Shown here: one piece after another, positions 1-64,000 of the stretch
How the letters are laid out: every line of letters starts with the position of its first letter
Position numbering within the stretch: the first letter of the stretch is position 1
Assembly: GCF_000378125.1 (NCBI RefSeq)
Contig: NZ_KB899242.1
Location: 496,001-560,000 of the forward strand
DNA length: 64,000 nt
Reading direction: 5' to 3'
From: Rudaea cellulosilytica DSM 22992
GTDB taxonomy: Bacteria; Pseudomonadota; Gammaproteobacteria; Xanthomonadales; Rhodanobacteraceae
The notes under the pieces: generated by a model
The model's database searches: none
Seen by the model: only the letters and a program-made list of their open reading frames with translations
What the model was told of the DNA's origin: nothing
Program-made: the position numbers and the translations under genes

Positions 1-525
1 GACGCCCTGTACGGACAGGCAGTCGGGGCGGTTCGGGGTGAGTTTGATTTCGATCGCCGCATCGGGCAAATGCAAATAGTTTGCGAGCGGAGTGCCGACC
101 GGCGCATCGCCCGGCAGTTCAAGCAGGCCGGACGCGTCCGCATCGATGCCAAGTTCCTTGGCCGAACAGAGCATGCCGAACGAATCGACGCCACGCAGCG
201 CGGCTTTCTTGATCTGCATGCCGTTCGGCATCGTCGCACCGACCGTCGCCAGCGGCGCCTTCAGGCCCGCACGCGCGTTCGGCGCACCGCAGACGATCTG
301 CACGGTCTCGCCCGTACCCGTCGCTACCTGACACACGCGCAGCTTGTCCGCGTTCGGATGCGCAGAGCATTCGACGATTTCCGCGACGACGATGCCGTCG
401 AGCGGACCTCCGATCGCCTCGACGCCCTCGACCTCGAGGCCGGCCATCGTCAACTTGTGGCACAGCTCATCGCGAGTCGCGTTGAGCGGAACGAGTTCGC
501 GCAGCCAGTTTTCTGAAAATTTCAT
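1..525 (-). CDS. pheT: Phenylalanine--tRNA ligase beta subunit, N-terminal part (cut by window edge)
   Basis: Charges tRNA-Phe with phenylalanine as the beta subunit of the cytoplasmic alpha2-beta2 enzyme. Only the first 175 codons are present; the gene continues past base 1. The protein opens MKFSENWLRELVPL, typical of PheT, and runs into the EMAP-like tRNA-binding domain at about residues 40-150, including HPNADKL, QIVCGAPN and DSFGMLCSAKELG. The ATG at 523-525 is chosen because it gives the family N-terminus. It is the last visible gene of the thrS-infC-rpmI-rplT-pheS-pheT operon, 60 bp after pheS. That gap carries a REP-like hairpin, which could affect the pheS:pheT expression ratio. Identification is secure. 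Confidence 0.97.
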   Translation of the reverse strand, partial: MKFSENWLRELVPLNATRDELCHKLTMAGLEVEGVEAIGGPLDGIVVAEIVECSAHPNADKLRVCQVATGTGETVQIVCGAPNARAGLKAPLATVGATMPNGMQIKKAALRGVDSFGMLCSAKELGIDADASGLLELPGDAPVGTPLANYLHLPDAAIEIKLTPNRPDCLSVQGV

Positions 526-548
526 TGCAGGGTCGCCGTGTTCTCTTG

Positions 549-579
549 GCCGTCATTCCGACGGAAGCCGGGTGACGGC
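549..579. repeat. REP-like palindrome in the pheS-pheT gap
   Basis: GCCGTCA (549-555) pairs with TGACGGC (573-579), enclosing a smaller TTCC/GGAA hairpin. It sits in the only gap between pheS and pheT and is preceded by TTCTC, like other members of an intergenic repeat family seen at 1686-1707, 1774-1804, 5131-5178 and 31713-31761. There is no U-tract, so it is not an obvious terminator; it may stabilise mRNA or be an inert dispersed repeat. Confidence 0.55.
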
Positions 580-585
580 AGTGTG

Positions 586-1692
<1,107 letters not shown>

Positions 1693-1724
1693 TCACTCCG
1701 CCATGGCTTGTAGAAATGACGAGC

Positions 1725-1761
1725 AAAAAAAGAGGGAGCTAGGCCAAGGCCCGGCTCCCTC
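1725..1761 (-). terminator. Intrinsic terminator or attenuator between rplT and pheS
   Basis: On the minus strand GAGGGAGC (plus 1754-1761) pairs with GCTCCCTC (plus 1732-1739) and is followed by seven T residues (plus A-run 1725-1731), a canonical Rho-independent terminator. It lies after rplT and 57 bp before the pheS start, so full termination would cut off pheST. The position matches the pheM attenuator of E. coli. A 14-codon reading frame (MAERFLILAIMDDG, plus 1772-1816) precedes it but has only one Phe codon, so the control signal, if any, is unclear. Confidence 0.8.
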
Positions 1762-1773
1762 GCGTCTATTTCA

Positions 1774-1825
1774 GCCATCATCCATGATGGCGAGAATCAA
1801 AAAGCGCTCTGCCATGACCGCACGT
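1774..1825 (-). repeat. Copy of TTTTGATTCTC-hairpin intergenic repeat (rplT-pheS gap)
   Basis: Read on the minus strand this contains TTTTTGATTCTC followed by the perfect inverted repeat GCCATCA / TGATGGC (plus 1774-1780 and 1785-1791). The same core next to a different but still self-complementary arm occurs at 5131-5178 and 31713-31761. A looser relative, TTTCTCATG followed by CCGTCACTCCGCCATGG, lies at 1681-1706 in the same gap. Confidence 0.5.
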
Positions 1826-1857
1826 TTCAATGCGGGCATGGACGCGATGTGATTCTC

Positions 1858-2217
1858 TTACGCTGCGAGCGCGCCCTTGGCCTTTTCGGCGAGGGCGCCA
1901 AACGCGGCGATGTCGTGCACGGCGATGTCGGCGAGCACCTTGCGGTCGACCGTGATGTTGGCCTTCTTCAGGCCGTTCATCAGGCGGCTGTAAGACAGGC
2001 CGAACTGGCGCGAGGCCGCGTTGATGCGCACGATCCACAGCCCGCGGAACTGGCGCTTCTTCTGCTTGCGGCCGATATAAGCGTACTGGCCGGCCTTGAT
2101 GACCGCCTGCTTGGCAGCGCGGAAAACCTTGCGGCGGGCGTTGTAATAGCCCTTCGCACGGGAAATGATCTTCTTGTGTCGACGGCGGGCGACGACACCA
2201 CGTTTTACTCGTGCCAT
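1858..2217 (-). CDS. rplT: 50S ribosomal protein L20
   Basis: Early-assembly protein of the large ribosomal subunit, binding 23S rRNA (119 aa, the usual length). The basic N-terminal tail [17 protein letters not shown], the helix with [16 protein letters not shown], and [17 protein letters not shown] are hallmarks. It starts 12 bp after rpmI with a good ribosome-binding sequence, and is followed by the pheS attenuator-like hairpin. In E. coli L20 represses rpmI-rplT translation; similar feedback is possible here but not demonstrable from sequence alone. Confidence 0.99.
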
Positions 2218-2229
2218 GGTTTCGTCTCC

Positions 2230-2427
2230 TTACACGTAGGGAAGCATGCGCGCGATGCGACCGGAGTCTTCTTTGCGCACGATGTTGGGACCACGCAGGC
2301 CGCGCTTACGCTTGGTCGACTTCTTGGTCAGGATGTGGCTCTTGAAGGCATGACCGGCTTTGTATTTGCCGGATGCCGTCTTGCGGAACCGCTTCGCGGC
2401 GGCCCGATTGGTTTTGATCTTGGGCAT
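2230..2427 (-). CDS. rpmI: 50S ribosomal protein L35
   Basis: Small basic ribosomal protein (65 aa). It starts [21 protein letters not shown] and ends [10 protein letters not shown], diagnostic for bL35. The start at 2427 is preceded by AAGGAG with a 7-nt spacer. An upstream in-frame extension exists but would add about 44 non-conserved residues, so it is rejected. It lies between infC (215-bp gap) and rplT (12-bp gap), as in other gammaproteobacteria. Confidence 0.98.
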
Positions 2428-2513
2428 GGCCCAACTCCTTATGTTGATTTGTATACTCGCCCGAGCGGCAGCTTCACTGCGCTTTCCGTCCTGCTCTGGC
2501 TTAGCTTGTTTAA

Positions 2514-2530
2514 GTCCGCACGAAGCGGAC
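2514..2530 (-). promoter_or_regulatory. Hairpin in the infC-rpmI leader
   Basis: GTCCGC (2514-2519) and GCGGAC (2525-2530) form a 6-bp stem in the 215-bp infC-rpmI gap, about 87 nt before rpmI. In E. coli this region folds into the L20 autoregulatory operator. I see a hairpin in the right place but cannot show homology to that operator. Confidence 0.25.
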
Positions 2531-2642
2531 GGGTTCCTGGTTCCACCTCTCTTCCGCACAAACGGAGGAGAAGCAAACCGTCAGCGGCGAAAAGACTGTT
2601 GTCCTTTCCGCCGCCCGCATGATCCAAGCGAAATCGCCTCGA

Positions 2643-3164
2643 TCACTGCTTCTTTTTCGGAGCCACCATCATCACCATCTGCCGACCTTCGAAGCGCGGG
2701 AAGCTTTCGACTACTGCTTCCTCGGCAACGTCCGCCTGGATGCGCCTGACCATCTGCTCGCCCAACTCCGTGTGCGCCATTTCGCGGCCCTTGAAGCGGA
2801 CGACGATCTTGACCTTGTCGCCTTCTTCGAGGAAGCGCTTCATGTTGCGCAGCTTCACGTTGTAGTCGCCGTCTTCGGTCGAGGGGCGGAACTTGAGCTC
2901 CTTGATCTCGACCTGCTTGGTCTTGCGCTTGGCCGCGTGCGCCTTCTTCTGCTGCTCGAACTTGAACTTGCCGTAGTCCATGATGCGGCAAACGGGCGGA
3001 TCGGCGGTCGGTTGAATTTCGACCAGATCCAGGCCCAGATCGGAGGCCATCGTCAGCGCTTCGTCGCGCGACAGTATGCCCACCTGTTCTCCTTCGGCGC
3101 CGATGACGCGCACCCGCGGAACACGAATCTCCGTGTTCTTGCGGTTAGCTTTTTCAGTGGCTAT
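2643..3164 (-). CDS. infC: Translation initiation factor IF-3, probable AUA start
   Basis: IF-3 binds the 30S subunit and checks the start codon and initiator tRNA. The product from the proposed start is 173 aa, close to the usual 170-180. Visible landmarks are [60 protein letters not shown] and the C-terminal APKKKQ. The first ordinary start codon is a GTG at 3113, which would delete the conserved EIRVPR segment. The in-frame AUA at 3162-3164 has GGAG 8 nt upstream and gives an N-terminus ([13 protein letters not shown]) like xanthomonad IF-3. Rare starts on infC are known and allow IF-3 to repress its own translation. The frame closes at TAA (3183-3185), so the start must lie inside 3113-3182; an AUU at 3180-3182 is an alternative. 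Confidence 0.95.
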
Positions 3165-3207
3165 AAGTAACTCTCCAGTAATTTATTCCAGTAAATTCAA
3201 GAGATTG

Positions 3208-5112
3208 CTATGCATTCTTGAATTCGTTTCGCAGCTTGTCGGCGAACTCGGAAGCCTTCATCGAGCCCAGGTCTTCACCCGACCGCGCACGCACGGCGAC
3301 GAGCCCGAGTTCCTTTTCGCGATCGCCGACCACGAGAAGGTACGGAATCTTCTGCAACGTGTGTTCGCGTATTTTATAGCCGATTTTCTCATTGCGCAAA
3401 TCGGCCTCGACACGGAAACCTTGCCGGACAAGGGTTTGCGTCATTTCCGAGGCAAATTCGGCCTGTGCGTCGGTAATATTCATGATCATGGCCTGCACCG
3501 GTGCCAGCCACGCCGGGAATTGGCCGGCATGGTGCTCGATCAGGATGCCGATGAAGCGCTCCATCGAACCGACGATGGCCCGATGCAGCATCACCGGCTG
3601 GCGGCGCTGGCTGTGTTCGTCCACATATTCCGCACCGAGACGTCCCGGCATCATGAAGTCGACCTGCATCGTGCCGAGCTGCCAGGTACGGCCGATCGCG
3701 TCGCGCAGGTGATATTCGATCTTCGGTCCGTAGAATGCGCCCTCGCCCGGCAACTCCTGCCATTCGACGCCGCAGGCGCGCAGCGCCGAGCGCAGCGCAT
3801 TCTCGGCCTTGTCCCAGGTCGCGTCGTCGCCGAGGCGCGGCTCGGGACGCAGCGCGATTTTGATCTGGATGTCGGTGAAACCGAAATCCGCGTACACCTT
3901 CAGTGCCTGGCGGTGAAACGCCGTCACCTCAGTTTCGATCTGATCTTCCGTACAGAAGATATGGCCGTCGTCCTGAGTGAAGCCGCGCACGCGCAGGATG
4001 CCGTGCAAGGCCCCGGACGGCTCGTTGCGATGACAGGCGCCGAACTCGCCGTAGCGGATCGGCAGGTCGCGGTAGCTGTGCAGGCCGTGGTTGAAGATCT
4101 GCACGTGGCCCGGACAATTCATCGGCTTCAAGGCATACGTGCGCTTCTCCGATTCGGTGAAGAACATGTTCTCCTTGTAGTTGTCCCAGTGACCGGACTT
4201 CTGCCACAGCGAAACGTCGAGCACCTGCGGGCAGCGCACTTCCTGGTAACCCGATTCGCGGTAGACGCGGCGCATGTACTGCTCGACCACCTGCCAAATC
4301 GACCAGCCCTTTGGATGCCAGAAGACCAGGCCAGGCCCCTCCTCCTGCACGTGGAACAGATCGAGTTGCTTGCCGAGCTTGCGATGGTCGCGCTTCTCGG
4401 CTTCTTCGAGCTGGGTCAGATAGCCCTTCAGGTCCTTGTCGTTGAGCCAGGCCGTGCCGTAGACGCGCTGGAGCATCTCGTTGTTCGAATCGCCGCGCCA
4501 GTACGCGCCGGCCACCTTCATCAGCTTGAACGCGCGCAGCTTGTTTGTGTTCGGCACGTGCGGACCGCGGCAGAGATCGATGAACTCGCCCTGCGAGTAC
4601 AGCGACAGTTCCTCGTTGGCCGGAATCGATTCGATGATCTGCGCCTTGTATTCCTCGTTCTTGCCGCGGAAGAACTTCACCGCCTCATCGCGCGACATGA
4701 CCGAGCGCGACACCTCGAGGTTTTCGCCGACGATCTTCTTCATCTCGGCCTCGATCTTGTCGAGGTCTTCCGGCGTGAACGGCGTCTTGCGCGCGAAGTC
4801 GTAGTAGAACCCGTTGTCGATCACCGGACCGATCGTGACCTGGGTGTCCGGGAACAGCCGTTGCGTCGCCTGCGCAAGCAGGTGCGCAGTCGAATGGCGC
4901 AGGATATCGAGCGCCTCGGGACTCTTCTCGGTGACGATCGCTAGATTCGCGTCATATTCGATCTTGTAGCTCGTATCGACGAGACGGCCGTCGATCTTGC
5001 CGGCCAGCGCGGCCTTGGCCAGACCGGCGCCGATCGATGCGGCGACTTCGGCCACTGACACGGGATGTTCGAACTGGCGCTGGCTACCGTCGGGGAGAGT
5101 GATGTTGATCAT
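3208..5112 (-). CDS. thrS: Threonine--tRNA ligase
   Basis: Class II threonyl-tRNA synthetase, 634 aa, near the usual 640. Domains in order are TGS (residues 1-60, [18 protein letters not shown]), the editing domain with [10 protein letters not shown] (HxxxH), the catalytic core with [15 protein letters not shown] (motif 2), MNCPGH (zinc Cys/His) and [18 protein letters not shown] (motif 3), then the C-terminal anticodon-binding domain. The ATG at 5112 gives the exact family N-terminus. It is the first gene of the translation operon, 43 bp before infC. A strong intrinsic hairpin 80 nt upstream (5193-5212) lies inside its probable leader, so expression may be attenuated. Confidence 0.98.
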
Positions 5113-5130
5113 AATTGTTCTTCGTGAAAT

Positions 5131-5178
5131 GCGGCCGCAGGTGGCCGTCTTTTGATTCTCACCGTCACTTACGACGGC
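5131..5178 (+). repeat. Copy of TTTTGATTCTC-hairpin intergenic repeat (thrS leader)
   Basis: On the plus strand GCGGCC...GGCCGT is followed by TTTTGATTCTC and a second stem CCGTC (5162-5166) / GACGG (5173-5177). It closely resembles 31713-31761 yet lies antisense to the thrS leader, which argues for a DNA-level dispersed repeat rather than a fixed leader structure. Confidence 0.5.
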
Positions 5179-5192
5179 AAAAATTACCCAAC

Positions 5193-5212
5193 AAAAAAGG
5201 CGCCAAGCGCCT
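5193..5212 (-). terminator. Terminator-like hairpin inside the thrS leader (possible attenuator)
   Basis: On the minus strand AGGCGC, loop TTG, GCGCCT is followed by six T residues (plus A-run 5193-5198). The collagen-like gene upstream already has its own terminator at 5368-5395, so this second one probably acts on a thrS transcript started between the two. A tiny frame, MSTSTFRS (plus 5243-5269), with two ACT threonine codons sits 31 nt before it. Attenuation by threonine supply is possible; leader-peptide evidence is thin. Confidence 0.6.
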
Positions 5213-5367
5213 AGTTTGTAAGGTAGCTTGACGGTTGCGATTTCAGCTGCGGAAAGTACTAGTGCTCATGTCGCACACTCGGCTGCAGTTGCCCGCGCGC
5301 CACCGTTCGAGGTTCTGGAATCAAAGCGTACCGTAGAGCCCGACAGCGGACAAGAGCGCGCCGCGAC

Positions 5368-5395
5368 AAAAAAATCCCCCGGAGATCCGGGGGAT
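5368..5395 (-). terminator. Intrinsic terminator of the collagen-like protein gene
   Basis: A perfect 10-bp stem, ATCCCCCGGA (5374-5383) with TCCGGGGGAT (5386-5395), is followed on the minus strand by a T-run (plus A-run 5368-5374). It lies 49 bp after the stop of the collagen-like gene. The remainder of the 332-bp gap 5113-5444 holds the thrS leader with the hairpin at 5193-5212 and the repeat at 5131-5178; no clear thrS -35/-10 pair was recognised. Confidence 0.93.
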
Positions 5396-5444
5396 GAGTG
5401 AGGTGATGAAACTTGGGCTTAACGGTTCGAACTTGCCCTCATTA

Positions 5445-6821
<1,377 letters not shown>

Positions 6822-6969
6822 GGATGCCCCCTGTTGGCTGTGTGATATGCCGGCTTTCCCGGACCTGTTCGGCGCGCCCGCTTCGTGCGCAGAGGCGCGG
6901 CGACGCCTTATTGCACGTAAGCAAAGTTTGTCGAGCGGGAATGAAAGTTGCCGGCGGTTGGTTTCTACC

Positions 6970-7016
6970 CGGAGCGCCATAGACGCTCCGTGCGACGACG
7001 GCGCTTGTACGCCGTC
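6970..7016 (-). promoter_or_regulatory. Two tandem hairpins in the 5' leader of the collagen-like gene
   Basis: CGGAGCG (6970-6976) pairs with CGCTCCG (6984-6990), and GACGGCG (6997-7003) pairs with CGCCGTC (7010-7016). Both are 7-bp perfect stems with 6-7-nt loops, 6 bp apart. They fall within the roughly 280-nt leader predicted from the promoter at 7105-7133. Neither has a U-tract. They could modulate mRNA stability or translation; no known riboswitch was recognised. Nothing else distinct was seen in the 6822-7215 gap besides the promoter and CRP-type site. Confidence 0.4.
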
Positions 7017-7104
7017 ATTGCACTTCTTGCACATTGCAAGAGATGCGAACTACCGTTTCGAATTTTCCTTTCGCATCCGATGGATGCGCCCCTGTAGCTA
7101 GTCG

Positions 7105-7149
7105 ATATTACATTGAAAAAGAAGTTTCCAGTGTGTGAAAACTATCACA
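7105..7149 (-). promoter_or_regulatory. CRP/Clp-type class II promoter of the collagen-like gene
   Basis: TGTGA-N6-TCACA, the exact CRP/Clp consensus, occupies 7134-7149. Reading on the minus strand, a -10 TAATAT lies at plus 7105-7110 with a weak -35 position (CACTGG, 7128-7133) 17 bp away. The predicted start near 7098 puts the CRP-type site at about -42, the class II activator position. A poor -35 with a perfect activator site fits activator-dependent transcription. In xanthomonads Clp uses this same sequence and answers to cyclic di-GMP. Confidence 0.7.
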
Positions 7150-7215
7150 TTTTCCAGTATTTGCTTCAAAAAAACGCGAACTGAATCGTACAAGCAAATT
7201 CCTGGCCACTCAGCG

Positions 7216-8220
7216 TCATACCGAACAATTCAACGTTCGCCGCTCGCGCCAGGAAGAAGTCGCGAGTTCGGCCAATTGCAAGGCCTTGATTCCGTCAACA
7301 AGGCCCGGAACGGGCTGGGCATTGCCGGCCAGCACCTCGGCAAAATGTGCCATCTCGATCGCATAGGCGCGACGATAGCGCTCGAGAAAGAACGGCTCGG
7401 GCACGTCGCTGCTGACTGCGCTCGCGAGCGAGGCGACGACCTCGGTGGGCCGATGGTTACCTGCCTGCAGCATGCCGCCTGCGCCGAGCACTTCGATACG
7501 CTGGTCGTAACCGTAGGCCGCATGACGCGAAGTATTGATCGTGCATAGGCGCCCACTGCGCGAACGCAACGTCACCGCCGCCGTATCGAGATCGTTGGCC
7601 TGCCCCGCATTGGCGCTCAGGCAGGCACCGGTCGCATAGATTTCGACGATCTCGTCGGCGAGCAGCCAGCGGCAGACGTCGAAATCGTGAATCAACATGT
7701 CCTTGAACACGCCGCCGGATTGCTTGAGGTATTCCAGCGGCGGCGGTGCCGGATCGCGGCTGGTCAGCACGACGACTTCGGGCGCACCGATCTCGCCCGC
7801 GTCGAGGCGGCGCTTGAGCGCGGCGAAAGTGGGATCGAAACGGCGCTGGAAACCGATCATGCACGGCACGCCGGCTTCGGCCACCACCGCAGCGCATGCG
7901 CGCGCACCGTCGAGATCGGTCGCGACAGGCTTCTCGCAGAAGATAGCCTTGCCCGCGCGCGCTGCGCGCGCGATCAGTTCCGCGTGCATCGTGGTGCTCG
8001 CAGCGATGACGACGGCCGCGACGGTCGGATCCGCGAGAGCATGCTCTGCATCGACCACGGTTGCGCCGAACGTGGCGGCCAGTTTATCCGCCGCCTCCGC
8101 GTTCACGTCGACGACATAGCGCAGGCGCAAACCCGGTTGCGCGGCGATATTGCCCGCATGGATGCGGCCGATGCGCCCTGCGCCGAACAGCGCTATCGCG
8201 AACCTGCTCTCAGGCATCAT
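7216..8220 (-). CDS. iolG: myo-Inositol 2-dehydrogenase
   Basis: Oxidises myo-inositol to 2-keto-myo-inositol (scyllo-inosose) with NAD+, the first step of inositol catabolism, in the cytoplasm. 334 aa, Gfo/Idh/MocA family: Rossmann motif GAGRIG near residue 13, catalytic lysine in CEKPV, substrate-side residues in GFQRRFDPTF and GGVFKDMLIHDFDVCRWLL, which are typical of IolG rather than of general family members. The ATG at 8220 lies behind CCGGGGAC and overlaps the end of iolR by 11 bp, so the two are translated as a unit; a second ATG at 8217 is equally possible. It is under the iolR promoter and composite operator at 9122-9168. Confidence 0.9.
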   Translation of the reverse strand: MMPESRFAIALFGAGRIGRIHAGNIAAQPGLRLRYVVDVNAEAADKLAATFGATVVDAEHALADPTVAAVVIAASTTMHAELIARAARAGKAIFCEKPVATDLDGARACAAVVAEAGVPCMIGFQRRFDPTFAALKRRLDAGEIGAPEVVVLTSRDPAPPPLEYLKQSGGVFKDMLIHDFDVCRWLLADEIVEIYATGACLSANAGQANDLDTAAVTLRSRSGRLCTINTSRHAAYGYDQRIEVLGAGGMLQAGNHRPTEVVASLASAVSSDVPEPFFLERYRRAYAIEMAHFAEVLAGNAQPVPGLVDGIKALQLAELATSSWRERRTLNCSV

Positions 8221-9076
8221 AGTCCCCGGTGTGCGCACCTTCGTTCGGTTTCACTTCAAGCCGGTAGGCAAGTGCGACGAACAGCGCCTGGCACAGGCAG
8301 ATCGTGCTGGTCAACGCGCGGAACGCGAACGCGCTCGCCTCGTCGACCTTGAGCAGCACGTTCGCATGCGCGGCAAGCGGACCGAGGTCGGATTCGCTGA
8401 TCGCGATCACCTTGGCCTTGCGCTGGCGCGCAAGCCGCGTGCAGAACAGCGTCTCCTTGCCGTAAGGCGGAAAGCTGATCGCGATCAGGGCATCGCCCTT
8501 GCCGATGCTGTGGATCTGCTCGCGATGCATGCCGCCGAGGCCGTCGACCAGATGCACGCGCTTGGTCGTATGGCCGAGCGCGTAGGCGATGTAGCTCGCG
8601 ATCGCGAACGAACGCCGCACGGCGACGATGTAGATGTGCTCGGCCGGTTCGAGCAGATCTACCGCGGCGCGAAAACGCGCCGAGTCGAAACGTTCCACGA
8701 GCTCATCGAGCCCGACCCGGCAGGCATCGATGAAGCTGCGCGCGATCTGCGTCTCGTCGAGCTTTTCCGGACGCTCTGCGATGACGCGGCGAATGCGATG
8801 CTGGTAGCTGCCTGAAGGTTCGGCACGCTCGCGATAGGCGTCGCGGAACATGGCCTGCATCTCGCTGAACCCGGTATAGCCGAAGCGCTGCGCGAAGCGC
8901 ACGACGGCCGAGGGATGCACGTTCGATCCGCTCGCCACGTCGTTGACCTTCTGCAGCATGATGCTTGAGCGATGCTGCTCGAGATAGCGCGCGATGCCCT
9001 GGAGCTGGCGCGGCAACGACTCGAATTCGTCGGCGACGCGCTGCATGAGCTGGTCCACTGCATTGCTGACTGCCAA
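8210..9076 (-). CDS. iolR: RpiR-family transcriptional regulator of inositol catabolism
   Basis: 288 aa. The N-terminal RpiR helix-turn-helix domain (residues 1-80, with ASGSNVHPSAVVRFAQRFGYTGFSEMQ) is followed by a SIS sugar-phosphate-binding domain (about 120-260, with IYIVAVRRSFAIASYIAYAL and GDALIAISFPPYGKET). RpiR-type IolR of Sinorhizobium represses iol genes by binding GGAA-N6-TTCC and is relieved by a phosphorylated inositol intermediate. That exact motif lies in the iolR-iolC gap and at two other promoters here, so this is the probable regulator of the whole regulon and of itself. The start is a TTG at 9076 with AGGAG 9 nt upstream; no ATG gives the complete HTH domain. Confidence 0.85.
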   Translation of the reverse strand: MAVSNAVDQLMQRVADEFESLPRQLQGIARYLEQHRSSIMLQKVNDVASGSNVHPSAVVRFAQRFGYTGFSEMQAMFRDAYRERAEPSGSYQHRIRRVIAERPEKLDETQIARSFIDACRVGLDELVERFDSARFRAAVDLLEPAEHIYIVAVRRSFAIASYIAYALGHTTKRVHLVDGLGGMHREQIHSIGKGDALIAISFPPYGKETLFCTRLARQRKAKVIAISESDLGPLAAHANVLLKVDEASAFAFRALTSTICLCQALFVALAYRLEVKPNEGAHTGDYDA

Positions 9077-9121
9077 GGGCTTGCTCCTGCGCTAATGCGG
9101 CTATCGGTGAGTTTGCGATAA

Positions 9122-9168
9122 ATGGAATAAAAATTCCATATTTCCAATTGATGCAATGCGAATTGCAA
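9122..9168. promoter_or_regulatory. Composite IolR operator, iolR-iolC divergent promoter
   Basis: Two 18-bp palindromes of one type lie 29 bp apart centre to centre. ATGGAATAAAAATTCCAT (9122-9139) contains GGAA-N6-TTCC, and ATGCAATGCGAATTGCAA (9151-9168) has C/G in place of G/C at the fourth positions. The arrangement recurs at 20237-20283 and 22373-22419. It sits between iolR (minus) and iolC (plus), so it can control both. The second palindrome includes the -35 of iolC. Confidence 0.85.
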
Positions 9169-9191
9169 AGATTGAAGGCAGGTCCTATTCT
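9163..9191 (+). promoter_or_regulatory. iolCDB promoter
   Basis: -35 TTGCAA (9163-9168, the end of the second operator palindrome), a 17-bp spacer, and -10 TATTCT (9186-9191). The same TTGCAA-17-TAnnCT layout is found at the TonB receptor and sugar-binding-protein promoters. A repressor on the palindrome would block the -35. Confidence 0.65.
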
Positions 9192-9232
9192 CTCGCATAC
9201 GCCGCGCATTCTCGCAAGCCCACGCACCGCGC

Positions 9233-11221
9233 ATGACAGAACCTGTTCACCCCGCCACCGCGCGCCCGCTCGATGCCATCTTCCTCGGCCGCGTCGCCGT
9301 CGATCTCTACGCGCAGCAGATTGGCGCGCGCCTCGAAGACGCGACCAGCTTCGCCAAATACCTCGGCGGATCCTCCGGCAACGCAGCATTCGGCTGCGCG
9401 CGCCTCGGCCTCAAGTCGTCGATGCTCAGCCGCGTCGGCGACGACCAGATGGGTCGCTTCCTCAGCGAAACCCTCGCCCGCGAAGGCTGCGATGTCTCGC
9501 ACCTGCGCGTCGACCCGGATCGCCTGACCGCGTTCGTGCTGCTCGGCATCAAGGATCGCGACACCTTCCCGCTGTTGTTCCACCGTGAGAACTGCGCGGA
9601 CATGGCTATAGCTGCGGACGATATCGACGAGGCTTATGTCGCCTCGGCGCGTGCGCTCGCAATCACCGGCACGCACCTGTCCACCCCGGCCACGCTCGCT
9701 GCCTGCCATAAGGCACTCGATCTCGCGCGCAGGCACGGCCTGCGCCGCGTGCTCGACATCGATTACCGCCCGGTGCTCTGGGGCCTCGCGCCGCGCAGCG
9801 ACGGCGCCACGCGTTTCATCGCGAATGCGCAGGTGACCGCGCATCTGCGCGAAGTGTTGTCGTCATTCGATCTGATCGTCGGCACCGAGGAGGAATTTCG
9901 CGTCGCCGGCGGCGACGACGACTTGATCTCCGCATTACGCAATGTGCGTGCGGCGAGCCCGGCCCTGCTCGTGATCAAGCGCGGCGCGCTCGGCTGCAAC
10001 GTGATCGATGGCGACATTCCCGCGCGCATCGACGATGCGCCGCTGTACCGCGCGCCGCGCGTCGAGGTGCTCAACGTGCTCGGCGCCGGCGATGCATTCA
10101 TGGCCGGATTCCTTTCCGGCTGGCTGCGCGATGAAACTATCGAACGCTGCTGCGCCTCAGCGAACGCCTGCGGCGCGATCGTCGTGTCGCGCCACGGCTG
10201 CGCGCCGGCGATGCCGAGCCGCGCCGAGCTCGACCATTTCTTGGCCCAAGTCGATCGCGATCCGGCACGCGCGCAGCGCCCCGACCTCGACGCCGATCTG
10301 GCCCACCTGCATCGCGTCAGCGTAGCGCGGCCGCACTGGGATGACCTGCACGTATTCGCCTTCGACCATCGCAGCGCACTCGAGGAATTAGCCCGCCACC
10401 ACGGCGCGAGTGCAGCGGCGCGTCTTTCGCTGTTCAAGAGCCTGCTGTTGCGCGCGACCGACCAGACCGAACGGGCATCCGCTCTGTCCGACCGCATCGG
10501 CGTGCTCATCGATGACCGCTACGGCCAGGATGCACTCAACGCCGCGAGCGGGCGCGGCTGGTGGATCGGCCGTCCGGTCGAACTCCCCGACACGACGCCG
10601 CTCGCGTTCGAACACGGCCGCTCGATCGGCACGCATCTGGCCACCTGGCCCCACGAACACACGATCAAATGCCTCGTCGTCTTCGACCCCGACGACGCCA
10701 TACAGCGCGCCGAACAGGGGCGGCAGTTGCGCACGCTATACGACGCCGCCTGCGCGAGCGGCCACGAATTGCTGATCGAGGTCATCGCGCCGCCGCGCGC
10801 GGCACCGACGCAGCGCGGAGATCTCGTGCGCCGCGCGATCGAGCGCATCTATGCCTACGGCATCAGACCAGAGTGGTGGAAGCTCGCGCCGCTGGATGCG
10901 GCCGACTGGCCTGCCCTCGATGCGCTGATCATGCGCAACGATCCCTGGTGCCGCGGAGTGCTCCTACTCGGCGCCGACGCACCCTTTGCCGATCTCGCCG
11001 CCGGTTTTGCCGCCGCCGCGGCCAGCGCGACCTGCCGCGGCTTCGCCGTCGGCCGCAGCGTATTCGCCGAACCGGCGCGCGCCTGGTTCACCGGCGAGAT
11101 CGACGATGATGCGCTGGTCGCACGCGTGCATGCCAACCAGCGCGAACTCGCTGCACTCTGGCGCGCGGCGCGCGACAATATCGCCCAAGACGATACGAAA
11201 AGACTTTCCGCAAACGCATGA
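9233..11221 (+). CDS. iolC: 5-Dehydro-2-deoxygluconokinase fused to DUF2090 aldolase domain
   Basis: 662 aa, two domains. Residues 1-335 are a PfkB/ribokinase-type kinase that phosphorylates 5-dehydro-2-deoxygluconate: GGSSGNAAFGCARLG near the start and the C-terminal signature VLNVLGAGDAFMAGFLSGWL, with the catalytic Asp in GAGDA. Residues about 350-650 are DUF2090 (DDLHVFAFDHRSALEELARHHG...), annotated in fused IolC proteins as the aldolase that splits the phosphorylated product into dihydroxyacetone phosphate and malonate semialdehyde. This would replace a separate iolJ, and none is seen nearby. The ATG at 9233 follows the promoter at 9163-9191. The gene overlaps iolD by 4 bp (ATGA), so they are translationally coupled. 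Confidence 0.93.
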   Translation: MTEPVHPATARPLDAIFLGRVAVDLYAQQIGARLEDATSFAKYLGGSSGNAAFGCARLGLKSSMLSRVGDDQMGRFLSETLAREGCDVSHLRVDPDRLTAFVLLGIKDRDTFPLLFHRENCADMAIAADDIDEAYVASARALAITGTHLSTPATLAACHKALDLARRHGLRRVLDIDYRPVLWGLAPRSDGATRFIANAQVTAHLREVLSSFDLIVGTEEEFRVAGGDDDLISALRNVRAASPALLVIKRGALGCNVIDGDIPARIDDAPLYRAPRVEVLNVLGAGDAFMAGFLSGWLRDETIERCCASANACGAIVVSRHGCAPAMPSRAELDHFLAQVDRDPARAQRPDLDADLAHLHRVSVARPHWDDLHVFAFDHRSALEELARHHGASAAARLSLFKSLLLRATDQTERASALSDRIGVLIDDRYGQDALNAASGRGWWIGRPVELPDTTPLAFEHGRSIGTHLATWPHEHTIKCLVVFDPDDAIQRAEQGRQLRTLYDAACASGHELLIEVIAPPRAAPTQRGDLVRRAIERIYAYGIRPEWWKLAPLDAADWPALDALIMRNDPWCRGVLLLGADAPFADLAAGFAAAAASATCRGFAVGRSVFAEPARAWFTGEIDDDALVARVHANQRELAALWRAARDNIAQDDTKRLSANA

Positions 11222-13095
11222 GCAACCCGACCGTACGACTCACGATGGCGCAGGCACTGGTGCGCTATCTGGCGGCACAACAGGTGCGCATCGACGGTGA
11301 AACCGTGCCGCTGTTCGCCGGCATGTTCGCGATCTTCGGTCACGGCAACGTCGCCGCACTGGGTGAAGCGCTGTACGAACACCGCGACGCCCTGCCGACC
11401 TGGCGCGCACACAACGAACAAGCGATGGCACATACCGCGATCGCCTACGCCAAGGCGCAGGCGCGCCGGCGCATGATGGCCGTGACCACGTCGATCGGCC
11501 CCGGCGCAACCAACCTCGTCACCGCCGCCGCACTCGCCCACGTCAACCGCCTGCCCGTGCTGCTGCTGCCCGGCGACGTCTTCGTCTCGCGTGCGCCCGA
11601 CCCGGTATTGCAACAGATGGAGGATTTCGCCGACGGCACGGTCAGCGTCAACGACTGCTTCAAGCCGGTCTCGCGCTACTTCGACCGCATCGTCGCGCCG
11701 TCGCAATTGCTGAGCGCGCTGCCGCGCGCGATTCGCGTGCTGACCGATCCGGCGTTGTGCGGCCCAGTCACGCTGGCGCTGCCGCAGGACGTGCAGGCGC
11801 AGGCCTTCGACTATCCCGCCGCGTTCTTCGAACCGCGCATCGTGTCCGCGCCCGCAACGATACCGTCCCCCGTACAAATCGCCGCCGCCGCCGCCACGCT
11901 GCGCGCCGCGCGGCGCCCGGTCATCATTGCCGGCGGCGGCGTGCTCTACGGCGACGCCACGAAAACGCTGCGCGCCTTCGCCGAGCGCCACGCGATTCCG
12001 GTCGCCGAGACGCAGGCCGGCAAGGGCAGCCTGCCCTGGGACCATCCGTTACAACTCGGCCCGGTCGGCGTCTGCGGCAGCAGCGCCGCGAATGCAGTCG
12101 CTGCGCAAGCCGACCTTGTCCTCGCGGTCGGCACGCGTCTCGCCGACTTCACCACGGGCTCGAATGCGTTGTATCCCAAAGCTCGGCTTGTGACGCTCAA
12201 CGTCAATGCCTATGACGCAGAAAAGAATTCGGCGCTCGCCATCGCTGCGGATGCGAACGAAAGCCTCGATGCGCTCACTCAGACGTTGCTCGACTGGTGC
12301 GCGCCGAGGGAATGGCGAGATCGCGCCGAACAGCTTGGAAATGAGTGGCGCGCCGTTGTCGAGCGCCTCACCGCAACACGCAATTTTCGTGCGGGCGAGC
12401 TGCCCTACGAAGCCGACGTGATCGGCGCCGTGCAGCGCTCGGCTGTCGATTCGGCCGACAACGACATCGTCGTCTGCGCCGCCGGCGGCCTGCCGGGCGA
12501 GCTGATCAAGCTGTGGCGCACGCGCATGCCGGGCGGATACCACGTCGAATACGGTTACTCGTGCATGGGCTACGAGATCGCCGGCGGCCTGGGCGTGAAA
12601 ATGGCCAAACCAGAGCGCGAAGTGATCGTCATGGTCGGCGACGGCAGCTACCTCATGCTCAATTCCGAAATCGCCACTTCGGTGATGCTCGGCCACAAGC
12701 TTATCGTCGTCGTGCTCGACAACCGCGGCTTCGGCTGCATCGGCCGCCTGCAGCGCGCCTGCGGTGACGCGCCTTTCAACAACCTGCTCGATGAGGACTG
12801 CGCGACCGCTACCGGCGCACCCGCGGTCGACTTCGCCGCGCACGCGCGCGCGCTCGGCGCGGCTGCCGAACATGTCGACAGCATCGGCGAGCTGGAACAA
12901 GCGATGAAACGCGCACGCGCCGCAAAGAGCAGCTACGTCATTTCGATCCGCACCGACCCGCATCGCTGCACGCGCGAAGGCGGCAGCTGGTGGGAGGTGG
13001 CCGTGCCCGCGGTCTCCACGCGCGAATCCGTGCGCGAGGCGCGTACGGACTACGAAGCGGCGCTGCGCAAACGCGACCAAGAATCCGGAGCATGA
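11218..13095 (+). CDS. iolD: 3D-(3,5/4)-trihydroxycyclohexane-1,2-dione hydrolase
   Basis: Opens the ring of the diketone made by IolE, giving 5-deoxyglucuronate; thiamine-diphosphate dependent. 625 aa with the three TPP-enzyme domains: N-terminal PYR domain with the activating glutamate in RAHNEQAMAHTAIAYAKA, a central domain (residues about 215-350), and the C-terminal PP domain with the cofactor motif GDGSYLMLNSE ... VLDN near residues 478-500. The segment LFAGMFAIFGHGNVAALGEAL near residue 30 is IolD-specific among acetolactate-synthase relatives. It is coupled by ATGA overlaps to iolC before it and iolB after it. Confidence 0.96.
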   Translation: MSNPTVRLTMAQALVRYLAAQQVRIDGETVPLFAGMFAIFGHGNVAALGEALYEHRDALPTWRAHNEQAMAHTAIAYAKAQARRRMMAVTTSIGPGATNLVTAAALAHVNRLPVLLLPGDVFVSRAPDPVLQQMEDFADGTVSVNDCFKPVSRYFDRIVAPSQLLSALPRAIRVLTDPALCGPVTLALPQDVQAQAFDYPAAFFEPRIVSAPATIPSPVQIAAAAATLRAARRPVIIAGGGVLYGDATKTLRAFAERHAIPVAETQAGKGSLPWDHPLQLGPVGVCGSSAANAVAAQADLVLAVGTRLADFTTGSNALYPKARLVTLNVNAYDAEKNSALAIAADANESLDALTQTLLDWCAPREWRDRAEQLGNEWRAVVERLTATRNFRAGELPYEADVIGAVQRSAVDSADNDIVVCAAGGLPGELIKLWRTRMPGGYHVEYGYSCMGYEIAGGLGVKMAKPEREVIVMVGDGSYLMLNSEIATSVMLGHKLIVVVLDNRGFGCIGRLQRACGDAPFNNLLDEDCATATGAPAVDFAAHARALGAAAEHVDSIGELEQAMKRARAAKSSYVISIRTDPHRCTREGGSWWEVAVPAVSTRESVREARTDYEAALRKRDQESGA

Positions 13096-13892
13096 GCATG
13101 AGCCTGCTCGTCAAGGCGCGCCGCGACGCGCAGCATATGATCCGCATCACGCCGGAATCTGCCGGTTGGCGCCATGTCGGCTTCGACGCCTGGCGCCTCG
13201 ACGCAGGCGACGAGCTGCGCATCGACATTCCCGACGATCGCGAAGCCTGCCTGGTCGTGCTGCGCGGATCCATCGATTTCGAAGCCGGCCCATTGCACCG
13301 GGAAAACTTCGGCGGACGCGACAGCGTGTTCACCGCGCAACCGCCGCACGCCTTGTATGCGCCCCCGCGGACAAGCGTGCGTGTACGCGCGTGCGACAGC
13401 GTCGAACTCGCTCTCGCCAGTGCGCCGGCAACGGGTCGCTATCCGGCGCGCGTGATCGAACCCGCGTCGATGCAGCAGTCGACGCGCGGCACCGGCACGA
13501 ACGAACGCTATATCTGCGACGTGCTGCCGCAGACCGAGGCCGCCGAATCGCTGCTCGTCGTCGAGGTGCGTACCCCCGCCGCGCATTCGTCGAGCTATCC
13601 GCCACACAAGCACGACGTCGACGATCCGCCGCACGAAACCCAGCTCGAAGAGGTTTACTATCACCGCATCGACCCATCGCAAGGCTTCGCCCTGCAGCGC
13701 GTCTATACCGACGCACGCGACCTCGACGAAACGATGGCGGCGCACGACCACGACGTCGTCCTCGTCCCGCGCGGCTACCACCCCGTGGTGATGCCGCACG
13801 GCTACAACGGCTACTACCTCAACGTCATGGCCGGCCCACGCCGCGAGTGGCGCATGCGCAACGATCCGACGCACGAGTGGATGTTGAAGTAG
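13092..13892 (+). CDS. iolB: 5-Deoxy-glucuronate isomerase
   Basis: Converts 5-deoxyglucuronate to 5-dehydro-2-deoxygluconate, the substrate of IolC. 266 aa, two cupin folds; the metal site is visible in SYPPHKHDVDDPPHETQLEEVYYHRI (His, His, Glu), and the C-terminal PRGYHPVVMPHGYNGYYLNVMAGP is a strong IolB signature. The start ATG at 13092 overlaps the iolD stop by 4 bp; a longer in-frame reading is out of register with the family N-terminus. It is the last gene of iolCDB and converges on the minus operon, with only 15 bp between stop codons and no obvious terminator there. Confidence 0.95.
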   Translation: MSMSLLVKARRDAQHMIRITPESAGWRHVGFDAWRLDAGDELRIDIPDDREACLVVLRGSIDFEAGPLHRENFGGRDSVFTAQPPHALYAPPRTSVRVRACDSVELALASAPATGRYPARVIEPASMQQSTRGTGTNERYICDVLPQTEAAESLLVVEVRTPAAHSSSYPPHKHDVDDPPHETQLEEVYYHRIDPSQGFALQRVYTDARDLDETMAAHDHDVVLVPRGYHPVVMPHGYNGYYLNVMAGPRREWRMRNDPTHEWMLK

Positions 13893-13907
13893 GCGTCCAA
13901 CCGCACG

Positions 13908-14984
13908 CTAGCGAGAGCGTGCTTCGTCGGCGAACAATCTGCCGATCTGCGCGAACAGCTTGAGGTCATCGAGCGAGTCCTCGAGTGTGGTCTTGACTGG
14001 AGCGCCGTTGACCACGGCCTCGTAGAAAGCATCGAGCTCGCCACGGAACGGGTCCTCGTGGAACGGTCCGACAATCTCGGTCACCGTTTCGCGCTCGCTC
14101 GAGCGCGTGATCTCCAATCGTGTCGGCAGATGGCGGACATACGGCGTATCGTAGTTGATGCGGAACATCGCGCGATCGCAGAGCACGTCGATGCCGGAAT
14201 CGAAGCGCGCAATGTTATTGGTCACCGCCTCATACACCGCGGTGAAATGGCCGTAGTCGAACAGCACGGCGATCGCCTCGCCGCCGTTGCACTGGCGCGC
14301 GGCGAAGATCTTGGGCGTACCGAGCAGCTCGCGCATCGCCGAGAAGCTGTGCGAGGATAGGCCGGTCAGCACCTGGTAGCCGCGCACGACCGCGGCCGGT
14401 GCATCGGCACCGACTACGGCGCGCAGCATCGCCTGCGTGCGCGCCCTGCCCTCGTCGATCACGGCCGGCGGCACGTCGGTCGGTTTGAATACGGGCCGCG
14501 TCTGCGCAACGAAGAACGGCGCCTCGCAGATCAGATCGCGCACGCGCACGTGCTGTACTTCGCTCAGCGCCGGCAGGCGCTTCTTCAGTTCTAGGAACGG
14601 CCGCGCGAAGCGGCGCATATAACCGACGAAGATCGTCTTCGCGTAGCCGCGCCCACGCTCGATCAGCGGCAGCAACTGCTCGACGTTGAGGCAGACTGGC
14701 TTCTCGATGAAGACGTGCTTGCCTGCATCCATGGCGCGCGCTAGCAGATCGGCGTGCAAATGATCGGGCGTGAGGATGAACACCGCGTCGACGTTTTTGT
14801 CGTCGATCAGCGTTTCGGCATTGGCATGCGTGCGTGCGCCGTAACGCTGCGCGATATGCGCGGTCAGACTGGGCGATACGTCGCTGACTGCGGCGATCTT
14901 ATAGCGCGCGTCGTCCGCGAGTAGCGGTAGGTGCATGAGCTGGGCAACTTCTCCCAAGCCGATCAGTCCAACGCGGATCGTCAT
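13908..14984 (-). CDS. Gfo/Idh/MocA-family oxidoreductase, probable scyllo-inositol dehydrogenase
   Basis: 358 aa. Rossmann motif GLIGLGEVAQLMH at the N-terminus, catalytic lysine in FIEKPVCLNVEQ, and a C-terminal alpha/beta domain. It differs clearly from the IolG at 7216-8220. It is the last gene of the six-gene minus operon with inositol uptake genes and iolE, overlapping iolE by 4 bp (ATGA). In other inositol loci such extra members (IolX, IolW, IolU types) oxidise scyllo-inositol or other isomers or inosose derivatives; that role is inferred from position. It could equally act on a sugar released from a glycosyl-inositol. The ATG at 14984 matches the family N-terminus. Confidence 0.8.
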   Translation of the reverse strand: MTIRVGLIGLGEVAQLMHLPLLADDARYKIAAVSDVSPSLTAHIAQRYGARTHANAETLIDDKNVDAVFILTPDHLHADLLARAMDAGKHVFIEKPVCLNVEQLLPLIERGRGYAKTIFVGYMRRFARPFLELKKRLPALSEVQHVRVRDLICEAPFFVAQTRPVFKPTDVPPAVIDEGRARTQAMLRAVVGADAPAAVVRGYQVLTGLSSHSFSAMRELLGTPKIFAARQCNGGEAIAVLFDYGHFTAVYEAVTNNIARFDSGIDVLCDRAMFRINYDTPYVRHLPTRLEITRSSERETVTEIVGPFHEDPFRGELDAFYEAVVNGAPVKTTLEDSLDDLKLFAQIGRLFADEARSR

Positions 14985-15847
14985 TGCACGCTCCCGCTCA
15001 GCGACTGGAGGAACTGCAGGTTCTTGCGCGCGAGAAAAACCGGCTCCTCGATCTGCGTCGAGCTCCAGTCCTGCTCGATGATGCACGGTCCTGCGTAGTT
15101 CTTTTCGGCCAGCAACTTCATCACCGCGCGAACATCCACTGCACCGTCCGTGAGCGGCGCGAAGATGCCTGCTTCGGACGCCTGCGCCGTGTCGATCTCG
15201 CCGCGCACGAGGCGCTCGCGCACGTTCGCATCGACGCTCTTGAAATGTACATAGCCGATGCGCGACCAGACCTTGCGCATGTACGCCGCCGGGTCTTGTC
15301 CCCAGGCCGCATGGTGACCGGTGTCGAAGCAGAGATTGACCTCGGTATCCTGCAGCAGACGATCGATCTGCGCCTCACGCTCGACGCAGGTGCCGAGGTG
15401 CGGATGGAATGTCATGGCAATACCGTAGTCCTCAGCCAGACGTTGCTGCGCGTCGCGCACCATGCCGACCACGGTCTTCCAACCGGCCTCATCGACGACG
15501 CCGCGCCTGCCCGGCGGATACCAGTTGCCCTCGTCCATGATGACGACATGCTTCGAGCCCGCATCGCTGACGAGCTTGCCGAGCTGGTCGATCGTCGCAA
15601 GCAGCGCATCGCGCGTCGACGGATCGGCGAGTGTGTGCACGTGCGTCGCCCCCGTGAGCTGGAGCCCGCGCGAGTCCAACGCATGCTTGAGCTGCGCGGC
15701 GTCGGTCGGCAGAAAGCCGAGCGGACCGAGCTCGGTTGTCGCATAGCCTGCTTCGCGCACCTGGTCGAGATATTGGTCGGGCGTGTAGCGGTTGTCTTTC
15801 GGATAGTAGATGCCCCAGGAACAAGGGGCGTTGCCGATCGATAGCAT
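14981..15847 (-). CDS. iolE: Inosose dehydratase
   Basis: Removes water from 2-keto-myo-inositol to give the trihydroxycyclohexane-dione used by IolD. 288 aa, one TIM-barrel of the xylose isomerase/AP endonuclease type. It starts MLSIGNAPCSWGIYYP, a strong IolE-family opening, with metal-binding residues in HVVIMDEGNWY, MTFHPHLGT, NLCFDTGHHAAWG and the terminal IIEQDWS. It lies 30 bp after the ABC ATPase and overlaps the next oxidoreductase by 4 bp, so inositol uptake and the second catabolic step share a transcript from the promoter near 20214-20242. Confidence 0.9.
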   Translation of the reverse strand: MLSIGNAPCSWGIYYPKDNRYTPDQYLDQVREAGYATTELGPLGFLPTDAAQLKHALDSRGLQLTGATHVHTLADPSTRDALLATIDQLGKLVSDAGSKHVVIMDEGNWYPPGRRGVVDEAGWKTVVGMVRDAQQRLAEDYGIAMTFHPHLGTCVEREAQIDRLLQDTEVNLCFDTGHHAAWGQDPAAYMRKVWSRIGYVHFKSVDANVRERLVRGEIDTAQASEAGIFAPLTDGAVDVRAVMKLLAEKNYAGPCIIEQDWSSTQIEEPVFLARKNLQFLQSLSGSVQ

Positions 15848-15877
15848 GGTCGTACCTCTGCTGATGAAAATGAGGTT

Positions 15878-16996
15878 CTAGTTCGACGGGTCTTCCGCAG
15901 CACCCGGGATGCGTACGCCTTGTGCGTCGAATAACGTGAACCGGTCTGCATCGAACGCGAACGCGGCATCACTCTCGATGCGCAACGAGGCATCGCCGAA
16001 TATGCGCGCGGTGACACGAACGCCGCCGTCGAGATCGAGCGTGACGAGACTTTCCGGCCCCATCGCTTCGTTGGCGAACAGCTTGCCATGCAGGCGGTTC
16101 GTGGCGACATCGCCTGCGGTGATGCGCAGGTGCTCGGGACGTACGCCGACGGTGACGCGATCGCTGCGTTCGAGTGCTAGGTCGAGTGCCGGCCAACTCA
16201 CGATCGGCGCCATTTGCAGTCCTGCACCGCGCAGCGCGACATCATGTCCGTTGCGCGTCGCCTGCGCCGCCACCAGGTTCATCGGCGGATCGCCGACGAA
16301 ACCGGCAACGAACGTCGTCGCCGGCCGCCGGTAGATTTCGAGCGGCGGCGCGTACTGCACGATGTCACCCGCGCACATCACTGCGATGCGCGTCGACAGC
16401 GCCATGGCCTCGGCCTGGTCATGAGTCACGTAGACCGCGGTCATGCCGCGGCTGCGTTGCAGGTGATGCAGGAACGCCCTCGCCTCCACGCGCATGCGCG
16501 CGTCGAGATTCGACAGTGGCTCGTCGAACAGGAACGCGGCGGCCGGATGCACGAGAGCGCGCGCGAGCGACGTGCGCTGCTGCTGGCCACCCGAGATTTG
16601 TGCGGGCAGACGGTCGAGCAGTTGGCCGATATGCAACACTTCGGCGATCTCGCGCGCCTTCTCGTGTCGCGTCGCCTCGGCGACACCGCGCACCTTGAGC
16701 GGATAGGCGATGTTGTCGGCGATCGTCATGTGCGGGTAGAGCGCGTAGTCCTGGAACACCATGCCGATGTTGCGGTCTTTCGGCTGCGCACAAGTGACAT
16801 CGCGGCCACCGATGCGAATGCTGCCGCGGCTCGGCTGCTCGAGGCCGGCGATCATGCGCAGCGTCGTCGTCTTGCCACAGCCGGAAGGCCCGAGCAGGCA
16901 GACGAATTCGCCGTCGTCGATCGCGAGGTCGATCTCGCGGATCGTGTCGACCGCGCCGAAGCTCTTGCCGATCTTGTCGAGTTGGATCGATGCCAT
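15878..16996 (-). CDS. ABC transporter ATP-binding protein (MalK/UgpC type)
   Basis: 372 aa. Energises sugar or polyol import at the inner membrane. Walker A is GPSGCGKTT (residues 36-44), the signature is ISGGQQQR, Walker B is AAFLFDEPLSNLD and the H-loop is VYVTHDQAEAM. A C-terminal TOBE/OB region (about 240-365) is typical of the MalK subgroup, which may carry regulatory contacts. It follows the second permease by 8 bp and precedes iolE by 30 bp. Substrate assignment to inositol or an inositol glycoside rests on the operon and its shared operator, not on the protein itself. Confidence 0.92.
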   Translation of the reverse strand: MASIQLDKIGKSFGAVDTIREIDLAIDDGEFVCLLGPSGCGKTTTLRMIAGLEQPSRGSIRIGGRDVTCAQPKDRNIGMVFQDYALYPHMTIADNIAYPLKVRGVAEATRHEKAREIAEVLHIGQLLDRLPAQISGGQQQRTSLARALVHPAAAFLFDEPLSNLDARMRVEARAFLHHLQRSRGMTAVYVTHDQAEAMALSTRIAVMCAGDIVQYAPPLEIYRRPATTFVAGFVGDPPMNLVAAQATRNGHDVALRGAGLQMAPIVSWPALDLALERSDRVTVGVRPEHLRITAGDVATNRLHGKLFANEAMGPESLVTLDLDGGVRVTARIFGDASLRIESDAAFAFDADRFTLFDAQGVRIPGAAEDPSN

Positions 16997-17004
16997 GAAA
17001 AGCC

Positions 17005-17829
17005 TCAGGATTTGATTCCGCCGAAGAAGCGGAACCCGTATTTGCGGTTGACGTACCAGTACAGCGCGATCACCGGCAGCGAGTACAGCACCGAGTACGC
17101 GGCGAGCAGCGGCACGATCGGCGTACCGGCCTGCGAATAGAACGAATAGATCTCGACCGACGCGGGCATGCGCTGCTCACTGCGCAGGAGCACGAACGGA
17201 ATCAGAAACCCGCCCCAGACCTGAACGAAAGCCCAGACTGCGGCGATCGTCACGCCGGGCCGCAACACGGGCACGACGACGTCGACGAACGCACGCCATT
17301 GCGAAGCACCGGCGACGAGCGCCGACTCCTCGTAGCCGCGTGGAATGCTCGCGATGAAGTCGCGCAGGATAAACATGGCCGTGGGCAACAAGCCGCCGGC
17401 GAAGACGAGGATCACAGCGAGCTGGGTATCGATCAGGCCGAGCGCGTTGACGATCAGGAAGATCGGCACCATCGCCGCCGAACCCGACACGACCGAGGAG
17501 AACAACAGCAATACATATTCGATGACGCGCTTGCCGCGCAGCGTCGTGCGCGCGAGCGCATAAGCGGCCAGCGTCGCGGTCGTCGCCACGAGCAACACCG
17601 TGCCGAAGGCCTGCAGCAGCGAGTTGAGCAACGCACCGACAGCAGCGCCATTGGCGAATACGCGTGCGAAGTTCGCCAGGGTCGGCGGCTTCGGCAAGGC
17701 CAGATCGAGATCGGCCTGCGCATTGAACGGCGCGAACACGAACCAGATCAGCGGCAGCGCGAAGGCAACACCGAGCAGCGCCGCGCAGACGCTGAAGACG
17801 ATGCGCGAAACCAACTTACGACGGTTCAT
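17005..17829 (-). CDS. ABC sugar transporter permease (MalG/UgpE type)
   Basis: 274 aa inner-membrane protein with about six hydrophobic helices. The first spans roughly residues 9-30 (IVFSVCAALLGVAFALPLIW). The EAA loop that docks on the ATPase reads GYEESALVAGASQWRAFVDVVVPVLRPG. The C-terminus NRKYGFRFFGGIKS is usual for this subfamily. The ATG at 17829 overlaps the end of the partner permease by 4 bp; longer readings upstream are not membrane-like. It forms a CUT1-type importer with the neighbouring permease, ATPase and binding protein. Confidence 0.92.
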   Translation of the reverse strand: MNRRKLVSRIVFSVCAALLGVAFALPLIWFVFAPFNAQADLDLALPKPPTLANFARVFANGAAVGALLNSLLQAFGTVLLVATTATLAAYALARTTLRGKRVIEYVLLLFSSVVSGSAAMVPIFLIVNALGLIDTQLAVILVFAGGLLPTAMFILRDFIASIPRGYEESALVAGASQWRAFVDVVVPVLRPGVTIAAVWAFVQVWGGFLIPFVLLRSEQRMPASVEIYSFYSQAGTPIVPLLAAYSVLYSLPVIALYWYVNRKYGFRFFGGIKS

Positions 17830-18746
17830 GCGGCCTTCCCCTTCTTGCGCAGGCCGCGTTGCGCCAGGCGCAGATACGCAAGCGAAAACGCCAGGTTGAT
17901 CAGCATCACGATCACACCGATCGCCGCGCCCTTGCCGAACTCGAAGCTCTTGAACGCGATGCGGTAGGTGTAGATCGGCAGGATATCGCTCTCGAACGAT
18001 GGCCCACCCGCGGTCAGGAGGAACGGCGTGAACACGTTGAACGTCCACATCGTGATCAGGATCAGGTCAGTGACGATGTGCCCGCGGATCAACGGCAGAA
18101 CGATGTCGCGCAGCTTCTGCCAGCTCGAGGCACCGACCACATCGGCAGTTTCAAGATAGCTCGGCGGAATCGACTGCAGCGCCGCGTCGAACAGCATCAT
18201 CGAGAACGCCGCGCCGCGCCAGGCGTTGAACATGCAGATGGTCAGGAACGGATGTTCGATCAGGAAATCGGCTGCAGGAAAGTTCAATCCGCGCAGCAGC
18301 TGGTTGAGCGTGCCCGCGTCGCGATCGAGATAAGCGAACCAGGCGAAGCCGACGACGACATCCGGCAGGATCCAGGCGAGCATGACGATGCCATGCAGCA
18401 GCGACTTGGCGCGCGGCGACAGCTCGCGCGAGATCCAGGCGAGCACGAGTCCGAGCAGGACCTGCCCGCATAGAGCTGAAAACACGACGAACTGGATCGT
18501 CAGCCATAGCGACGGGCCGAAACCGCCTTGGCCCCAGAAAGTGGCCGGATCGAACAGATCGAGATAGTTTTTCAGGCCGACGAACTGCGGATGCAGCGCG
18601 TTCGCACCGAGCAGGCTGCGGTTGCTGAAGCTGACCGCGATGATCCAAAAGAACGGAAACACGACGAACAGACCGATCAGCAGTGCGGCGGGCGTCATGA
18701 ACGCCACGCCGGTGCGTGAAGACACCTTGGCGCCGCGCGAACTCAC
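17826..18746 (-). CDS. ABC sugar transporter permease (MalF/UgpA type)
   Basis: 306 aa with six predicted membrane helices, the first at VAFMTPAALLIGLFVVFPFFWIIAVSF split over residues about 14-40. The EAA loop reads YLETADVVGASSWQKLRDIVLPLIRG. It overlaps the binding-protein gene by 4 bp at its start and the second permease by 4 bp at its end. It is part of the inositol-regulon importer; the exact cargo is unproven. Confidence 0.92.
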   Translation of the reverse strand: MSSRGAKVSSRTGVAFMTPAALLIGLFVVFPFFWIIAVSFSNRSLLGANALHPQFVGLKNYLDLFDPATFWGQGGFGPSLWLTIQFVVFSALCGQVLLGLVLAWISRELSPRAKSLLHGIVMLAWILPDVVVGFAWFAYLDRDAGTLNQLLRGLNFPAADFLIEHPFLTICMFNAWRGAAFSMMLFDAALQSIPPSYLETADVVGASSWQKLRDIVLPLIRGHIVTDLILITMWTFNVFTPFLLTAGGPSFESDILPIYTYRIAFKSFEFGKGAAIGVIVMLINLAFSLAYLRLAQRGLRKKGKAA

Positions 18747-20170
18747 GAGCCGCTCCCCTGTGGCAGATCGAGCGCGACGACGCGGTCCGCGCCGACGATC
18801 TGCTTCATCGCGGCCGCATATTCGGCCATCGCCGCGCGCGGCGAGAGCTTTCCGGCGATGACGCTCTCGGTCATGCGCTGAATCTCGGCCGAGACTTTCT
18901 CGTAGTCGGCGTCGATCGGCCGGATCGTCGTCAGCGGCAAAAGCTCGCGCCCGCTCTCGCGCAGGAACTGCGAATGCGGCGGCAGCACGTCGTCGCGCAC
19001 GCAGAGATGTTCATTGAACTCCTGATAGCGACGCAGCGTCGGCGCCGAATTCATGAACGCGAGCAGCGACCAGGCCTCGCGCGGCTGCCTTGAATGCGGG
19101 TTGAGCACAAAGCTGTTGCCACCCGAGACGCTGACGAAATCCTGCCCGCGCACCGCGCTGCCCGGCGTGCGCGCCGGCATCTTCGTCCAACCGACGAGCG
19201 CGTCGCGATCGGCGATCGGGAAATCGCCCTGCGGATCGATCGCGGCGTAGTAGAACCAGTTGCTCTCGACCAGGATCGCACTTTTGCCGTGCTGGAAATC
19301 GGTGAAACTGCGGTTGCGCCCGCTGACCAGGCGTTGCGTGCGCGCCTCGCCGAGCTTCTCACCGATGTACACGACCTTGTAGAAATCGAGCGCGGCGAGC
19401 ATGCCCGGACTCTGCACGATCCAGCGGCCCTGCGCATCGCGCAGTTCCTCGCCGGTACCGGCGAGCAGCATCAGCCAGCCCTGCATCGTCGTCGCCTCGC
19501 CCATCGCGACGCCGGCATTGATCTGCAACGGAAAACTTGCCGGTTCTTTCTGCTTCAGCTTGCGCGCAGCTTCCAGGATGTCGTTCCACGAACGCGGCCG
19601 CCACTGATCCGCATCGAGTCCTGCGGCGCGAAACAAATCGCGACGATAGAAAATCATGCGTACATCGGTCTGCTCTGGCACGCCGTAACGCTTGTCGCGA
19701 AAACGCACGAGCGCCTGCGCGCTGTCGGGGATATGCGTCCAGCCATCCCATGCATCCGCCTCGGGACCGGCGACTTCGTCTAGAGGCTTGAGCAGGCCCG
19801 CGTCGACGAACCCGGGAATCTGGAATCCGTCGAACTCGGCGAGATCGGCGCCTTGGCCAGTAGCGAAGTCCAGCGCGAGCTGCTGCGACATCTGCTCGGC
19901 GCTGCCGGCGAATTCGCGCAACTTGACCGCCACATCGCGACCCTGTGCCTTCGCCACGGCGACATAGCCGGGGATCACGACCTGCTTGAGCCAGCGCGCC
20001 TCGGATCCGTTCACGCCGCCCTCGACGCAGCGACAGGCGATAGACACTTCTGTCGGCGCCGCCCGCACCATCGCCCACGCGGCCACGCCAAACAGCAACG
20101 CCATGGCACGCGCGCAACCACGCACGAACGAGGCGCGACGCGTCAAGCGGATGTGCAGCATCGCCGGCAT
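18743..20170 (-). CDS. ABC transporter extracellular solute-binding protein (sugar/polyol)
   Basis: 475 aa periplasmic binding protein of the sugar (family 1) type that delivers substrate to the two permeases. The N-terminus is basic then hydrophobic (RARAMALLFGVAAWAMVRA-like), a Sec signal ending near residue 37. SBP landmarks are DLAEFDGFQIPGFVDAGLLKPLDE, RYGVPEQTDVRMIFYRRDLF, SWNDILEAARKLK, and GGNSFVLNPHSRQPREAWSLLAFM. A frame open to 20224 exists, but that ATG would lie upstream of the predicted -10 (20214-20219); the ATG at 20170, with AGGAG upstream, or 20161, is therefore preferred. It is first in the six-gene minus operon. Confidence 0.88.
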   Translation of the reverse strand: MPAMLHIRLTRRASFVRGCARAMALLFGVAAWAMVRAAPTEVSIACRCVEGGVNGSEARWLKQVVIPGYVAVAKAQGRDVAVKLREFAGSAEQMSQQLALDFATGQGADLAEFDGFQIPGFVDAGLLKPLDEVAGPEADAWDGWTHIPDSAQALVRFRDKRYGVPEQTDVRMIFYRRDLFRAAGLDADQWRPRSWNDILEAARKLKQKEPASFPLQINAGVAMGEATTMQGWLMLLAGTGEELRDAQGRWIVQSPGMLAALDFYKVVYIGEKLGEARTQRLVSGRNRSFTDFQHGKSAILVESNWFYYAAIDPQGDFPIADRDALVGWTKMPARTPGSAVRGQDFVSVSGGNSFVLNPHSRQPREAWSLLAFMNSAPTLRRYQEFNEHLCVRDDVLPPHSQFLRESGRELLPLTTIRPIDADYEKVSAEIQRMTESVIAGKLSPRAAMAEYAAAMKQIVGADRVVALDLPQGSGS

Positions 20171-20213
20171 TGCTATTCTGTACTCCTGCGCAAGGCAGAA
20201 TTCAGGGACGTCG

Positions 20214-20242
20214 AGCTTAAGCATGCCGCAACGCTATTGCAA
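20214..20242 (-). promoter_or_regulatory. Promoter of the inositol ABC-iolE operon
   Basis: Reading on the minus strand: -35 TTGCAA (plus 20237-20242), 17-bp spacer, -10 TAAGCT (plus 20214-20219). Predicted start near 20207, giving a leader of about 37 nt to the ATG at 20170. Same geometry as the iolC and TonB promoters. Confidence 0.6.
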
Positions 20243-20283
20243 TTTGCATTGCAAAATTTAAATATTTGGAATGCAAATTCCAA
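20237..20283. promoter_or_regulatory. Composite IolR operator, ABC operon / glycosidase divergent promoter
   Basis: TTGCAATTTGCATTGCAA (20237-20254) and TTGGAATGCAAATTCCAA (20266-20283) are 29 bp apart centre to centre, the same pair as at 9122-9168 and 22373-22419 but in reverse order. The second includes GGAA-N6-TTCC. It lies between the minus-strand importer and the plus-strand glycosidase. A plus promoter can be read as TTGCAA (20237-20242) with TAAATA (20259-20264), overlapping the operator. Confidence 0.85.
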
Positions 20284-20296
20284 ATATTGGACTGCC

Positions 20297-22246
20297 ATGA
20301 CTGCGTCGACCATCCACCTCGTTTTCAAGACGCACCTCGATATCGGCTTTACCCAGCTCGCGGAGCGTGTGCGCCGGCAATACCACGACGTCTTCATTCC
20401 CGGCGCGATAGACACCGGCGAGCACTTCCTGCGCGAAGACCCGAACCAGCGCCTGTTCGTCTGGACCACCGGCGCCTGGCTGATCTGGGATCATCTGGAA
20501 ACGCAGCCGCCCGAACGCGTGCGCCGGCTCGAACGTGCGATCGACCACGGTCTGATCCGCTGGCATGCGCTGCCGTTCACCACGCACACCGAACTGATGT
20601 CACCAGCACTGTTTCGCGCGGGATTGACGTATGCGCAGGAGCTCGACCGCCGCTTCGGCGTGAAGACGATCGCGGCGAAGATGACCGACGTGCCGGGCCA
20701 CACGCTCGGCATCGTGCCGCTGCTCGCGCGCGCAGGGGTGAAATTCCTGCATATCGGCGTGAACACCGCATCGACCCCACCCGACGTGCCCGACCTGTTC
20801 CGCTGGCGCGCGCCCGGCGGAGAGGAAATCCTCGTCGCCTACCAGAAGAGCTACGGCTCGACCCATTTCGTCGATGGCACCGATCTCGCCCTGAGTTTTG
20901 CGCATACCAACGACAACATCGGCCCGCAAAGCGTCGGCCAGGCGGTGGACTGCCACCGCGACCTGCACGACGAATATCCCGACGCCGAGATCCGCGCCTC
21001 GACGCTTGATGCCTTTGCCGAGGCTATCTGGCCGCTGCGCGAACGCTTCCCGTTGATCGACCGCGAGATCGGCGATTCCTGGATCCACGGCATCGGCACC
21101 GACCCGGTGAAAGTCTCGCGCTTCCTCGACCTGCAGCGGCTCTATGACCGCTTCGATGAAGAAGGTCTCACACCGCAACGCGCCGCATTCGGTCGCCGCC
21201 TCTGCCTCGTGCCGGAACATACCTGGGGCGTCGACATCAAGACCTATCTGCGCGACGAGACCCATTGGGATCGCGACGACTTCGAGCGTGCGCGCCGCGA
21301 CGATCCACGCTTCGCGTTCTGCGAATCGTCGTGGGACGAACAGCGCGCGTATCTCGACACGGCTGTCGACGCGCTCGACGACGAGGATCGCGCGCTGGCG
21401 AATGTCGTCACCGACGCAACCAGTCCGACCATCGGTGCAGCGGTTGCCGGCGGGTCTGCGACAACGGTGTCTGAGATCGATATCGGCGGCTGGGGCCTCG
21501 TCATCGACCCAATCTCGGGCGCGTTGCAGAGTCTGTCGTCACCGGGCGGCGCAAGCATGGCGGGCGACAACCTGATCGCCTACGTCTACGAAAGCTACGA
21601 CGCCAACGATGTCGCCACGCATATGCGCACCTATCTGACCGATCGCGTGCGCTGGGCGCTGCTCGACCATGGCAAGCCCGGGCTCGAGCAGGCACGCACG
21701 GCACGGTCGGCGCGCTACACCACCGAGTTGGCCGGCGTCGAACGCGGGCCCGATCGCGTCGTGCTGCATTGGCGCACATCCGCTATCGCGCATGAGCTAC
21801 TCGGCGCGCCCGAGCAGCTGTCGCTCGACATCCGGCCGCTGAGCGCGACGCAGCTCCGGCTTGAACTCGTGATGCGCGACAAGCCGGCAAACCGCATGCC
21901 GGAGGCGAGTTTTCTCGCATTCGCGCCAGCCAGTGCGCAAGAATGGCAACTGCACAAGCTCGGCATCTGGCTGCCGGCCGCCGAAGTCGTGCGCAACGGC
22001 GGCGGTGCGCTGCAGGCCGTGTCCGCACTGCGGGCGAAACTGTCTTCCGGCGCGACGCTGCAGATCACGCCGTTCGATTCGCCGCTGATCGCTCCCCTCG
22101 ATGCTCCATTCATGGCGTTCACGAGCGCGCCGCCGGATTTCTCCGCGGGCGTCCGTTTCAACCTGCACAACAACAAGTGGGGCACGAACTTTCCGATGTG
22201 GTGCGCGGGCACGCTGCGCTTCCGTTTCGATCTGGAAATCTCGTAG
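20297..22246 (+). CDS. GH38-type glycosidase, DUF5054 family
   Basis: 649 aa, no signal peptide, so cytoplasmic. The start IHLVFKTHLDIGFT is the DUF5054 opening; His13 and Asp15 match the HxD zinc site of GH38 alpha-mannosidases, and KMTDVPGHTLGIVPLLARAG (Asp131, His135) matches the GH38 nucleophile segment normally written DPFGHS. The C-terminal half is a beta-sandwich as in GH38. It is divergent from the inositol importer and shares its composite operator, so I infer that it cleaves an imported inositol glycoside, possibly alpha-mannosyl-inositol. The ATG is only 13 bp from the operator edge and has a weak ribosome-binding site. Family assignment is good; substrate is unknown. Confidence 0.82.
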   Translation: MTASTIHLVFKTHLDIGFTQLAERVRRQYHDVFIPGAIDTGEHFLREDPNQRLFVWTTGAWLIWDHLETQPPERVRRLERAIDHGLIRWHALPFTTHTELMSPALFRAGLTYAQELDRRFGVKTIAAKMTDVPGHTLGIVPLLARAGVKFLHIGVNTASTPPDVPDLFRWRAPGGEEILVAYQKSYGSTHFVDGTDLALSFAHTNDNIGPQSVGQAVDCHRDLHDEYPDAEIRASTLDAFAEAIWPLRERFPLIDREIGDSWIHGIGTDPVKVSRFLDLQRLYDRFDEEGLTPQRAAFGRRLCLVPEHTWGVDIKTYLRDETHWDRDDFERARRDDPRFAFCESSWDEQRAYLDTAVDALDDEDRALANVVTDATSPTIGAAVAGGSATTVSEIDIGGWGLVIDPISGALQSLSSPGGASMAGDNLIAYVYESYDANDVATHMRTYLTDRVRWALLDHGKPGLEQARTARSARYTTELAGVERGPDRVVLHWRTSAIAHELLGAPEQLSLDIRPLSATQLRLELVMRDKPANRMPEASFLAFAPASAQEWQLHKLGIWLPAAEVVRNGGGALQAVSALRAKLSSGATLQITPFDSPLIAPLDAPFMAFTSAPPDFSAGVRFNLHNNKWGTNFPMWCAGTLRFRFDLEIS

Positions 22247-22372
22247 CCGAGCGACTCGAGGACGCCGCGCGCGAGTTGCCGCGCTGACATCTTGGCAACA
22301 TAAAACATCGCTAGATTCGTATCTCGTCTGCGCCTGCCGAAACGCTCCACCAAGGCAGACGCTTGTACGTAA

Positions 22373-22419
22373 ATAGAATTTTTTTTCCAACTGACACAAT
22401 GTTGCAATGCAAATTGCAA
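22373..22419. promoter_or_regulatory. Composite IolR operator before the TonB receptor-lipase operon
   Basis: A degenerate first palindrome at 22373-22390 (AGAA-N6-TTCC at 22375-22388) and a perfect second one, TTGCAATGCAAATTGCAA (22402-22419), with centres 29 bp apart, as at the two other iol promoters. It places the receptor, PI-PLC and PHP genes in the inositol regulon. Confidence 0.8.
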
Positions 22420-22442
22420 TAGAGTTTGCCGGTACCTATGCT
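22414..22442 (+). promoter_or_regulatory. Promoter of the TonB receptor-PI-PLC-PHP operon
   Basis: -35 TTGCAA (22414-22419, end of the operator), 17-bp spacer, -10 TATGCT (22437-22442). Predicted start near 22449, about 71 nt before the chosen ATG. The rest of the 22247-22519 gap shows no terminator for the glycosidase gene. Confidence 0.65.
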
Positions 22443-22519
22443 CGCTCGGCCTGACCGGCGCGCACCACACGCTGTCTCCCTCCCCGTTGCCAATGTCTTT
22501 CACTCCGGAGATTCCGTTC

Positions 22520-25186
22520 ATGTGCCACTACCGCATTCTGACCTTGTGCAGCACACTCGCCCTGTCCTGCGTTCTCGCAACAGCCGCACGCGCAACCGAC
22601 GCCACGCCCACGCCGGCGGACGCGGCTGCCGCCGCGCCGGATCCGCAGACCGCACCATCCGATGCGTCGGCGAAAACGACTCAGAACATGGAGTCGGTCG
22701 TCGTCACCGGTCGCGCCGGCGTCGATGCGCGGACCAAGGAGCAGACCAGCTATTCGATCACCCAGATCGGCGAGGAAGCGCTGCGTCTGCAGGCGCCGAC
22801 GAGCGTTACCGAATCGCTGAAGTCCGTGCCCGGCTTCTGGGTCGAGGCATCGGGAGGCGAAGCGAGTGGCAATGTGCGCGCGCGAGGCATTCCGGTCGAC
22901 GGCTTCGGCTCGATCACTTTGCTCGAGGACGGCGTACCGATCCAGCACGATCCGGGCCTGACTTGGTACAACGTCGACCAGGTGTTCCGCCTCGACGAAA
23001 CGATCGACGGAATCGAAGTCGTGCGCGGCGGTCCGTCGTTCCTGTTCTATCCGAACGCACCCGCGGCGGCAGTCAACTACATCCCGCGCAAGGTCGGCGA
23101 CGAGGCTTCGGGATTGTTCAAGTACACGTGGGGCGACTACGGCTACAACCGCGCCGACTTCTGGTACGGCGCACCGATCGGCAACACCGGCTGGAAGTAT
23201 TCATTCGGCGGCTTTTATCGCCAGGCCGATGGGGTCCGCGATCCGGGCTATACCGGCGACAAAGGCGGCCAGTTGCGCGGTACGATCTCCAAGGAATGGG
23301 AGGACGGCAAGTTCAGCTTCGACTTGAAGCATATGAACGACCGCGTCGATTTCTACCTGCCGATTCCGCTGCATCGCAATTCTTCGGGCGACATCGTCGC
23401 GGTGCCCGGCTTCGACGGCAACTACGATACCGTTGCCGGCCCCGAAACCGCGCATATGACGTTCCACACCAGCGAGGGTCCGTACAACTTCAACGGCGCC
23501 AATGGCACCTACGTCAATCGCACCCAGGCGACCGCAAAATTCGAGCAGAAGTTTGGCGACGACTGGAAGTTCTCCGACAGCTTCCGTTACAGCACGACCA
23601 ATACCAAGCGCAACGGCACGTTTCCGAACTCGGTGCTTTCCGGCATTTCCGAACTTGCCTCGCTAAACACGGCGGCAAACCGCGCCCTGTTCCCCGGAGC
23701 GGCGGGTTTCCAGCTGCGTTACACGGACAATCCGAACCAGGTTTTCGATCTCGGTTCGCTCGCCTCATCCGGATCGGGAGCGCTCAACGGCCAGAACGGC
23801 AACGGTCTCGTCCTCATCAACCAACTGCGCCCGCTGTGGATGCCGGAGCGCGAGTACAGCAATGACGCGCACGTGTCGACCAAGTTCGATTTCCTCGGCG
23901 CGCACGACTTCACGGCTGGCTTCTACTACTCGCATCAGAACATGGACTTCAACCGCGTATCGTCGATCGTACTGACCGATGTGCGCGGCAACGCGCGCCT
24001 GCTCGACGTGGTCGCGGTCGATGCGAATGGCAAACCGCTCGGCAGCCTTACTGCTGGTGGCATTCTGCGTAACGGTTCGGAATACGAACGCGATACCGGC
24101 AAGCAGGACAGCTACGCGTTCTATCTCGGCGACGAATGGCAGATCACCCACGACTTCCGCCTGGACTTCGGCTGGCGCTGGGACAAGAACGAGATGCACA
24201 ACACCAACACGACGCGCCTGCCGGCAACGAGCAGCTTCGTCTATAACGGGGTGACCTACTATAACCAGGGCGGCAACTATCTCTGCAATCTGAACGACGG
24301 GCTGTTCGCCGACACCCAGGTCGCCTGCGCGAACCCGAACAATCCGTTCACCACGACCGACCACTCCTTCAGCAAGTCCGGCTGGACGATCGGCGCGAAC
24401 TACCAGTTGACCGATCGCGCAGGCCTGTTCGCGCGCTATACCTCGACTTATCGCCTGCCGAACTTCAGTACGTTCGTCGCCAACTCGCTCGCGCTGCCGA
24501 TCACGCAGACCATGGACCTCGGTGAGGTCGGCGCGAAGTGGGGCAGCGAATGGGCGACGTTGTACGCTACCTGGTTCTATACCAAATACGACAACGTCAC
24601 CTTCAGCACGCAGGTTCTGGCCCCGGACAACGTGACACTGCTCGCGCAGACCGCGGTCGCCCAGACCAAGACCACTGGCTTCGAGCTCGAAGGCGATATC
24701 ACCCCGACCGCCTGGTTCGACCTGCATTTTTCCGCAACGATCGAAGATCCGAAGTACCAGAATCTGCGCGCGACGATCTACAGCAGGGACTCCAGCGGCA
24801 ATCTCGTGCCGACGATTTCCGACTTCAGCGGCAATCAGCTGATCCGCGTGCCGAAAGTGAGCTATCGCCTGGCGCCGCGCCTCATGCTGCTCGACAACAA
24901 GTTGCAGTTGCAATTGTCGTACGAGTACGAAGGCAAGCGCTATTCGGACACGGCCAATTTGTCGGTACTACCCGAGTACCACGTCATCAACGCGAGTGCG
25001 GAATACGACATCAACGAGCGCGTGAGCGTTTTCGGCTACGTCGACAACCTCACCAACTCCGTCGGCCTGACCGAAGGCAATCCGCGCTCCGGCGACGTGA
25101 TCTCGACCGACGCGGGCAAGACCGTGTTCCTCGCGCGTCCGCTGCTCGGCCGTGCCTATCGCCTGTCGCTCATGTACAAGTTCTGA
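22520..25186 (+). CDS. TonB-dependent receptor of the inositol regulon
   Basis: 888 aa outer-membrane active transporter. The signal peptide is MCHYRILTLCSTLALSCVL..., cleaved after AARA. A linker rich in Ala/Pro/Asp leads to the plug domain at about residues 60-190 (VVVTGRAGVD, SVTESLKSVPGFWVEA, GIPVDGFGSITLLEDGVPIQ, GIEVVRGGPSFLFYPNAPAAAVN), then the 22-strand barrel ending in the C-terminal phenylalanine YRLSLMYKF. CCGGAG lies 9 nt before the ATG at 22520; an earlier ATG at 22493 is less well placed. It leads an operon with PI-PLC and a PHP hydrolase under the composite IolR operator, so the cargo is probably an inositol-containing compound; specificity cannot be read from sequence. Confidence 0.93.
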   Translation: MCHYRILTLCSTLALSCVLATAARATDATPTPADAAAAAPDPQTAPSDASAKTTQNMESVVVTGRAGVDARTKEQTSYSITQIGEEALRLQAPTSVTESLKSVPGFWVEASGGEASGNVRARGIPVDGFGSITLLEDGVPIQHDPGLTWYNVDQVFRLDETIDGIEVVRGGPSFLFYPNAPAAAVNYIPRKVGDEASGLFKYTWGDYGYNRADFWYGAPIGNTGWKYSFGGFYRQADGVRDPGYTGDKGGQLRGTISKEWEDGKFSFDLKHMNDRVDFYLPIPLHRNSSGDIVAVPGFDGNYDTVAGPETAHMTFHTSEGPYNFNGANGTYVNRTQATAKFEQKFGDDWKFSDSFRYSTTNTKRNGTFPNSVLSGISELASLNTAANRALFPGAAGFQLRYTDNPNQVFDLGSLASSGSGALNGQNGNGLVLINQLRPLWMPEREYSNDAHVSTKFDFLGAHDFTAGFYYSHQNMDFNRVSSIVLTDVRGNARLLDVVAVDANGKPLGSLTAGGILRNGSEYERDTGKQDSYAFYLGDEWQITHDFRLDFGWRWDKNEMHNTNTTRLPATSSFVYNGVTYYNQGGNYLCNLNDGLFADTQVACANPNNPFTTTDHSFSKSGWTIGANYQLTDRAGLFARYTSTYRLPNFSTFVANSLALPITQTMDLGEVGAKWGSEWATLYATWFYTKYDNVTFSTQVLAPDNVTLLAQTAVAQTKTTGFELEGDITPTAWFDLHFSATIEDPKYQNLRATIYSRDSSGNLVPTISDFSGNQLIRVPKVSYRLAPRLMLLDNKLQLQLSYEYEGKRYSDTANLSVLPEYHVINASAEYDINERVSVFGYVDNLTNSVGLTEGNPRSGDVISTDAGKTVFLARPLLGRAYRLSLMYKF

Positions 25187-25202
25187 TCGCACCCTGCGGT
25201 GA

Positions 25203-26486
25203 ATGCCTCATACCAATAACATGCGCGCGCAAACACTCTCTCCCCCAGCCGACATCGGGGGAGAGATTTTCGCGACATTCTTCCGCAGCGCGCGCCATTC
25301 ACGTCGCTCCGTTGCCGGATTTTCCGGCGCCTTGCTTGCCATCGGTACGCTGTCTTCTCCTTGCTTGGCTGCGGCGAAAACCGACTGCAATCTCTCCGCC
25401 ACCAGCGCTGCCCAGGCCGGCGACAGCGCCTGCTCGCGCGCCTGGATCGATGCCAACCTGCGCCTCGACGACATCCAGGTGATCGGCACGCACAACAGCT
25501 ACAAGCAGCGCATGCCGCCCGAGGAATTCACCGCTCACCACGCGCTGGACGCGCACGGCGCTGACACCCTCGACTACGGCCACCGCCCGCTCGACGAACA
25601 GCTCGACGCGGGCATGCGCGAGCTCGAACTCGATGTCTGGGACGATCCGCAGGGTGGCCGCTGGCTGCATCCGCCGGGCGCGCTGCGCCAAGGCTTTTCC
25701 TCGCCGCCTTGGCCGCCCGCACAGGCCGAGCAGATGACCAAGCCGGGTTTCAAGGTCATGCATCTGGCCGATATCGACTTCCGCTCGACTTGCATGACCT
25801 TCGCCGCCTGCCTTTCGATCATCCGCGACTGGTCCACCGCGCACCCGCGCCACGCACCGATCACGATTCTGATCAACGCCAAGGACGGGAAACTCGGTCC
25901 CGGCTCGGTTGCCGCGCTCAAGTTCGACGAGGCCGCGTTCGACCGGCTCGATGCCGAGATCCGCAGCGTGTTCCAGCCCGCGCAATTGATCACGCCGGGC
26001 GACATCCAGGGCAAATTCCCGACGCTGCGCGACGCCGCGCGCGCCGGCCATTGGCCCACGCTTGGCCAAGCGCGAGGGCGCATCCTGTTCGCGCTCGACG
26101 AGAGCGACGACAAGATCGCACTCTATCGCGGTGCGCGCAAATCACTCGAAGGTCGGGCGATGTTCGCCACGGTCAAGGAAGACTCGCCCGCCGCAGGCTA
26201 CATTACCCTGAACGACCCGATTGCGGACCAGGGACGCATCCGCACCGCGGTAAGTGCCGGGCTGCTCGTGCGCACGCGGGCAGACGCTGATACGTTCGAG
26301 GCGCGGCGCAACGACACCGCGCGCCGCGAGGCCGCGTTCGCGAGCGGCGCGCAATTCGTCTCGACCGACTACTTCGAACCCGACCCACGCTTCGGTCCCT
26401 ATCGCGTACGCTTCGACGGCGGCGCGATCGCACGCTGCAATCCGGTGCGCGCGGCGGCGAAGTGCGCCGGAGTCCCCATCGAGTGA
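25203..26486 (+). CDS. Ca2+-dependent phosphatidylinositol-specific phospholipase C-like protein
   Basis: 427 aa. A twin-Arg-containing N-terminus and a hydrophobic stretch ending LSSPCLAAA (about residues 35-58) indicate export. The catalytic domain of the PI-PLC-C1 family carries QVIGTHNSYK (His97), DAGMRELELDVWDD (metal/acid residues) and KVMHLADIDF (His187), the two-histidine arrangement of PI-PLC. The expected reaction is cleavage of phosphatidylinositol, or a glycosylated form, to diacylglycerol and inositol phosphate. It starts 16 bp after the TonB receptor and is followed by the PHP hydrolase 4 bp later, all under the inositol operator. This is the best evidence that the regulon targets inositol lipids. 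Start codons at 25203 and 25221 are both possible. Confidence 0.85.
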   Translation: MPHTNNMRAQTLSPPADIGGEIFATFFRSARHSRRSVAGFSGALLAIGTLSSPCLAAAKTDCNLSATSAAQAGDSACSRAWIDANLRLDDIQVIGTHNSYKQRMPPEEFTAHHALDAHGADTLDYGHRPLDEQLDAGMRELELDVWDDPQGGRWLHPPGALRQGFSSPPWPPAQAEQMTKPGFKVMHLADIDFRSTCMTFAACLSIIRDWSTAHPRHAPITILINAKDGKLGPGSVAALKFDEAAFDRLDAEIRSVFQPAQLITPGDIQGKFPTLRDAARAGHWPTLGQARGRILFALDESDDKIALYRGARKSLEGRAMFATVKEDSPAAGYITLNDPIADQGRIRTAVSAGLLVRTRADADTFEARRNDTARREAAFASGAQFVSTDYFEPDPRFGPYRVRFDGGAIARCNPVRAAAKCAGVPIE

Positions 26487-26490
26487 TTCT

Positions 26491-28005
26491 GTGAAAGTGC
26501 AAATACTTCTGTTGTCGTTGCTGTTTTCCGTCGCGGCGTTTGCGCAGACCAGCGACAAGCCCGATCTGACCCTGACCGGCAAACTCGACGGCAAGGATAA
26601 TCAGACCTACAGGCTCGTGCCGTTCGACGTGCCGGCTGGCGTCGATCGCATCACCGTCGACTTCGCCTACACCGGCCGCGACGAAAAGACCACGATCGAC
26701 CTCGGCCTGCTCGGCCCGGGCGGCTTCAAGAACAATGCGTTCCGCGGCTGGAGCGGCGGCAACAAGAGCCGCTTTACCGTGTCCGCGACCGACGCGACGC
26801 CGTCCTACCTGCCCGGGCCGATCGCGCCGGGCCGCTGGAACCTGCTGCTTGGCATCCCGAACATCCGCGAGAAGGCGCACGCCGACTACACGGCAAAAGT
26901 GTACTTCTCCAGAAATGGAAAAATTCCCGACCTGCTCGACGAGCCGCTGCGCGCGGAAGCGGGCTGGTACCGCGGTGACCTGCACATGCACGGCGCGCAC
27001 AGCGACGGCGCGTGCACGCCGCAGAGCGGCAAGGGCAAGAAGGTGCCCTGCCCGCTGTTCCTCACCGCGCAGACCGCGGCCGAGCGTGGACTCGACTTCA
27101 TCGCGCTTTCCGACCACAACACGGTCTCGCAGGCGAACGCGGTGCGCGAACTGCAGCCGTATTTCGACCGCCTGCTGCTGCTGCCCGGGCGCGAACTGAC
27201 CACGTTCACCGGCCACGCCAACCTGCTCGGCAATTGGGTGCCACTCGACTTCCGTGTGGGTAGCGCGGACGTGCCGGACTGGAACACGTTGCTGCGCAAC
27301 GCGGAAAAATTCGGCGGCTTCGTCTCGATCAACCACCCGATCCGGCTTTCCGGCGAGATCTGCATGGGCTGCGGCTGGACCGCGAAACCCGAAGTCGACC
27401 TTCGCCTCGTCCAGGCCATCGAAGTCGTCAACACCAACGACGCGGACACGGCGATCTCTGGCATTCCGTTCTGGCAGGCGCAACTCGACAAGGGCTATCG
27501 CCTTACTGCGATCGGTGGCAGCGACGACCATAACGCGAAGCAGTGGCACGAAAGCCAAGGCGTGGTCGGCATCGGCACGCCGACCACGGTCGTGCATGCG
27601 AAGAACCTTTCCCAGCGCGGCGTGCTCGACGCGCTGCGCGCGGGTCACGTCTACGTCGACGTCTTCGGCAGCAAGGACCGCCACCTCGAACTCACCGCGA
27701 AGGGCCAAGGTTTCGACGCGGAAATGGGCGACGAGGTGAAGATCGCGAAAGACGGCAAGGCGGATTTCTTGCTCAAGGTCACCAATGTCGCCGACGGCAG
27801 CGTGGAAATCATCGTCGACGGCAAGGTCGCTCCGATGATCGATCAGCCGAAGATTGCCGGCACGTCGCAAGTCTTCGCGTTCGCCTGGGCCAGTGACGGC
27901 GGCCGCCACACGCTGCGTGCGAACGTGCGCAATGCCGACGGCAAGCTCGTCCTGATCGGCAATCCGATCTACGTCAATCGTACCGGTACTGCGGCGAAAC
28001 CTTGA
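26491..28005 (+). CDS. Exported PHP-domain metallohydrolase (CehA/McbA family)
   Basis: 504 aa from a GTG that begins VKVQILLLSLLFSVAAFAQ, a Sec signal peptide. Residues about 25-150 form a beta-rich N-terminal domain, and from 160 on there is a PHP domain: RGDLHMHGAHSDG (His165, His167), ALSDHNT (Asp208, His209), GRELTTFTGHANLLG, INHPIR and GGSDDH. These are the metal ligands of CehA-type phosphoesterases. It follows PI-PLC by 4 bp, so I infer dephosphorylation of the released inositol phosphate in the periplasm, letting free inositol or an inositol glycoside enter the ABC importer. CehA itself acts on a carbamate ester, so the substrate class is not fixed. The frame extends upstream into PI-PLC, but that part is a shadow. 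Confidence 0.83.
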   Translation: MKVQILLLSLLFSVAAFAQTSDKPDLTLTGKLDGKDNQTYRLVPFDVPAGVDRITVDFAYTGRDEKTTIDLGLLGPGGFKNNAFRGWSGGNKSRFTVSATDATPSYLPGPIAPGRWNLLLGIPNIREKAHADYTAKVYFSRNGKIPDLLDEPLRAEAGWYRGDLHMHGAHSDGACTPQSGKGKKVPCPLFLTAQTAAERGLDFIALSDHNTVSQANAVRELQPYFDRLLLLPGRELTTFTGHANLLGNWVPLDFRVGSADVPDWNTLLRNAEKFGGFVSINHPIRLSGEICMGCGWTAKPEVDLRLVQAIEVVNTNDADTAISGIPFWQAQLDKGYRLTAIGGSDDHNAKQWHESQGVVGIGTPTTVVHAKNLSQRGVLDALRAGHVYVDVFGSKDRHLELTAKGQGFDAEMGDEVKIAKDGKADFLLKVTNVADGSVEIIVDGKVAPMIDQPKIAGTSQVFAFAWASDGGRHTLRANVRNADGKLVLIGNPIYVNRTGTAAKP

Positions 28006-28054
28006 TGGCGCAGCGCGTCGCGACTTGCCTCGAGCGAGCCGCTACCATCGCGCG

Positions 28055-29146
28055 ATGACGCCTGTCCGATCGACCACCAGCAAACGCAAACCCGGTGCGA
28101 TGAAAACCGCCTCGCGCCAGGTTCCCGCAGACCCGCGCTACACCGCCGCAGTGATCCCGACGACGATTCTCGCCGTGCTCGCGCAGATCGCCGATGCGGA
28201 GCGCGTCGCGGTCGAGCCGTGGCTGGCCGGGCTTGGCATCACGCGTGCGCAGATCGACGACGCCGCGGTGCGCGTGTCCTATCGCCAGGCCAGCCTCATC
28301 ATCAAGCGCGCTCTGCGCGCGATCCCGCGCAGCAGCTTCGGCCTCGAGGTCGGCGCGCACCAGTCCAGCGGCACGTTCGGCATTATGGGGCTGGCGATGA
28401 TGACTGCGCGTACGTTCGGCGAAGCGGTGAACATCGGCATCGAGCACGCCGACATCACTGGCGCATTGATGGACGTGGAGCTCGAGGTACTCAATGTGCG
28501 CGAGGTCGCGCTCGTCGCGCGGCCGCGCTTTGCCGACGAGGAGATCCTCGTCTTCCTCTGCGAGGAACTGTTCGCCAGCACCTTCAACCTCGCACGCAGC
28601 ATCGTCGGCGCCGCCTTCAAGCCCGAGCGGCTCGAACTCACCTACCCGCCGCCGCCGCACGCGGCCGACTACCGCAGGCTGTTCGACTGCGAGGTGCGTT
28701 TCGGCGCCAGCCGCAACCGCGTCGTCATCGGCTCGCGCTGGCTCGACATGCGCCTGCCGACGCATCATCCGGTCAGCGCACAACAGGCGCTCGCGATCTG
28801 CCGCGAGCAGGCGGCGCAGATCAAACGCCAGAGCGAGATCGTCGCCTCGGTCGAACGCATCCTGCGCCGCCGTCTCGCCGAGCATCCGACGTTGGGCGAA
28901 GTGGCCTCGAATCTCAACCTGTCCGAACGCACGCTGCGCCGCCAGCTCGCCGCCGCCGGTCGTGTCTATCGTGACATCCATGACCAGCTGCGTACCGAGC
29001 GCGCGCTCGAACTGCTCAGCGCGGGCGCCTTGAGCATCGCCGACATCGGCAGCGAGGTCGGCTATTCCGACGCACGCGAATTCCGACGCGCGTTCAAACG
29101 CTGGACCGGAGCCGCGCCGACCGCGATGCGTCCGGGCGCCGGCTGA
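28055..29146 (+). CDS. AraC-family transcriptional regulator
   Basis: 363 aa from the ATG at 28055 (another ATG at 28100 is possible; neither has a clear ribosome-binding site). The N-terminal 200 residues match the arabinose-binding-like domain found in OruR/ArgR-type AraC proteins (RAIPRSSFGLEVGAHQSSGTFGIMGLAMMTARTFGEAVNI). The C-terminal pair of helix-turn-helices covers about residues 265-360 (PTLGEVASNLNLSERTLRRQLAAAG, SIADIGSEVGYSDAREFRRAFKRWTG). It lies 49 bp after the PHP gene and before the beta-helix/cytochrome pair; its target could be either side. The hairpin after it suggests that its transcript ends there. Confidence 0.88.
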   Translation: MTPVRSTTSKRKPGAMKTASRQVPADPRYTAAVIPTTILAVLAQIADAERVAVEPWLAGLGITRAQIDDAAVRVSYRQASLIIKRALRAIPRSSFGLEVGAHQSSGTFGIMGLAMMTARTFGEAVNIGIEHADITGALMDVELEVLNVREVALVARPRFADEEILVFLCEELFASTFNLARSIVGAAFKPERLELTYPPPPHAADYRRLFDCEVRFGASRNRVVIGSRWLDMRLPTHHPVSAQQALAICREQAAQIKRQSEIVASVERILRRRLAEHPTLGEVASNLNLSERTLRRQLAAAGRVYRDIHDQLRTERALELLSAGALSIADIGSEVGYSDAREFRRAFKRWTGAAPTAMRPGAG

Positions 29147-29166
29147 AAGGCGCAAGCGGCGTGGCA

Positions 29167-29194
29167 AAATCGGCCATCAAGTAATGGCCGATTT
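29167..29194. terminator. Hairpin after the AraC gene, probable terminator
   Basis: AAATCGGCCAT (29167-29177) and ATGGCCGATTT (29184-29194) form a perfect 11-bp stem with a 6-nt loop, 20 bp after the AraC stop. Only three Ts end the stem, so termination may be partial. Confidence 0.6.
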
Positions 29195-29225
29195 GCCCCC
29201 CAGATGTAGCCCGCGCCCCCCTACC

Positions 29226-29243
29226 CTCAAACGTTCGTTTGAG
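29226..29243. promoter_or_regulatory. Palindromic operator before the beta-helix/cytochrome pair
   Basis: CTCAAACG-TT-CGTTTGAG, 8-bp arms, ending 40 bp before the GTG start at 29284. The core CAAAC-N4-GTTTG fits the published PsrA box (C/G)AAAC-N2-4-GTTT(G/C), a TetR-family site linked to fatty-acid sensing. The regulator is not in the window. Confidence 0.5.
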
Positions 29244-29283
29244 AGCACATTGACGCATTGAGTCCGAAGAAGGGAGAAACGCC

Positions 29284-30510
29284 GTGCGCAAACTCGCCAT
29301 TGTCGCCCTCTGTGCCATTGCCGCCGGTTGTGGGAAAGGCCCGCCGCCCGCGCCGAGCGATGCGGAGGCGGCGTTCGAAAAGAAACTGCAGGAGCAGTTC
29401 CTCGACGCCAAGCCGGGCACGGTCATCGAGATTCCGCCGGGCAAGCATTCGCTGCAGCGTGTGCTGACCCTGCGCGCGAACGGGGTCACCGTACGGGGCG
29501 CGGGTGCGGACAAGAGCATTCTCTCGTTCCAGAACCAGATCTCCGGCCCCGAAGGCATGTTGGTCTACGCGAACGATTTCACAATCGAACACCTAGCGAT
29601 CGAGGACTCGAAGGGCGACGGACTCAAGATCAACGACGGCGAGAACATCACGATCCGCGACGTACGCGTCGAGTGGACCGCCGGCCCGTCCAAGGACAAC
29701 GGCGCCTATGCGATCTATCCGGTCAAGTGCAAGAACGTGCTGATCGAGGATTCGGTCGCGATCGGTTCGCGTGACGCCGGCATCTACGTCGGCCAGTCGC
29801 AGGACATCGTCGTGCGCCGCAACCGCGCCGAGAAGAATGTCGCCGGCATCGAGATCGAGAACTCGATCCGCGCCGATGTCTATGAGAACACCGCGACCGG
29901 CAACACCGGCGGCATCCTCGTCTTCAACATGCCCGACCTGACCCAGCACGGCGAGCACGCGCGTGTGTACAAGAACAAGGTCGTTGCCAACAACCTCGGC
30001 AACTTCGGCGCCAAGGGCACCGCGGTCGCGAGCGTGCCGGCGGGCTCGGGCGTGATCGTCACCTCCAATCCGAAAGTCGAAATCTTCGACAACGACATCG
30101 CCGACAACCGCACCGCGAACCTCATCATCGCCAGCTACTACATCACCAACTTTGCCGACAAGAAACCGACCGAGGGCTACGATCCGTATCCGAAGTCGAT
30201 CTACGTCCACGACAACCGCTTCTCGGGCGGCGGCGATTCACCGGACGGCCTCGACTGGAAGGCGCTCAAGGTGTCGATGTTCGGCATCAACGGCCATTTC
30301 CCCGACGTGCTCTGGGACGGTTTCGTCGACGCCAAGGCGCAGGTCAATGGCCAGTACCCGGCCGAGCAGCGCATCTGCGTGAAGAACGGCGAGGTCGAGG
30401 TGCTCAACGTCGACGGGCCAAACAAGTTCTCCAATCCGAAAGTGTTCAAGGACGAGTTCCATTGCGAGCTGCCGCCGCTTGCCGCGGTCGAAATGAAGGG
30501 CAAGGCTTGA
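29284..30510 (+). CDS. Parallel beta-helix lipoprotein (partner of SO2930-type cytochrome)
   Basis: 408 aa. GTG start with GGGAGA upstream; MRKLAIVALCAIAAGCGKG is a lipoprotein signal with Cys16 as the lipidated residue. A right-handed beta-helix follows, with repeated turns such as NITIRDVRVEW, NVLIEDSVAIGSRDAGIYVGQSQDIVVRRNRAEKN split across residues 115-210 and DVYENTATGNTGGILVF. A C-terminal segment with two cysteines closes the protein. It matches the TIGR03805 type that is regularly found beside TIGR03806 diheme cytochromes, as here, with a 1-nt TGATG overlap. The function of the pair is unknown; an anchored extracytoplasmic binding or carbohydrate/lipid-processing role is only a guess. 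Confidence 0.85.
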   Translation: MRKLAIVALCAIAAGCGKGPPPAPSDAEAAFEKKLQEQFLDAKPGTVIEIPPGKHSLQRVLTLRANGVTVRGAGADKSILSFQNQISGPEGMLVYANDFTIEHLAIEDSKGDGLKINDGENITIRDVRVEWTAGPSKDNGAYAIYPVKCKNVLIEDSVAIGSRDAGIYVGQSQDIVVRRNRAEKNVAGIEIENSIRADVYENTATGNTGGILVFNMPDLTQHGEHARVYKNKVVANNLGNFGAKGTAVASVPAGSGVIVTSNPKVEIFDNDIADNRTANLIIASYYITNFADKKPTEGYDPYPKSIYVHDNRFSGGGDSPDGLDWKALKVSMFGINGHFPDVLWDGFVDAKAQVNGQYPAEQRICVKNGEVEVLNVDGPNKFSNPKVFKDEFHCELPPLAAVEMKGKA

Positions 30511-31694
30511 TGTCGTCGTTCGCCCGAATTTCTTCCGCAATACTTGCGCTCGCAGCCCTCGCCGGCTGCGCGCGCACACCGCAGCCGGTGCACTCGTTCG
30601 CCGAAGGCAAGCCCGACAAGCTCAGCGACTGGCACCTCGTCGAGGCGCGCGACGGCAGGCTTGTGCCCAATACCGACGTCGTGCCCTACGACCTCAACAC
30701 ACCGTTGTTCAGCGATTACGCGCACAAGTTCCGCACGCTGTGGATGCCGAAGGGCACAACGGCGAAGTACGACGCCGAAGGCCCGTTCGATTTCCCGGTC
30801 GGCACGGTGCTGACGAAAACCTTCTTCTATCCGAAAACCGGCGGCGATGCGAAAGCCGTCGCACGCACCTACGACACCTCGCGCGATTTCGCCGCCGGCA
30901 GCGCAAACGAGGCGCTCGACCTGGCTACGGTGCGCCTCATCGAGACGCGCATCCTCGTGCGTCGCGAAAAAGGCTGGGAAGCGATTCCCTATGTCTGGAA
31001 CGCTGCGCAGACCGATGCCGAACTCGCGCGCACGGGCGACGCGATCGCGCTCGAACTCGTCGACACGGAAGCTTCAAAAGCCGGGCGCGATGAATCGCGG
31101 CCCGCGAATGCCCGCGAAGCGTTTACCTACGTCGTGCCCAACGAGAACCAATGCGCCGGCTGCCACGTCACCAACGTCAAGGCCAAGGCGATCGAGCCGC
31201 TCGGTCCGCGCGCGCGCCACATCAATCGCGACTACGCCTATGCCGCCGGCGCGGAAAACCAGCTCGCGCACTGGACCAAGCTCGGCATGCTCGCGGGCGC
31301 TCCCGATGCCGCGCAGGCGCCGCGCGACGCCAATTGGCACGATGCGAAGGCGCCCGTCGCCGAGCGCGCGCGCGCCTATCTCGACGTCAACTGCAGCATG
31401 TGCCACAGCCCGACCGGCCCGGCCAACACGACCGCCCTCGACCTGCGTAGCGCCAACACCGACCTGCGTCGCCTCGGCCTGTGCAAGCCACCCGTGGCTG
31501 CCGGTCGCGGTACTGGCGATCGCCTGTTCGACATCGTGCCGGGCAAACCCGACGATTCGATCCTGCTCTACCGCGTCACGTCGAATGAAGCCGGCGTGAT
31601 GATGCCCGAGATGGGCCGCAACACCACGCACAAAGAGGGTGTCGAACTGATCCGCGACTGGATCGCCGCGACGTCCGGAAACTGCGACGCCTGA
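30510..31694 (+). CDS. SO2930-family diheme c-type cytochrome lipoprotein
   Basis: 394 aa. The signal ends ILALAALAGC, a lipobox. Two heme-binding motifs, CAGCH (about residue 215) and CSMCH (about residue 302), define a diheme cytochrome c. Before them lies a conserved extracytoplasmic domain (DLNTPLFSDYAHKFRTLWMP, GTVLTKTFFYP, ETRILVRREKGWEAIPYVW). The C-terminus has NTTHKEGVELIRDWIA. The family is paired with beta-helix proteins in many Proteobacteria. The ATG at 30510 overlaps the upstream stop (TGATG). It probably transfers electrons in the periplasm; substrate unknown. Confidence 0.88.
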   Translation: MSSFARISSAILALAALAGCARTPQPVHSFAEGKPDKLSDWHLVEARDGRLVPNTDVVPYDLNTPLFSDYAHKFRTLWMPKGTTAKYDAEGPFDFPVGTVLTKTFFYPKTGGDAKAVARTYDTSRDFAAGSANEALDLATVRLIETRILVRREKGWEAIPYVWNAAQTDAELARTGDAIALELVDTEASKAGRDESRPANAREAFTYVVPNENQCAGCHVTNVKAKAIEPLGPRARHINRDYAYAAGAENQLAHWTKLGMLAGAPDAAQAPRDANWHDAKAPVAERARAYLDVNCSMCHSPTGPANTTALDLRSANTDLRRLGLCKPPVAAGRGTGDRLFDIVPGKPDDSILLYRVTSNEAGVMMPEMGRNTTHKEGVELIRDWIAATSGNCDA

Positions 31695-31712
31695 GAAAAA
31701 TAATTGAAAAGT

Positions 31713-31761
31713 GCGGCCAAGGATGGCCGCTTTTTGATTCTCGCGATCACCGGACGATCGC
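31713..31761 (+). terminator. Intrinsic terminator after the cytochrome gene; member of the TTCTC repeat family
   Basis: GCGGCC (31713-31718), loop AAGGAT, GGCCGC (31725-31730) and five Ts form a classic terminator 18 bp after the cytochrome stop. It continues GATTCTC and a second perfect stem GCGATC (31743-31748) / GATCGC (31756-31761). The whole layout matches 5131-5178 and, more loosely, 1774-1825. Confidence 0.8.
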
Positions 31762-31784
31762 ACAAATCAACGAGGGAGGCTGCG

Positions 31785-34271
31785 ATGAAATCAATTCAAA
31801 CGACCCGATTGACCCGACAGGTGCGGTTGGCGCTGTTCGCCGGCGCGACGACACTGATGGCAAGCGGCGCGGCGTTGGCCGCCGAAGTGACCGACGCGAG
31901 CGGCGATGCCCAAGCGCAAACGTCCACGACGGATCAGAGCCAGACATCCGCGAAAACCGACAGCGCTGCAATGCAGCTCGGCAACGTCACCGTGACCGCG
32001 CAGAGCCGCAGCCAGCAGGTACAGGAAGTGCCGATCGCGATGCAGGTGATCACCGCACAGACGATCGACAAACTCGCAGCGACCGATCTGTCGAAGATGG
32101 ACATGTACGTGCCCGGCCTCTCGGTCGACGGCGACCAGCCGACGCAGCCGAACTTCAGCCTGCGCGGCATCGGCACGGGCGACTTCGGCATCGGCACCGA
32201 CGCGCCGGTCGGCGTCTACGAAAACGGCGTCTACCAGGGCAAGACCGGTGGCGCGCTGCTGATGTTCAACGACATCGACCGCGTCGAAGTGCTCAAGGGG
32301 CCGCAAGGCACGCTGTTCGGGCGCAACAGCGCGGCAGGCGCGATCTCGGTGACCACGGCGGCGCCGAGCGACCAGTTCGAAGCCAATGCGCGCCTGCGTC
32401 TCGGCAACTATGGCATGCGCTACGGCGATGGCGTGCTCAATGCGCCGCTCGGCGAGAACGTTGCTTTCCGCCTGAGCTTCGTCGACAACCAAAGCGACGG
32501 CTGGTTGCGTGATGCCGCCACCGGCCAGCATTTCTACAAGAACGATGACTGGGGCACGCGCATGCAGTTCCACTGGAATGCGCCCGGCGACACGGCAGTC
32601 AACCTGGCCTGGGAACACGAGCGGCTCAAACAGCCGCCGCGCGCGACGATCGGGGTCTCGCCGGTGCCGCCGTACCCCGAGCTGCCGTCGACCACTCCCG
32701 ACTATTCGACCTTCATCGACCCGCGCAATGCGCCGCTCTACAACGAAGCGGTCGGCGCACGCGAATCGCGCAGCTACGACTCATTCGTGTTGCGCGTCGA
32801 ACACCCGCTGCCGTTCGGCGACTTCACCTCGCTGACCTCGTTCCAGCGCTATCACACCTACAACCGCGAGGCGCAGGAGGGCACCGATCGCATCGACCTC
32901 TACTTCGACGACGTCAACATCGAGCGGCACAAGACCTGGTCGCAGGAATTCAAGCTTGCCGGCAAGACCGACCTCGCCGACTGGGTCGCCGGCGCAAGCT
33001 GGTACCGAGACGACGGCCGCCAGACCAGCCAGATCAACTTCTTCACCGACAGCATCGACACCCTGCTCAACAACCTCGGCATCGCGCCGGGCGGGCTCTA
33101 CGGCCCGCTCACGCAGGGGCTGCAAGCCGCGGGATTCCAGTACTCGCTGCTCGGCGATCCCTGGCAGGAGAACATGAACAACCGCAACGTCGCCAAGGCC
33201 ACCGCGGTCTATGGCGACGTGATCTGGCATCTCAACGACCGCCTCAACCTGACGACCGGCGTGCGTTTCACCCGCGACGAGCGCGACTTCAGCTGGTACA
33301 CGCCACTGCGCGTCGCCAACGAGCTCGACGCGACGCTGGCGAGCCTGCAATCGCTCGGCCTGCTCGACGCGCTCGGCGTGCCGATCCAGACGTTCCAGCA
33401 GAACATCTACTTCACCACGCCGCAGACGCTCGAGCATGCGGTCGGTCTCAACCGCAGCTGGAACGACACGAGTCCACGCGTCGTGCTCGACTACAAGCTG
33501 ACGCCCGACGTGATGCTCTATGCCTCGGCGGCCAAGGGCTACCAGGCCGGCGGGTTCAACGCGCTCGAAGTCGGCACGGTCTACCGCCCGCAAACAGTGC
33601 GCAGCTACGAGGCCGGCATCAAGAGCTGGTTCGCCGACTACAAGCTGCTGTTCAACGCTTCGGTATACTATTATAAATATTCAAACTTGCCGAACCTGAC
33701 CCTGGTGTCGAACGGCGGCGGCAACGGCGACCTGCCGCAATACCAGATCCTACCGAGTGACCAGGAAGCCAAGGGCCTCGAGTTCGAAGCGCGCTGGCAG
33801 GCGACCGACAGCCTGCGCCTCAATGCCGCCGCGGCCTACATCGACCAGACCTACAGCAGCTACAAGACGGCGGAAGGCGTCGACCTCTCCGGCCAGCCCA
33901 CCGGCCTGCCGCAATGGTCGGCCACCGTCGGTGCCGACTATGTCGTGCACAACATCGCCGGCGGCAGCCTCGACTTCACCCTGCAGGGCGCCTACACCGG
34001 CAAGACGCGCTGCAATTCGGCTTCCGCACTGCAGGGCTCGTGCCTCTCGACGCTGCCATTCAATCTCGGCGGCAGCCACGCGCGCACCGACTTCCACGTC
34101 GGCTGGTCTTCGCCCAACGTGCCGTGGAGCGTCGGCCTGTTCGTCAACAACGTGTTCGACACGCAATATGTCACCGGCTTGAACAACATCGTGACCAACG
34201 TGCTCGGCGTGACCAGCGCCGGCATCACCGCGCCGCGCATGTGGGGGGTGGAGGCGAACTACCGGTTCTGA
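31785..34271 (+). CDS. TonB-dependent receptor
   Basis: 828 aa outer-membrane transporter. GGGAGG precedes the ATG. The signal peptide is MKSIQTTRLTRQVRLALFAG... ending AALAAE. The plug has VTVTAQSRSQQVQEVPIAMQVI, LSKMDMYVPGLSVDGD, FSLRGIGTGDFGIG, RVEVLKGPQGTLFGRNSAAGAISV; the barrel ends MWGVEANYRF with the terminal Phe. The plug wording (EVPIA, LKGPQGTLFGRN) is that of receptors used for aromatics, terpenoids, steroids or other hydrophobic cargo as well as iron complexes. It lies after a strong terminator, so it has its own promoter, and ends 10 bp before the convergent operon. Substrate unknown. Confidence 0.93.
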   Translation: MKSIQTTRLTRQVRLALFAGATTLMASGAALAAEVTDASGDAQAQTSTTDQSQTSAKTDSAAMQLGNVTVTAQSRSQQVQEVPIAMQVITAQTIDKLAATDLSKMDMYVPGLSVDGDQPTQPNFSLRGIGTGDFGIGTDAPVGVYENGVYQGKTGGALLMFNDIDRVEVLKGPQGTLFGRNSAAGAISVTTAAPSDQFEANARLRLGNYGMRYGDGVLNAPLGENVAFRLSFVDNQSDGWLRDAATGQHFYKNDDWGTRMQFHWNAPGDTAVNLAWEHERLKQPPRATIGVSPVPPYPELPSTTPDYSTFIDPRNAPLYNEAVGARESRSYDSFVLRVEHPLPFGDFTSLTSFQRYHTYNREAQEGTDRIDLYFDDVNIERHKTWSQEFKLAGKTDLADWVAGASWYRDDGRQTSQINFFTDSIDTLLNNLGIAPGGLYGPLTQGLQAAGFQYSLLGDPWQENMNNRNVAKATAVYGDVIWHLNDRLNLTTGVRFTRDERDFSWYTPLRVANELDATLASLQSLGLLDALGVPIQTFQQNIYFTTPQTLEHAVGLNRSWNDTSPRVVLDYKLTPDVMLYASAAKGYQAGGFNALEVGTVYRPQTVRSYEAGIKSWFADYKLLFNASVYYYKYSNLPNLTLVSNGGGNGDLPQYQILPSDQEAKGLEFEARWQATDSLRLNAAAAYIDQTYSSYKTAEGVDLSGQPTGLPQWSATVGADYVVHNIAGGSLDFTLQGAYTGKTRCNSASALQGSCLSTLPFNLGGSHARTDFHVGWSSPNVPWSVGLFVNNVFDTQYVTGLNNIVTNVLGVTSAGITAPRMWGVEANYRF

Positions 34272-34281
34272 TGCCGACCTA

Positions 34282-36012
34282 CTAGGCGTCGATAGCGACG
34301 CCAGTTGCAGCGCTGCTGCGCTCGAGCCACCACAAGGCCGTCAGCGCGGCGAGCAGGGCCAGGAAGAACGGCCAGCGCGCGAGCGGCTGGCTGCGCGTCG
34401 CGGTCACAGACGTCGACAGCGGCACGCCGAGCAGCGCGCGCGTCGCGCGCTGGCTCTCGCCCGCAGCGAGACCGGTCGCTTCGTCGTGTGCGCGCACATA
34501 AAACGGCCAGCGTCGATTGCCGTCGAGCAGCGCATGCCAGCCCGCCAGCTCGGGCCAATGCGCGGCGCAGCCTCGTTCGTCGATGCCCAACGGCGAGCGC
34601 GTATTCCTTTCATCGACAACCGCGGCATCGGCGCCGATGCCGCAGAACACCACGCGCTCGTCGACACGCGCCGAACCTGAGCGCGAGGGATCCTCCTCGC
34701 CGCGCGCGCGCGCTACCGTTGCCAGCGTGCCGCCCCACAATGTCCCGTAGGCGGGAACCGAACCGGCGAGCGCAAGACGATAGCTGTCGGCGAGCAACCA
34801 AAGCGCAACGCGACCTCGATCGAGATTACGCGACCAGGCCAGCGCCGAACCGTCGTCGGCGCGCAGCAGCGGCGCGGCGTCGCCGGCTTCGACAGCGAAC
34901 TCATGCCGCGCGAAAGCGAGGCCAGAGTCGCCGAGGCCCAGCGTCTTGTCGAGCGCGACCGATGTCGGCGCATCGGCCGCGCGTACGCGAAAGCCGAGAT
35001 CCGCCCAGTCCGACGCGACCGCTGCCGGCAGCGGCCCGGTCACGCGCAACAGCAAGCCGAGGCCATCGTGCACGGCGGCAATCAGCACCTGTTTGCGCGG
35101 GGCCGCAAGCGCAGCCCACGTACGCTCGTCGACGATCGCGATATCGGCCTCACGCCACGCTGCCTCATCGGTTGCCGGCGTGCCCTCGCTCAACGCGACG
35201 CCGTCGCTCAGCGCAATCTGGCTGGTCAGCTCAAGGCCCGCATCGGCAGCCCAGCGACGCAGGTATTTCAGCTCCGCATCGGGTGCACCGGCCAGCAATA
35301 CGATCTTCAACGGCGAACCGTTGCGCACCGCCAGCGGCACCGTCACGCTGTCGACCACTGCGCCGTCGCGGTCGAACGCCTTGAGCGTGAACAGCGCGGT
35401 GCCCTCGCCCTTCGCATTCGCATGCAGGGCAAACCGGCCCTGCGTATCGAGCGCCTGCGCGGCGACGACCGCACCGGATGGATCGTGCAACTCGACGCGA
35501 CCGTCGGTGACCGCCTCAACGCGACCGTCGACGCGCCAGATGTTGCCGGCGCGCACCGAGGCGGGCGCGTCGAGCTCGACCAGACCACGCGGCAGCGGCG
35601 CGGCAGCGAACGTCGCGACGTGACCGCGCGCCACGTCGCGATCGCGCATCGGCAGACCGCTGCCGACAACGCGCAGGCGGCGCGCACCGGCGTGCACGCG
35701 CAGTGCAGTGCCGAGATCGGGTACGCGTTCGATCACCTTGTCCGCATCGACACCGGGCAACGCAACGATGGTCGCGGCCGCCGGCAGCGTGGCGAGCTGT
35801 GCGCGCGCCGCGCCAGGCGTGACGACGACGAGTTCATCGGCGCTGAAATCTTCATTGGTCGCAGGCGGAAACAGGCAGCAGTACGACAGCAGCGCCGCAG
35901 CGATCTGCAGGCCGATGCGCGCCAGGCGATAACGAGTTGCCTGCAGTGTGCGCAGTACACCGAGCACCACGGCGCCGGCGAGCAGCAGCGCGACGACCAG
36001 TGCGGCATTCAT
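34282..36012 (-). CDS. Membrane protein of unknown function in MoxR/DUF58 operon
   Basis: 576 aa. One hydrophobic helix at the N-terminus (ALVVALLLAGAVVLGVL), a second segment around IGLQIAAALLSYCCLF, a large soluble middle with class I glutamine-amidotransferase-like beta/alpha texture (KIVLLAGAPDAELKYLRRWAADAGLELTSQIA; DIAIVDERTWAAL), and a C-terminal helix WPFFLALLAALTALWWLERSS. The soluble part is therefore probably periplasmic. It is the last gene of the operon, overlapping DUF4175 by 4 bp (ATGA at 36009-36012). Such proteins accompany BatA/DUF58/MoxR sets, whose exact job is not established. I do not recognise a catalytic motif. Confidence 0.7.
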   Translation of the reverse strand: MNAALVVALLLAGAVVLGVLRTLQATRYRLARIGLQIAAALLSYCCLFPPATNEDFSADELVVVTPGAARAQLATLPAAATIVALPGVDADKVIERVPDLGTALRVHAGARRLRVVGSGLPMRDRDVARGHVATFAAAPLPRGLVELDAPASVRAGNIWRVDGRVEAVTDGRVELHDPSGAVVAAQALDTQGRFALHANAKGEGTALFTLKAFDRDGAVVDSVTVPLAVRNGSPLKIVLLAGAPDAELKYLRRWAADAGLELTSQIALSDGVALSEGTPATDEAAWREADIAIVDERTWAALAAPRKQVLIAAVHDGLGLLLRVTGPLPAAVASDWADLGFRVRAADAPTSVALDKTLGLGDSGLAFARHEFAVEAGDAAPLLRADDGSALAWSRNLDRGRVALWLLADSYRLALAGSVPAYGTLWGGTLATVARARGEEDPSRSGSARVDERVVFCGIGADAAVVDERNTRSPLGIDERGCAAHWPELAGWHALLDGNRRWPFYVRAHDEATGLAAGESQRATRALLGVPLSTSVTATRSQPLARWPFFLALLAALTALWWLERSSAATGVAIDA

Positions 36013-38108
36013 CGCCTCGTCCCCGCCTCGACGGTTCGCAATGCGTCGAGATAGATGCGACCCGCCGCATTCGGCGTCGCTCGCGTTGCCGCCGCCGCAG
36101 CTGGCGTCTGCAGCATCGGCCAGAGCAGATCGCGTAGCGAGGCACGACACTGCGCACAAGCCGGATCACGGCGCGCGCGGTCGATCGCGGCAAAGACGGC
36201 GAGCGCATCCGGCGTGGCCGCGGCATGCGCACGCAGCCACGCTTCGGCTGCGTCCCAATCCGGCGCGTTGTTCGTGGCCAGCGCCGCCCACAGCTGCGAT
36301 ATCGCTGTCGCATCGGCATCCACCGTAACCAGAGTGCCCCTGCGATCGTCGACGCCCTTGCGTTCGCCGCTGAGGCGCCGCGCCTCGTCCGGCACCGGCA
36401 ATTCGAGACCGACGCGCGCGAGGTAAATGCGCGTCGACTGCTGCACGCGCTTGATGAAATCGAGGGCGCGCCGTTCGTACGGCAGCGCCTGCGCCGGATC
36501 GCCCTGGCGCAGATGCAGTTCGGCCTGCCACATTTCGGCCAGAGCGGATTTCAGCGTCGCCTTGGTCTTGGGGTCGAGCAGGGTCGCCGCCTCGGCGATG
36601 TCGTGCACGTGGCCGTATTCGGCGACGAGATCGCCTTCGCTGCCGAATCCCGCCTGCCCTGCAGCCCGCGCCGGTGCGTCGTGATCGTCATGCGCAGCGC
36701 CTGCTTCTTTCTGCGCATGCGTTTCCGATTCTTCGCCAAGGAACTGCCCGTAGCGCAAGCGCAGGATTTTCTGGTCGGCGCCGATCGCGTCCGAACGGGC
36801 GAGGAACTTGTCGCCATCGAGTTTAGGCTTCTCGGCCAGCAGCGCCTCGCTGTCGATGATGATCTGGCGCTGGCTACGGAAGTAGGCGGGCAGCGTCTTC
36901 TGCACGAGGCCGTCGAGGCCGCTGGAATCGTTCGACGCTTCGGCCGGCCAGCGCAGAATAAAGCTCGCGCTGCGCGTCGTGTTCGCCACCGGCTCGCGGT
37001 TGTCGCTGACGGCGAGGCGCACGATCACGTCGTCGCCCTGGGCGATGCCGAGCGCAGCGAGGTCGAGCGTATGGCGAAAGCGCTGCTGCTTCGCACCGGC
37101 CGGCTCGCCTTGCAGCGCCAGCATCTGCTCCTTGAACTTGACGTTCTCGCCATTGCCTTGCGCGAGCGTGATCTGCAATTCGGCGTTCGCGATGCCGTAG
37201 TCGTCATTGGCCTCGAAGGCAAGGCTCCAGGTTTTCTGTTGTGCGTCGAGCAAACTCAGCGTTTTCGCGGGTTCGAGCACGCGTATCTCGGGCGCGTGAT
37301 CGGCGATCGCGTCGAGCCGATGCAGGCGATCGTCCGCCAGCGGTGGCGCACCTTCGACGGCAATGCGATACAGCGTCGATGCGACAAGCGCGCGTTCACC
37401 GACCCAATCCTCGCCGTCACGGCTCAAGGCAACGCGGCTGCCGTCGTGGAACAGCAGTGCCGCAGCGGCGGGCTGCGGATCGAAGCGCAGACTCCAGCGC
37501 AGATGCGAGCCTTCCGGCGCCTTCGCATCGAGCGCCGCCTCCGTGTGCGGCGCCATCTGCGTGTAAGCGGGCGCGGCGACGCCGACCTGTGTGCGCGTCA
37601 GCGCTGTCGAGGCCGACATGTTTTTTGCATTTGCTTGCGCAGCCTCGTCGATGCCGCGCGTACCCTGGCGCCAAAGCGCGGCGACGACCAGCATCGCCGC
37701 GGCAATAGCGAACGCGACGAAGAAGTGCAACCGTGGCCAAGCCGGGCGCAAATCGGCATCGATGCCGGCAAGCCGCGCCTGCACGCGCGTCCGCTGCAGG
37801 TTCTGCAACGACGACAACGCGGCCGTGTCTTGGAACAACAGCGCGGCACTGTCGTCCATCTGCAGCGCCGTCGCATCGAGCCGACGCGCAAGCCAGACCG
37901 CGTCGATGCCGCGCCACGCGCGCCACGCGACGACGCCGGTGCCAACCAGCGCCAGCGACACGGCAACGATCGCCGCGTGCGGACCGCCGATGCGCGCAGC
38001 CAGCACACCCGTCGCAATGACCATCGGTGCCGCCGCGATCGAGACGATGGCTAGGCCACGCCGTGCCGATGCGACACGCAGCCGGTGCAGCTGCGGGTCG
38101 AGGCTCAT
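36009..38108 (-). CDS. DUF4175-type membrane protein
   Basis: 699 aa. Two N-terminal membrane helices (IVSIAAAPMVIATGVLAARI; AAIVAVSLALVGTGVVAW), a third near residue 150 (FFVAFAIAAAMLVVAALW), then a long charged, mostly helical soluble part with MLALQGEPAGAKQQRFRHTLDLAALGIAQGDD in the middle and TLKSALAEMWQAELHLRQGDPAQALPYERRALDFIKR near the end. The start at 38108 overlaps the BatA-like gene by 4 bp; the frame stays open far upstream, but that part is out-of-frame shadow of the neighbour. It belongs to a set with MoxR and DUF58, likely an envelope complex assembled or remodelled by the AAA+ protein. Confidence 0.78.
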   Translation of the reverse strand: MSLDPQLHRLRVASARRGLAIVSIAAAPMVIATGVLAARIGGPHAAIVAVSLALVGTGVVAWRAWRGIDAVWLARRLDATALQMDDSAALLFQDTAALSSLQNLQRTRVQARLAGIDADLRPAWPRLHFFVAFAIAAAMLVVAALWRQGTRGIDEAAQANAKNMSASTALTRTQVGVAAPAYTQMAPHTEAALDAKAPEGSHLRWSLRFDPQPAAAALLFHDGSRVALSRDGEDWVGERALVASTLYRIAVEGAPPLADDRLHRLDAIADHAPEIRVLEPAKTLSLLDAQQKTWSLAFEANDDYGIANAELQITLAQGNGENVKFKEQMLALQGEPAGAKQQRFRHTLDLAALGIAQGDDVIVRLAVSDNREPVANTTRSASFILRWPAEASNDSSGLDGLVQKTLPAYFRSQRQIIIDSEALLAEKPKLDGDKFLARSDAIGADQKILRLRYGQFLGEESETHAQKEAGAAHDDHDAPARAAGQAGFGSEGDLVAEYGHVHDIAEAATLLDPKTKATLKSALAEMWQAELHLRQGDPAQALPYERRALDFIKRVQQSTRIYLARVGLELPVPDEARRLSGERKGVDDRRGTLVTVDADATAISQLWAALATNNAPDWDAAEAWLRAHAAATPDALAVFAAIDRARRDPACAQCRASLRDLLWPMLQTPAAAAATRATPNAAGRIYLDALRTVEAGTRR

Positions 38109-39271
38109 ATCTGCGCCTCCACGCTTCGTCGCGTCGCGACGAAGCGCTCGCACAGGAACAGCGCAGCGATCAGCAGCGCGAGCCACGCATCGAGCGAATG
38201 CGCCGATGCCGACGAGCGCATGGACGTTGCGCTCACTTCGGCCTCGATGCGCGGATGCATCGCGCTGGCCGGCGCATTCGTCGGCGCAGGCGATCCGCCG
38301 CCGAATGCGACACGCAGGCGATCCGGAAATTCCGCATCGAGCAGCAACGGCAGCTCCGCCGGCGTCAGCGCGCCCGGCAACGCGATCGTGCGGCCGTTGC
38401 CGCTGACCGCGACTTTCGCCAGCACGCGCCCGGCCGCATCGCGCCAAAGCGGTTCGCCATTCGCATCTGCGGCATTGCTCACAAGCGCGACGCCGCCATG
38501 ATCGAGCCAGCGCGTCAACGCCGGCGCCGACGGGGCGAGCCAGGCCAGCCAGTTGGTCGCCGCGGCGATCGGCGCATCGACAGGCTGCACGTCGAGCTCG
38601 TAACGCCCCGGTTCACCCTGGTTCCAGGCAGCGACCGCGGCACGCAGATAGCGCAGCGACGCTTCGGCGTCGCTTGCATAGCGCACCGCGATGCGAATGC
38701 GATCGACCGACGCCAGCGCCGCCTCGGCCGTGCGCCCCGGCGCGATGCGCCAGTCGACGGCACGCGACAGCCGCGGGCGTTCGCCGTCGAGGCCACCGAG
38801 TTGCTCCGGCGCAACCACGGTTAGTTGCACACTTGCCGGCAATTGCGCATCGAGTTCGCGCAGCAGGCTCGCAACCGGAATGTCCGCCGCCGCGACGGCC
38901 TCATCCAGATGCGGAAATCGCGGAGCGAGCCAATGCCATTCCGCGTCGACCGCACCGGCGGCTGCACGCGCGTCGGCCAGCGCGATGCCGGGCGTGACGA
39001 CGATCCACGGTCGCACCAAAGGCGCATCGCCTTGCCAAACCGGACGCGCCAGCAACAGTGCGAGAACGGCGAGCAAGGCGAGGCGCAACAGCAGCAGCCA
39101 TGGCCGCTCGAAGCGCAGCCGACGCTGCGGCCGCATGCGCTCGCCGATCCAGCGCAGCGCGGCAAAATCGGTCGTCGTCAGTTCGAGCCGACGCACGAGA
39201 TGGATCAACAGCGGCAGGGCGAGCGCAGCCAGCGCAGCGAGGCCGAACGGAGCGAGCAAAGCGATACTCAT
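38105..39271 (-). CDS. BatA-domain membrane protein
   Basis: 388 aa. The N-terminus MSIALLAPFGLAALAALALPLLIHLVRR and the second helix LLLLRLALLAVLALLLARPVW are the BatA (aerotolerance) N-terminal module, two helices with a short basic link. A soluble, probably periplasmic, domain follows (PWIVVTPGIALADARAAAG, HGGVALVSNAADANGEPLW), with a last helix SLDAWLALLIAALFLCERFV. It overlaps DUF58 by 4 bp and DUF4175 by 4 bp. No MIDAS (DxSxS) motif is visible, so it is not a complete von Willebrand-type BatA. Confidence 0.8.
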   Translation of the reverse strand: MSIALLAPFGLAALAALALPLLIHLVRRLELTTTDFAALRWIGERMRPQRRLRFERPWLLLLRLALLAVLALLLARPVWQGDAPLVRPWIVVTPGIALADARAAAGAVDAEWHWLAPRFPHLDEAVAAADIPVASLLRELDAQLPASVQLTVVAPEQLGGLDGERPRLSRAVDWRIAPGRTAEAALASVDRIRIAVRYASDAEASLRYLRAAVAAWNQGEPGRYELDVQPVDAPIAAATNWLAWLAPSAPALTRWLDHGGVALVSNAADANGEPLWRDAAGRVLAKVAVSGNGRTIALPGALTPAELPLLLDAEFPDRLRVAFGGGSPAPTNAPASAMHPRIEAEVSATSMRSSASAHSLDAWLALLIAALFLCERFVATRRSVEAQI

Positions 39272-40176
39272 GCAACGCTGCTCGCATCGCGGACATGTGT
39301 CGGGCCCGACGCGAACAGCGCGCGCAGCGGTTCGTCGAGCGGACGGTCGAGCACGTATTCAACGTAATCGACTCCGGCCGCGCCAAAGCGTCGCGCCAGT
39401 TCGGCACGCGCCGCGCCGAAGCGTTCCAGATAGTCGCGGCGTACTGCGGCCGCCTCGACGCGGCGTTCGGCGCCGGTTTCAGGATCGCGGAAACGATGTC
39501 CACCGGCGAACGGAAAGTCACGCTCTTCCGCGCTGAGCAATTGCACGGCCAGCACTTCGCGACGCGCGGCGGCGAGGCGCAGCGCGAGCTCGACAGCCGC
39601 GTCGTCGAAGAAATCTGAGAGCATGAGGACCACCGCCGGTGGCCGGACGCGCTCCCACAACGGCGCCAACGTCGCCGCATCGGGCCAATCGCCGGCGGCT
39701 TCGAGGCGCGCGAGTTCGAGCGTGCAGCGGTCGCGCTGGCGCGGGCCCAAGCCGGCGTGAACGAACGCGGGCGCGGCGCCGGCGAGCGCGAGCAGGCCGA
39801 AACGATCGCCCTGGCGCAAAGCGAGCTCGAACAGGCACGCGGCCAGCGTCTTCGCCGCGTCGAGCTTGCGCCAATCCGGCCGCGCGGCGTCGGCCTGGCG
39901 CATCGATGCGCTCGCGTCGACGATCGCCCACGCGGTCAGCGGGCTGTCGCGCTCGGCTTCGCGCACGAAGTAGCGGTCGGAGCGCGCATAGAGTTTCCAA
40001 TCGATGCGGCGCAGCTCGTCGCCGGGCTCGTAGGCGCGGTACTGGGCGAATTCGAGGCCGGCGCCGCGACTGCGGCTGGCGTGCTGCCCAAGCCCGTCGC
40101 CGCCGGCGCCGCGACGCGCGAGCAGGCGCAACTCGCGCAGGCGCGCGCGCAATTCGGGAGAAATCAGTTGCGCCAT
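39268..40176 (-). CDS. DUF58 domain-containing protein
   Basis: 302 aa, soluble. Conserved DUF58 core is GAGLEFAQYRAYEPGDELRRIDWKLYARSDRYFVREAERDSPL in pieces around residues 35-80; the von Willebrand-like fold shows in AWAIVDASASM (DxSxS, metal site) and PPAVVLMLSDFFDD. Such proteins are regular substrates or partners of MoxR ATPases. It lies 10 bp after moxR and overlaps the BatA-like gene. Confidence 0.9.
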   Translation of the reverse strand: MAQLISPELRARLRELRLLARRGAGGDGLGQHASRSRGAGLEFAQYRAYEPGDELRRIDWKLYARSDRYFVREAERDSPLTAWAIVDASASMRQADAARPDWRKLDAAKTLAACLFELALRQGDRFGLLALAGAAPAFVHAGLGPRQRDRCTLELARLEAAGDWPDAATLAPLWERVRPPAVVLMLSDFFDDAAVELALRLAAARREVLAVQLLSAEERDFPFAGGHRFRDPETGAERRVEAAAVRRDYLERFGAARAELARRFGAAGVDYVEYVLDRPLDEPLRALFASGPTHVRDASSVA

Positions 40177-40186
40177 CGGCGTCGGC

Positions 40187-41182
<996 letters not shown>

Positions 41183-41200
41183 GAGGTTTCTTTTATTAAG

Positions 41201-41935
41201 CTAGGCGGTCAGCGCGTAGATCACCACGTTAACCGCGAATTTCGTATTGTCTTCGGCGAGGAAACGCTTGTTGCGCCAGTCGTAGTCCCACTCGCAACCA
41301 TAGTCCTTGTTGCTGTAGAGCACGCCGAGGCGGCCGCCGACTTCGATGCCCTTCAGATAGTCGTGGACGATGTCGTCACCCCAGCCGTTGAGTTCGAATG
41401 CGGTGTTCGGCGGCCCGTCGAACTTGAAGAACGCATCGAAAACGGGATGCTTCTTCGGCAGTTTCGCCAGTGCGCCCTCGCCGAAGATCGAAGCCATCTC
41501 GCGCTCGAACGACTTGGCGAACAGGCCGTCGATGTCGTGGTTGCAGTCGTCGACGAGAACGAAGCCACCGTTGCGCACATAACGTTCGAAGTTACGCCTC
41601 TCGTCCGCATTGAACTCGACCAGCTTGTGCCCGGCCAGGTAGCAGAACGGTTGCGTCAGCATGCGCGAATCGGCCAGCGGCAGCACGCGCTCCTTGGTGT
41701 CCACGCGCAAGGTCGTGTATTGGATCAGCGCGTCGATCAGGTTCGACGGCATGCGCGCATCGACGTCCCAATCGCCCGATTCGTACATCAGGCGCGTGAA
41801 CCAGAAGTCGTAGGCAGGCCGAGAGCCGAGCGTCGGCTGCCGCTCGGCGACACCCGACTGCGCGCGCGCCTGCGACCCGAGCAAGGCTCCGGCGCCGCCA
41901 ACAAGCATCAGGTGAAGGAATTCGGCTCGGGTCAT
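41201..41935 (-). CDS. DUF4159 domain-containing exported protein
   Basis: 244 aa. The N-terminus MTRAEFLHLMLVGGAGALLGSQARAQ is a cleavable signal with Tat-like spacing but only one Arg in the motif. The DUF4159 domain starts PAYDFWFTRLMYESGDWDVD and contains NGGFVLVDDCNHD and EVGGRLGVLYSNKDYGCEWDY in pieces, with a glutamine-amidotransferase-like fold. It is the first gene of the minus operon with MoxR, DUF58, BatA and DUF4175 proteins. Function unknown; the conserved company suggests a shared envelope machine. Confidence 0.85.
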   Translation of the reverse strand: MTRAEFLHLMLVGGAGALLGSQARAQSGVAERQPTLGSRPAYDFWFTRLMYESGDWDVDARMPSNLIDALIQYTTLRVDTKERVLPLADSRMLTQPFCYLAGHKLVEFNADERRNFERYVRNGGFVLVDDCNHDIDGLFAKSFEREMASIFGEGALAKLPKKHPVFDAFFKFDGPPNTAFELNGWGDDIVHDYLKGIEVGGRLGVLYSNKDYGCEWDYDWRNKRFLAEDNTKFAVNVVIYALTA

Positions 41936-42004
41936 GTGTGGCGAAGGTGAAAGCGAGCACTCGGCAAACCGATTTGTTTTTCGACCTTCAACCCTGCTCC
42001 TCGC

Positions 42005-43345
42005 TTAGATCGCATCCGACAGTGAGGTGAAGGTGAAGTCGCGCAGCTTGATCGCAGGCAGCATCATCGGAAATGCCAGATCGAAGAAGAATACCGTGCG
42101 TTCGGGCCGGCCGATGTCCTCGACGTTGTTGAGCGCGATGACCACGGACTCGTTGAAACGAAAATTCCTGACCGGGTATTTGATTTCGCCGTTCTCGACG
42201 TAGAAAGTGCCGTCGCGGGTGAGCCCGGTCAACTGCATGGTCTGCGGATCAACCATGTTCACGTAATGGGTGCGCGTGATCAGAAGGCCTTTCGCCGTCG
42301 ACTTGACCAGATCGGCCGTGGATTTTTCGCCGCCAGCCATAATGACGTTGCCGGTTCCTCCGCTCGCCGCTTTGCCCTTCGCCGCGGCCCAATAGCGCGA
42401 ATAGTGGAGAGCGTCGATGCGGCCGCGCGTCACCAGTGGCATGCGCCGGCGCGGCGTGTCTTCCTCGTTCCACGGCAGCACGGGCGCCTGCGCATCCCAC
42501 GGATCGGTGTAGATGGTCACGCGTTCGTCGAACAATTTCTCGCCGAGCCGAGTGCCACCGCCCTTTTTGCTCAGGAAGCTGCGTCCTTCGTCGGCTTCGC
42601 GCGCGTCGAAGCCACCGCTCATCAGCCAGTACATCATCGGCATCAGCGCCTGCGGTTCGAGGATCACCGTGTACTTGCCCGGTTCGAGCGCCTTCGCCGC
42701 GACCGATTCCTTGGCCTTGCGCGCGGCGATCGCCACAGCTTCCTTCGCGTCGAAGGTCGAGACGTCGGCGGTGTTGCGCGCGACATAGCCCGAACCGCGG
42801 CCGTCTGCGGTGCGCACGGTGCAGGTGAAATCGATCGTCGTGTTTTCCTGGTAACCGAAGTTGCCTTTGCTGTTCGCGATCGCCGAGAACGAGTGGGTAT
42901 CGGTAAAGAAACCCGCCGCGACCAGCCCTTGTTTGCGGCAGGGCTCGATGCAATCGGCGGCAACCTGGGCGCGGTATTCCGGCGTGACCGTCGCGCTCTT
43001 GGCGACAAAGGTCTTGCTTGGCGCGTAGGTCTGCCTCTCGATCGCCGGGACGAACTCCGGATTTTCCGGCGCGAGGTGCGCGAGCTCCTCGGCGCGGCGC
43101 ACCGCCGCCGCGAGCGAGGCCTCGTCGAACCGGTTGGTCGTGACCGTGCCGACGCGCTTGCCGAAGGCGACCTCGACCGCGAGCTCGGCGTCGCGCACCG
43201 AACCGCTGGTCGAGGCGGTGTTGGCCGCGTAGCGGAGATTGCCGGTCTCCGCCCCGCTCAGCCTGGCCACGCACTGATCGGCCTTGGACAGGCCGATCGC
43301 CTTGTCGAGAATCTCCTTCGCTCCGCTTTCGCCGAACATGCCCAT
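42005..43345 (-). CDS. PmbA/TldE-like protein (second tandem copy)
   Basis: 446 aa. TldD/PmbA family, the TldE-type subunit without the HExxxH motif, which normally forms a heterodimeric protease with TldD. It ends RDFTFTSLSDAI, nearly the same as its upstream paralogue, and shares long blocks with it (PENPEFVPAIERQTY, YRAQVAADCIEPCRK, SAIANSKGNFGYQ, DEGRSFLSKKGGG). The start at 43345 or 43339 is uncertain, with only a weak GAGG upstream. It lies 44 bp after the first copy. The frame stays open far upstream across the neighbour, but that part is shadow. No signal peptide. Confidence 0.87.
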   Translation of the reverse strand: MGMFGESGAKEILDKAIGLSKADQCVARLSGAETGNLRYAANTASTSGSVRDAELAVEVAFGKRVGTVTTNRFDEASLAAAVRRAEELAHLAPENPEFVPAIERQTYAPSKTFVAKSATVTPEYRAQVAADCIEPCRKQGLVAAGFFTDTHSFSAIANSKGNFGYQENTTIDFTCTVRTADGRGSGYVARNTADVSTFDAKEAVAIAARKAKESVAAKALEPGKYTVILEPQALMPMMYWLMSGGFDAREADEGRSFLSKKGGGTRLGEKLFDERVTIYTDPWDAQAPVLPWNEEDTPRRRMPLVTRGRIDALHYSRYWAAAKGKAASGGTGNVIMAGGEKSTADLVKSTAKGLLITRTHYVNMVDPQTMQLTGLTRDGTFYVENGEIKYPVRNFRFNESVVIALNNVEDIGRPERTVFFFDLAFPMMLPAIKLRDFTFTSLSDAI

Positions 43346-43389
43346 GCGCCGGAACGCCTCGCTTTGCCAGGCCAGCGGCCCGCCCTTGG

Positions 43390-44724
43390 TCAAACCGCGT
43401 CCGACAACGACGTGAACGTGAAATCGCGGATCTTCATCGGCGGAATCATCATCACGAACGGCGATTCGTTGTCGCCGACACGCACCGGCTTGCCGATCTC
43501 CTCGATATTGTTGAGCATGATCGCCGGCGATTCGTTGAAACGGAAGTTTTTGATCGGATACTTGATCTCGCCGTTCTCGATGTAGAACGTGCCGTCGCGC
43601 GTGAGGCCGGTCAGCAACACGGTCTGCGGATCGACCATGCGGATGTACCAGGTGCGCGTGACGAGCACGCCCTTCTTGGTCGACTTGACCAGGTCCATCG
43701 TCGACTTGTCGCCGCCGACCATGATCAGGTTGCCGGGCTGGCCGACCGCCTTCTTGCCCTGCTTCTGCGCCCAATAACGCGAATACTGCAGGTAGTCGAC
43801 CTTGCCCTTGGTGATGATCGGCGTCTTCTCGCGAACGAGGCCATCGTTGTCCCACGGCAGCACGGCGGAGTTCGCATCCCACGGATCGGCGTAGATCGTC
43901 ACGCGCTCGTCGAACAGCTTCTCGCCAAGCTTGTTGCCGCCGCCTTTCTTCGACAAAAAGCTGCGGCCCTCGTCGGCCTGACGCGCGTCGAAGCCGAACA
44001 TCATGAAACTGATCAGGCCCGCGGTCGCGGCCGGCTCCATGATCACGGTGTACTTGCCCGGCTCGAGCGCCTTTGCGTCGACCGAACCCTTGGCCTTCTG
44101 CATCGCCGTCTTGATCTCGGCCTTCGCATCGAATCTGGCCACGTCCTCGAGGTTGCGCGCGACCCAGCCCGAGCCGTGGCCGTCCGCCGTGCGCACGGTG
44201 CAGGTGAAGTCCATGCCGCTCGATTTCTGGTAGCCGAAGTTGCCCTTGCTGTTGGCGATCGCGGCAAAATCCTCCTCGTCGCTGAAGAAGCCCGCGGCGA
44301 CGAGATTGTCCTTGCGGCACGGCTCGATGCAGTCCGCCGCGACCTGGGCGCGGTATTCGGGCGTGATCGCGGCGGTCTTCTGGGCAAACGTCGCCGTTGG
44401 TTTGTAGGCCTGTTTGTCGATCGCCGGCATGAACTCCGGATTCTCCGGCGCGAGCTTGGCCAGTTCCTCGGCGCGGCGCACGACTGCTTCGATCGACTTG
44501 TCGTCGAACGCGTTGATCGTCGCCGTGCCGGTGCGCTTGCCGAACGCGACCTGGACGACGAGGTCGGCATCGCTGACGTAACCGCTGGTCGAAACATTGT
44601 TGAGCGCGTAGCGCACATTGCCGCCGTTCGAGCCGGTCAGCTGCGCCGTGCATTCATCGGCCTTGGAGAATTTGATCGCCTTGTCGAGGATCGCCTTGGC
44701 CTGTTCTTCGCTGTAAATGGTCAT
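43390..44724 (-). CDS. PmbA/TldE-like protein (first tandem copy)
   Basis: 444 aa, starting MTIYSEEQAKAILDKAIKFSKADEC with no export signal. TldD/PmbA family, TldE type; no HExxxH. The conserved core includes GFDARQADEGRSFLSKKGGGNKLGEKLFDE in pieces, YSRYWAQKQGK and LTGLTRDGTFYIENGEIKYP. It follows the Tat-signalled TldD by 15 bp and precedes a second, similar copy. Two TldE-like subunits for one TldD could give two alternative heterodimers. Known substrates of TldD/E include unfolded peptides and the microcin B17 precursor. Confidence 0.9.
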   Translation of the reverse strand: MTIYSEEQAKAILDKAIKFSKADECTAQLTGSNGGNVRYALNNVSTSGYVSDADLVVQVAFGKRTGTATINAFDDKSIEAVVRRAEELAKLAPENPEFMPAIDKQAYKPTATFAQKTAAITPEYRAQVAADCIEPCRKDNLVAAGFFSDEEDFAAIANSKGNFGYQKSSGMDFTCTVRTADGHGSGWVARNLEDVARFDAKAEIKTAMQKAKGSVDAKALEPGKYTVIMEPAATAGLISFMMFGFDARQADEGRSFLSKKGGGNKLGEKLFDERVTIYADPWDANSAVLPWDNDGLVREKTPIITKGKVDYLQYSRYWAQKQGKKAVGQPGNLIMVGGDKSTMDLVKSTKKGVLVTRTWYIRMVDPQTVLLTGLTRDGTFYIENGEIKYPIKNFRFNESPAIMLNNIEEIGKPVRVGDNESPFVMMIPPMKIRDFTFTSLSDAV

Positions 44725-44739
44725 GGGTTGCTCCTGTTC

Positions 44740-46374
44740 TCAGCCGAGGCTGCGCGCGGTGTTGATGACGTTGACGCCGTTGAAACGCGCCGTGCTCGAG
44801 CCGTGCGAGACGGCCGAGACCTGGCCAGGCTGGCCCTTGCCGTCGAAGAACGAGCCGCCGAGGCGGTAATCACTCTCGTCGCAGACGGCGACGCAGGAGT
44901 TCCAGAACTCCGGTGTGCGGATCTGATAGGCGACATCCTCGAGTGGCTGGGTCACCTTGCCGTTCTTGATCTCGTAGAACAGCTGGCCGCCGAACTGCGC
45001 GTTGTAGCGCTGCTGGTCGATAGAGAACGAACCCTCACCGACGATGTAGATGCCGTTCTCGATGCCCTTGATCATTTCCGCGGGCGCGAGCTTGTCCTTG
45101 CCCGGCTGCAGCGAGACGTTGGCCATGCGCTGGAACTGCACGCTCGACCACGAATCGGCGTAGCAGCAGCCCTGCGATTCCTTGAGACCGAGAATATGTG
45201 CCTGGTCGCGGATGACCTGGTAGTTGACGAGCACGCCGTCCCTGATCAGATCCCATTTCTGCGTCTTCACGCCCTCGTCGTCGTAGGCGACCGCGCCGAG
45301 CGAGCCGGGCTGAGTCTTGTCGGCGACGATTGTGACCTTGTCGCTGCCGTACTTGAACTTGTCCTTGAGCTTGTCGATCGTGGCGAAACTGGTACCGGCA
45401 TAGTTCGCCTCGTAGCCGAGCACGCGATCGAGTTCGGTCGGGTGGCCGACCGATTCGTGGATCGTCAGCCAAGTGTGCGACGGATCGAGCATGAGATCGT
45501 ATTTGCCCGGTTTGACCGAAGTCGCGGTGAGTTTTTCCTTGGCCTGCTTCGCCGCGGCGATCGCGTCGGCCTTCATGTCGTAGGAGTTGCGGTAGACCAC
45601 GGCGCCGCCGGGCAGTTCGACTCGATCGGCGGCCTTGGCGTCGAGATATTCGAAGCCCATACCTCGCGGGGCGGACAAACCCTGCCGTGAGCGAAACTTC
45701 CCAGTCGTCTTGTCTACCGCGGTCACGTTCATCGGCGCCCAGATGCGGTGCACGTCCTGGTCGATGTAGGAGCCGTCGGTCGAAGCGAAGTACTTCTGCT
45801 CGTTGACCAGGAACAGGGTCGAGTTGATGTAGCTCGCGCCAGCCTTGATCGCCTCGGCGTTGACGCCGAGCAGCAGGTCGACCTTGTCCTTGATCGGCAC
45901 TTCCATCGAATTCCTGACGATCGGCGTCTTCCACGACACCTCGCCGACGCCTTTGGTCGGAGCGAGCTGCACCGGCTCGCTGCGCAGGCGCGCGTTCGCC
46001 TTCGCGATCGCAACAGCCTGCGCGGTGGCCTTGGCCACGGCGTCATTGGACAGATCGCTGGTCGCGGCGAAGCCCCACGAGCCCTTGGCGATGACGCGGA
46101 TGCCGATGCCGGTGGACTCGGTATTGACCACGTTCTGCACCTTGTCCTCGCGCGTGACGACGAACTGGCGCAGGTAGCGGCCGATGCGCACGTCGCAGTA
46201 CGTCGCGCCGCTGGACTTGGCCGCATTGAGTGCGACGTCGGCGAGCTTCTTCTTCGTTGCCACGTCGATCGTGCTGAGCAATTCCTCGGCCGCGATCGCG
46301 CGTCCGTAGAACGCGGGCAATGCCAGGCCGCCGAGACCGGCGCCGGTGATCTTCAGGAAATCTCGTCTGTCCAT
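44740..46374 (-). CDS. TldD-family metalloprotease with Tat signal
   Basis: 544 aa. MDRRDFLKITGAGLGGLALPAF is a textbook twin-arginine signal (RRDFLK). The TldD catalytic motif HESVGH (His306-His311, HExxxH) is intact, and CDESDYRLGGSFFDGKGQPGQ near the C-terminus matches the third-ligand region. E. coli TldD is cytoplasmic, so the Tat signal is notable. GGGAGG precedes the ATG at 46374. It leads an operon with two TldE-like genes that have no signals; Tat can carry such partners as hitchhikers. It is divergent from the M14 peptidase, with 149 bp between. Confidence 0.92.
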   Translation of the reverse strand: MDRRDFLKITGAGLGGLALPAFYGRAIAAEELLSTIDVATKKKLADVALNAAKSSGATYCDVRIGRYLRQFVVTREDKVQNVVNTESTGIGIRVIAKGSWGFAATSDLSNDAVAKATAQAVAIAKANARLRSEPVQLAPTKGVGEVSWKTPIVRNSMEVPIKDKVDLLLGVNAEAIKAGASYINSTLFLVNEQKYFASTDGSYIDQDVHRIWAPMNVTAVDKTTGKFRSRQGLSAPRGMGFEYLDAKAADRVELPGGAVVYRNSYDMKADAIAAAKQAKEKLTATSVKPGKYDLMLDPSHTWLTIHESVGHPTELDRVLGYEANYAGTSFATIDKLKDKFKYGSDKVTIVADKTQPGSLGAVAYDDEGVKTQKWDLIRDGVLVNYQVIRDQAHILGLKESQGCCYADSWSSVQFQRMANVSLQPGKDKLAPAEMIKGIENGIYIVGEGSFSIDQQRYNAQFGGQLFYEIKNGKVTQPLEDVAYQIRTPEFWNSCVAVCDESDYRLGGSFFDGKGQPGQVSAVSHGSSTARFNGVNVINTARSLG

Positions 46375-46523
46375 GGTTCCTCCCAGGTGAATGCGCGGCG
46401 CGAGGCCGAAAGCGAACCGTGGGAAGGTGTCAAAGCCAGCGCCCCGCGTCGTGTGCCAAACGTCATGCGGTTGGAGTGGGCGAACCCGGTTATCCTCCCA
46501 ACTCGTTCGTCGGGGAGTCCAGC

Positions 46524-49511
46524 ATGTCCATCCGTTCCACTTTTATTGTCGCCGTCGTTGCCGGAATTGCCGCGACGACGTGCGTCCACGCCGGCATCTA
46601 CGATCGCGATCCGCAGCAGGCCGTCGACAAGGCCTACACCGACAAGATCGCACAGTACACGACCAGCGCGCAGTTCAACTCGCCGCTGACGAATTATCTC
46701 CCCGCATCGAGCACGGTGCCGACGCCGGCCAAGGTGCTCGGCGATGTGTCCGGCGCGCCGAACATGCTGCCGTACACCAAGGACGTGGTGCGCTACTTCG
46801 ACCTGCTCGCAGCCTCGACGCCACGCGTCAAAGTATTCCGTATCGGCAAGAGCGAGGAAGGCCGCGAGATGATCGCGGTGGCGGTCGCCGACGAAGCGCT
46901 GCTCGCCAATCTCAAGGACAACGACGCGCGCCTGGCGCAACTCTCCGATCCGCGCACGATCGGTCTCGACGATGCAAGGGCCGACGCGCTGATCGCGCAG
47001 ACGGCGCCGGTCTACTACATCACCGGCACGATCCATTCGCCGGAAACCGGCTCGCCGACCGCGCTGATGGAACTTGCCTATCGCCTCGCCGTCGACGACG
47101 CGCCCTACATCAAGAAAATCCGTTCCAAGGTCATCACGCTGATCACGCCGGTCGTCGAAACCGACGGCCGCGATCGCATGGTCGACCTGTACAACTGGCA
47201 TCGTGCCAATCCGGGCAAGACGCCGCCGCCGCTGCTCTACTGGGGCCACTACGTCGCCCACGACAACAACCGCGATGCGATGGGCCTCACCCTCGCCCTG
47301 TCGCGCAATGTGCTCGACACCTATCTCGGCTGGCACGCGCAGGTGCTGCACGATCTGCACGAGTCGGTGCCGTTCCTCTACGACAACACGGTCGGCGACG
47401 GCCCGTACAACGCCTGGGTCGATCCGATTCTCGTCGGCGAGTGGCAGCAGCTCGGCTGGAGCAACGTGCAGGAACTGACCAAGTTCGGCATGCCGGGCGC
47501 GTTCACCCACGGCGACTTCGACACCTGGAGCCCCGGCTATCTGATGTTCATGGCGGCGATGCACAACGGCATCAGCCGGCTCTACGAAACCTTCGGCAAT
47601 TCCGGCGCAGACACGGTCGAGCGCGTTCTCGATCCGTCCGACTACGCGCGGACCTGGTACCGGCCGAATCCGCCGCTGCCGAAGGTGCTCTGGTCGCAGC
47701 GCAACAACAACAACTACCAGCAGAGCGCGCTGCTCTCCACGCTCAATTATTTCGCCGACAACGAAAAGACGTTCCTGCGCAATTTCTATCTCAAGGGCAA
47801 GCGTTCGATCGAGAAGCCCGCCGCTGCCGGTCCCGTCGCCTATGTGCTGGATGCCGGCGATGTGCATCGTGACGCGCAACGACAGCTACTGCGCGTGCTG
47901 CAATTGCAACACGTTGAAATTAGCGTCCTCAAGAACAGGACTACGGTGATGATTCCCGTGCCGGCGAAGGACGTAAAAAAAGACGAGGCGAAGAAAACAG
48001 ATGCCTCTCCGCAGGCCGAAAAGCCAAAGCATGCGGAACAAACGTTCAGCGCCGGCAGCTACATCGTGCGCATGGACCAGCCCTACTCGCGCATTGCCGA
48101 CACCTTGCTCGATCGCCAGTACTGGTCGCCCGACGATCCGCAGAAACATCCGTACGATGACACCGCCTGGGCGCTCGGCGACATGTTCGGTACCGAAGTC
48201 GTGCGCGTCACCGACTCATCGATCCTCAAGGCGCCGATGGAAACGCTGCGCGAGGCGATACCCGCGCGCGGTGGCGTGCAGGGCAATGGCAACGTCTATC
48301 TGATCGAGAATCACGCCGACACATCGCTGATGACATTGCGCTACGCATTCAAGGGCGCCGACATCTCGATCGCGGAAAAGCCGTTCGAAGCGGCTGGTCG
48401 CAAATTTGCCGCCGGCACCTGGATCGTACGCAAGGCCGACGGCGCCGCGCTGTCGAAGAAACTCGGCGAACTCGATCTCGACGCCTGGGCAGTCGCATCC
48501 GAGCCGAACGTGGCCGCGCACAAGCTCGGCGCGCCGCGTATCGCACTCATGCACACATGGCTGTCGACCCAGACCGAAGGCTGGTGGCGCCAGGCACTCG
48601 ACAAGCTCGGCATTCCCTACGACTACATCTCGACCCAGACAGTCGCGCGCAACGACAACCTGCGCGGCAAGTACGACGTGATCCTGTTCGCGCCGATCGG
48701 TGCCGACAACTCGCAGCTCGTGCTCAACGGACTGCCGCTCTGGGGCAACGCGCAGCCGTGGAAGAAGACCGCGCTGACGCCGAACATGGGCATCGACGAA
48801 ACCGACGACATCCGCCCCGGTCTCGGCGCCTCCGGCCTCGCGCACCTGCAGCGCTTCGTCGAACAAGGTGGACTGCTGCTCGCCGCGGGCGACGCGGCGA
48901 AGTTCGCGATCGACGTCGGGCTTGCACCGGGCGTGTCGGTCACGCCGGCGAAGGATCTCAAGGTCGTCGGCAGCATCCTGCAAGGCGTGACCGTCGACGA
49001 GACGCATCCGGTCACCTACGGCTACGCGAAGGAGTTCGCGATGTACAGCCCCGATGGCCTCTCGTTCAAGCTCAGCAACTTGCTCACCGGCGACGACGGG
49101 CTGCCGACTGCGAAGGACTTCAAGCGCCCGACCGGCCGCGGCGGCCCGCACGACACTGACGCGCCCGAAGGCCGCGTCATCACCGAGGCCGCCGAACTGC
49201 CCGCACCGAAGCCGTGGGAAGCGACGCCGCTCAACATCGATCAGGCACGGCCGGGGCCGTTCTTCCCTTCAACCGTCATCCCCGAAGATCAACGGGCGCG
49301 CGCCGTCGTGCGCTTCGGCGATGCCGACGACCTGCTGGTCGCGGGCCTGCTACAAGGCGGCGGCGCGCTCGCCGAACGCGCCGCTGTGGTCGATGCGCGT
49401 TACGGCCGCGGCCACGTCGTGCTGTTCGCGACAAACCCGATCTGGCGTGGGCAGACGATCGGCACCTACGGCCTCGTGTTCAACGCGATCCTGAATTACG
49501 ACAAGTTGTAA
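46524..49511 (+). CDS. Secreted M14-family zinc carboxypeptidase-like protein
   Basis: 995 aa. GGGAG precedes the ATG; MSIRSTFIVAVVAGIAATTCVHA is a signal peptide. The M14 domain is at about residues 75-420: GTIHSPETGSP holds the HxxE zinc pair (His171, Glu174), NNRDAMG is the substrate-binding Asn-Arg region, and HDLHES the third ligand. A large C-terminal half, with a gatase-like fold (PRIALMHTWLSTQTEGWWRQALDKLGIPYDY in pieces) and PAIWRGQTIGTYGLVFNAI-type ending, is typical of long bacterial M14 proteins. It probably trims peptides outside the cytoplasm. A hairpin at 49530-49552 follows. Confidence 0.9.
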   Translation: MSIRSTFIVAVVAGIAATTCVHAGIYDRDPQQAVDKAYTDKIAQYTTSAQFNSPLTNYLPASSTVPTPAKVLGDVSGAPNMLPYTKDVVRYFDLLAASTPRVKVFRIGKSEEGREMIAVAVADEALLANLKDNDARLAQLSDPRTIGLDDARADALIAQTAPVYYITGTIHSPETGSPTALMELAYRLAVDDAPYIKKIRSKVITLITPVVETDGRDRMVDLYNWHRANPGKTPPPLLYWGHYVAHDNNRDAMGLTLALSRNVLDTYLGWHAQVLHDLHESVPFLYDNTVGDGPYNAWVDPILVGEWQQLGWSNVQELTKFGMPGAFTHGDFDTWSPGYLMFMAAMHNGISRLYETFGNSGADTVERVLDPSDYARTWYRPNPPLPKVLWSQRNNNNYQQSALLSTLNYFADNEKTFLRNFYLKGKRSIEKPAAAGPVAYVLDAGDVHRDAQRQLLRVLQLQHVEISVLKNRTTVMIPVPAKDVKKDEAKKTDASPQAEKPKHAEQTFSAGSYIVRMDQPYSRIADTLLDRQYWSPDDPQKHPYDDTAWALGDMFGTEVVRVTDSSILKAPMETLREAIPARGGVQGNGNVYLIENHADTSLMTLRYAFKGADISIAEKPFEAAGRKFAAGTWIVRKADGAALSKKLGELDLDAWAVASEPNVAAHKLGAPRIALMHTWLSTQTEGWWRQALDKLGIPYDYISTQTVARNDNLRGKYDVILFAPIGADNSQLVLNGLPLWGNAQPWKKTALTPNMGIDETDDIRPGLGASGLAHLQRFVEQGGLLLAAGDAAKFAIDVGLAPGVSVTPAKDLKVVGSILQGVTVDETHPVTYGYAKEFAMYSPDGLSFKLSNLLTGDDGLPTAKDFKRPTGRGGPHDTDAPEGRVITEAAELPAPKPWEATPLNIDQARPGPFFPSTVIPEDQRARAVVRFGDADDLLVAGLLQGGGALAERAAVVDARYGRGHVVLFATNPIWRGQTIGTYGLVFNAILNYDKL

Positions 49512-49529
49512 GCCGCACAAGCGCTCGCT

Positions 49530-49552
49530 GCCGCCGCGAATGCGTCGGCGGC
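49530..49552. terminator. Hairpin between convergent genes
   Basis: GCCGCCG (49530-49536) pairs with CGGCGGC (49546-49552) in the 45-bp gap between the M14 peptidase (plus) and the DegT-like gene (minus). No T-run, so it may be a weak bidirectional end or an RNA stabiliser. Confidence 0.4.
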
Positions 49553-49556
49553 GGGT

Positions 49557-50771
49557 TCAGGCGATGCTGTTTTCGAGCACGCCGCAGATGCGCTCGAACC
49601 CGGCCTCATCGAGCCATGGGCTGTTGGAAATCGTCAACATGCGCGCGGCGAAATCGCGTGCATTCGGCACCTCGGCCTGCGCCACGATCGCGCCGAGATA
49701 GGCGTAGTCCGGCAGCGCGTGGATGAACAGGCGGCTGACGCCGAGATTCGTCGTCCACAGCTCGGCAAGTGCCGCATCGCGCGCCTCGCGCGAGGGCATG
49801 AGCAGCAGCAGGAATGGCCAGGTGCCCGACGCACCGGCGCCGTCGCGCAACACGTCGATGCCTGCGATCTGCGCGAGCCGTACGCAACGGCGTTGCGCAG
49901 TCTCGGCGAGCCCGCGCTGAAATTCGCCCAGTCGCGCAAACGCGCGCGCACCGACCGATTGTCGCCACGCCCCGAGACGATGCAGCGGAATCGACAGCGG
50001 AAAATCGTCGCCAACCGCCGCGGTCGCATCGCCCGCGCGCAGCGCGCGCCGGCGTGGCCAGCCATAGACGAACGGCAAAGCCGAAGGGCGATAGAACGCG
50101 TAGTAGCCGAGCAGTTGCAGCGTGCGCTTGAATTCCCAGGACGCATCGGCGGGAACGATTTCGTCGCTGCAGGCGCGCAGCTCCGCGCGCAGCGATGCGG
50201 CGCGCGCAATCAGCAGGCCGCCTTCGAACGTGGTCAGGCCCTTGCCGACCGCAAGCGAGAAGAAACCGATGTCCCCGCGCGTGCCTACGGCGGTACCGTC
50301 CGCGAATTGTGCGCCGAGCGCCTGCGCGGCGTCTTCGATCACCCACGCGCCGACGCGGCGCGCGCAGGCGACTGCGGCATCGACGTCGGCGACGCGTCCG
50401 CCGAGATGCGTCGGCACGATCGCGAGCGTGTCCTCGTCGCACAGCGCGGCCAGCATCGAGGCGTCCATGTCGATGCTGTCGGGCGCGAGGTCGCAGAGGC
50501 GCAATTTGAGTCCGCAATGCGCGACCGCGATCGCGACGAGCGGACAGGTATAGGCCGGCACGATCACACTCGTGCGTTTGCTTTGCCGCTGCAACGCGGT
50601 CAACGCGACGACGAGCGCCGCCGTGCCCGAGCATTCGACCTGCACGTCTTCGACGCCGAGGAACCGCATGGCCTGGTCGGCCAAACTCGGCGTACTGAAC
50701 GGCAACAGATCGCCAAACCGCGGCGGCAAGCCTGCGGTCGGGGGCACTTCGTAGAAGAAGCTACGCGGCAT
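49557..50771 (-). CDS. DegT/DnrJ/EryC1-family aminotransferase
   Basis: 404 aa, PLP-dependent. Sugar-aminotransferase-type signature: VECSGTAALVVALTAL, VIVPAYTCPLVAIAVAHCG, VIEDAAQALGAQ and the lysine region GFFSLAVGKGLTTFEGGLL. Most relatives aminate nucleotide sugars for glycan, LPS or antibiotic synthesis, but no sugar-nucleotide genes are near. It follows two SMR-like transporter genes and overlaps the second by 11 bp. GAAGG lies a few bases before the ATG at 50771. The nearest thematic parallel is ArnB with the ArnE/ArnF flippase pair, a loose analogy. Confidence 0.83.
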   Translation of the reverse strand: MPRSFFYEVPPTAGLPPRFGDLLPFSTPSLADQAMRFLGVEDVQVECSGTAALVVALTALQRQSKRTSVIVPAYTCPLVAIAVAHCGLKLRLCDLAPDSIDMDASMLAALCDEDTLAIVPTHLGGRVADVDAAVACARRVGAWVIEDAAQALGAQFADGTAVGTRGDIGFFSLAVGKGLTTFEGGLLIARAASLRAELRACSDEIVPADASWEFKRTLQLLGYYAFYRPSALPFVYGWPRRRALRAGDATAAVGDDFPLSIPLHRLGAWRQSVGARAFARLGEFQRGLAETAQRRCVRLAQIAGIDVLRDGAGASGTWPFLLLLMPSREARDAALAELWTTNLGVSRLFIHALPDYAYLGAIVAQAEVPNARDFAARMLTISNSPWLDEAGFERICGVLENSIA

Positions 50772-51147
50772 CGTGCCCTTCATCGGGCGGATCGAAGGCG
50801 AGACAAACGATGCCAGCCAGAATGATGCCGCAGCCGACCAGTTGCATCGTCGACAGGCGTTCGCCGAACAGGAAATACGATGCGGCGAGGACGAAGACGA
50901 CCTCGAGATGCGAGGCGGCAAATGCAGGGCCAACCGGCGCATGCTTGAGCAGGGTCATCCAGGTGAAGAACGACCCGAGGTAGCCGCAGATCGCGACATA
51001 CATCCACGGCGCGCTGACCATGCGCAGGAACCAGGCGAACTCCGGTACGAACGGACCGGCGTGATTGGCGTTGAGCTTGAAGCAGATCTGGGTCATCGTG
51101 TCGAACGCCATCAGCACGAGGAAGCCGATCAGATAGAAGCGGCGCAT
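50761..51147 (-). CDS. Small EamA/SMR-type membrane transporter, second subunit
   Basis: 128 aa with four predicted helices (FYLIGFLVLMAFDTMTQICF; MYVAICGYLGSFFTWMTLL; AASHLEVVFVLAASYFLF; LVGCGIILAGIVCLAF). ArnE/ArnF-like size and layout. Its ATG overlaps the stop of the first subunit (TGATG), and its end overlaps the DegT-like gene by 11 bp. It probably forms a heterodimer with the gene before it. Substrate unknown. Confidence 0.78.
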   Translation of the reverse strand: MRRFYLIGFLVLMAFDTMTQICFKLNANHAGPFVPEFAWFLRMVSAPWMYVAICGYLGSFFTWMTLLKHAPVGPAFAASHLEVVFVLAASYFLFGERLSTMQLVGCGIILAGIVCLAFDPPDEGHDAA

Positions 51148-51503
51148 CAGCCGACTCCGACGATGGCGACGCCGACAGCGATCAGCGCGCAGCCGATGAC
51201 GCGCGGCGGGGTGAACTTCTCGGCGAACAGCACGCGTCCGGCGATTAGCATCGCAACGATGTTGATCGAACCGAGCAGTACACCCTGCGACAGGGGGACC
51301 AGCGATAGAAAACCTTGCCAGACGACGAACTCGGCGACGAAACAGACCACGCCAATCCAGATCCACGGCCGGCTCGCCATCGCCTTCCAGCGCGCGAGCT
51401 CGCCATCGGTATCGGGCTGCGTCGCTGCGGCCTTGAATGCGAGATGGCCGCTCGTGTCGAGCGAGATGTTGAGCATCCAGAAGATGAAGACGAGCAGGGT
51501 CAT
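51147..51503 (-). CDS. Small EamA/SMR-type membrane transporter, first subunit
   Basis: 118 aa with four helices; MTLLVFIFWMLNISLDTSGHLAFKAAA opens helix 1, WIWIGVVCFVAEFVVWQGFLSLVP is helix 2 with the aromatic/Glu pattern of SMR proteins, and ALIAVGVAIVGVG ends the protein. Paired head to tail with the 128-aa subunit. Heterodimeric SMR pairs export lipophilic compounds or flip undecaprenyl-linked sugars. Confidence 0.78.
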   Translation of the reverse strand: MTLLVFIFWMLNISLDTSGHLAFKAAATQPDTDGELARWKAMASRPWIWIGVVCFVAEFVVWQGFLSLVPLSQGVLLGSINIVAMLIAGRVLFAEKFTPPRVIGCALIAVGVAIVGVG

Positions 51504-51560
51504 GCGCGACCAGGAGCGAGGAGTAGTGTCGCGGATTATCGCAGAGCGCGCATGGCCAAG

Positions 51561-52649
51561 TCAGGCCGCGGACGTACGCTCGGTCGCGGCTTCCAGCGGA
51601 TGCGGGTCGAACGCATGCAGGTCGACATGACTGACCGGAATCGGCTTGAACGTCTTGTCCTCGAACGCGACTTCCTGCAGCTTCCAGCCCTCGACGCTGC
51701 GCACGGCACCCCAGAAACGCCTGAGCGCACCCCATTGCATCGCGATCACGCCGCGGCCGTTGTCGGCATCGACGGTCGGATCGCCGACGCCGGTCGGGCG
51801 CGGGGGTTCGCCGTAGAGCGCCGTGCCGAACAGATTATCCCAGACCGACAGCACCTGGCCGAAGTTGCAGTTGTGCAGATTCGGTCGCGAGGGATCCACG
51901 CGCATGTGGTGCAAGCGATGAAAGATCGGGCCGACGAAGACGCGCTCGAAGATGCGACCGAACCCGATGCGCGTGTTCGTGTGCGAGAAATTCTGCACGA
52001 GCTCGCTGACCAGCTCGAGCAAGGCGAACTGGGCGGCATCGACCCCCATGAGCAGGCCCGCCGAGGCGAGCACGAGGGACTGCATCACGCCGTCCAGATA
52101 GCTGCCGCGGTCGTTGGTCCAGCAATTCATCTGGCGCTGGCTGTGGTGCATGCTGTGCAGCGCCCACCACCACGGAATCGCGTGCTGGGCGCGGTGCATC
52201 CAGTAGTAGGTCAGATCGTAGACGATGTAGTAGAGGAAGAACGCAAGGTACGGATGCGCATCGATGCCGGGCACGAAGCTCAGCAGACCGCCGCTCGGCT
52301 CCGCGCTGGCACCGACATCCGCGCCGCCACCGAAGAAATTGGCGAACGGCGTCAGCACGAGAAAGGCGAACAGCGGGTTGAGGCCGAGCACCATCAGCAG
52401 GGTGAAGCTGCGATCGATCCGCGTCAGCTTGCGGTCCGTCCACGCTTCGGCCGGCGCGAACGTCTCCAGTGGGCGGAAGATGCACGAGATGATCGCGAGC
52501 TGGAGGAAGGCGATCAGCACCGCCGCAGCGATATCGTTCGGATCGCCCATGAGACGGTCGACGTGCAGGAACGACAGCACCGGCACGACGACGTAGGCGC
52601 TGGTCCACGCGACCAGACCCGACCAGAATTGTGCGATGGCTTCGAACAT
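51561..52649 (-). CDS. Sterol desaturase / fatty-acid hydroxylase-family membrane protein
   Basis: 362 aa with five or six membrane helices and the di-iron histidine clusters HRAQH (about residue 153), HSMHHS (about 165) and HRLHH (about 245). The family hydroxylates or desaturates lipids, carotenoids or alkylglycerols using O2. It starts MFEAIAQFWSGLVAWTSAYV. No lipid or terpenoid genes flank it; the neighbours are the SMR pair (57 bp away) and DUF1993. Substrate unknown. Confidence 0.9.
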   Translation of the reverse strand: MFEAIAQFWSGLVAWTSAYVVVPVLSFLHVDRLMGDPNDIAAAVLIAFLQLAIISCIFRPLETFAPAEAWTDRKLTRIDRSFTLLMVLGLNPLFAFLVLTPFANFFGGGADVGASAEPSGGLLSFVPGIDAHPYLAFFLYYIVYDLTYYWMHRAQHAIPWWWALHSMHHSQRQMNCWTNDRGSYLDGVMQSLVLASAGLLMGVDAAQFALLELVSELVQNFSHTNTRIGFGRIFERVFVGPIFHRLHHMRVDPSRPNLHNCNFGQVLSVWDNLFGTALYGEPPRPTGVGDPTVDADNGRGVIAMQWGALRRFWGAVRSVEGWKLQEVAFEDKTFKPIPVSHVDLHAFDPHPLEAATERTSAA

Positions 52650-52783
52650 GTTGCGCGTGGCGCTTGCGGCGTTGAGACAGGGCCGATTGTGCCACGGCGG
52701 CCATCAAGCCAGGCTGAAGCAGGTGCGTCCGCTACAGGCCGACCTGAACTCAGGCCACCGCCTCGATCCCGGCTCGCCCCGCC

Positions 52784-53299
52784 TCAGGCGTTGTCGAACT
52801 TGCCAAGGAAGTCGTTCTTGCCGATCTCGACGCCGTTGTGGCGCAGGATCGCGTACAGCGCGGTCACGTGGAAGTAGAAGTTCGGCAGCACGAAGTGCAG
52901 CAGGTACGGCAGGCCCTTGGTATGCAGGTCGCCGGAACGGCGCGGCACGACGATGTCGCGCGACTCGGCACCGGCGTATTTCGCCGCGGGGATGCTGTTG
53001 ATGAATTCGAGCGTCTTGTTGATGCGCGCCTCGAGCTCGGGCAACGTCGCCTCGGTGTCGGCGAACGAGGGAGTCTCGGTACCGCTGAGGCGTCCCGCCG
53101 CGGCCTTGACCGTATCCGAGGCGATCTGCACCTGCTTGATCAGCGGAAACATGTCCGCAGCGAGGCGCGAATTGAGCAACACGCCCACGTCGATTTTCTT
53201 CGCCGCGGCAAAGGCCTCCGCCTTCTTCAGCAGCACGAGCGTGTTGGCGAACACGCGGTTCACGGTGGGAACGAGAATATCGTGGACGGAAATGGACAT
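52784..53299 (-). CDS. DUF1993 domain-containing protein
   Basis: 171 aa, soluble, all-helical DinB-like fold. MSISVHDILVPTVNRVFANTLVLLKKAEAFAAAKKID opens the domain in DUF1993 style; LYAILRHNGVEIGKNDFLG ends it with the usual wording. AAGGA lies 5 nt before the ATG at 53299; an ATG two codons upstream (53305) overlaps the ribosome-binding site. DinB-like proteins often bind metal and thiols; function here unknown. Confidence 0.87.
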   Translation of the reverse strand: MSISVHDILVPTVNRVFANTLVLLKKAEAFAAAKKIDVGVLLNSRLAADMFPLIKQVQIASDTVKAAAGRLSGTETPSFADTEATLPELEARINKTLEFINSIPAAKYAGAESRDIVVPRRSGDLHTKGLPYLLHFVLPNFYFHVTALYAILRHNGVEIGKNDFLGKFDNA

Positions 53300-53378
53300 G
53301 GGCATCCTTGGGTCGCGAAAAACAAGACAGCGCGCATTCTCGCACGCGGCATAGAAAAAGTTCTGCTGCAACAACGAA

Positions 53379-53400
53379 GCCGGCCCGTTACGCGGCCGGC
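53379..53400 (-). terminator. Hairpin after the M20 peptidase gene
   Basis: GCCGGCC (53379-53385) and GGCCGGC (53394-53400). On the minus strand it follows the peptidase stop by 34 bp and is succeeded by TTCGTTGTTGC, a moderately T-rich stretch. Probable weak terminator. Confidence 0.45.
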
Positions 53401-53434
53401 CTCGGATCAAACGCGGCGCCTGCCGACGGCGGCT

Positions 53435-54862
53435 TCAATTCGCGCTGTTTGCGTAGATCTTCACGACCTCGTAGAGGAACTTGCGCCCGTCCATCAGCGA
53501 TTTGACCCGGATGCGCTCGTTGAGGCCGTGCGCGCGGCTGCCCTCGGCGTCATGGAACATGCCGGACAGACCATAGGTCGGCACGCCGGCCGCGTTGAGG
53601 AAACGACCATCAGTAGCGCCGGTCGACATCGTCGGCACGATCGCGGTGCCCGGCCACATCGATTCGGAAATCTTGCGCACCGGCTCCATAATCTTCTCGG
53701 AAAGCGGCGGCGGCGGGCTCTGCAATCCCGGATCGCCGACCATCTTGACCGAGATCTTGTCGTCGCCCATGACGCTCGCGATCTGCTTGCGCACGTCCTC
53801 GACCGGCACGCCGGGCAGGATGCGGCAGTTCACATTGGCGCTGACGTGCTGCGGCAACGCATTCGGCGCATGACCGCCGTTGATTTCGGTGACCACGCAG
53901 GTCGTGCGCAGCATGCTGTTCCAGCCCGGATTGATCGCCCAGAGCTTTTCGATCGCCGCATCGTCGTTCGGATTGGCCAGCACCGCGCGCATCTGCGTGC
54001 CGATGTCCGGCGACAACAGTTTCGACTCCGCCTCGTAGTAGCCTTTGGTCGCCTGGTTGAACGCGACCGGAAAGTTGTACGTCGACAATTTCTCCAGCCC
54101 CTTCGCCAGCCGCGCGATTGGGTTGTTGTGCGTCGGCCGCGAGCTGTGGCCGCCGACGTCGGTCGCGTCGAGCTGGAAGTCCTGATACACCTTCTCGCCG
54201 GCCTGAATCTGCAGCGCCACGTGCTTGCCGTCCTTGTCCAGCTCGCCGCCCGCGCCCTCGTTGAGCGCGAACGCGGCATCGAGCGCTTCGGGATGCGCTT
54301 GGATCAGCCACTTGACGCCATTGAACGTGTCCGGCGTTTCCTCGCCGCAGGTCAGGGCTAGCTTGATGCTGCGCTTCGGCACGAATCCCGACTTCTTGTA
54401 GCGGATCAGGTTGTCGGTGAACGACGCCGCCATCGCCTTGTCGTCGCTCGAGCCGCGCGCGTAGAACCAGCCGTTCTCCTCGACCAGCTTGAACGGGTCG
54501 CGCTCCCAGTCCTCGCGCTTGGCTTCGACGACGTCGATATGCGCAAGCAGAAGAATCGGCTTGGCAAGCTTGTCGCTGCCATGCAGAATCGCGGTCAGAT
54601 TGCCGTCTTTCGGCCGATCGGGTGGCACGAGAACCTGCGTATCGCCCTTGGCGAAGCCGCCTGCGACGAGCCGCGCCTGCATCGCTTCCGCCGCCTGCGT
54701 GCAACTGCCGACCGAACGCGTCGTGTTGATCTCGACGAGTTGCTTGTAAAGATCGCGGAACGCGGCTTCATCCGCGGCAGGCGCCTGCGCGCGGCCCTGC
54801 CCTGCGAACAATGCGCTGGCAACAGCGACGGAAAGAGACAGCGATCGGACGATGGCGCGCAT
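53435..54862 (-). CDS. Exported M20-family metallopeptidase
   Basis: 475 aa. MRAIVRSLSLSVAVASALFAGQGRAQA is a signal peptide. M20 core: PILLLAHIDVVEA (HxD zinc site), WFYARGSSDDKAMAAS (bridging Asp), TCGEETPDTFNG (catalytic Glu-Glu), then the dimerisation domain, ending with GLSGMFHD and HGLNERI, the last zinc histidine. It probably cleaves di- or tripeptides, or deacylates amino acids, in the periplasm. The ATG at 54862 gives the signal peptide. One of four peptidase or amidohydrolase genes within 17 kb. Confidence 0.94.
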   Translation of the reverse strand: MRAIVRSLSLSVAVASALFAGQGRAQAPAADEAAFRDLYKQLVEINTTRSVGSCTQAAEAMQARLVAGGFAKGDTQVLVPPDRPKDGNLTAILHGSDKLAKPILLLAHIDVVEAKREDWERDPFKLVEENGWFYARGSSDDKAMAASFTDNLIRYKKSGFVPKRSIKLALTCGEETPDTFNGVKWLIQAHPEALDAAFALNEGAGGELDKDGKHVALQIQAGEKVYQDFQLDATDVGGHSSRPTHNNPIARLAKGLEKLSTYNFPVAFNQATKGYYEAESKLLSPDIGTQMRAVLANPNDDAAIEKLWAINPGWNSMLRTTCVVTEINGGHAPNALPQHVSANVNCRILPGVPVEDVRKQIASVMGDDKISVKMVGDPGLQSPPPPLSEKIMEPVRKISESMWPGTAIVPTMSTGATDGRFLNAAGVPTYGLSGMFHDAEGSRAHGLNERIRVKSLMDGRKFLYEVVKIYANSAN

Positions 54863-54940
54863 GCAGATTCCTCGACTTGGGCGTGAACTCCCAAGGTTGC
54901 AACGAGGATTCGCCAAGATCAACCCTTGGGCGCGTTACTT

Positions 54941-55402
54941 TTATTTAATCCGTGTGTCGATGACGATCTTCGAGGTCAACGTGCGATGCACCGGGCACTT
55001 GTCGGCCATCTCGAGCAGGCGCGCGCGCTGTTCTTCGCTCAAGCCGCCGACGAGTTCGATCTCGCGCTCGATGTGGTCGAGCATGACCGGCTTGTCACCG
55101 CAGTCCTTGCAGTCGTCGAAGTAACGCTTGGCATGGGTGAGCCGCACGATCACGCGATCGAGCGGCATCTGCTTGCGCGCCGCATACAAGCGCAGCGTCA
55201 TCGAGGTGCAGGCGCCGAGCGACATGAGCAGCAGCTCGTACGGCCCCGGCCCGGTGTCGTTACCACCGACATCGACCGGCTCGTCCGCGGCGAGCGCATG
55301 CCGGCCGTCGAGCAGGATCTGGGTGAACTTGCCCTCCCCCGTCTCGGCGACGACGACCGTGCCCGAAACGACGTCGGGCGGATCGAAATGCACGCTGCTC
55401 AT
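54941..55402 (-). CDS. OsmC-family protein
   Basis: 153 aa. OsmC/Ohr fold with both redox cysteines: LLMSLGACTSMTLRLYA and DKCPVHRTL. Members reduce organic or fatty-acid hydroperoxides. It overlaps the GNAT gene by 4 bp (ATGA at 55399-55402), so they are coupled. The ATG at 55402 gives the standard length; a longer frame is not conserved. Confidence 0.93.
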   Translation of the reverse strand: MSSVHFDPPDVVSGTVVVAETGEGKFTQILLDGRHALAADEPVDVGGNDTGPGPYELLLMSLGACTSMTLRLYAARKQMPLDRVIVRLTHAKRYFDDCKDCGDKPVMLDHIEREIELVGGLSEEQRARLLEMADKCPVHRTLTSKIVIDTRIK

Positions 55403-55677
55403 GCCAACACCAGGTCCTGATATTCCTTGTGCCGCTTGAGGTAGGCCGCGATGAACGGACACTGTGGAATGATTTTTTCGCCGTTGCGGCGCGCGTCCTC
55501 GAGCACGTATTGCGCAAGCTTCGAGCCGATGCCCCGGCCTGCAAGCTGCTCGGGCACGATCGTGTGGATGAAGGTGATCACGCCGGGCTTGCGCGCGTAG
55601 TCGACATGCGCGATGACGCCGTCGACGCTGAGTTCGTAGCGATTGCGTGCGCGGTTGTCGATGATGTCTTCTGCCAT
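55399..55677 (-). CDS. Small GNAT-fold acetyltransferase (YjdJ type)
   Basis: 92 aa, the compact GNAT form. Visible are HTIVPEQLAGRGIGSKLAQYVLEDAR, containing the acetyl-CoA loop (Q/R-x-x-G-x-G as GRGIGS), and IIPQCPFIAAYLKRHKEYQDLV, whose CPFIAAYLKRH ending is diagnostic for the YjdJ group. Coupled to the OsmC gene. Substrate unknown. Confidence 0.93.
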   Translation of the reverse strand: MAEDIIDNRARNRYELSVDGVIAHVDYARKPGVITFIHTIVPEQLAGRGIGSKLAQYVLEDARRNGEKIIPQCPFIAAYLKRHKEYQDLVLA

Positions 55678-55679
55678 AG

Positions 55680-56162
55680 CTAGCCTCTCCTCTCTTTCAG
55701 TGCAATGGTGCCGAACAGGATCAGCAATATCACACTCGTCAAGCCTCCCAGCAGCCCTAGCAGCGGGGCACCGAGCAGCGGCCCGTTTACCGTGAGTGAT
55801 GCCGTCGCCAAAATTGGAATGGTATCGACCAGGTTCTCCGCCCAGGTGACCTGATACGTCGCCGGCGGGAGCGGGTCGAGCCTGATGATTGGCTGCGTGT
55901 AAGCCGGACCCGGGGGAGGGATCGCCAGGCAGTTGCCGAAGGTCACGATCGCGATGCTGGACCCGGATCGCTGAAAATTCGTCGTCGCATCCGCCGGACA
56001 GTAATAGGAAAGTTGCGCCTTGAACACGTTGTTCGTATCAGGAACCGGCGAGAACGCGATGCTGGCCGCTGGCTGCGCCATCGCGAATGCCACAGGCAGC
56101 AAAACGAGCACAAGCGCGCGCAAGAGAAACCGAACTGTGGAATCGCTTATGCCATTGTCCAT
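55680..56162 (-). CDS. Exported protein with C-terminal membrane anchor
   Basis: 160 aa. Signal-like N-terminus FLLRALVLVLLPVAFAMAQ (residues 12-30), a beta-rich extracytoplasmic middle with two cysteines (SYYCPADA, FGNCLAIPP) that could form a disulfide, then a C-terminal helix LLGLLGGLTSVILLILFGTIAL followed by KERRG. This signal-domain-helix-basic tail layout resembles PEP-CTERM/IPTL-CTERM substrates, but the exact motif is absent. Not recognised; no relation to neighbours is evident beyond a 2-bp spacing to the GNAT gene. Confidence 0.65.
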   Translation of the reverse strand: MDNGISDSTVRFLLRALVLVLLPVAFAMAQPAASIAFSPVPDTNNVFKAQLSYYCPADATTNFQRSGSSIAIVTFGNCLAIPPPGPAYTQPIIRLDPLPPATYQVTWAENLVDTIPILATASLTVNGPLLGAPLLGLLGGLTSVILLILFGTIALKERRG

Positions 56163-56205
56163 AGCGCACTCCGCTTCAAAGTACAGACAAATTTCTTGCT
56201 GATCG

Positions 56206-56670
56206 CTAAGCGCTTTTCATCATCTCGTCGAGGCGACGCTGCATTTCCTCACTGGACACGTCCTCGACGTGCGTCGCCAGTGTCCACACATGGCCGAACG
56301 GATCGGTGACCGTGCCGGAACGATCGCCGTAGAACTGCGTCTGCAGCGGTCGTGTCTCGGTCGCGCCTGAGGCGAGCGCCTGCTTCACCGCCGCGCCGGC
56401 ATCGGCCAGATACATCACCAGATGCACGCTGGACCCGCCGAGCGTGCGCGGGCTCTTCACATTGCGCTGCGGCGCTTCGTCCGCGAGCATCACGCGCGTG
56501 TCGCCGATTTCGATTTCGGCGTGGCCGATGCCGCCGTCCGGCATGGTCAGGCGATAGAGTTCGCGCGCGCCGAAAGCGCGAGCGTAGAAATCGATCGCCT
56601 TCGCGGCATCGTCGACGATGAGGTAGGCGCTGACGCTGTGATAGCCGTCGGGAATGGGTTTCACCGGCAT
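56206..56670 (-). CDS. VOC-family (glyoxalase/PhnB-like) protein
   Basis: 154 aa. Two beta-alpha-beta-beta-beta modules: YLIVDDAAKAIDFYARAFGARELYRLTMPDG and SSVHLVMYLADAGAAVKQALASGATE in pieces, and GDRSGTVTDPFGHVWTLATH at the end, typical of PhnB-like VOC proteins. Metal-site residues are His49-Glu51-like (GHAEIEIGD). Function not assigned; many are stress or resistance proteins or annotated as glyoxalase-like. Confidence 0.92.
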   Translation of the reverse strand: MPVKPIPDGYHSVSAYLIVDDAAKAIDFYARAFGARELYRLTMPDGGIGHAEIEIGDTRVMLADEAPQRNVKSPRTLGGSSVHLVMYLADAGAAVKQALASGATETRPLQTQFYGDRSGTVTDPFGHVWTLATHVEDVSSEEMQRRLDEMMKSA

Positions 56671-56713
56671 GCGATGTCCTCTTCGAGACGCTTTTCAATC
56701 ATACCCTGTTCGC

Positions 56714-57496
56714 TCAAAGCAATCCGGCAGCGGAACCTGCCTTCGGCAGCCACGCGGCGACGCGCTCGGCCCATGCAGCCTGGCCGTCGGCTTCCGCGAT
56801 CAGGTCCTGGCGGATTTCTAGTTCGACGTTGGCGAGGCCGCGTTGCGTGCCATAAACCGGGATCGCGTAGTCGCTCGTGTCGCTGACCGAGTACGGCTCG
56901 TTGTCGCCGACCACCCACTCGCCTTCGGCGCGGATCAGACGCAGCAGCGCATGCGCGAGGCGCGCGTCGCGGTGATAGAGGATGCCGACCTGCCACGGCC
57001 GCGCCACATCGAGGTAGACCGGGGTGAAGCTGTGCACCGTGACGAGAATCGTCGGCCGGCCGGCGCTGCGGCGCGCGTCGAGTTCGGCCTCGATACGCGC
57101 ATGGTACGGGCGGAACACGGCATCGATGCGCTGCTGCCGCTGCGCTGCAGACAGGCTTTCGTTGCCGGGGACATCGGTGCGTTCGCTGTGCGGCGTGATC
57201 AGGGTCGGCGACTCGAGCGGGCGGTTGCAGTCGACGACGAGGCGCGAATACGTCTGCGCGATCGCGAACGCATCGAGGCGCGCGGCGAGCCGCGACATCA
57301 CTCCGGCCGCGCCAATGTCCCAGGCGATATGTCGTTGCAACTCGCGCTCGCCGAGCCCAAGGTCGCCGAGCGCGGACGGAATGCGCCGCCCGGCATGGTC
57401 GCAGGTGAAGAAGAACGGCGACGCGCCATGAGCGTTTTCGATCGAATACGATGGCGGCTCGTCGGCTGCCAGCAGCGGTGGCAGGGTCTCGGTCAT
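56714..57496 (-). CDS. N-formylglutamate amidohydrolase family protein
   Basis: 260 aa. HAGRRIP, SRLVVDCNRPLESPTLI, ERTDVPGN and VHSFTPVYLDVARPW are the motifs of the FGase/HutG2-like family, zinc hydrolases acting on N-formylglutamate or related amides. No hut genes are near, so histidine breakdown is not proven. Its start at 57496 lies 10 bp from the left end of the inverted-repeat element at 57507-57773, which must contain or displace its promoter. Confidence 0.92.
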   Translation of the reverse strand: MTETLPPLLAADEPPSYSIENAHGASPFFFTCDHAGRRIPSALGDLGLGERELQRHIAWDIGAAGVMSRLAARLDAFAIAQTYSRLVVDCNRPLESPTLITPHSERTDVPGNESLSAAQRQQRIDAVFRPYHARIEAELDARRSAGRPTILVTVHSFTPVYLDVARPWQVGILYHRDARLAHALLRLIRAEGEWVVGDNEPYSVSDTSDYAIPVYGTQRGLANVELEIRQDLIAEADGQAAWAERVAAWLPKAGSAAGLL

Positions 57497-57506
57497 GCGC
57501 AGCCGC

Positions 57507-57773
57507 TAGGACCTGTTAACGCTATCGAGACAGGTCACGTTGTCGTGTCCGGCTGTCAGGTGGTTGTGCGCGGCGCAGCGACAGGCTGGCCGCCTGTTCA
57601 AGCCGCGCGCAGCCGCATGGCGGCCGGACATGGCAACCCGAAGGGCCGCGCTTGAGCGCGCGCGCTGCGGCGTCATCACTCGGTCATTTATCGACATAAA
57701 CTCCCTCGTTCTTCCTTGCCCCGCACGCGCTCAAGCGCGGCGTGGCCTATCTCGATAGCGTTAACAGGCCCTA
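57507..57773. repeat. 267-bp element with 28-bp terminal inverted repeats (MITE-like)
   Basis: The ends, 57507-57534 and 57746-57773, are inverted copies agreeing at 26 of 28 positions; they share CCTGTTAACGCTATCGAGA. Inside lies a second perfect 16-bp inverted repeat, GCCGCGCTTGAGCGCG (57645-57660) with its complement (57726-57741). No transposase is present and no convincing target duplication is seen. Short open frames inside look non-coding. It fills almost the whole gap between the N-formylglutamate amidohydrolase gene and the next gene. Confidence 0.75.
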
Positions 57774-57776
57774 ATC

Positions 57777-58352
57777 CTACGGCGCGCGCACGCTAGGTCG
57801 GCGCGACCAGTCGAGATCGAGGATCACGCGCTCGCCGCTGCGTGCATCGGTTGCCTCGAGGCGCGCGAGACGGCCGCTGCCGTCGCATATCCACGCACGC
57901 AGGTCACCGTCGGCGCTGGCGCCGGGCAGCTTGCCGCTGGCACGGAAACGGTAGACCTGCGCCGCACACTGGTTCGTCTTCGACGCTGACGCGACGCGCG
58001 CGTCACGGATCGAAGCGATCGCCCGGCGCATCGCCGCCATGTCGAACGCCGTCACCGGCACGAGTGAGCGGTCGACCGCGGTCCATACGCCGAGCGTGTT
58101 CAGCCAGGCGCGCTCACCGATCGTGACGAATTCCATCTGATCGGTGCTCGCATGGATGCGGTCCGGGAACACGACTTCGATCTCGCCCGCCATCGCCGGC
58201 AGCGCTGGGCCGAACACGTGGCCTTGCGCATAGCCGCGAAAGCCACCGCTATCGACGACCTGCTCGAAAGCGCGCTGCACTTCGCTGCGCGCGTCGGCGT
58301 GCGCCTGCATTGCAACGGCGAGGCCGAGCCATCCCGCAAGGAAAAATTTCAT
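57777..58352 (-). CDS. Exported protein of unknown function
   Basis: 191 aa. MKFFLAGWLGLAVAMQAHADA is a signal peptide. The mature part is small, beta-rich and contains GEIEVVFPDRIHASTDQMEFVTIGERAWLNTLGVWTAV in pieces, reminiscent of LolA/LolB-like lipid-binding folds, and two cysteines (TNQCAAQVY, RAWICDGSG) that may form a disulfide. Not assigned. Ends four bases after the inverted-repeat element. Confidence 0.75.
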   Translation of the reverse strand: MKFFLAGWLGLAVAMQAHADARSEVQRAFEQVVDSGGFRGYAQGHVFGPALPAMAGEIEVVFPDRIHASTDQMEFVTIGERAWLNTLGVWTAVDRSLVPVTAFDMAAMRRAIASIRDARVASASKTNQCAAQVYRFRASGKLPGASADGDLRAWICDGSGRLARLEATDARSGERVILDLDWSRRPSVRAP

Positions 58353-58467
58353 CTGCGCTCCGCGAAAAATCCCGCGCAGAGTATCTGCATATGTCGATGA
58401 ATGCAGCCTATCGGCGGCGCCGATCAGAATCTGTGTGCAACTACCGCGCTACGCTTTGCACAGGTTC

Positions 58468-59577
58468 TCAGTGCGCGATGGCGACGCGGTCGCGGCCGGC
58501 AGCCTTGGCCTCGAGCAGCGCGACATCGGCGCGCTTGACCCAGGCGCGAGCATCGTTCATGCCCGCCTCGTTCGTGGCGACGCCGATGCTGACGGTGGAC
58601 ATCGACACCGGAATGCCGTCGGGCTCGCCGGCGAGCACGTTGAGGCGGATGCGCTCGGCGACCAGTCTCGCCATTTCGGCATTGGTCTGGACAAGGACGA
58701 TCGCGAACTCGTCGCCACCGTAGCGACCGGGAATGTCGACGTCGCGGGTGCAACGGCGGATGATGCCGGCGACGGCGCGGATCACCTCGTCGCCGGTCAG
58801 GTGCCCGTGCTCGTCGTTGATCCGCTTGAAATGATCGATATCGATCATCAGCAGCGCCGCTGGCAAGCCGAGACGCTGGTGCCGGCGCAGGATTTCCACC
58901 GCCCGGTCCTCCCAGCTGCCGCGATTGAGCAGGCCGGTCAGACCGTCGACGCGATTCAACTGCGCCAGGCGCCGGTTCTGCCGGCTGACCGTGCGCACGA
59001 GCCGGTAGTTCACGCAGCCGATGACGAGCGGATAGACGATCAACAACGGCAAGGTCATCGCGATCTCGAACATGGTCGTCGTCGGCTTGAGGCTGAAGCC
59101 GAACACGAGCACTGCGGCGAGGCAGCCCAGCACCTGTCCGGCGAACGCGCGCGCGAGCAGTCTTGGCCCGCCGAGGCTGAGCCGATCGAACGCAAGCATC
59201 ACCGACGACAACGCGCTCGGCAGCAGGTTGAACTGCATCAGCGCGATCCAGATGCCGCCCAGCACCGAATCGATCACGAGATTGCGCAACTCGGCCTTGC
59301 GCGGCGAGCGCGCGTGCATCGCGATCCAGCGCGCGAGGTGCGGCCAGAGAAAACCGTTTGCGATCAACAAGGCCCAAGTGACCCGGCTCGCACCATTGAC
59401 GTAGAGGACGCCGGCGACGCAGAGAAATCCCGCCGCCAGCCCGAGGATGCGCAGCGGATACATTCGCCTGACCAACTGCCGCTCGTGGCTGATGAACCTG
59501 GCAGCTTCGGGTAGGGGTGCAGTCATCGAAGGATCATGTGTCGAAAAGCGAACGGCCGGGGTGACGGGAATGGGCAT
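58468..59577 (-). CDS. MASE2-GGDEF diguanylate cyclase
   Basis: 369 aa if started at 59577; an ATG at 59526 gives 352 aa. Residues about 35-190 form a MASE2 membrane sensor (RRMYPLRILGLAAGFLCVAGVL; WPHLARWIA; GGIWIALMQFNLLPSA; GGPRLLARAFAG), then a GGDEF domain with DGLTGLLNRGSWEDR, MIDIDHFKRINDEHGHLTGDE and the intact active site RYGGDEFAIVLVQ. It should make cyclic di-GMP from GTP. No RxxD inhibition site is obvious. It links the window to c-di-GMP signalling, relevant because the Clp-type site before the collagen-like gene is of a kind that responds to this signal in xanthomonads. Confidence 0.93.
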   Translation of the reverse strand: MPIPVTPAVRFSTHDPSMTAPLPEAARFISHERQLVRRMYPLRILGLAAGFLCVAGVLYVNGASRVTWALLIANGFLWPHLARWIAMHARSPRKAELRNLVIDSVLGGIWIALMQFNLLPSALSSVMLAFDRLSLGGPRLLARAFAGQVLGCLAAVLVFGFSLKPTTTMFEIAMTLPLLIVYPLVIGCVNYRLVRTVSRQNRRLAQLNRVDGLTGLLNRGSWEDRAVEILRRHQRLGLPAALLMIDIDHFKRINDEHGHLTGDEVIRAVAGIIRRCTRDVDIPGRYGGDEFAIVLVQTNAEMARLVAERIRLNVLAGEPDGIPVSMSTVSIGVATNEAGMNDARAWVKRADVALLEAKAAGRDRVAIAH

Positions 59578-59701
59578 CTGTACCAGCTCAAGCAAGTCCC
59601 GTGCCGTGGCAAAAGATGCGGCATTGGCACAAGCCGCTGCCCGCTGCGGTGCGCAGCGCTTGGGCCCGATCCGGCAAGTCGGCGCTTTGCGCGAAGAGGG
59701 C

Positions 59702-59740
59702 AAAAAAAACGGCGCGCACCGACATCCGGTGCGCGCCGTT
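59702..59740 (-). terminator. Strong intrinsic terminator of the M28 peptidase gene
   Basis: AACGGCGCGCACC (59708-59720) pairs with GGTGCGCGCCGTT (59728-59740), 13 perfect bp, 7-nt loop. On the minus strand it is followed by eight Ts (plus A-run 59702-59709). It lies 27 bp after the peptidase stop and isolates the diguanylate cyclase gene. Confidence 0.95.
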
Positions 59741-59767
59741 GGTGGTGACCGAAACTGACCTGCCGCG

Positions 59768-61468
59768 TTACTTTCTGTCGCCTGCCGTCGCATCGCGCGT
59801 GGCGCGGAATTCCGAATCGGAAGCCCAGTTCGGCCACAGGCGCGAGTTCGCGAGTTTGCTGCCGAGCTGATAAAGCACGCCGAGATCGTGGCTCATGCCG
59901 ACAAAGGTCCAGGTCGGCTCCCACTGGTCGGCCGGCTGATGGTAGCGATTCGCAGTGTATTCCTTGCGATACTTCTCGCCCGCTTCGAGGCCGCCGTCGA
60001 CGAGATCGTTGCCCGACTCCCACGAAAATGCCGGCACGCCACGCTTGGCGAAGCCGAAATGGTCGGAGCGGAAGAAATGTCCGGCCTCGGGATGCGGATC
60101 TGCCGTGAAGGAGAGACCTGCCGCCTTCGCCTGCGCCTTGGCTTCGTCGAGCAGTTCCGAGCTTGCATTGCCCGATTGCGACCAGTTCTTCGCCGGACCC
60201 ATCGGATCGAGCGCATCCATGTTGATGTCGGCTACCGTCGTCGCCAGCGGATACAGCGGCTTGGACGCGTAGTACTCCGAACCGAGCAGGCCCTTCTCCT
60301 CCGCGGTGACATTGAGAAACAGCACCGAGCGCTCGGGCTTGGGGCCTTGCGCAAACGCGCGGCCGAGTTCGATCAGCGCCGCGGTGCCGGTCGCATTGTC
60401 GACCGCACCGTTGTAGATCTTGTCGCCCTTCGCATCGGGTGCGCCTACGCCGAGATGATCCCAGTGCGCGCTGTAGATGATCGTCTCGTCTGGATGCTTC
60501 GCGCCTTCGATGCGACCGACCACATTCTGCGAAGTGATCACGCTCGAGTCGACCTGGTAGCTCGCCGAGAACGTCGTGTTCTTGAGCGTCACCGGCTTGA
60601 ACTCGCGCGTCTGCGCCTGCTTCTTCAGCTTGTCGAAGTCGAAGCCCGAGCCCTTCAGCAGCGACACGGCGAGATCGCGCTGGATCCAGCCTTCGAGCTT
60701 TGGATGCGTCTCCGACGGATCCTGCCGGACGACGTCGAACTGCACGTTGGTGTTCGAGTTCTTCACGGTCGCCCAGCCGTACGAGGCGGGATCGGTCTCG
60801 TGCACGATCAAGAGGCCCGTCGCGCCGCGGCGTGCGGCCTCCTCGTACTTGTAGGTCCAGCGGCCGTAGTAGGTCATCGCCTTGCCGCCAAAATCGCCGA
60901 CGCCGGTTTCGAAATCCGGATCGTTGATCAGCACCACGGCAATCTTGCCCTTGAGGTCGATACCCTTGAAGTCGTCCCAGTTGCGCTCAGGCGCGCTCAC
61001 GCCATAACCGCAGAACACGACGGGCGCCTTCGCGATCACCACCGATTTGGCGCCGTCGAGCGGCGCACGCACCGAGATCTCGCTGCCTTGGGTCAGCTTC
61101 TTTGCTTTGCCGCCGACGTTGAACGTCAGCTTCGGCGCGCCCTTGATCTCGGCGCGCAGCAGCGGCACCGGCTGCGTCCATTCGCGCTTGCCGTCCTTGA
61201 GCTCGCCGCCGGGTGCAAGCCCGGCGCCTTTCATCTGCTCGATCACGTAGGCGACCGTCTTCGTCTCGCCCGGCGTCGCCGGACCACGGCCTTCGAACTC
61301 GTCGGAGGCAAGCGTCTTCACTTCGGCCGAAAGCAACTTCGGATCGAATTTGGGTACGTAGGCCGATTTCGCCTCCGATACGGCGGCCGGTTTGGTCGCG
61401 GAATTCGTGGTGCAACCGGCCACGGAGAAAATGGCCACGGCGATGGCCGATGCAAGCAGGGTTTTCAT
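59768..61468 (-). CDS. M28-family metallopeptidase lipoprotein
   Basis: 566 aa. MKTLLASAIAVAIFSVAGCTTN carries a lipobox with Cys at about residue 19. A PA-type inserted domain lies at about residues 140-290 (VVFCGYGVSAPERNWDDFKGIDLKGKI). The M28 zinc ligands are in YSAHWDHLGVG, GAVDNATGTAAL, NVTAEEKGLLGS and DINMDALDPMG, with the final His in NRYHQPADQW. It is an aminopeptidase-like enzyme anchored outside the cytoplasm. CGGAG precedes the ATG by 4-5 nt. Confidence 0.95.
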   Translation of the reverse strand: MKTLLASAIAVAIFSVAGCTTNSATKPAAVSEAKSAYVPKFDPKLLSAEVKTLASDEFEGRGPATPGETKTVAYVIEQMKGAGLAPGGELKDGKREWTQPVPLLRAEIKGAPKLTFNVGGKAKKLTQGSEISVRAPLDGAKSVVIAKAPVVFCGYGVSAPERNWDDFKGIDLKGKIAVVLINDPDFETGVGDFGGKAMTYYGRWTYKYEEAARRGATGLLIVHETDPASYGWATVKNSNTNVQFDVVRQDPSETHPKLEGWIQRDLAVSLLKGSGFDFDKLKKQAQTREFKPVTLKNTTFSASYQVDSSVITSQNVVGRIEGAKHPDETIIYSAHWDHLGVGAPDAKGDKIYNGAVDNATGTAALIELGRAFAQGPKPERSVLFLNVTAEEKGLLGSEYYASKPLYPLATTVADINMDALDPMGPAKNWSQSGNASSELLDEAKAQAKAAGLSFTADPHPEAGHFFRSDHFGFAKRGVPAFSWESGNDLVDGGLEAGEKYRKEYTANRYHQPADQWEPTWTFVGMSHDLGVLYQLGSKLANSRLWPNWASDSEFRATRDATAGDRK

Positions 61469-61621
61469 GACGCTCCGATTAGTCAAGCGGACGGCGATGA
61501 TAGTCCGCACGTCGCGGGAGCGTCCACATGACATGCCCCAGAGCCTGTTCTCACAGCACAGCGAGCGAAGACCCGATCCTACCCAAGCCGGGCGAGCGCA
61601 GCAGCAGCTTGAAGGGCAGGC

Positions 61622-62389
61622 TCATTGCAGGCTGCGCACCGGCAACGCGATGCGGCTGCCCGGATCGTAGTCGAGCTTCGCGTGCAGATTCTGCCCCTGG
61701 TAGGCGTAAACCACATCGAACAGCTGCGGCGAGTCCTTGCCTGGCGTGACGGTGCGGCAGCGCTTGACCACGCGCGTGACGGTATCGCCTTCCTGATGCG
61801 CTTCCTGGATCTTCTTGCCGGCGATGCCGCCGCCGACCGCGCCGGCCACCGTGGTCAGCTTGCGTCCGTTGCCACGGCCGAACTGGTTGCCGATGACGCC
61901 ACCGGCGATCGCACCGATGACGGTGCCGGCAACCTGATGATCGTCTGATGGACGGCGCCGCTCGGTCACGGTCTGGTCGCTGCATACCTGCTGCGGCCCG
62001 TTCAACGGCGTCACGCTGATCACCTGCGCGTATTCGGCACCTTCCTGCACTGGAGGCGGCGGCGCGCCGCCGTTGCCCGGATGCGGTGCATAACCTGCGG
62101 AAGGCAACGCGCCCTGTGGCGGCATCGACTGCTGCGCGGGCGGCGATGGATTGGTGCCGGCATTGGCGGGTGGCGGCGCTGCGTTCGGCGCGGTCAAGTC
62201 TGCCACCGACATTGACTGCTGTGGCGCCGGCGGCGGCTGCTGCGCGGGCGGCGGATTTTGCGCAGGCGCGGGCGCGCTCTGCGCCGCATTGTTCGGCGAC
62301 GAGCCGCTGCATGCCGTCAGCATCGTGGCCAGCGCACAGGACAACACACCGGCGAACTGCTTCGACGGAACGAATGGGGACACGATCAT
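61622..62389 (-). CDS. Glycine-zipper 2TM-domain lipoprotein
   Basis: 255 aa. The signal ends SCALATMLTACSG, a lipobox. A Pro/Ala/Gln-rich linker fills residues 30-115. The glycine-zipper domain (VIGAIAGGVIGNQFGRGNGRK ... AGAVGGGIAGKKIQ) is at about residues 155-195, as in the Rickettsia 17-kDa antigen family, then a small beta domain with two cysteines (QVCSDQTV, VKRCRTV). Envelope or stress protein. Divergent from the amidohydrolase, with 230 bp between. Confidence 0.9.
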   Translation of the reverse strand: MIVSPFVPSKQFAGVLSCALATMLTACSGSSPNNAAQSAPAPAQNPPPAQQPPPAPQQSMSVADLTAPNAAPPPANAGTNPSPPAQQSMPPQGALPSAGYAPHPGNGGAPPPPVQEGAEYAQVISVTPLNGPQQVCSDQTVTERRRPSDDHQVAGTVIGAIAGGVIGNQFGRGNGRKLTTVAGAVGGGIAGKKIQEAHQEGDTVTRVVKRCRTVTPGKDSPQLFDVVYAYQGQNLHAKLDYDPGSRIALPVRSLQ

Positions 62390-62619
62390 GGCACTCTCCT
62401 AACCCCTGCATGGTCGATGGTAGTGCGCAGACGTGTACGGTCGCTGAAAAACCCGGCGCACCGACGATTGATTTCCGTGCAAAAAACAGGCACGCGAAAT
62501 GCTCGCACACACCGCACGGACACGACCCGGTCCCGTCGCCTCCATGGCGAATGGCACCCCCGCCACGCGCTGCGATACACCTATACTTGCCCGCCACTAT
62601 CAATGGGGAGACAAAAGAA

Positions 62620-63927
62620 ATGAAGCACCGTATCGCGTCGCTTGCCGCAGGCTTGCTGCTCGCCCTGTCCGCGCACGCGCAGGCACCCGCTGCCGCGCCT
62701 GCACCGAAGCCGCTCGTGCTCAAGGCCGCACACCTGTTCGACGGACGCAGCGGCACACTGGTCTCGCCGGGCACCGTCGTCATCCAGGGTGAGCGCATCA
62801 CCGCGATCGGCGCCAATGCGGCGATCCCGGCCGATGCCAAGGTGATCGATCTCGGTGATGCGACCTTGCTGCCCGGTTTCATCGACGCGCACACGCACAT
62901 CGCTTCCGACCACAACGACAATTGGGCGCAGGGTTTCTACGAGGACATGCTGCGTTTTCCGGTCGAGCAGTCGTTCCACGCCGAGCGCAACGCGCGCGCG
63001 ACACTGCGCGCGGGCGTGACCACGGTGCGCGAGGTCGGCGCCGCCGATTTCGTCGACGTCGCGCTGCGCAACGCGATCAACCAGCATCTGGCCGAAGGCC
63101 CGACCATGCTCGTCGCCGCGCATGCGATCGGCTCCACGGGTGGCCACTGCGACGGCTCGCCGATCCCGCCCGATCGTATGAAAGAACCCGGTCCGCTCGA
63201 AGGCGTGTGCAACGGCCCCGAATCGTGCCGCCAGGCGGTGCGCGAACAGATGAAGTTCGGCGCCGACGTGATCAAGATCTGTGCCTCGGGTGGCGTACTT
63301 TCTGAGGCCGATCCGGTCGACGTGCCACAGCTCACGCCCGACGAACTGAAGGCGATCATGTCCGAAGCGCATGCCTGGCGGCGCAAGGTCGCCGCACACT
63401 GCCATGGCGATCTCGCCGCCAAGCTCGCGATCGAAGCGGGCGTCGATTCGATCGAACACGGCAGCTTTCTCAAGCCCGACACGCTGCAACTGATGAAGCA
63501 GAAAGGTGTTTACCTCACGCCGACGCGCATGACCCAGGAATGGGTGCTGGCCAAGGCCGACACGTATCCGCCGAAGATCGCCGCCAAGGCGCGCGCCGCG
63601 GCGACCGCGCATTCGGAAATGATGAAGAACGCACTCAAGATCGGCGTGCTGATGGCATTCGGCACCGATGCCGCGGTCTATCCACACGGCAAGAATGCCG
63701 AGGAATTCGGCGACCTCGTCGCCCTCGGCATGGCGCCCGCCGCGGCGCTGATGACGAGCAGCATAGGTTCGGCCAAATTGCTCGGCATCGACGCCGACAC
63801 CGGCACGCTCGAAGCAGGCAAGTACGCTGACGTCGTCGCCGTGCCCGGCGACGTTCTGAAGAACATCCGCGCCACGGAAAAACCGCTGCTCGTGGTCAAG
63901 CACGGCCAGACGGTGCGTATGGACTGA
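62620..63927 (+). CDS. Exported metal-dependent amidohydrolase (imidazolonepropionase/prolidase-like)
   Basis: 435 aa. GGGGAG lies 9 nt before the ATG; MKHRIASLAAGLLLALSAHA is a signal peptide. The metal site reads DAHTHI (HxH), DVIKICASGG (carboxylated Lys), AAHCHG, SIEHGS and FGTDAAVYPHG (final Asp), the binuclear amidohydrolase pattern. Close relatives hydrolyse dipeptides, especially Xaa-Pro or Xaa-Arg/Lys, which would fit the peptidase-rich neighbourhood. The frame extends upstream, but the signal peptide and ribosome-binding site fix the start. The 73 bp after it, to the window end, show nothing identifiable. Confidence 0.93.
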   Translation: MKHRIASLAAGLLLALSAHAQAPAAAPAPKPLVLKAAHLFDGRSGTLVSPGTVVIQGERITAIGANAAIPADAKVIDLGDATLLPGFIDAHTHIASDHNDNWAQGFYEDMLRFPVEQSFHAERNARATLRAGVTTVREVGAADFVDVALRNAINQHLAEGPTMLVAAHAIGSTGGHCDGSPIPPDRMKEPGPLEGVCNGPESCRQAVREQMKFGADVIKICASGGVLSEADPVDVPQLTPDELKAIMSEAHAWRRKVAAHCHGDLAAKLAIEAGVDSIEHGSFLKPDTLQLMKQKGVYLTPTRMTQEWVLAKADTYPPKIAAKARAAATAHSEMMKNALKIGVLMAFGTDAAVYPHGKNAEEFGDLVALGMAPAAALMTSSIGSAKLLGIDADTGTLEAGKYADVVAVPGDVLKNIRATEKPLLVVKHGQTVRMD

Positions 63928-64000
63928 TTCGCTGGGCGATGTCGATTTCGCACTTGCTCGCTCGTCGCTTGGTCAAAGGGAGCGTCGTCGCACCAGCGCG

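Follow-up and report, generated by a model that had tools for sequence, protein, structure and literature searches.

Two related palindromes recur at one and the same distance in front of inositol genes of Rudaea cellulosilytica, which raises the question of which protein would read them and why the distance is kept. Within the window, i.e., the whole 64,000-nucleotide stretch of DNA analysed here, the obvious candidate is iolR (8210–9076, minus strand), which has a TTG start codon with AGGAG 7 bp upstream and encodes an RpiR-type regulator with HTH_6 and SIS domains. Its product scored 35.6 bits against PF01418 (cut-off 28.3) and 71.8 bits against PF01380 (cut-off 25) and thus belongs to the RpiR family; it is 93–94% identical in Rudaea sp. 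3F27F6 and two MAGs, and RpiR proteins with 33–37% identity to it occur at alphaproteobacterial iolR-iolC loci. Four iol genes adjoin iolR, all above the NCBIfam cut-offs: iolG for inositol 2-dehydrogenase (7216–8238, minus strand; TIGR04380) lies downstream of it, while the plus strand carries a gene for an iolC-type kinase/aldolase fusion (9233–11221; NF047869), iolD (11218–13095; TIGR04377) and iolB (12990–13892; TIGR04378), the ORF start of the latter being probably placed too early. A collagen-like repeat protein of the SclA/SclB kind (5445–7034, minus strand; PF01391) is encoded next to iolG.

In the following, the GGAA-type palindrome is termed O1 and the GCAA-type palindrome O2, both being 18 bp long. 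Read directly from the sequence, O1 is TGGAAT-N4-ATTCCA and O2 is TTGCAATGCAAATTGCAA, i.e., TGCAAT-N4-ATTGCA, so that the half-sites TTGGAAT and TTGCAAT are a single base apart. The first pair fronts iolR-iolG on one side and iolCDB on the other, with O1 (ATGGAATAAAAATTCCAT) at 9122–9139 and O2 (ATGCAATGCGAATTGCAA, plus strand) at 9151–9168. The second lies between an ABC transporter-led operon (13908–20161, minus strand), comprising genes for a solute-binding protein, two permeases, an ATPase, an IolE-like protein and a Gfo/Idh dehydrogenase, and a gene for a glycoside hydrolase-like protein (20297–22246, plus strand; DUF5054 above cut-off, GH38N below cut-off). Here, O1 (TTGGAATGCAAATTCCAA) occupies 20266–20283 and ends 13 bp upstream of the ATG at 20297, and O2 is found at 20237–20254 on the minus strand (TTGCAATTTGCATTGCAA in forward reading, TTGCAATGCAAATTGCAA on the minus strand). 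The third pair, consisting of O1 at 22373–22390 (ATAGAATTTTTTTTCCAA, an AGAA variant) and O2 at 22402–22419 (TTGCAATGCAAATTGCAA, plus strand), fronts genes that profile searches assigned to a TonB-dependent receptor (22487–25186, plus strand) and a Ca2+-dependent phosphoinositide phospholipase C (PI-PLC-C1; 25203–26486, plus strand).

A first-pass annotation of this DNA had described two related palindromes with an identical centre spacing of 29 bp at three promoters, one pair being in reverse order, and on re-reading all three pairs this description was borne out: the spacing is 29 bp in each, and the second pair is the inverted one. Its assignment of the published GGAA-N6-TTCC motif to one member of each pair, with AGAA in the third, was likewise correct (exact at 9124–9137 and 20268–20281, AGAA variant at 22375–22388), but the pairs front five transcription units and not four, namely iolR-iolG, iolCDB, the ABC transporter operon, the DUF5054/GH38N-like gene and the TonB receptor/PI-PLC operon. 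Read from O1 towards O2, the second palindrome has the form TTGCAAT-GCAA-ATTGCAA, and this asymmetric conserved core gives the composite a direction, which at the second site is towards the ABC transporter operon on the minus strand. The four-base core GCAA, read away from O1, is kept in most Rhodanobacteraceae; the cores of palindromes are usually free to vary.

Specificity for these promoters appears to reside in the pair. When the paired core GSAAT-N4-ATTSC-N15-GSAAT-N4-ATTSC was searched in the whole 4.34-Mb genome with up to three mismatches, only the three operators and one further 3-mismatch site, which is a chance match, were returned, and the reversed pattern used as control gave none. 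The genome-wide scan, which the first-pass annotation had suggested as a check, thus yielded no set of pairs before unrelated genes apart from this stray match. Genome-wide, the 18-mer type TTGSAATNNNNATTSCAA has exact matches at three places, all within the three operators; likewise, TTGCAATGCAAATTGCAA at up to three mismatches has a single 3-mismatch site outside them in the whole genome, and at up to two mismatches no O2 was found in the genome beyond the three operators. Single O1-like sites with two mismatches are scattered over the genome, and some also appear in the control, which is why we ascribe the specificity to the combination.

The arrangement is kept far beyond this genome. When the gap between O1 and O2 was allowed to vary from 1 to 31, a scan of 198 family genomes recovered nine exact pairs in five genomes, every one at 29 bp (control: 0), and all five genomes carry an IolR orthologue. 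Among the 30 family genomes with a close IolR orthologue (E below 1e-100), each contains the pair, at 29 bp in 29 of them and at 30 bp in one (L039/G134). It is located upstream of iolR in 28 (27 at 29 bp, one at 30 bp) and about 22 kb from iolR, at 29 bp, in the remaining two. Where iolR is not beside the target, the pair is found at the target promoter, e.g., of a sugar-binding transporter gene (L070) or a GH92 gene (L097), so that it cannot be a mere feature of the promoter of iolR itself. Twenty family genomes devoid of the orthologue gave two chance-like matches with two mismatches each; the pair hence tracks IolR, with 30/30 orthologue genomes against no clear case in the 20 others. Named relatives sharing it include Luteibacter, Dyella, Rhodanobacter, Lysobacter and Burkholderiaceae, and in most Burkholderiaceae (Burkholderiales) O1 is unchanged and the 29 bp are kept, with O2 altered to approximately ATGAAATTTTCATTGCAA.

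A test free of any assumed spacing, in which a frame of 18 bp was moved along the sequence around O1 and complementary pairs were counted, gave dyad peaks at +29 in gamma- (z 5.6) and betaproteobacteria (z 4.3) and at +30 in alphaproteobacteria (z 4.1), the z-scores being descriptive only since related sequences share ancestry. In the phylum-wide search (399 genomes, gap 1–31), all nine matches were at 29 or 30 bp: two at 29 bp from this genome, six at 30 bp from a single alphaproteobacterial genus, all in iolR-iolC regions, and one more at 30 bp (G574, L223), which has no iol gene nearby and was set aside as likely chance. The alphaproteobacterial (Rhizobiales-like) pair before iolC consists of two GGAA-type palindromes 30 bp apart, e.g., GGAATGCTCATTCC and GGAATTATTATTTC. 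In Pseudomonas-like and enteric promoters the case is not convincing: several show half-sites at a distance of 29 bp, but the partner palindrome is only half conserved and the dyad profile has no peak at 29. A second palindrome at a fixed distance of 29–30 bp occurs above chance, and accidental pairing of O1 and O2 is ruled out by the genome, family and phylum searches. With 29 or 30 bp recurring before inositol genes of other Proteobacteria, the distance is not peculiar to this organism and appears to be a conserved feature of the mode of action of the repressor. In a more distant gammaproteobacterium, three IolR-like palindromes stand in a row with a pitch of 30 and 29 bp (L210:4012–4090 and L177:2512–2590).

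Does one regulator occupy both palindromes? The first-pass annotation had named the RpiR gene at 8210–9076 as the single regulator, and the evidence sides with it. No HTH_6/RpiR protein other than the product of this gene was found in the genome, which rules out a second RpiR paralogue for O2, and the genome search revealed no O2 sites of their own and hence no independent O2 regulon. Moreover, the composite follows IolR from genome to genome, an ordinary IolR motif takes the partner position in alphaproteobacteria, and the recognition helix VHPSAVVRFAQRFG is identical in gamma- and betaproteobacteria despite their differing O2. Taken together, these observations favour binding of IolR at both sites. 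The same observations weigh against an AND-type control in which IolR would bind O1 and another repressor or an activator O2, as does the identity of six of seven bases between the O2 and O1 half-sites. Such a second regulator could explain why both arms of O2 consistently show the same one-base deviation from O1 in Rhodanobacteraceae and why the asymmetric GCAA core of O2 is kept across this family, and a gene for an AraC-type regulator (28025–29146) is indeed situated near the third operon; on balance, however, we consider this alternative unlikely.

The deviating base of O2 may find a different explanation on the promoter side. At the first site, O2 ends in the hexamer TTGCAA (9163–9168, plus strand), a candidate −35 box of iolC, which is followed after 17 bp by the candidate −10 box of iolCDB, TATTCT (9186–9191, plus strand), the position of which is conserved in relatives. 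The third site likewise combines a candidate −35 box within O2 (22414–22419, plus strand) with TATGCT as candidate −10 box of the TonB receptor/PI-PLC operon (22437–22442, plus strand), again 17 bp from TTGCAA. For the ABC transporter operon, the candidate −35 box within O2 (20237–20242, minus strand) is 17 bp from TAAGCT (20214–20219, minus strand), the weakest of the three candidate −10 boxes; the gene of the solute-binding protein extends from 18743 to an ATG at 20161 (minus strand), and a longer ORF reaching to 20224 would overlap this hexamer. TTGCAA itself is a fair −35 box with a 4/6 match.

In relatives, −10-like hexamers were scored 16–18 bp past O2 by their mismatches compared with shuffled sequences. 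This resulted in 2.56 vs. 4.17 ± 0.16 for gammaproteobacteria, where TTGCAA ending O2 is followed after 17–18 bp by, e.g., TATGCT, TATTCT or CATGCT, and in 3.00 vs. 3.91 ± 0.12 for betaproteobacteria, where TACTCT often stands 17 bp past O2. No −10 signal was obtained for alphaproteobacteria, whose second site has no TTG (4.67 vs. 4.06 ± 0.30). In gamma- and betaproteobacteria, the promoter-side half of O2 thus looks like a −35 box. A change of ATTCCAA to ATTGCAA in this half creates the TTG of such a box and would explain the occurrence of the latter, and a matching change in the distal half is found mainly in Rhodanobacteraceae, so that the palindrome is retained. On the simplest account, O2 would be an IolR site that has been adapted for use as −35 box.

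Taken to its extreme, the same evidence could mean that O2 is no operator at all but only a promoter element of the −35 region, with back-to-back −35 boxes of divergent genes mimicking a palindrome at the first site, which is in fact divergent; the distance of 17–18 bp between the promoter-side half and the −10-like hexamer in gammaproteobacteria would fit as well. We regard this as highly improbable, because at the third site the two 7-bp arms of O2 form a perfect palindrome although the upstream gene is encoded on the same strand (ending at 22246) and a divergent gene is not evident, and because neither the 29-bp distance to O1 nor the GGAA-type partners at 30 bp without −10 signal in alphaproteobacteria would be accounted for.

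We therefore return to IolR at both palindromes and propose, with a probability of roughly 0.8, that the pair represents a composite, directional IolR operator read by two dimers or one tetramer, in which O2 would double as −35 box. One IolR dimer would sit on the canonical palindrome O1; O2, 29 bp away, would be taken by another dimer or by the remaining half of an IolR tetramer, and its promoter-side half, changed from ATTCCAA to ATTGCAA, may serve as −35 box of the target operon (TTGCAA, 17 bp, TANNCT). When inducer is lacking, O1 would anchor IolR and help to load the weaker O2, thereby covering the −35 box. Binding of an inducer in the SIS domain, most likely the IolC product 2-deoxy-5-keto-gluconate-6-phosphate (DKGP), would then free O2 and allow transcription. 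A point against this model is that 29 bp correspond to 2.76 helical turns, which would not place two dimers exactly on one face of the DNA. More tentatively, and at slightly less than even odds, proteobacterial IolR could in general use a fixed 29–30 bp two-dimer ruler (perhaps with three sites in some lineages) read by a tetramer, with the promoter-side half-site serving as −35 box in gamma- and betaproteobacteria and the Rudaea unit having been copied to further promoters to recruit genes for phosphoinositide degradation.

Elements of this model have counterparts in known systems. MurR of E. coli is a tetrameric RpiR repressor of two adjacent inverted repeats in a divergent promoter region. 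As for the family in general, 18-bp near-palindromes are bound by RpiR dimers; tetramers form through the SIS domains, with phosphorylated sugars located at their interface (PMC12713135). The NanR protein of Streptococcus pneumoniae resembles the model for Rudaea IolR in that a dimer binds an 18-bp near-palindrome; it is in dimer-tetramer equilibrium, and another, degenerate half-site at a distance of 23 bp near the promoter was proposed as tetramer contact. However, NanR is an activator with a half-site as partner (PMC12713135), whereas Rudaea has a full palindrome in this place and IolR is expected to act as a repressor. Similarly, RccR of Pseudomonas is one RpiR protein with two related operator types and a phosphorylated sugar acid as effector, and its two sites before aceE, which showed apparent cooperativity, are 68 bp apart; in contrast to Rudaea, what distinguishes its operator types is the length of the linker inside a single palindrome (15 or 28 bp), and for the most part the two types are found at different promoters (PMC5489143).

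Closest is IolR of alphaproteobacteria. The Caulobacter protein, like that of Rudaea an HTH_6 and SIS repressor of iol genes, represses through GGAA-N6-TTCC, the motif carried by O1, and its iolC promoter also contains two motifs (Boutte 2008, PMC2597717). These are, however, of one type and 59 bp apart, unlike the fixed 29-bp pair of Rudaea with its GCAA-type partner on a candidate −35 box. Mutating the nearer motif was without effect in complex medium (PMC2597717), indicating that a second site may be dispensable in some cases. DKGP is given as inducer of Sinorhizobium IolR (PMC8877191, citing Kohler 2011), and no mention of a fixed pitch between IolR motifs was found in either paper (PMC2597717, PMC8877191). 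The GGAA-N6-TTCC motif, the IolR regulator and the presence of several copies per promoter are hence already known. A fixed pitch of 29–30 bp and a variant embedding the −35 box were not found described in the open-access papers covered by the search. For RpiR repressors, such an arrangement provides an architecture open to experimental test; structures have shown tetramers of this family, but how they use two operators is poorly understood. From the conserved spacing, contacts between dimers on DNA can be predicted, and O2 is a natural case where the same bases may belong to both an operator half-site and a −35 box.

Three composites are present in all four IolR-bearing genomes of the genus, and most relatives have one clear copy, which suggests that copies of the unit arose within the genus. 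The three composites likely define the inositol regulon of Rudaea as predicted from sequence, reaching as far as the TonB receptor and PI-PLC. The succession of these two genes (22487–26486) under the same composite suggests that phosphatidylinositol could be scavenged as a source of inositol. The third gene following PI-PLC (26490–28005) encodes a stretch, GDLHMHGAHSDG, which by eye resembles PHP-type phosphoesterases; a Pfam search of this long ORF gave no match. In a Rhodanobacter MAG, the composite stands before the gene of a GH92 glycoside hydrolase (L097:5090–5132), another lineage-specific recruit.

Follow-up and report, generated by a model that had tools for sequence, protein, structure and literature searches.

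The window, the whole 64,000-nucleotide stretch of DNA that was analysed, carries three consecutive genes encoding a TonB-dependent outer-membrane receptor, a phospholipase C (PLC) of the PI-PLC-C1 family and a PHP-type metallohydrolase, and the iol genes of inositol catabolism lie in the same region (Table 1). The gaps between the three genes measure 16 bp (TonB-PLC) and 4 bp (PLC-PHP), and no terminator-like site was found in either of them. A single transcript is thus supported, and the three genes likely form one operon, as had been proposed in a preliminary description; its placing of these genes behind a composite iol operator agrees with the coordinates, domain scores and operator sites. 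The receptor gene adjoins a PHP gene or a PLC-PHP pair in 17 of the 17 related operons compared. A start of the PHP gene at 26254, which represented only the mechanically longest open reading frame, was dropped, and the GTG codon at 26491 was taken.

Table 1 Coordinates of the iol genes, operators and TonB-PLC-PHP operon in the window
Feature	Position	Strand	Basis or remark
iolG, inositol 2-dehydrogenase	7216-8238	-	TIGR04380, 397 bits (cut-off 355)
RpiR-family regulator (HTH_6 + SIS), candidate IolR	8210-9076	-	Pfam
Composite operator of iolC	9124-9166	+	GGAA box 9124-9137, GCAA box 9153-9166
iolC-iolJ fusion	9233-11221	+	NF047869, 951 bits
iolD	11218-13095	+	TIGR04377, 932 bits
iolB	13092-13892	+	TIGR04378, 308 bits
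GFO/IDH/MocA protein and IolE-like protein, both under the iolG/iolE cut-offs	13908-15847	-	
CUT1 ABC permeases and ATPase (MalFGK/UgpC-like)	15878-18746	-	
CUT1-type substrate-binding protein (SBP_bac_1)	18743-20224	-	
Composite operator, ABC transporter/DUF5054 divergon	20239-20281	-	GCAA box 20239-20252, GGAA box 20268-20281
DUF5054 protein, weak GH38 N-terminal similarity, no obvious signal peptide	20306-22246	+	DUF5054, 149 bits
Eroded Pho-box-like element CTGACATCTTGGCAACAT, then TAGATT	22284-22317	+	Intact in L023 as CTGACATTCACCTGACAC
Upstream half of the TonB-promoter operator, AGAATTTTTTTTCC (GGAA-N6-TTCC, 1 mismatch)	22375-22388	+	29-bp spacing as at iolC and ABC
Downstream box GCAATGCAAATTGC (GCAA-N6-TTGC), overlapping -35 TTGCAA (22414-22419)	22404-22417	+	Kept in L023, L024 and G140
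Predicted -10 TATGCT, 17 bp past TTGCAA	22437-22442	+	Hexamer spacing
TonB-dependent outer-membrane receptor, 888 aa	22520-25186	+	Pfam Plug 52 bits, barrel 102 bits
PI-PLC-C1 (PF16670), Ca2+-dependent-type phospholipase C, predicted N-terminal export signal	25203-26486	+	Pfam; signal by eye
CehA/McbA-type PHP metallohydrolase, predicted signal peptide, GTG start	26491-28005	+	NCBIfam NF038032; signal by eye

The ABC importer of the iol region is a CUT1 glycoside-type system, which the preliminary description had overlooked. A Peripla_BP-type binding protein, as in an IbpA/CUT2-type inositol importer, was not found, the binding protein being of the SBP_bac_1 (CUT1) type. A MalFGK-like inositol importer, InoEFGK, has been predicted in Thermotoga (PMC3750489). 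A single divergent iol operator lies between the importer genes and the DUF5054 gene, which places both in the same regulon. The DUF5054 protein scores 22.7 bits against GH38N, under the cut-off of 25, and a sequence search of the PDB with it gave no meaningful match; it is a candidate inositol-glycoside hydrolase. Since this protein is weakly GH38-like and the importer is of the glycoside type, the compound taken up may be an inositol glycoside and not free inositol, the InoEFGK prediction notwithstanding. The neighbouring MocA-like and IolE-like genes score 104 and 141 bits, well under the iolG and iolE cut-offs, unlike the true iolG, and possibly represent a branch for inositol glycosides or another inositol isomer.

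The phospholipase covers the complete PF16670 profile (positions 1-329 of 329) with 397 bits against a gathering score of 29.9. All 16 homologues compared retain H97 and H187 as well as the acidic residues E142, D144 and D148, which upholds the earlier assignment to the PI-PLC-C1 family with both catalytic histidines. From family knowledge, and unmapped on the 3h4w active site, we take H97 and H187 to be catalytic and the acidic residues to belong to the metal site. A profile search of the PDB matched only PI-PLC structures, namely, 3h4w (E 8.6e-19), presumably the enzyme of Streptomyces antibioticus, and 5fyo (E 1.5e-14). The protein belongs by profile search to the same family as these Ca2+-dependent-type PI-PLCs, but it is only distantly related to them in sequence and, unlike them, is embedded in a transport operon. 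Its substrates would be inositol lipids, phosphatidylinositol among them. Bacterial PI-PLCs are discussed mostly as virulence factors or phosphate scavengers.

The PHP protein matches the CehA/McbA family NF038032 over residues 157-495 with 286 bits (cut-off 80), in agreement with its earlier description as a PHP/CehA-type hydrolase. The PHP-type metal residues H164, H166, H208, E234, H241, H281, D344 and H346 (putative ligands; numbering counted from 26494) recur unchanged in 15 homologues. The protein resembles the metallohydrolases of this family in the domain match and in the retained His, Asp and Glu residues, and differs from them in an extra N-terminal region of ~150 residues, a predicted export and the tie to a TonB receptor. 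The family is named for carbamate hydrolysis; no carbamate context was seen around the gene in the loci compared. A PDB search with the PHP sequence or profile gave no meaningful match and no solved relative, and an AlphaFold2 model built from three sequences reached a mean pLDDT of 35, too low to be used. In two relatives (L037 and L038), a His_Phos_2 phosphatase beside the PLC gene occupies the place that the PHP gene has here. Because this third place can be taken by a phosphatase from a different family, a phosphoesterase role of the PHP protein is supported, short of proof, and the protein may act as an inositol-phosphate phosphatase.

The composite iol operator claimed ahead of the receptor gene is borne out by its two boxes, their spacing and the rarity of the exact site. 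The exact operator TTGCAATGCAAATTGCAA occurs at two sites in the 4.34-Mb genome, 20237-20254 and 22402-22419, both in this cluster, while the reversed pattern yielded 0 sites in the same genome; a third copy with two mismatches (9151-9168) lies ahead of iolC. A GGAA-N6-TTCC-like partner precedes each of the three GCAA boxes by exactly 29 bp (start to start); this partner is exact at iolC and the ABC/DUF5054 divergon and has one mismatch at the receptor gene. A common layout characterizes these three promoters: GGAA-N6-TTCC, 29 bp, GCAA-N6-TTGC, 17 bp and a -10-like hexamer. The TTGCAA at the end of GCAA-N6-TTGC is predicted to be able to act as a -35 element, and the spacer to the -10-like hexamer is 16-18 bp at 16 of the 16 operator sites listed. 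GGAA-N6-TTCC is the IolR motif of Caulobacter, where it was tested by mutation (PMC2597717). According to passages of that paper, the alphaproteobacterial regulon resembles the one described here in this operator, in more than one operator copy in the iolC promoter and in the distribution of iol genes and an ABC importer over several loci. The second palindrome GCAA-N6-TTGC and the fixed 29-bp spacing do not appear in those passages, nor are a TonB receptor or a phospholipase mentioned there, whereas the regulon here includes a CUT1 importer and the TonB-PLC-PHP operon.

A key question is whether the operon is a true member of the iol regulon. In two MAGs (G200 and G201), the TonB-PLC-PHP triad and the iol genes are located on different contigs, yet the triad keeps the box. 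Exact or one-mismatch operators mark the iolC promoter, the ABC/DUF5054 divergon and the triad in G200, and nowhere else; in G201 they are found at iolC, the SBP/DUF5054 divergon and the triad, with one additional site containing two mismatches. In another genus (G140), the operator precedes a GH92-TonB-PLC-PHP-PfkB-GH92 operon situated between iolDEBA and iolR-iolG. Among the 13 genomes searched, 7 of 7 exact operators were at iol loci, and none was detected in the seven of these genomes that have no iolD above the cut-off. In the iolD-positive G067, G090, G115 and G135, the TonB-PHP pairs are without PLC, and no exact operator was found away from iol. Since the operator is present at unlinked triads and inside the G140 iol cluster and the exact boxes are restricted to iol loci, the membership of the TonB-PLC-PHP operon in the iol regulon, also proposed earlier, is strongly supported at the sequence level. 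A literature search for a locus combining TonB, PI-PLC and iol genes found none.

The distribution of the module is uneven. Seven relatives, which represent more than one family, have the triad with the PLC gene between the TonB and PHP genes, while TonB-PHP without PLC was found in ten more genomes, mostly beside comF-like and biotin genes (neighbours judged by eye). Because the pair often occurs without PLC, the receptor and the PHP protein may have another ligand. The PLC-less pairs, like the family name CehA/McbA, would be consistent with the import and cleavage of an unrelated compound, e.g., a carbamate or an ester, by a pair that the PLC joined by chance. We regard this as quite improbable, since the PLC gene is placed between the two others in seven relatives of more than one family, and since, among the 13 genomes, the iol operator is found at TonB-PHP or TonB-PLC-PHP operons only where PLC is present.

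Across the order sample, 4 of the 6 triad genomes (G184, G106, G120 and G032) have no iolD over the cut-off. Thus, the triad can exist without inositol catabolism, and a strictly inositol-only reading was dropped. An association of iolD with PLC across the order was not clear (PLC in 4 of 19 iolD-positive genomes, over the cut-off, vs 13 of 181 other genomes). A class-wide PLC search matched 4 of 369 genomes from outside the order, and within the class sample the triad thus seems to be limited to this order; a search of genome contigs with a single PLC sequence matched two close MAGs. In G080 (L054, 4369-8992), the receptor of a TonB-PHP pair is extended at its N-terminus by what looks like a signalling domain, and sigma-factor and FecR-like genes precede the pair (both by eye), which suggests a possible surface signalling control of this pair.

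Upstream of the receptor gene in the relatives, half-sites of the form YGTCAY/GACAY recur at distances of 11, 22 and 33 bp. Pairs at 11 or 22 bp numbered 17 vs 0.13 expected in shuffles (sequences within one genus are non-independent), and any such pair occurs in 2.5% of 440 other upstream regions. TGTCAY-type direct repeats with an 11-bp period are the pattern known for PhoB sites, and a related TGTCATAAAAGTTTCAA is carried by the pstS promoter of the window genome, the Pho-like consensus being only loosely checked at pstS promoters. When the whole window genome was searched with a Pho-box consensus, 19 matches were obtained vs 9 in the reversed control, mostly chance sites; therefore, the Pho inference rests on the cross-genus periodicity. 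Both the Pho-like site and the iol box are kept in L023 and L024, whereas the window has an eroded Pho-like site that by itself is no better than chance (p ~0.9). Upstream of the G140 operon, no spaced Pho-like half-site pair was found.

The closest known system is the phosphate-starvation PUSI cluster of Flavobacterium johnsoniae (Fjoh_4168-4173), which combines a PF16670 enzyme with a TonB channel and is induced by phosphate depletion (PMC8115612). As described in passages of that paper, a TonB-dependent SusC-type channel adjoins a PF16670 Ca2+-dependent PI-PLC and a second periplasmic phosphodiesterase, much as here, and organophosphate scavenging by PUSI fits the Pho-like promoters of the relatives of our operon. 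In the same passages, PUSI differs in its Bacteroidetes SusCD pair, its induction by Pi depletion and a CpdA/calcineurin-like partner instead of PHP; inositol-regulon control is not described in them, whereas an iol operator is present here. Could the operon, like PUSI, chiefly scavenge phosphate from phosphodiester lipids or headgroups, with the iol operator as a minor input and inositol not serving as carbon? The Pho-like repeats ahead of the operon in most genera, the triads without iolD and the presence of a PF16670 protein in a Pi-starvation-induced cluster speak for it. We nevertheless consider it unlikely, given that the iol operator of the window is intact beside an eroded Pho-like box, that the G140 operon lies inside an iol cluster without a spaced pair and that unlinked triads carry the iol operator as well.

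In most relatives, Pho-box-like repeats precede a TonB-PHP operon that either includes or lacks PLC, and the module therefore looks older than its iol wiring. In a tree test of the TonB receptor, a single clade of iol-wired triads was rejected (AU p 0.019); the PHP and PLC trees pointed in the same direction without significance (p 0.083 and 0.093). On the receptor data, the iol wiring probably arose twice, and a phosphate-scavenging unit would probably have been put under IolR about twice. The L023 receptor (7418-9976) is 60% identical to that of the window, compared with 79% for PLC and 86% for PHP, which suggests that the receptor may have been exchanged or rapidly changed between the two; the L024 receptor is 94% identical to that of the window.

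From the gene families, operon layout, operators, Pho-like repeats and linkage, which are observed directly, we infer the substrates, product flow, binding regulator and direction of regulation. The reading that we favour, with reasonable though far from full confidence, is an organophosphate-scavenging module (TonB receptor, exported PI-PLC and exported PHP protein) in the inositol regulon, probably a phosphate unit formerly and rewired about twice. The RpiR-type IolR would sit on the composite operator overlapping the -35 element until inositol or a derivative relieves repression. The PI-PLC would then cleave the headgroup from phosphatidylinositol or a mannosylated inositol lipid of decaying fungi, plants or other microbes, and the TonB receptor would deliver soluble inositol phosphate or some larger precursor to the periplasm. 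There, the PHP protein would open or remove the phosphate, and the CUT1 importer and iol enzymes would use inositol or an inositol glycoside as carbon, the phosphate being retained.

PLC-family genes in the order have further informative neighbours: GH92 alpha-mannosidases (twice in L026, once in L039), a GH76 enzyme (L037), the above-mentioned histidine phosphatases and a GDPD phosphodiesterase (L036). The alpha-mannosidases (GH92, GH76) and histidine phosphatases suggest glycosylated inositol lipids. A narrower form of the favoured explanation would have mannosylated inositol lipids or glycans (GPI, MIPC, PIM-like) trimmed by alpha-mannosidases, after which PLC would free inositol phosphate and PHP would dephosphorylate it. 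The inositol 2-OH must be free for a cyclising PI-PLC to act, and we speculate that a 2-linked mannose would have to be removed before the PLC step. This form agrees with the GH92 genes flanking the triad on both sides in G140, the PfkB kinase there, the GH92 and GH76 genes adjoining PLC in L039 and L037, the GH38-like DUF5054 protein in the window regulon and the CUT1 glycoside importer. It is possible but doubtful, as for most triads the flanks revealed no glycosidase (L025 and L027 judged by eye, L028 and L029 left out), the GH38 match is under the cut-off and DUF5054 has no known activity. Tentatively, and with somewhat less than even confidence, a modular lipid-scavenging unit (TonB, PI-PLC and phosphoesterase) can be envisaged that changes from one nutrient to another through its promoter, with a PhoB-controlled ancestor serving phosphorus supply, transfer to IolR about twice for carbon, L023 and L024 with both sites as present-day intermediates and glycosylated inositol lipids as food in the IolR-controlled lineages.

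Of the preliminary interpretation, the operon, the PI-PLC family and the iol regulon hold, while the Pho-box-like promoters, PLC-less pairs, iolD-less triads and alpha-mannosidase neighbours had been overlooked. In the favoured reading, sequence evidence ties a PI-PLC, its dedicated outer-membrane receptor and a candidate phosphoesterase to the sugar-type catabolism of inositol, which offers a testable path by which inositol lipids of the environment could supply inositol as carbon. The relatives represent a natural series (Pho-like only; Pho-like and iol; iol with an eroded Pho-like site) for a regulator change of a nutrient-scavenging operon, and the CehA/McbA PHP family gains a concrete substrate hypothesis.

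The triad is followed by a block (28103-34271) encoding an AraC-type regulator, a right-handed beta-helix protein, a protein without a Pfam match and a second TonB receptor. This block was not found in L024 and is kept in L023 (86-93%), and it is probably a separate module.
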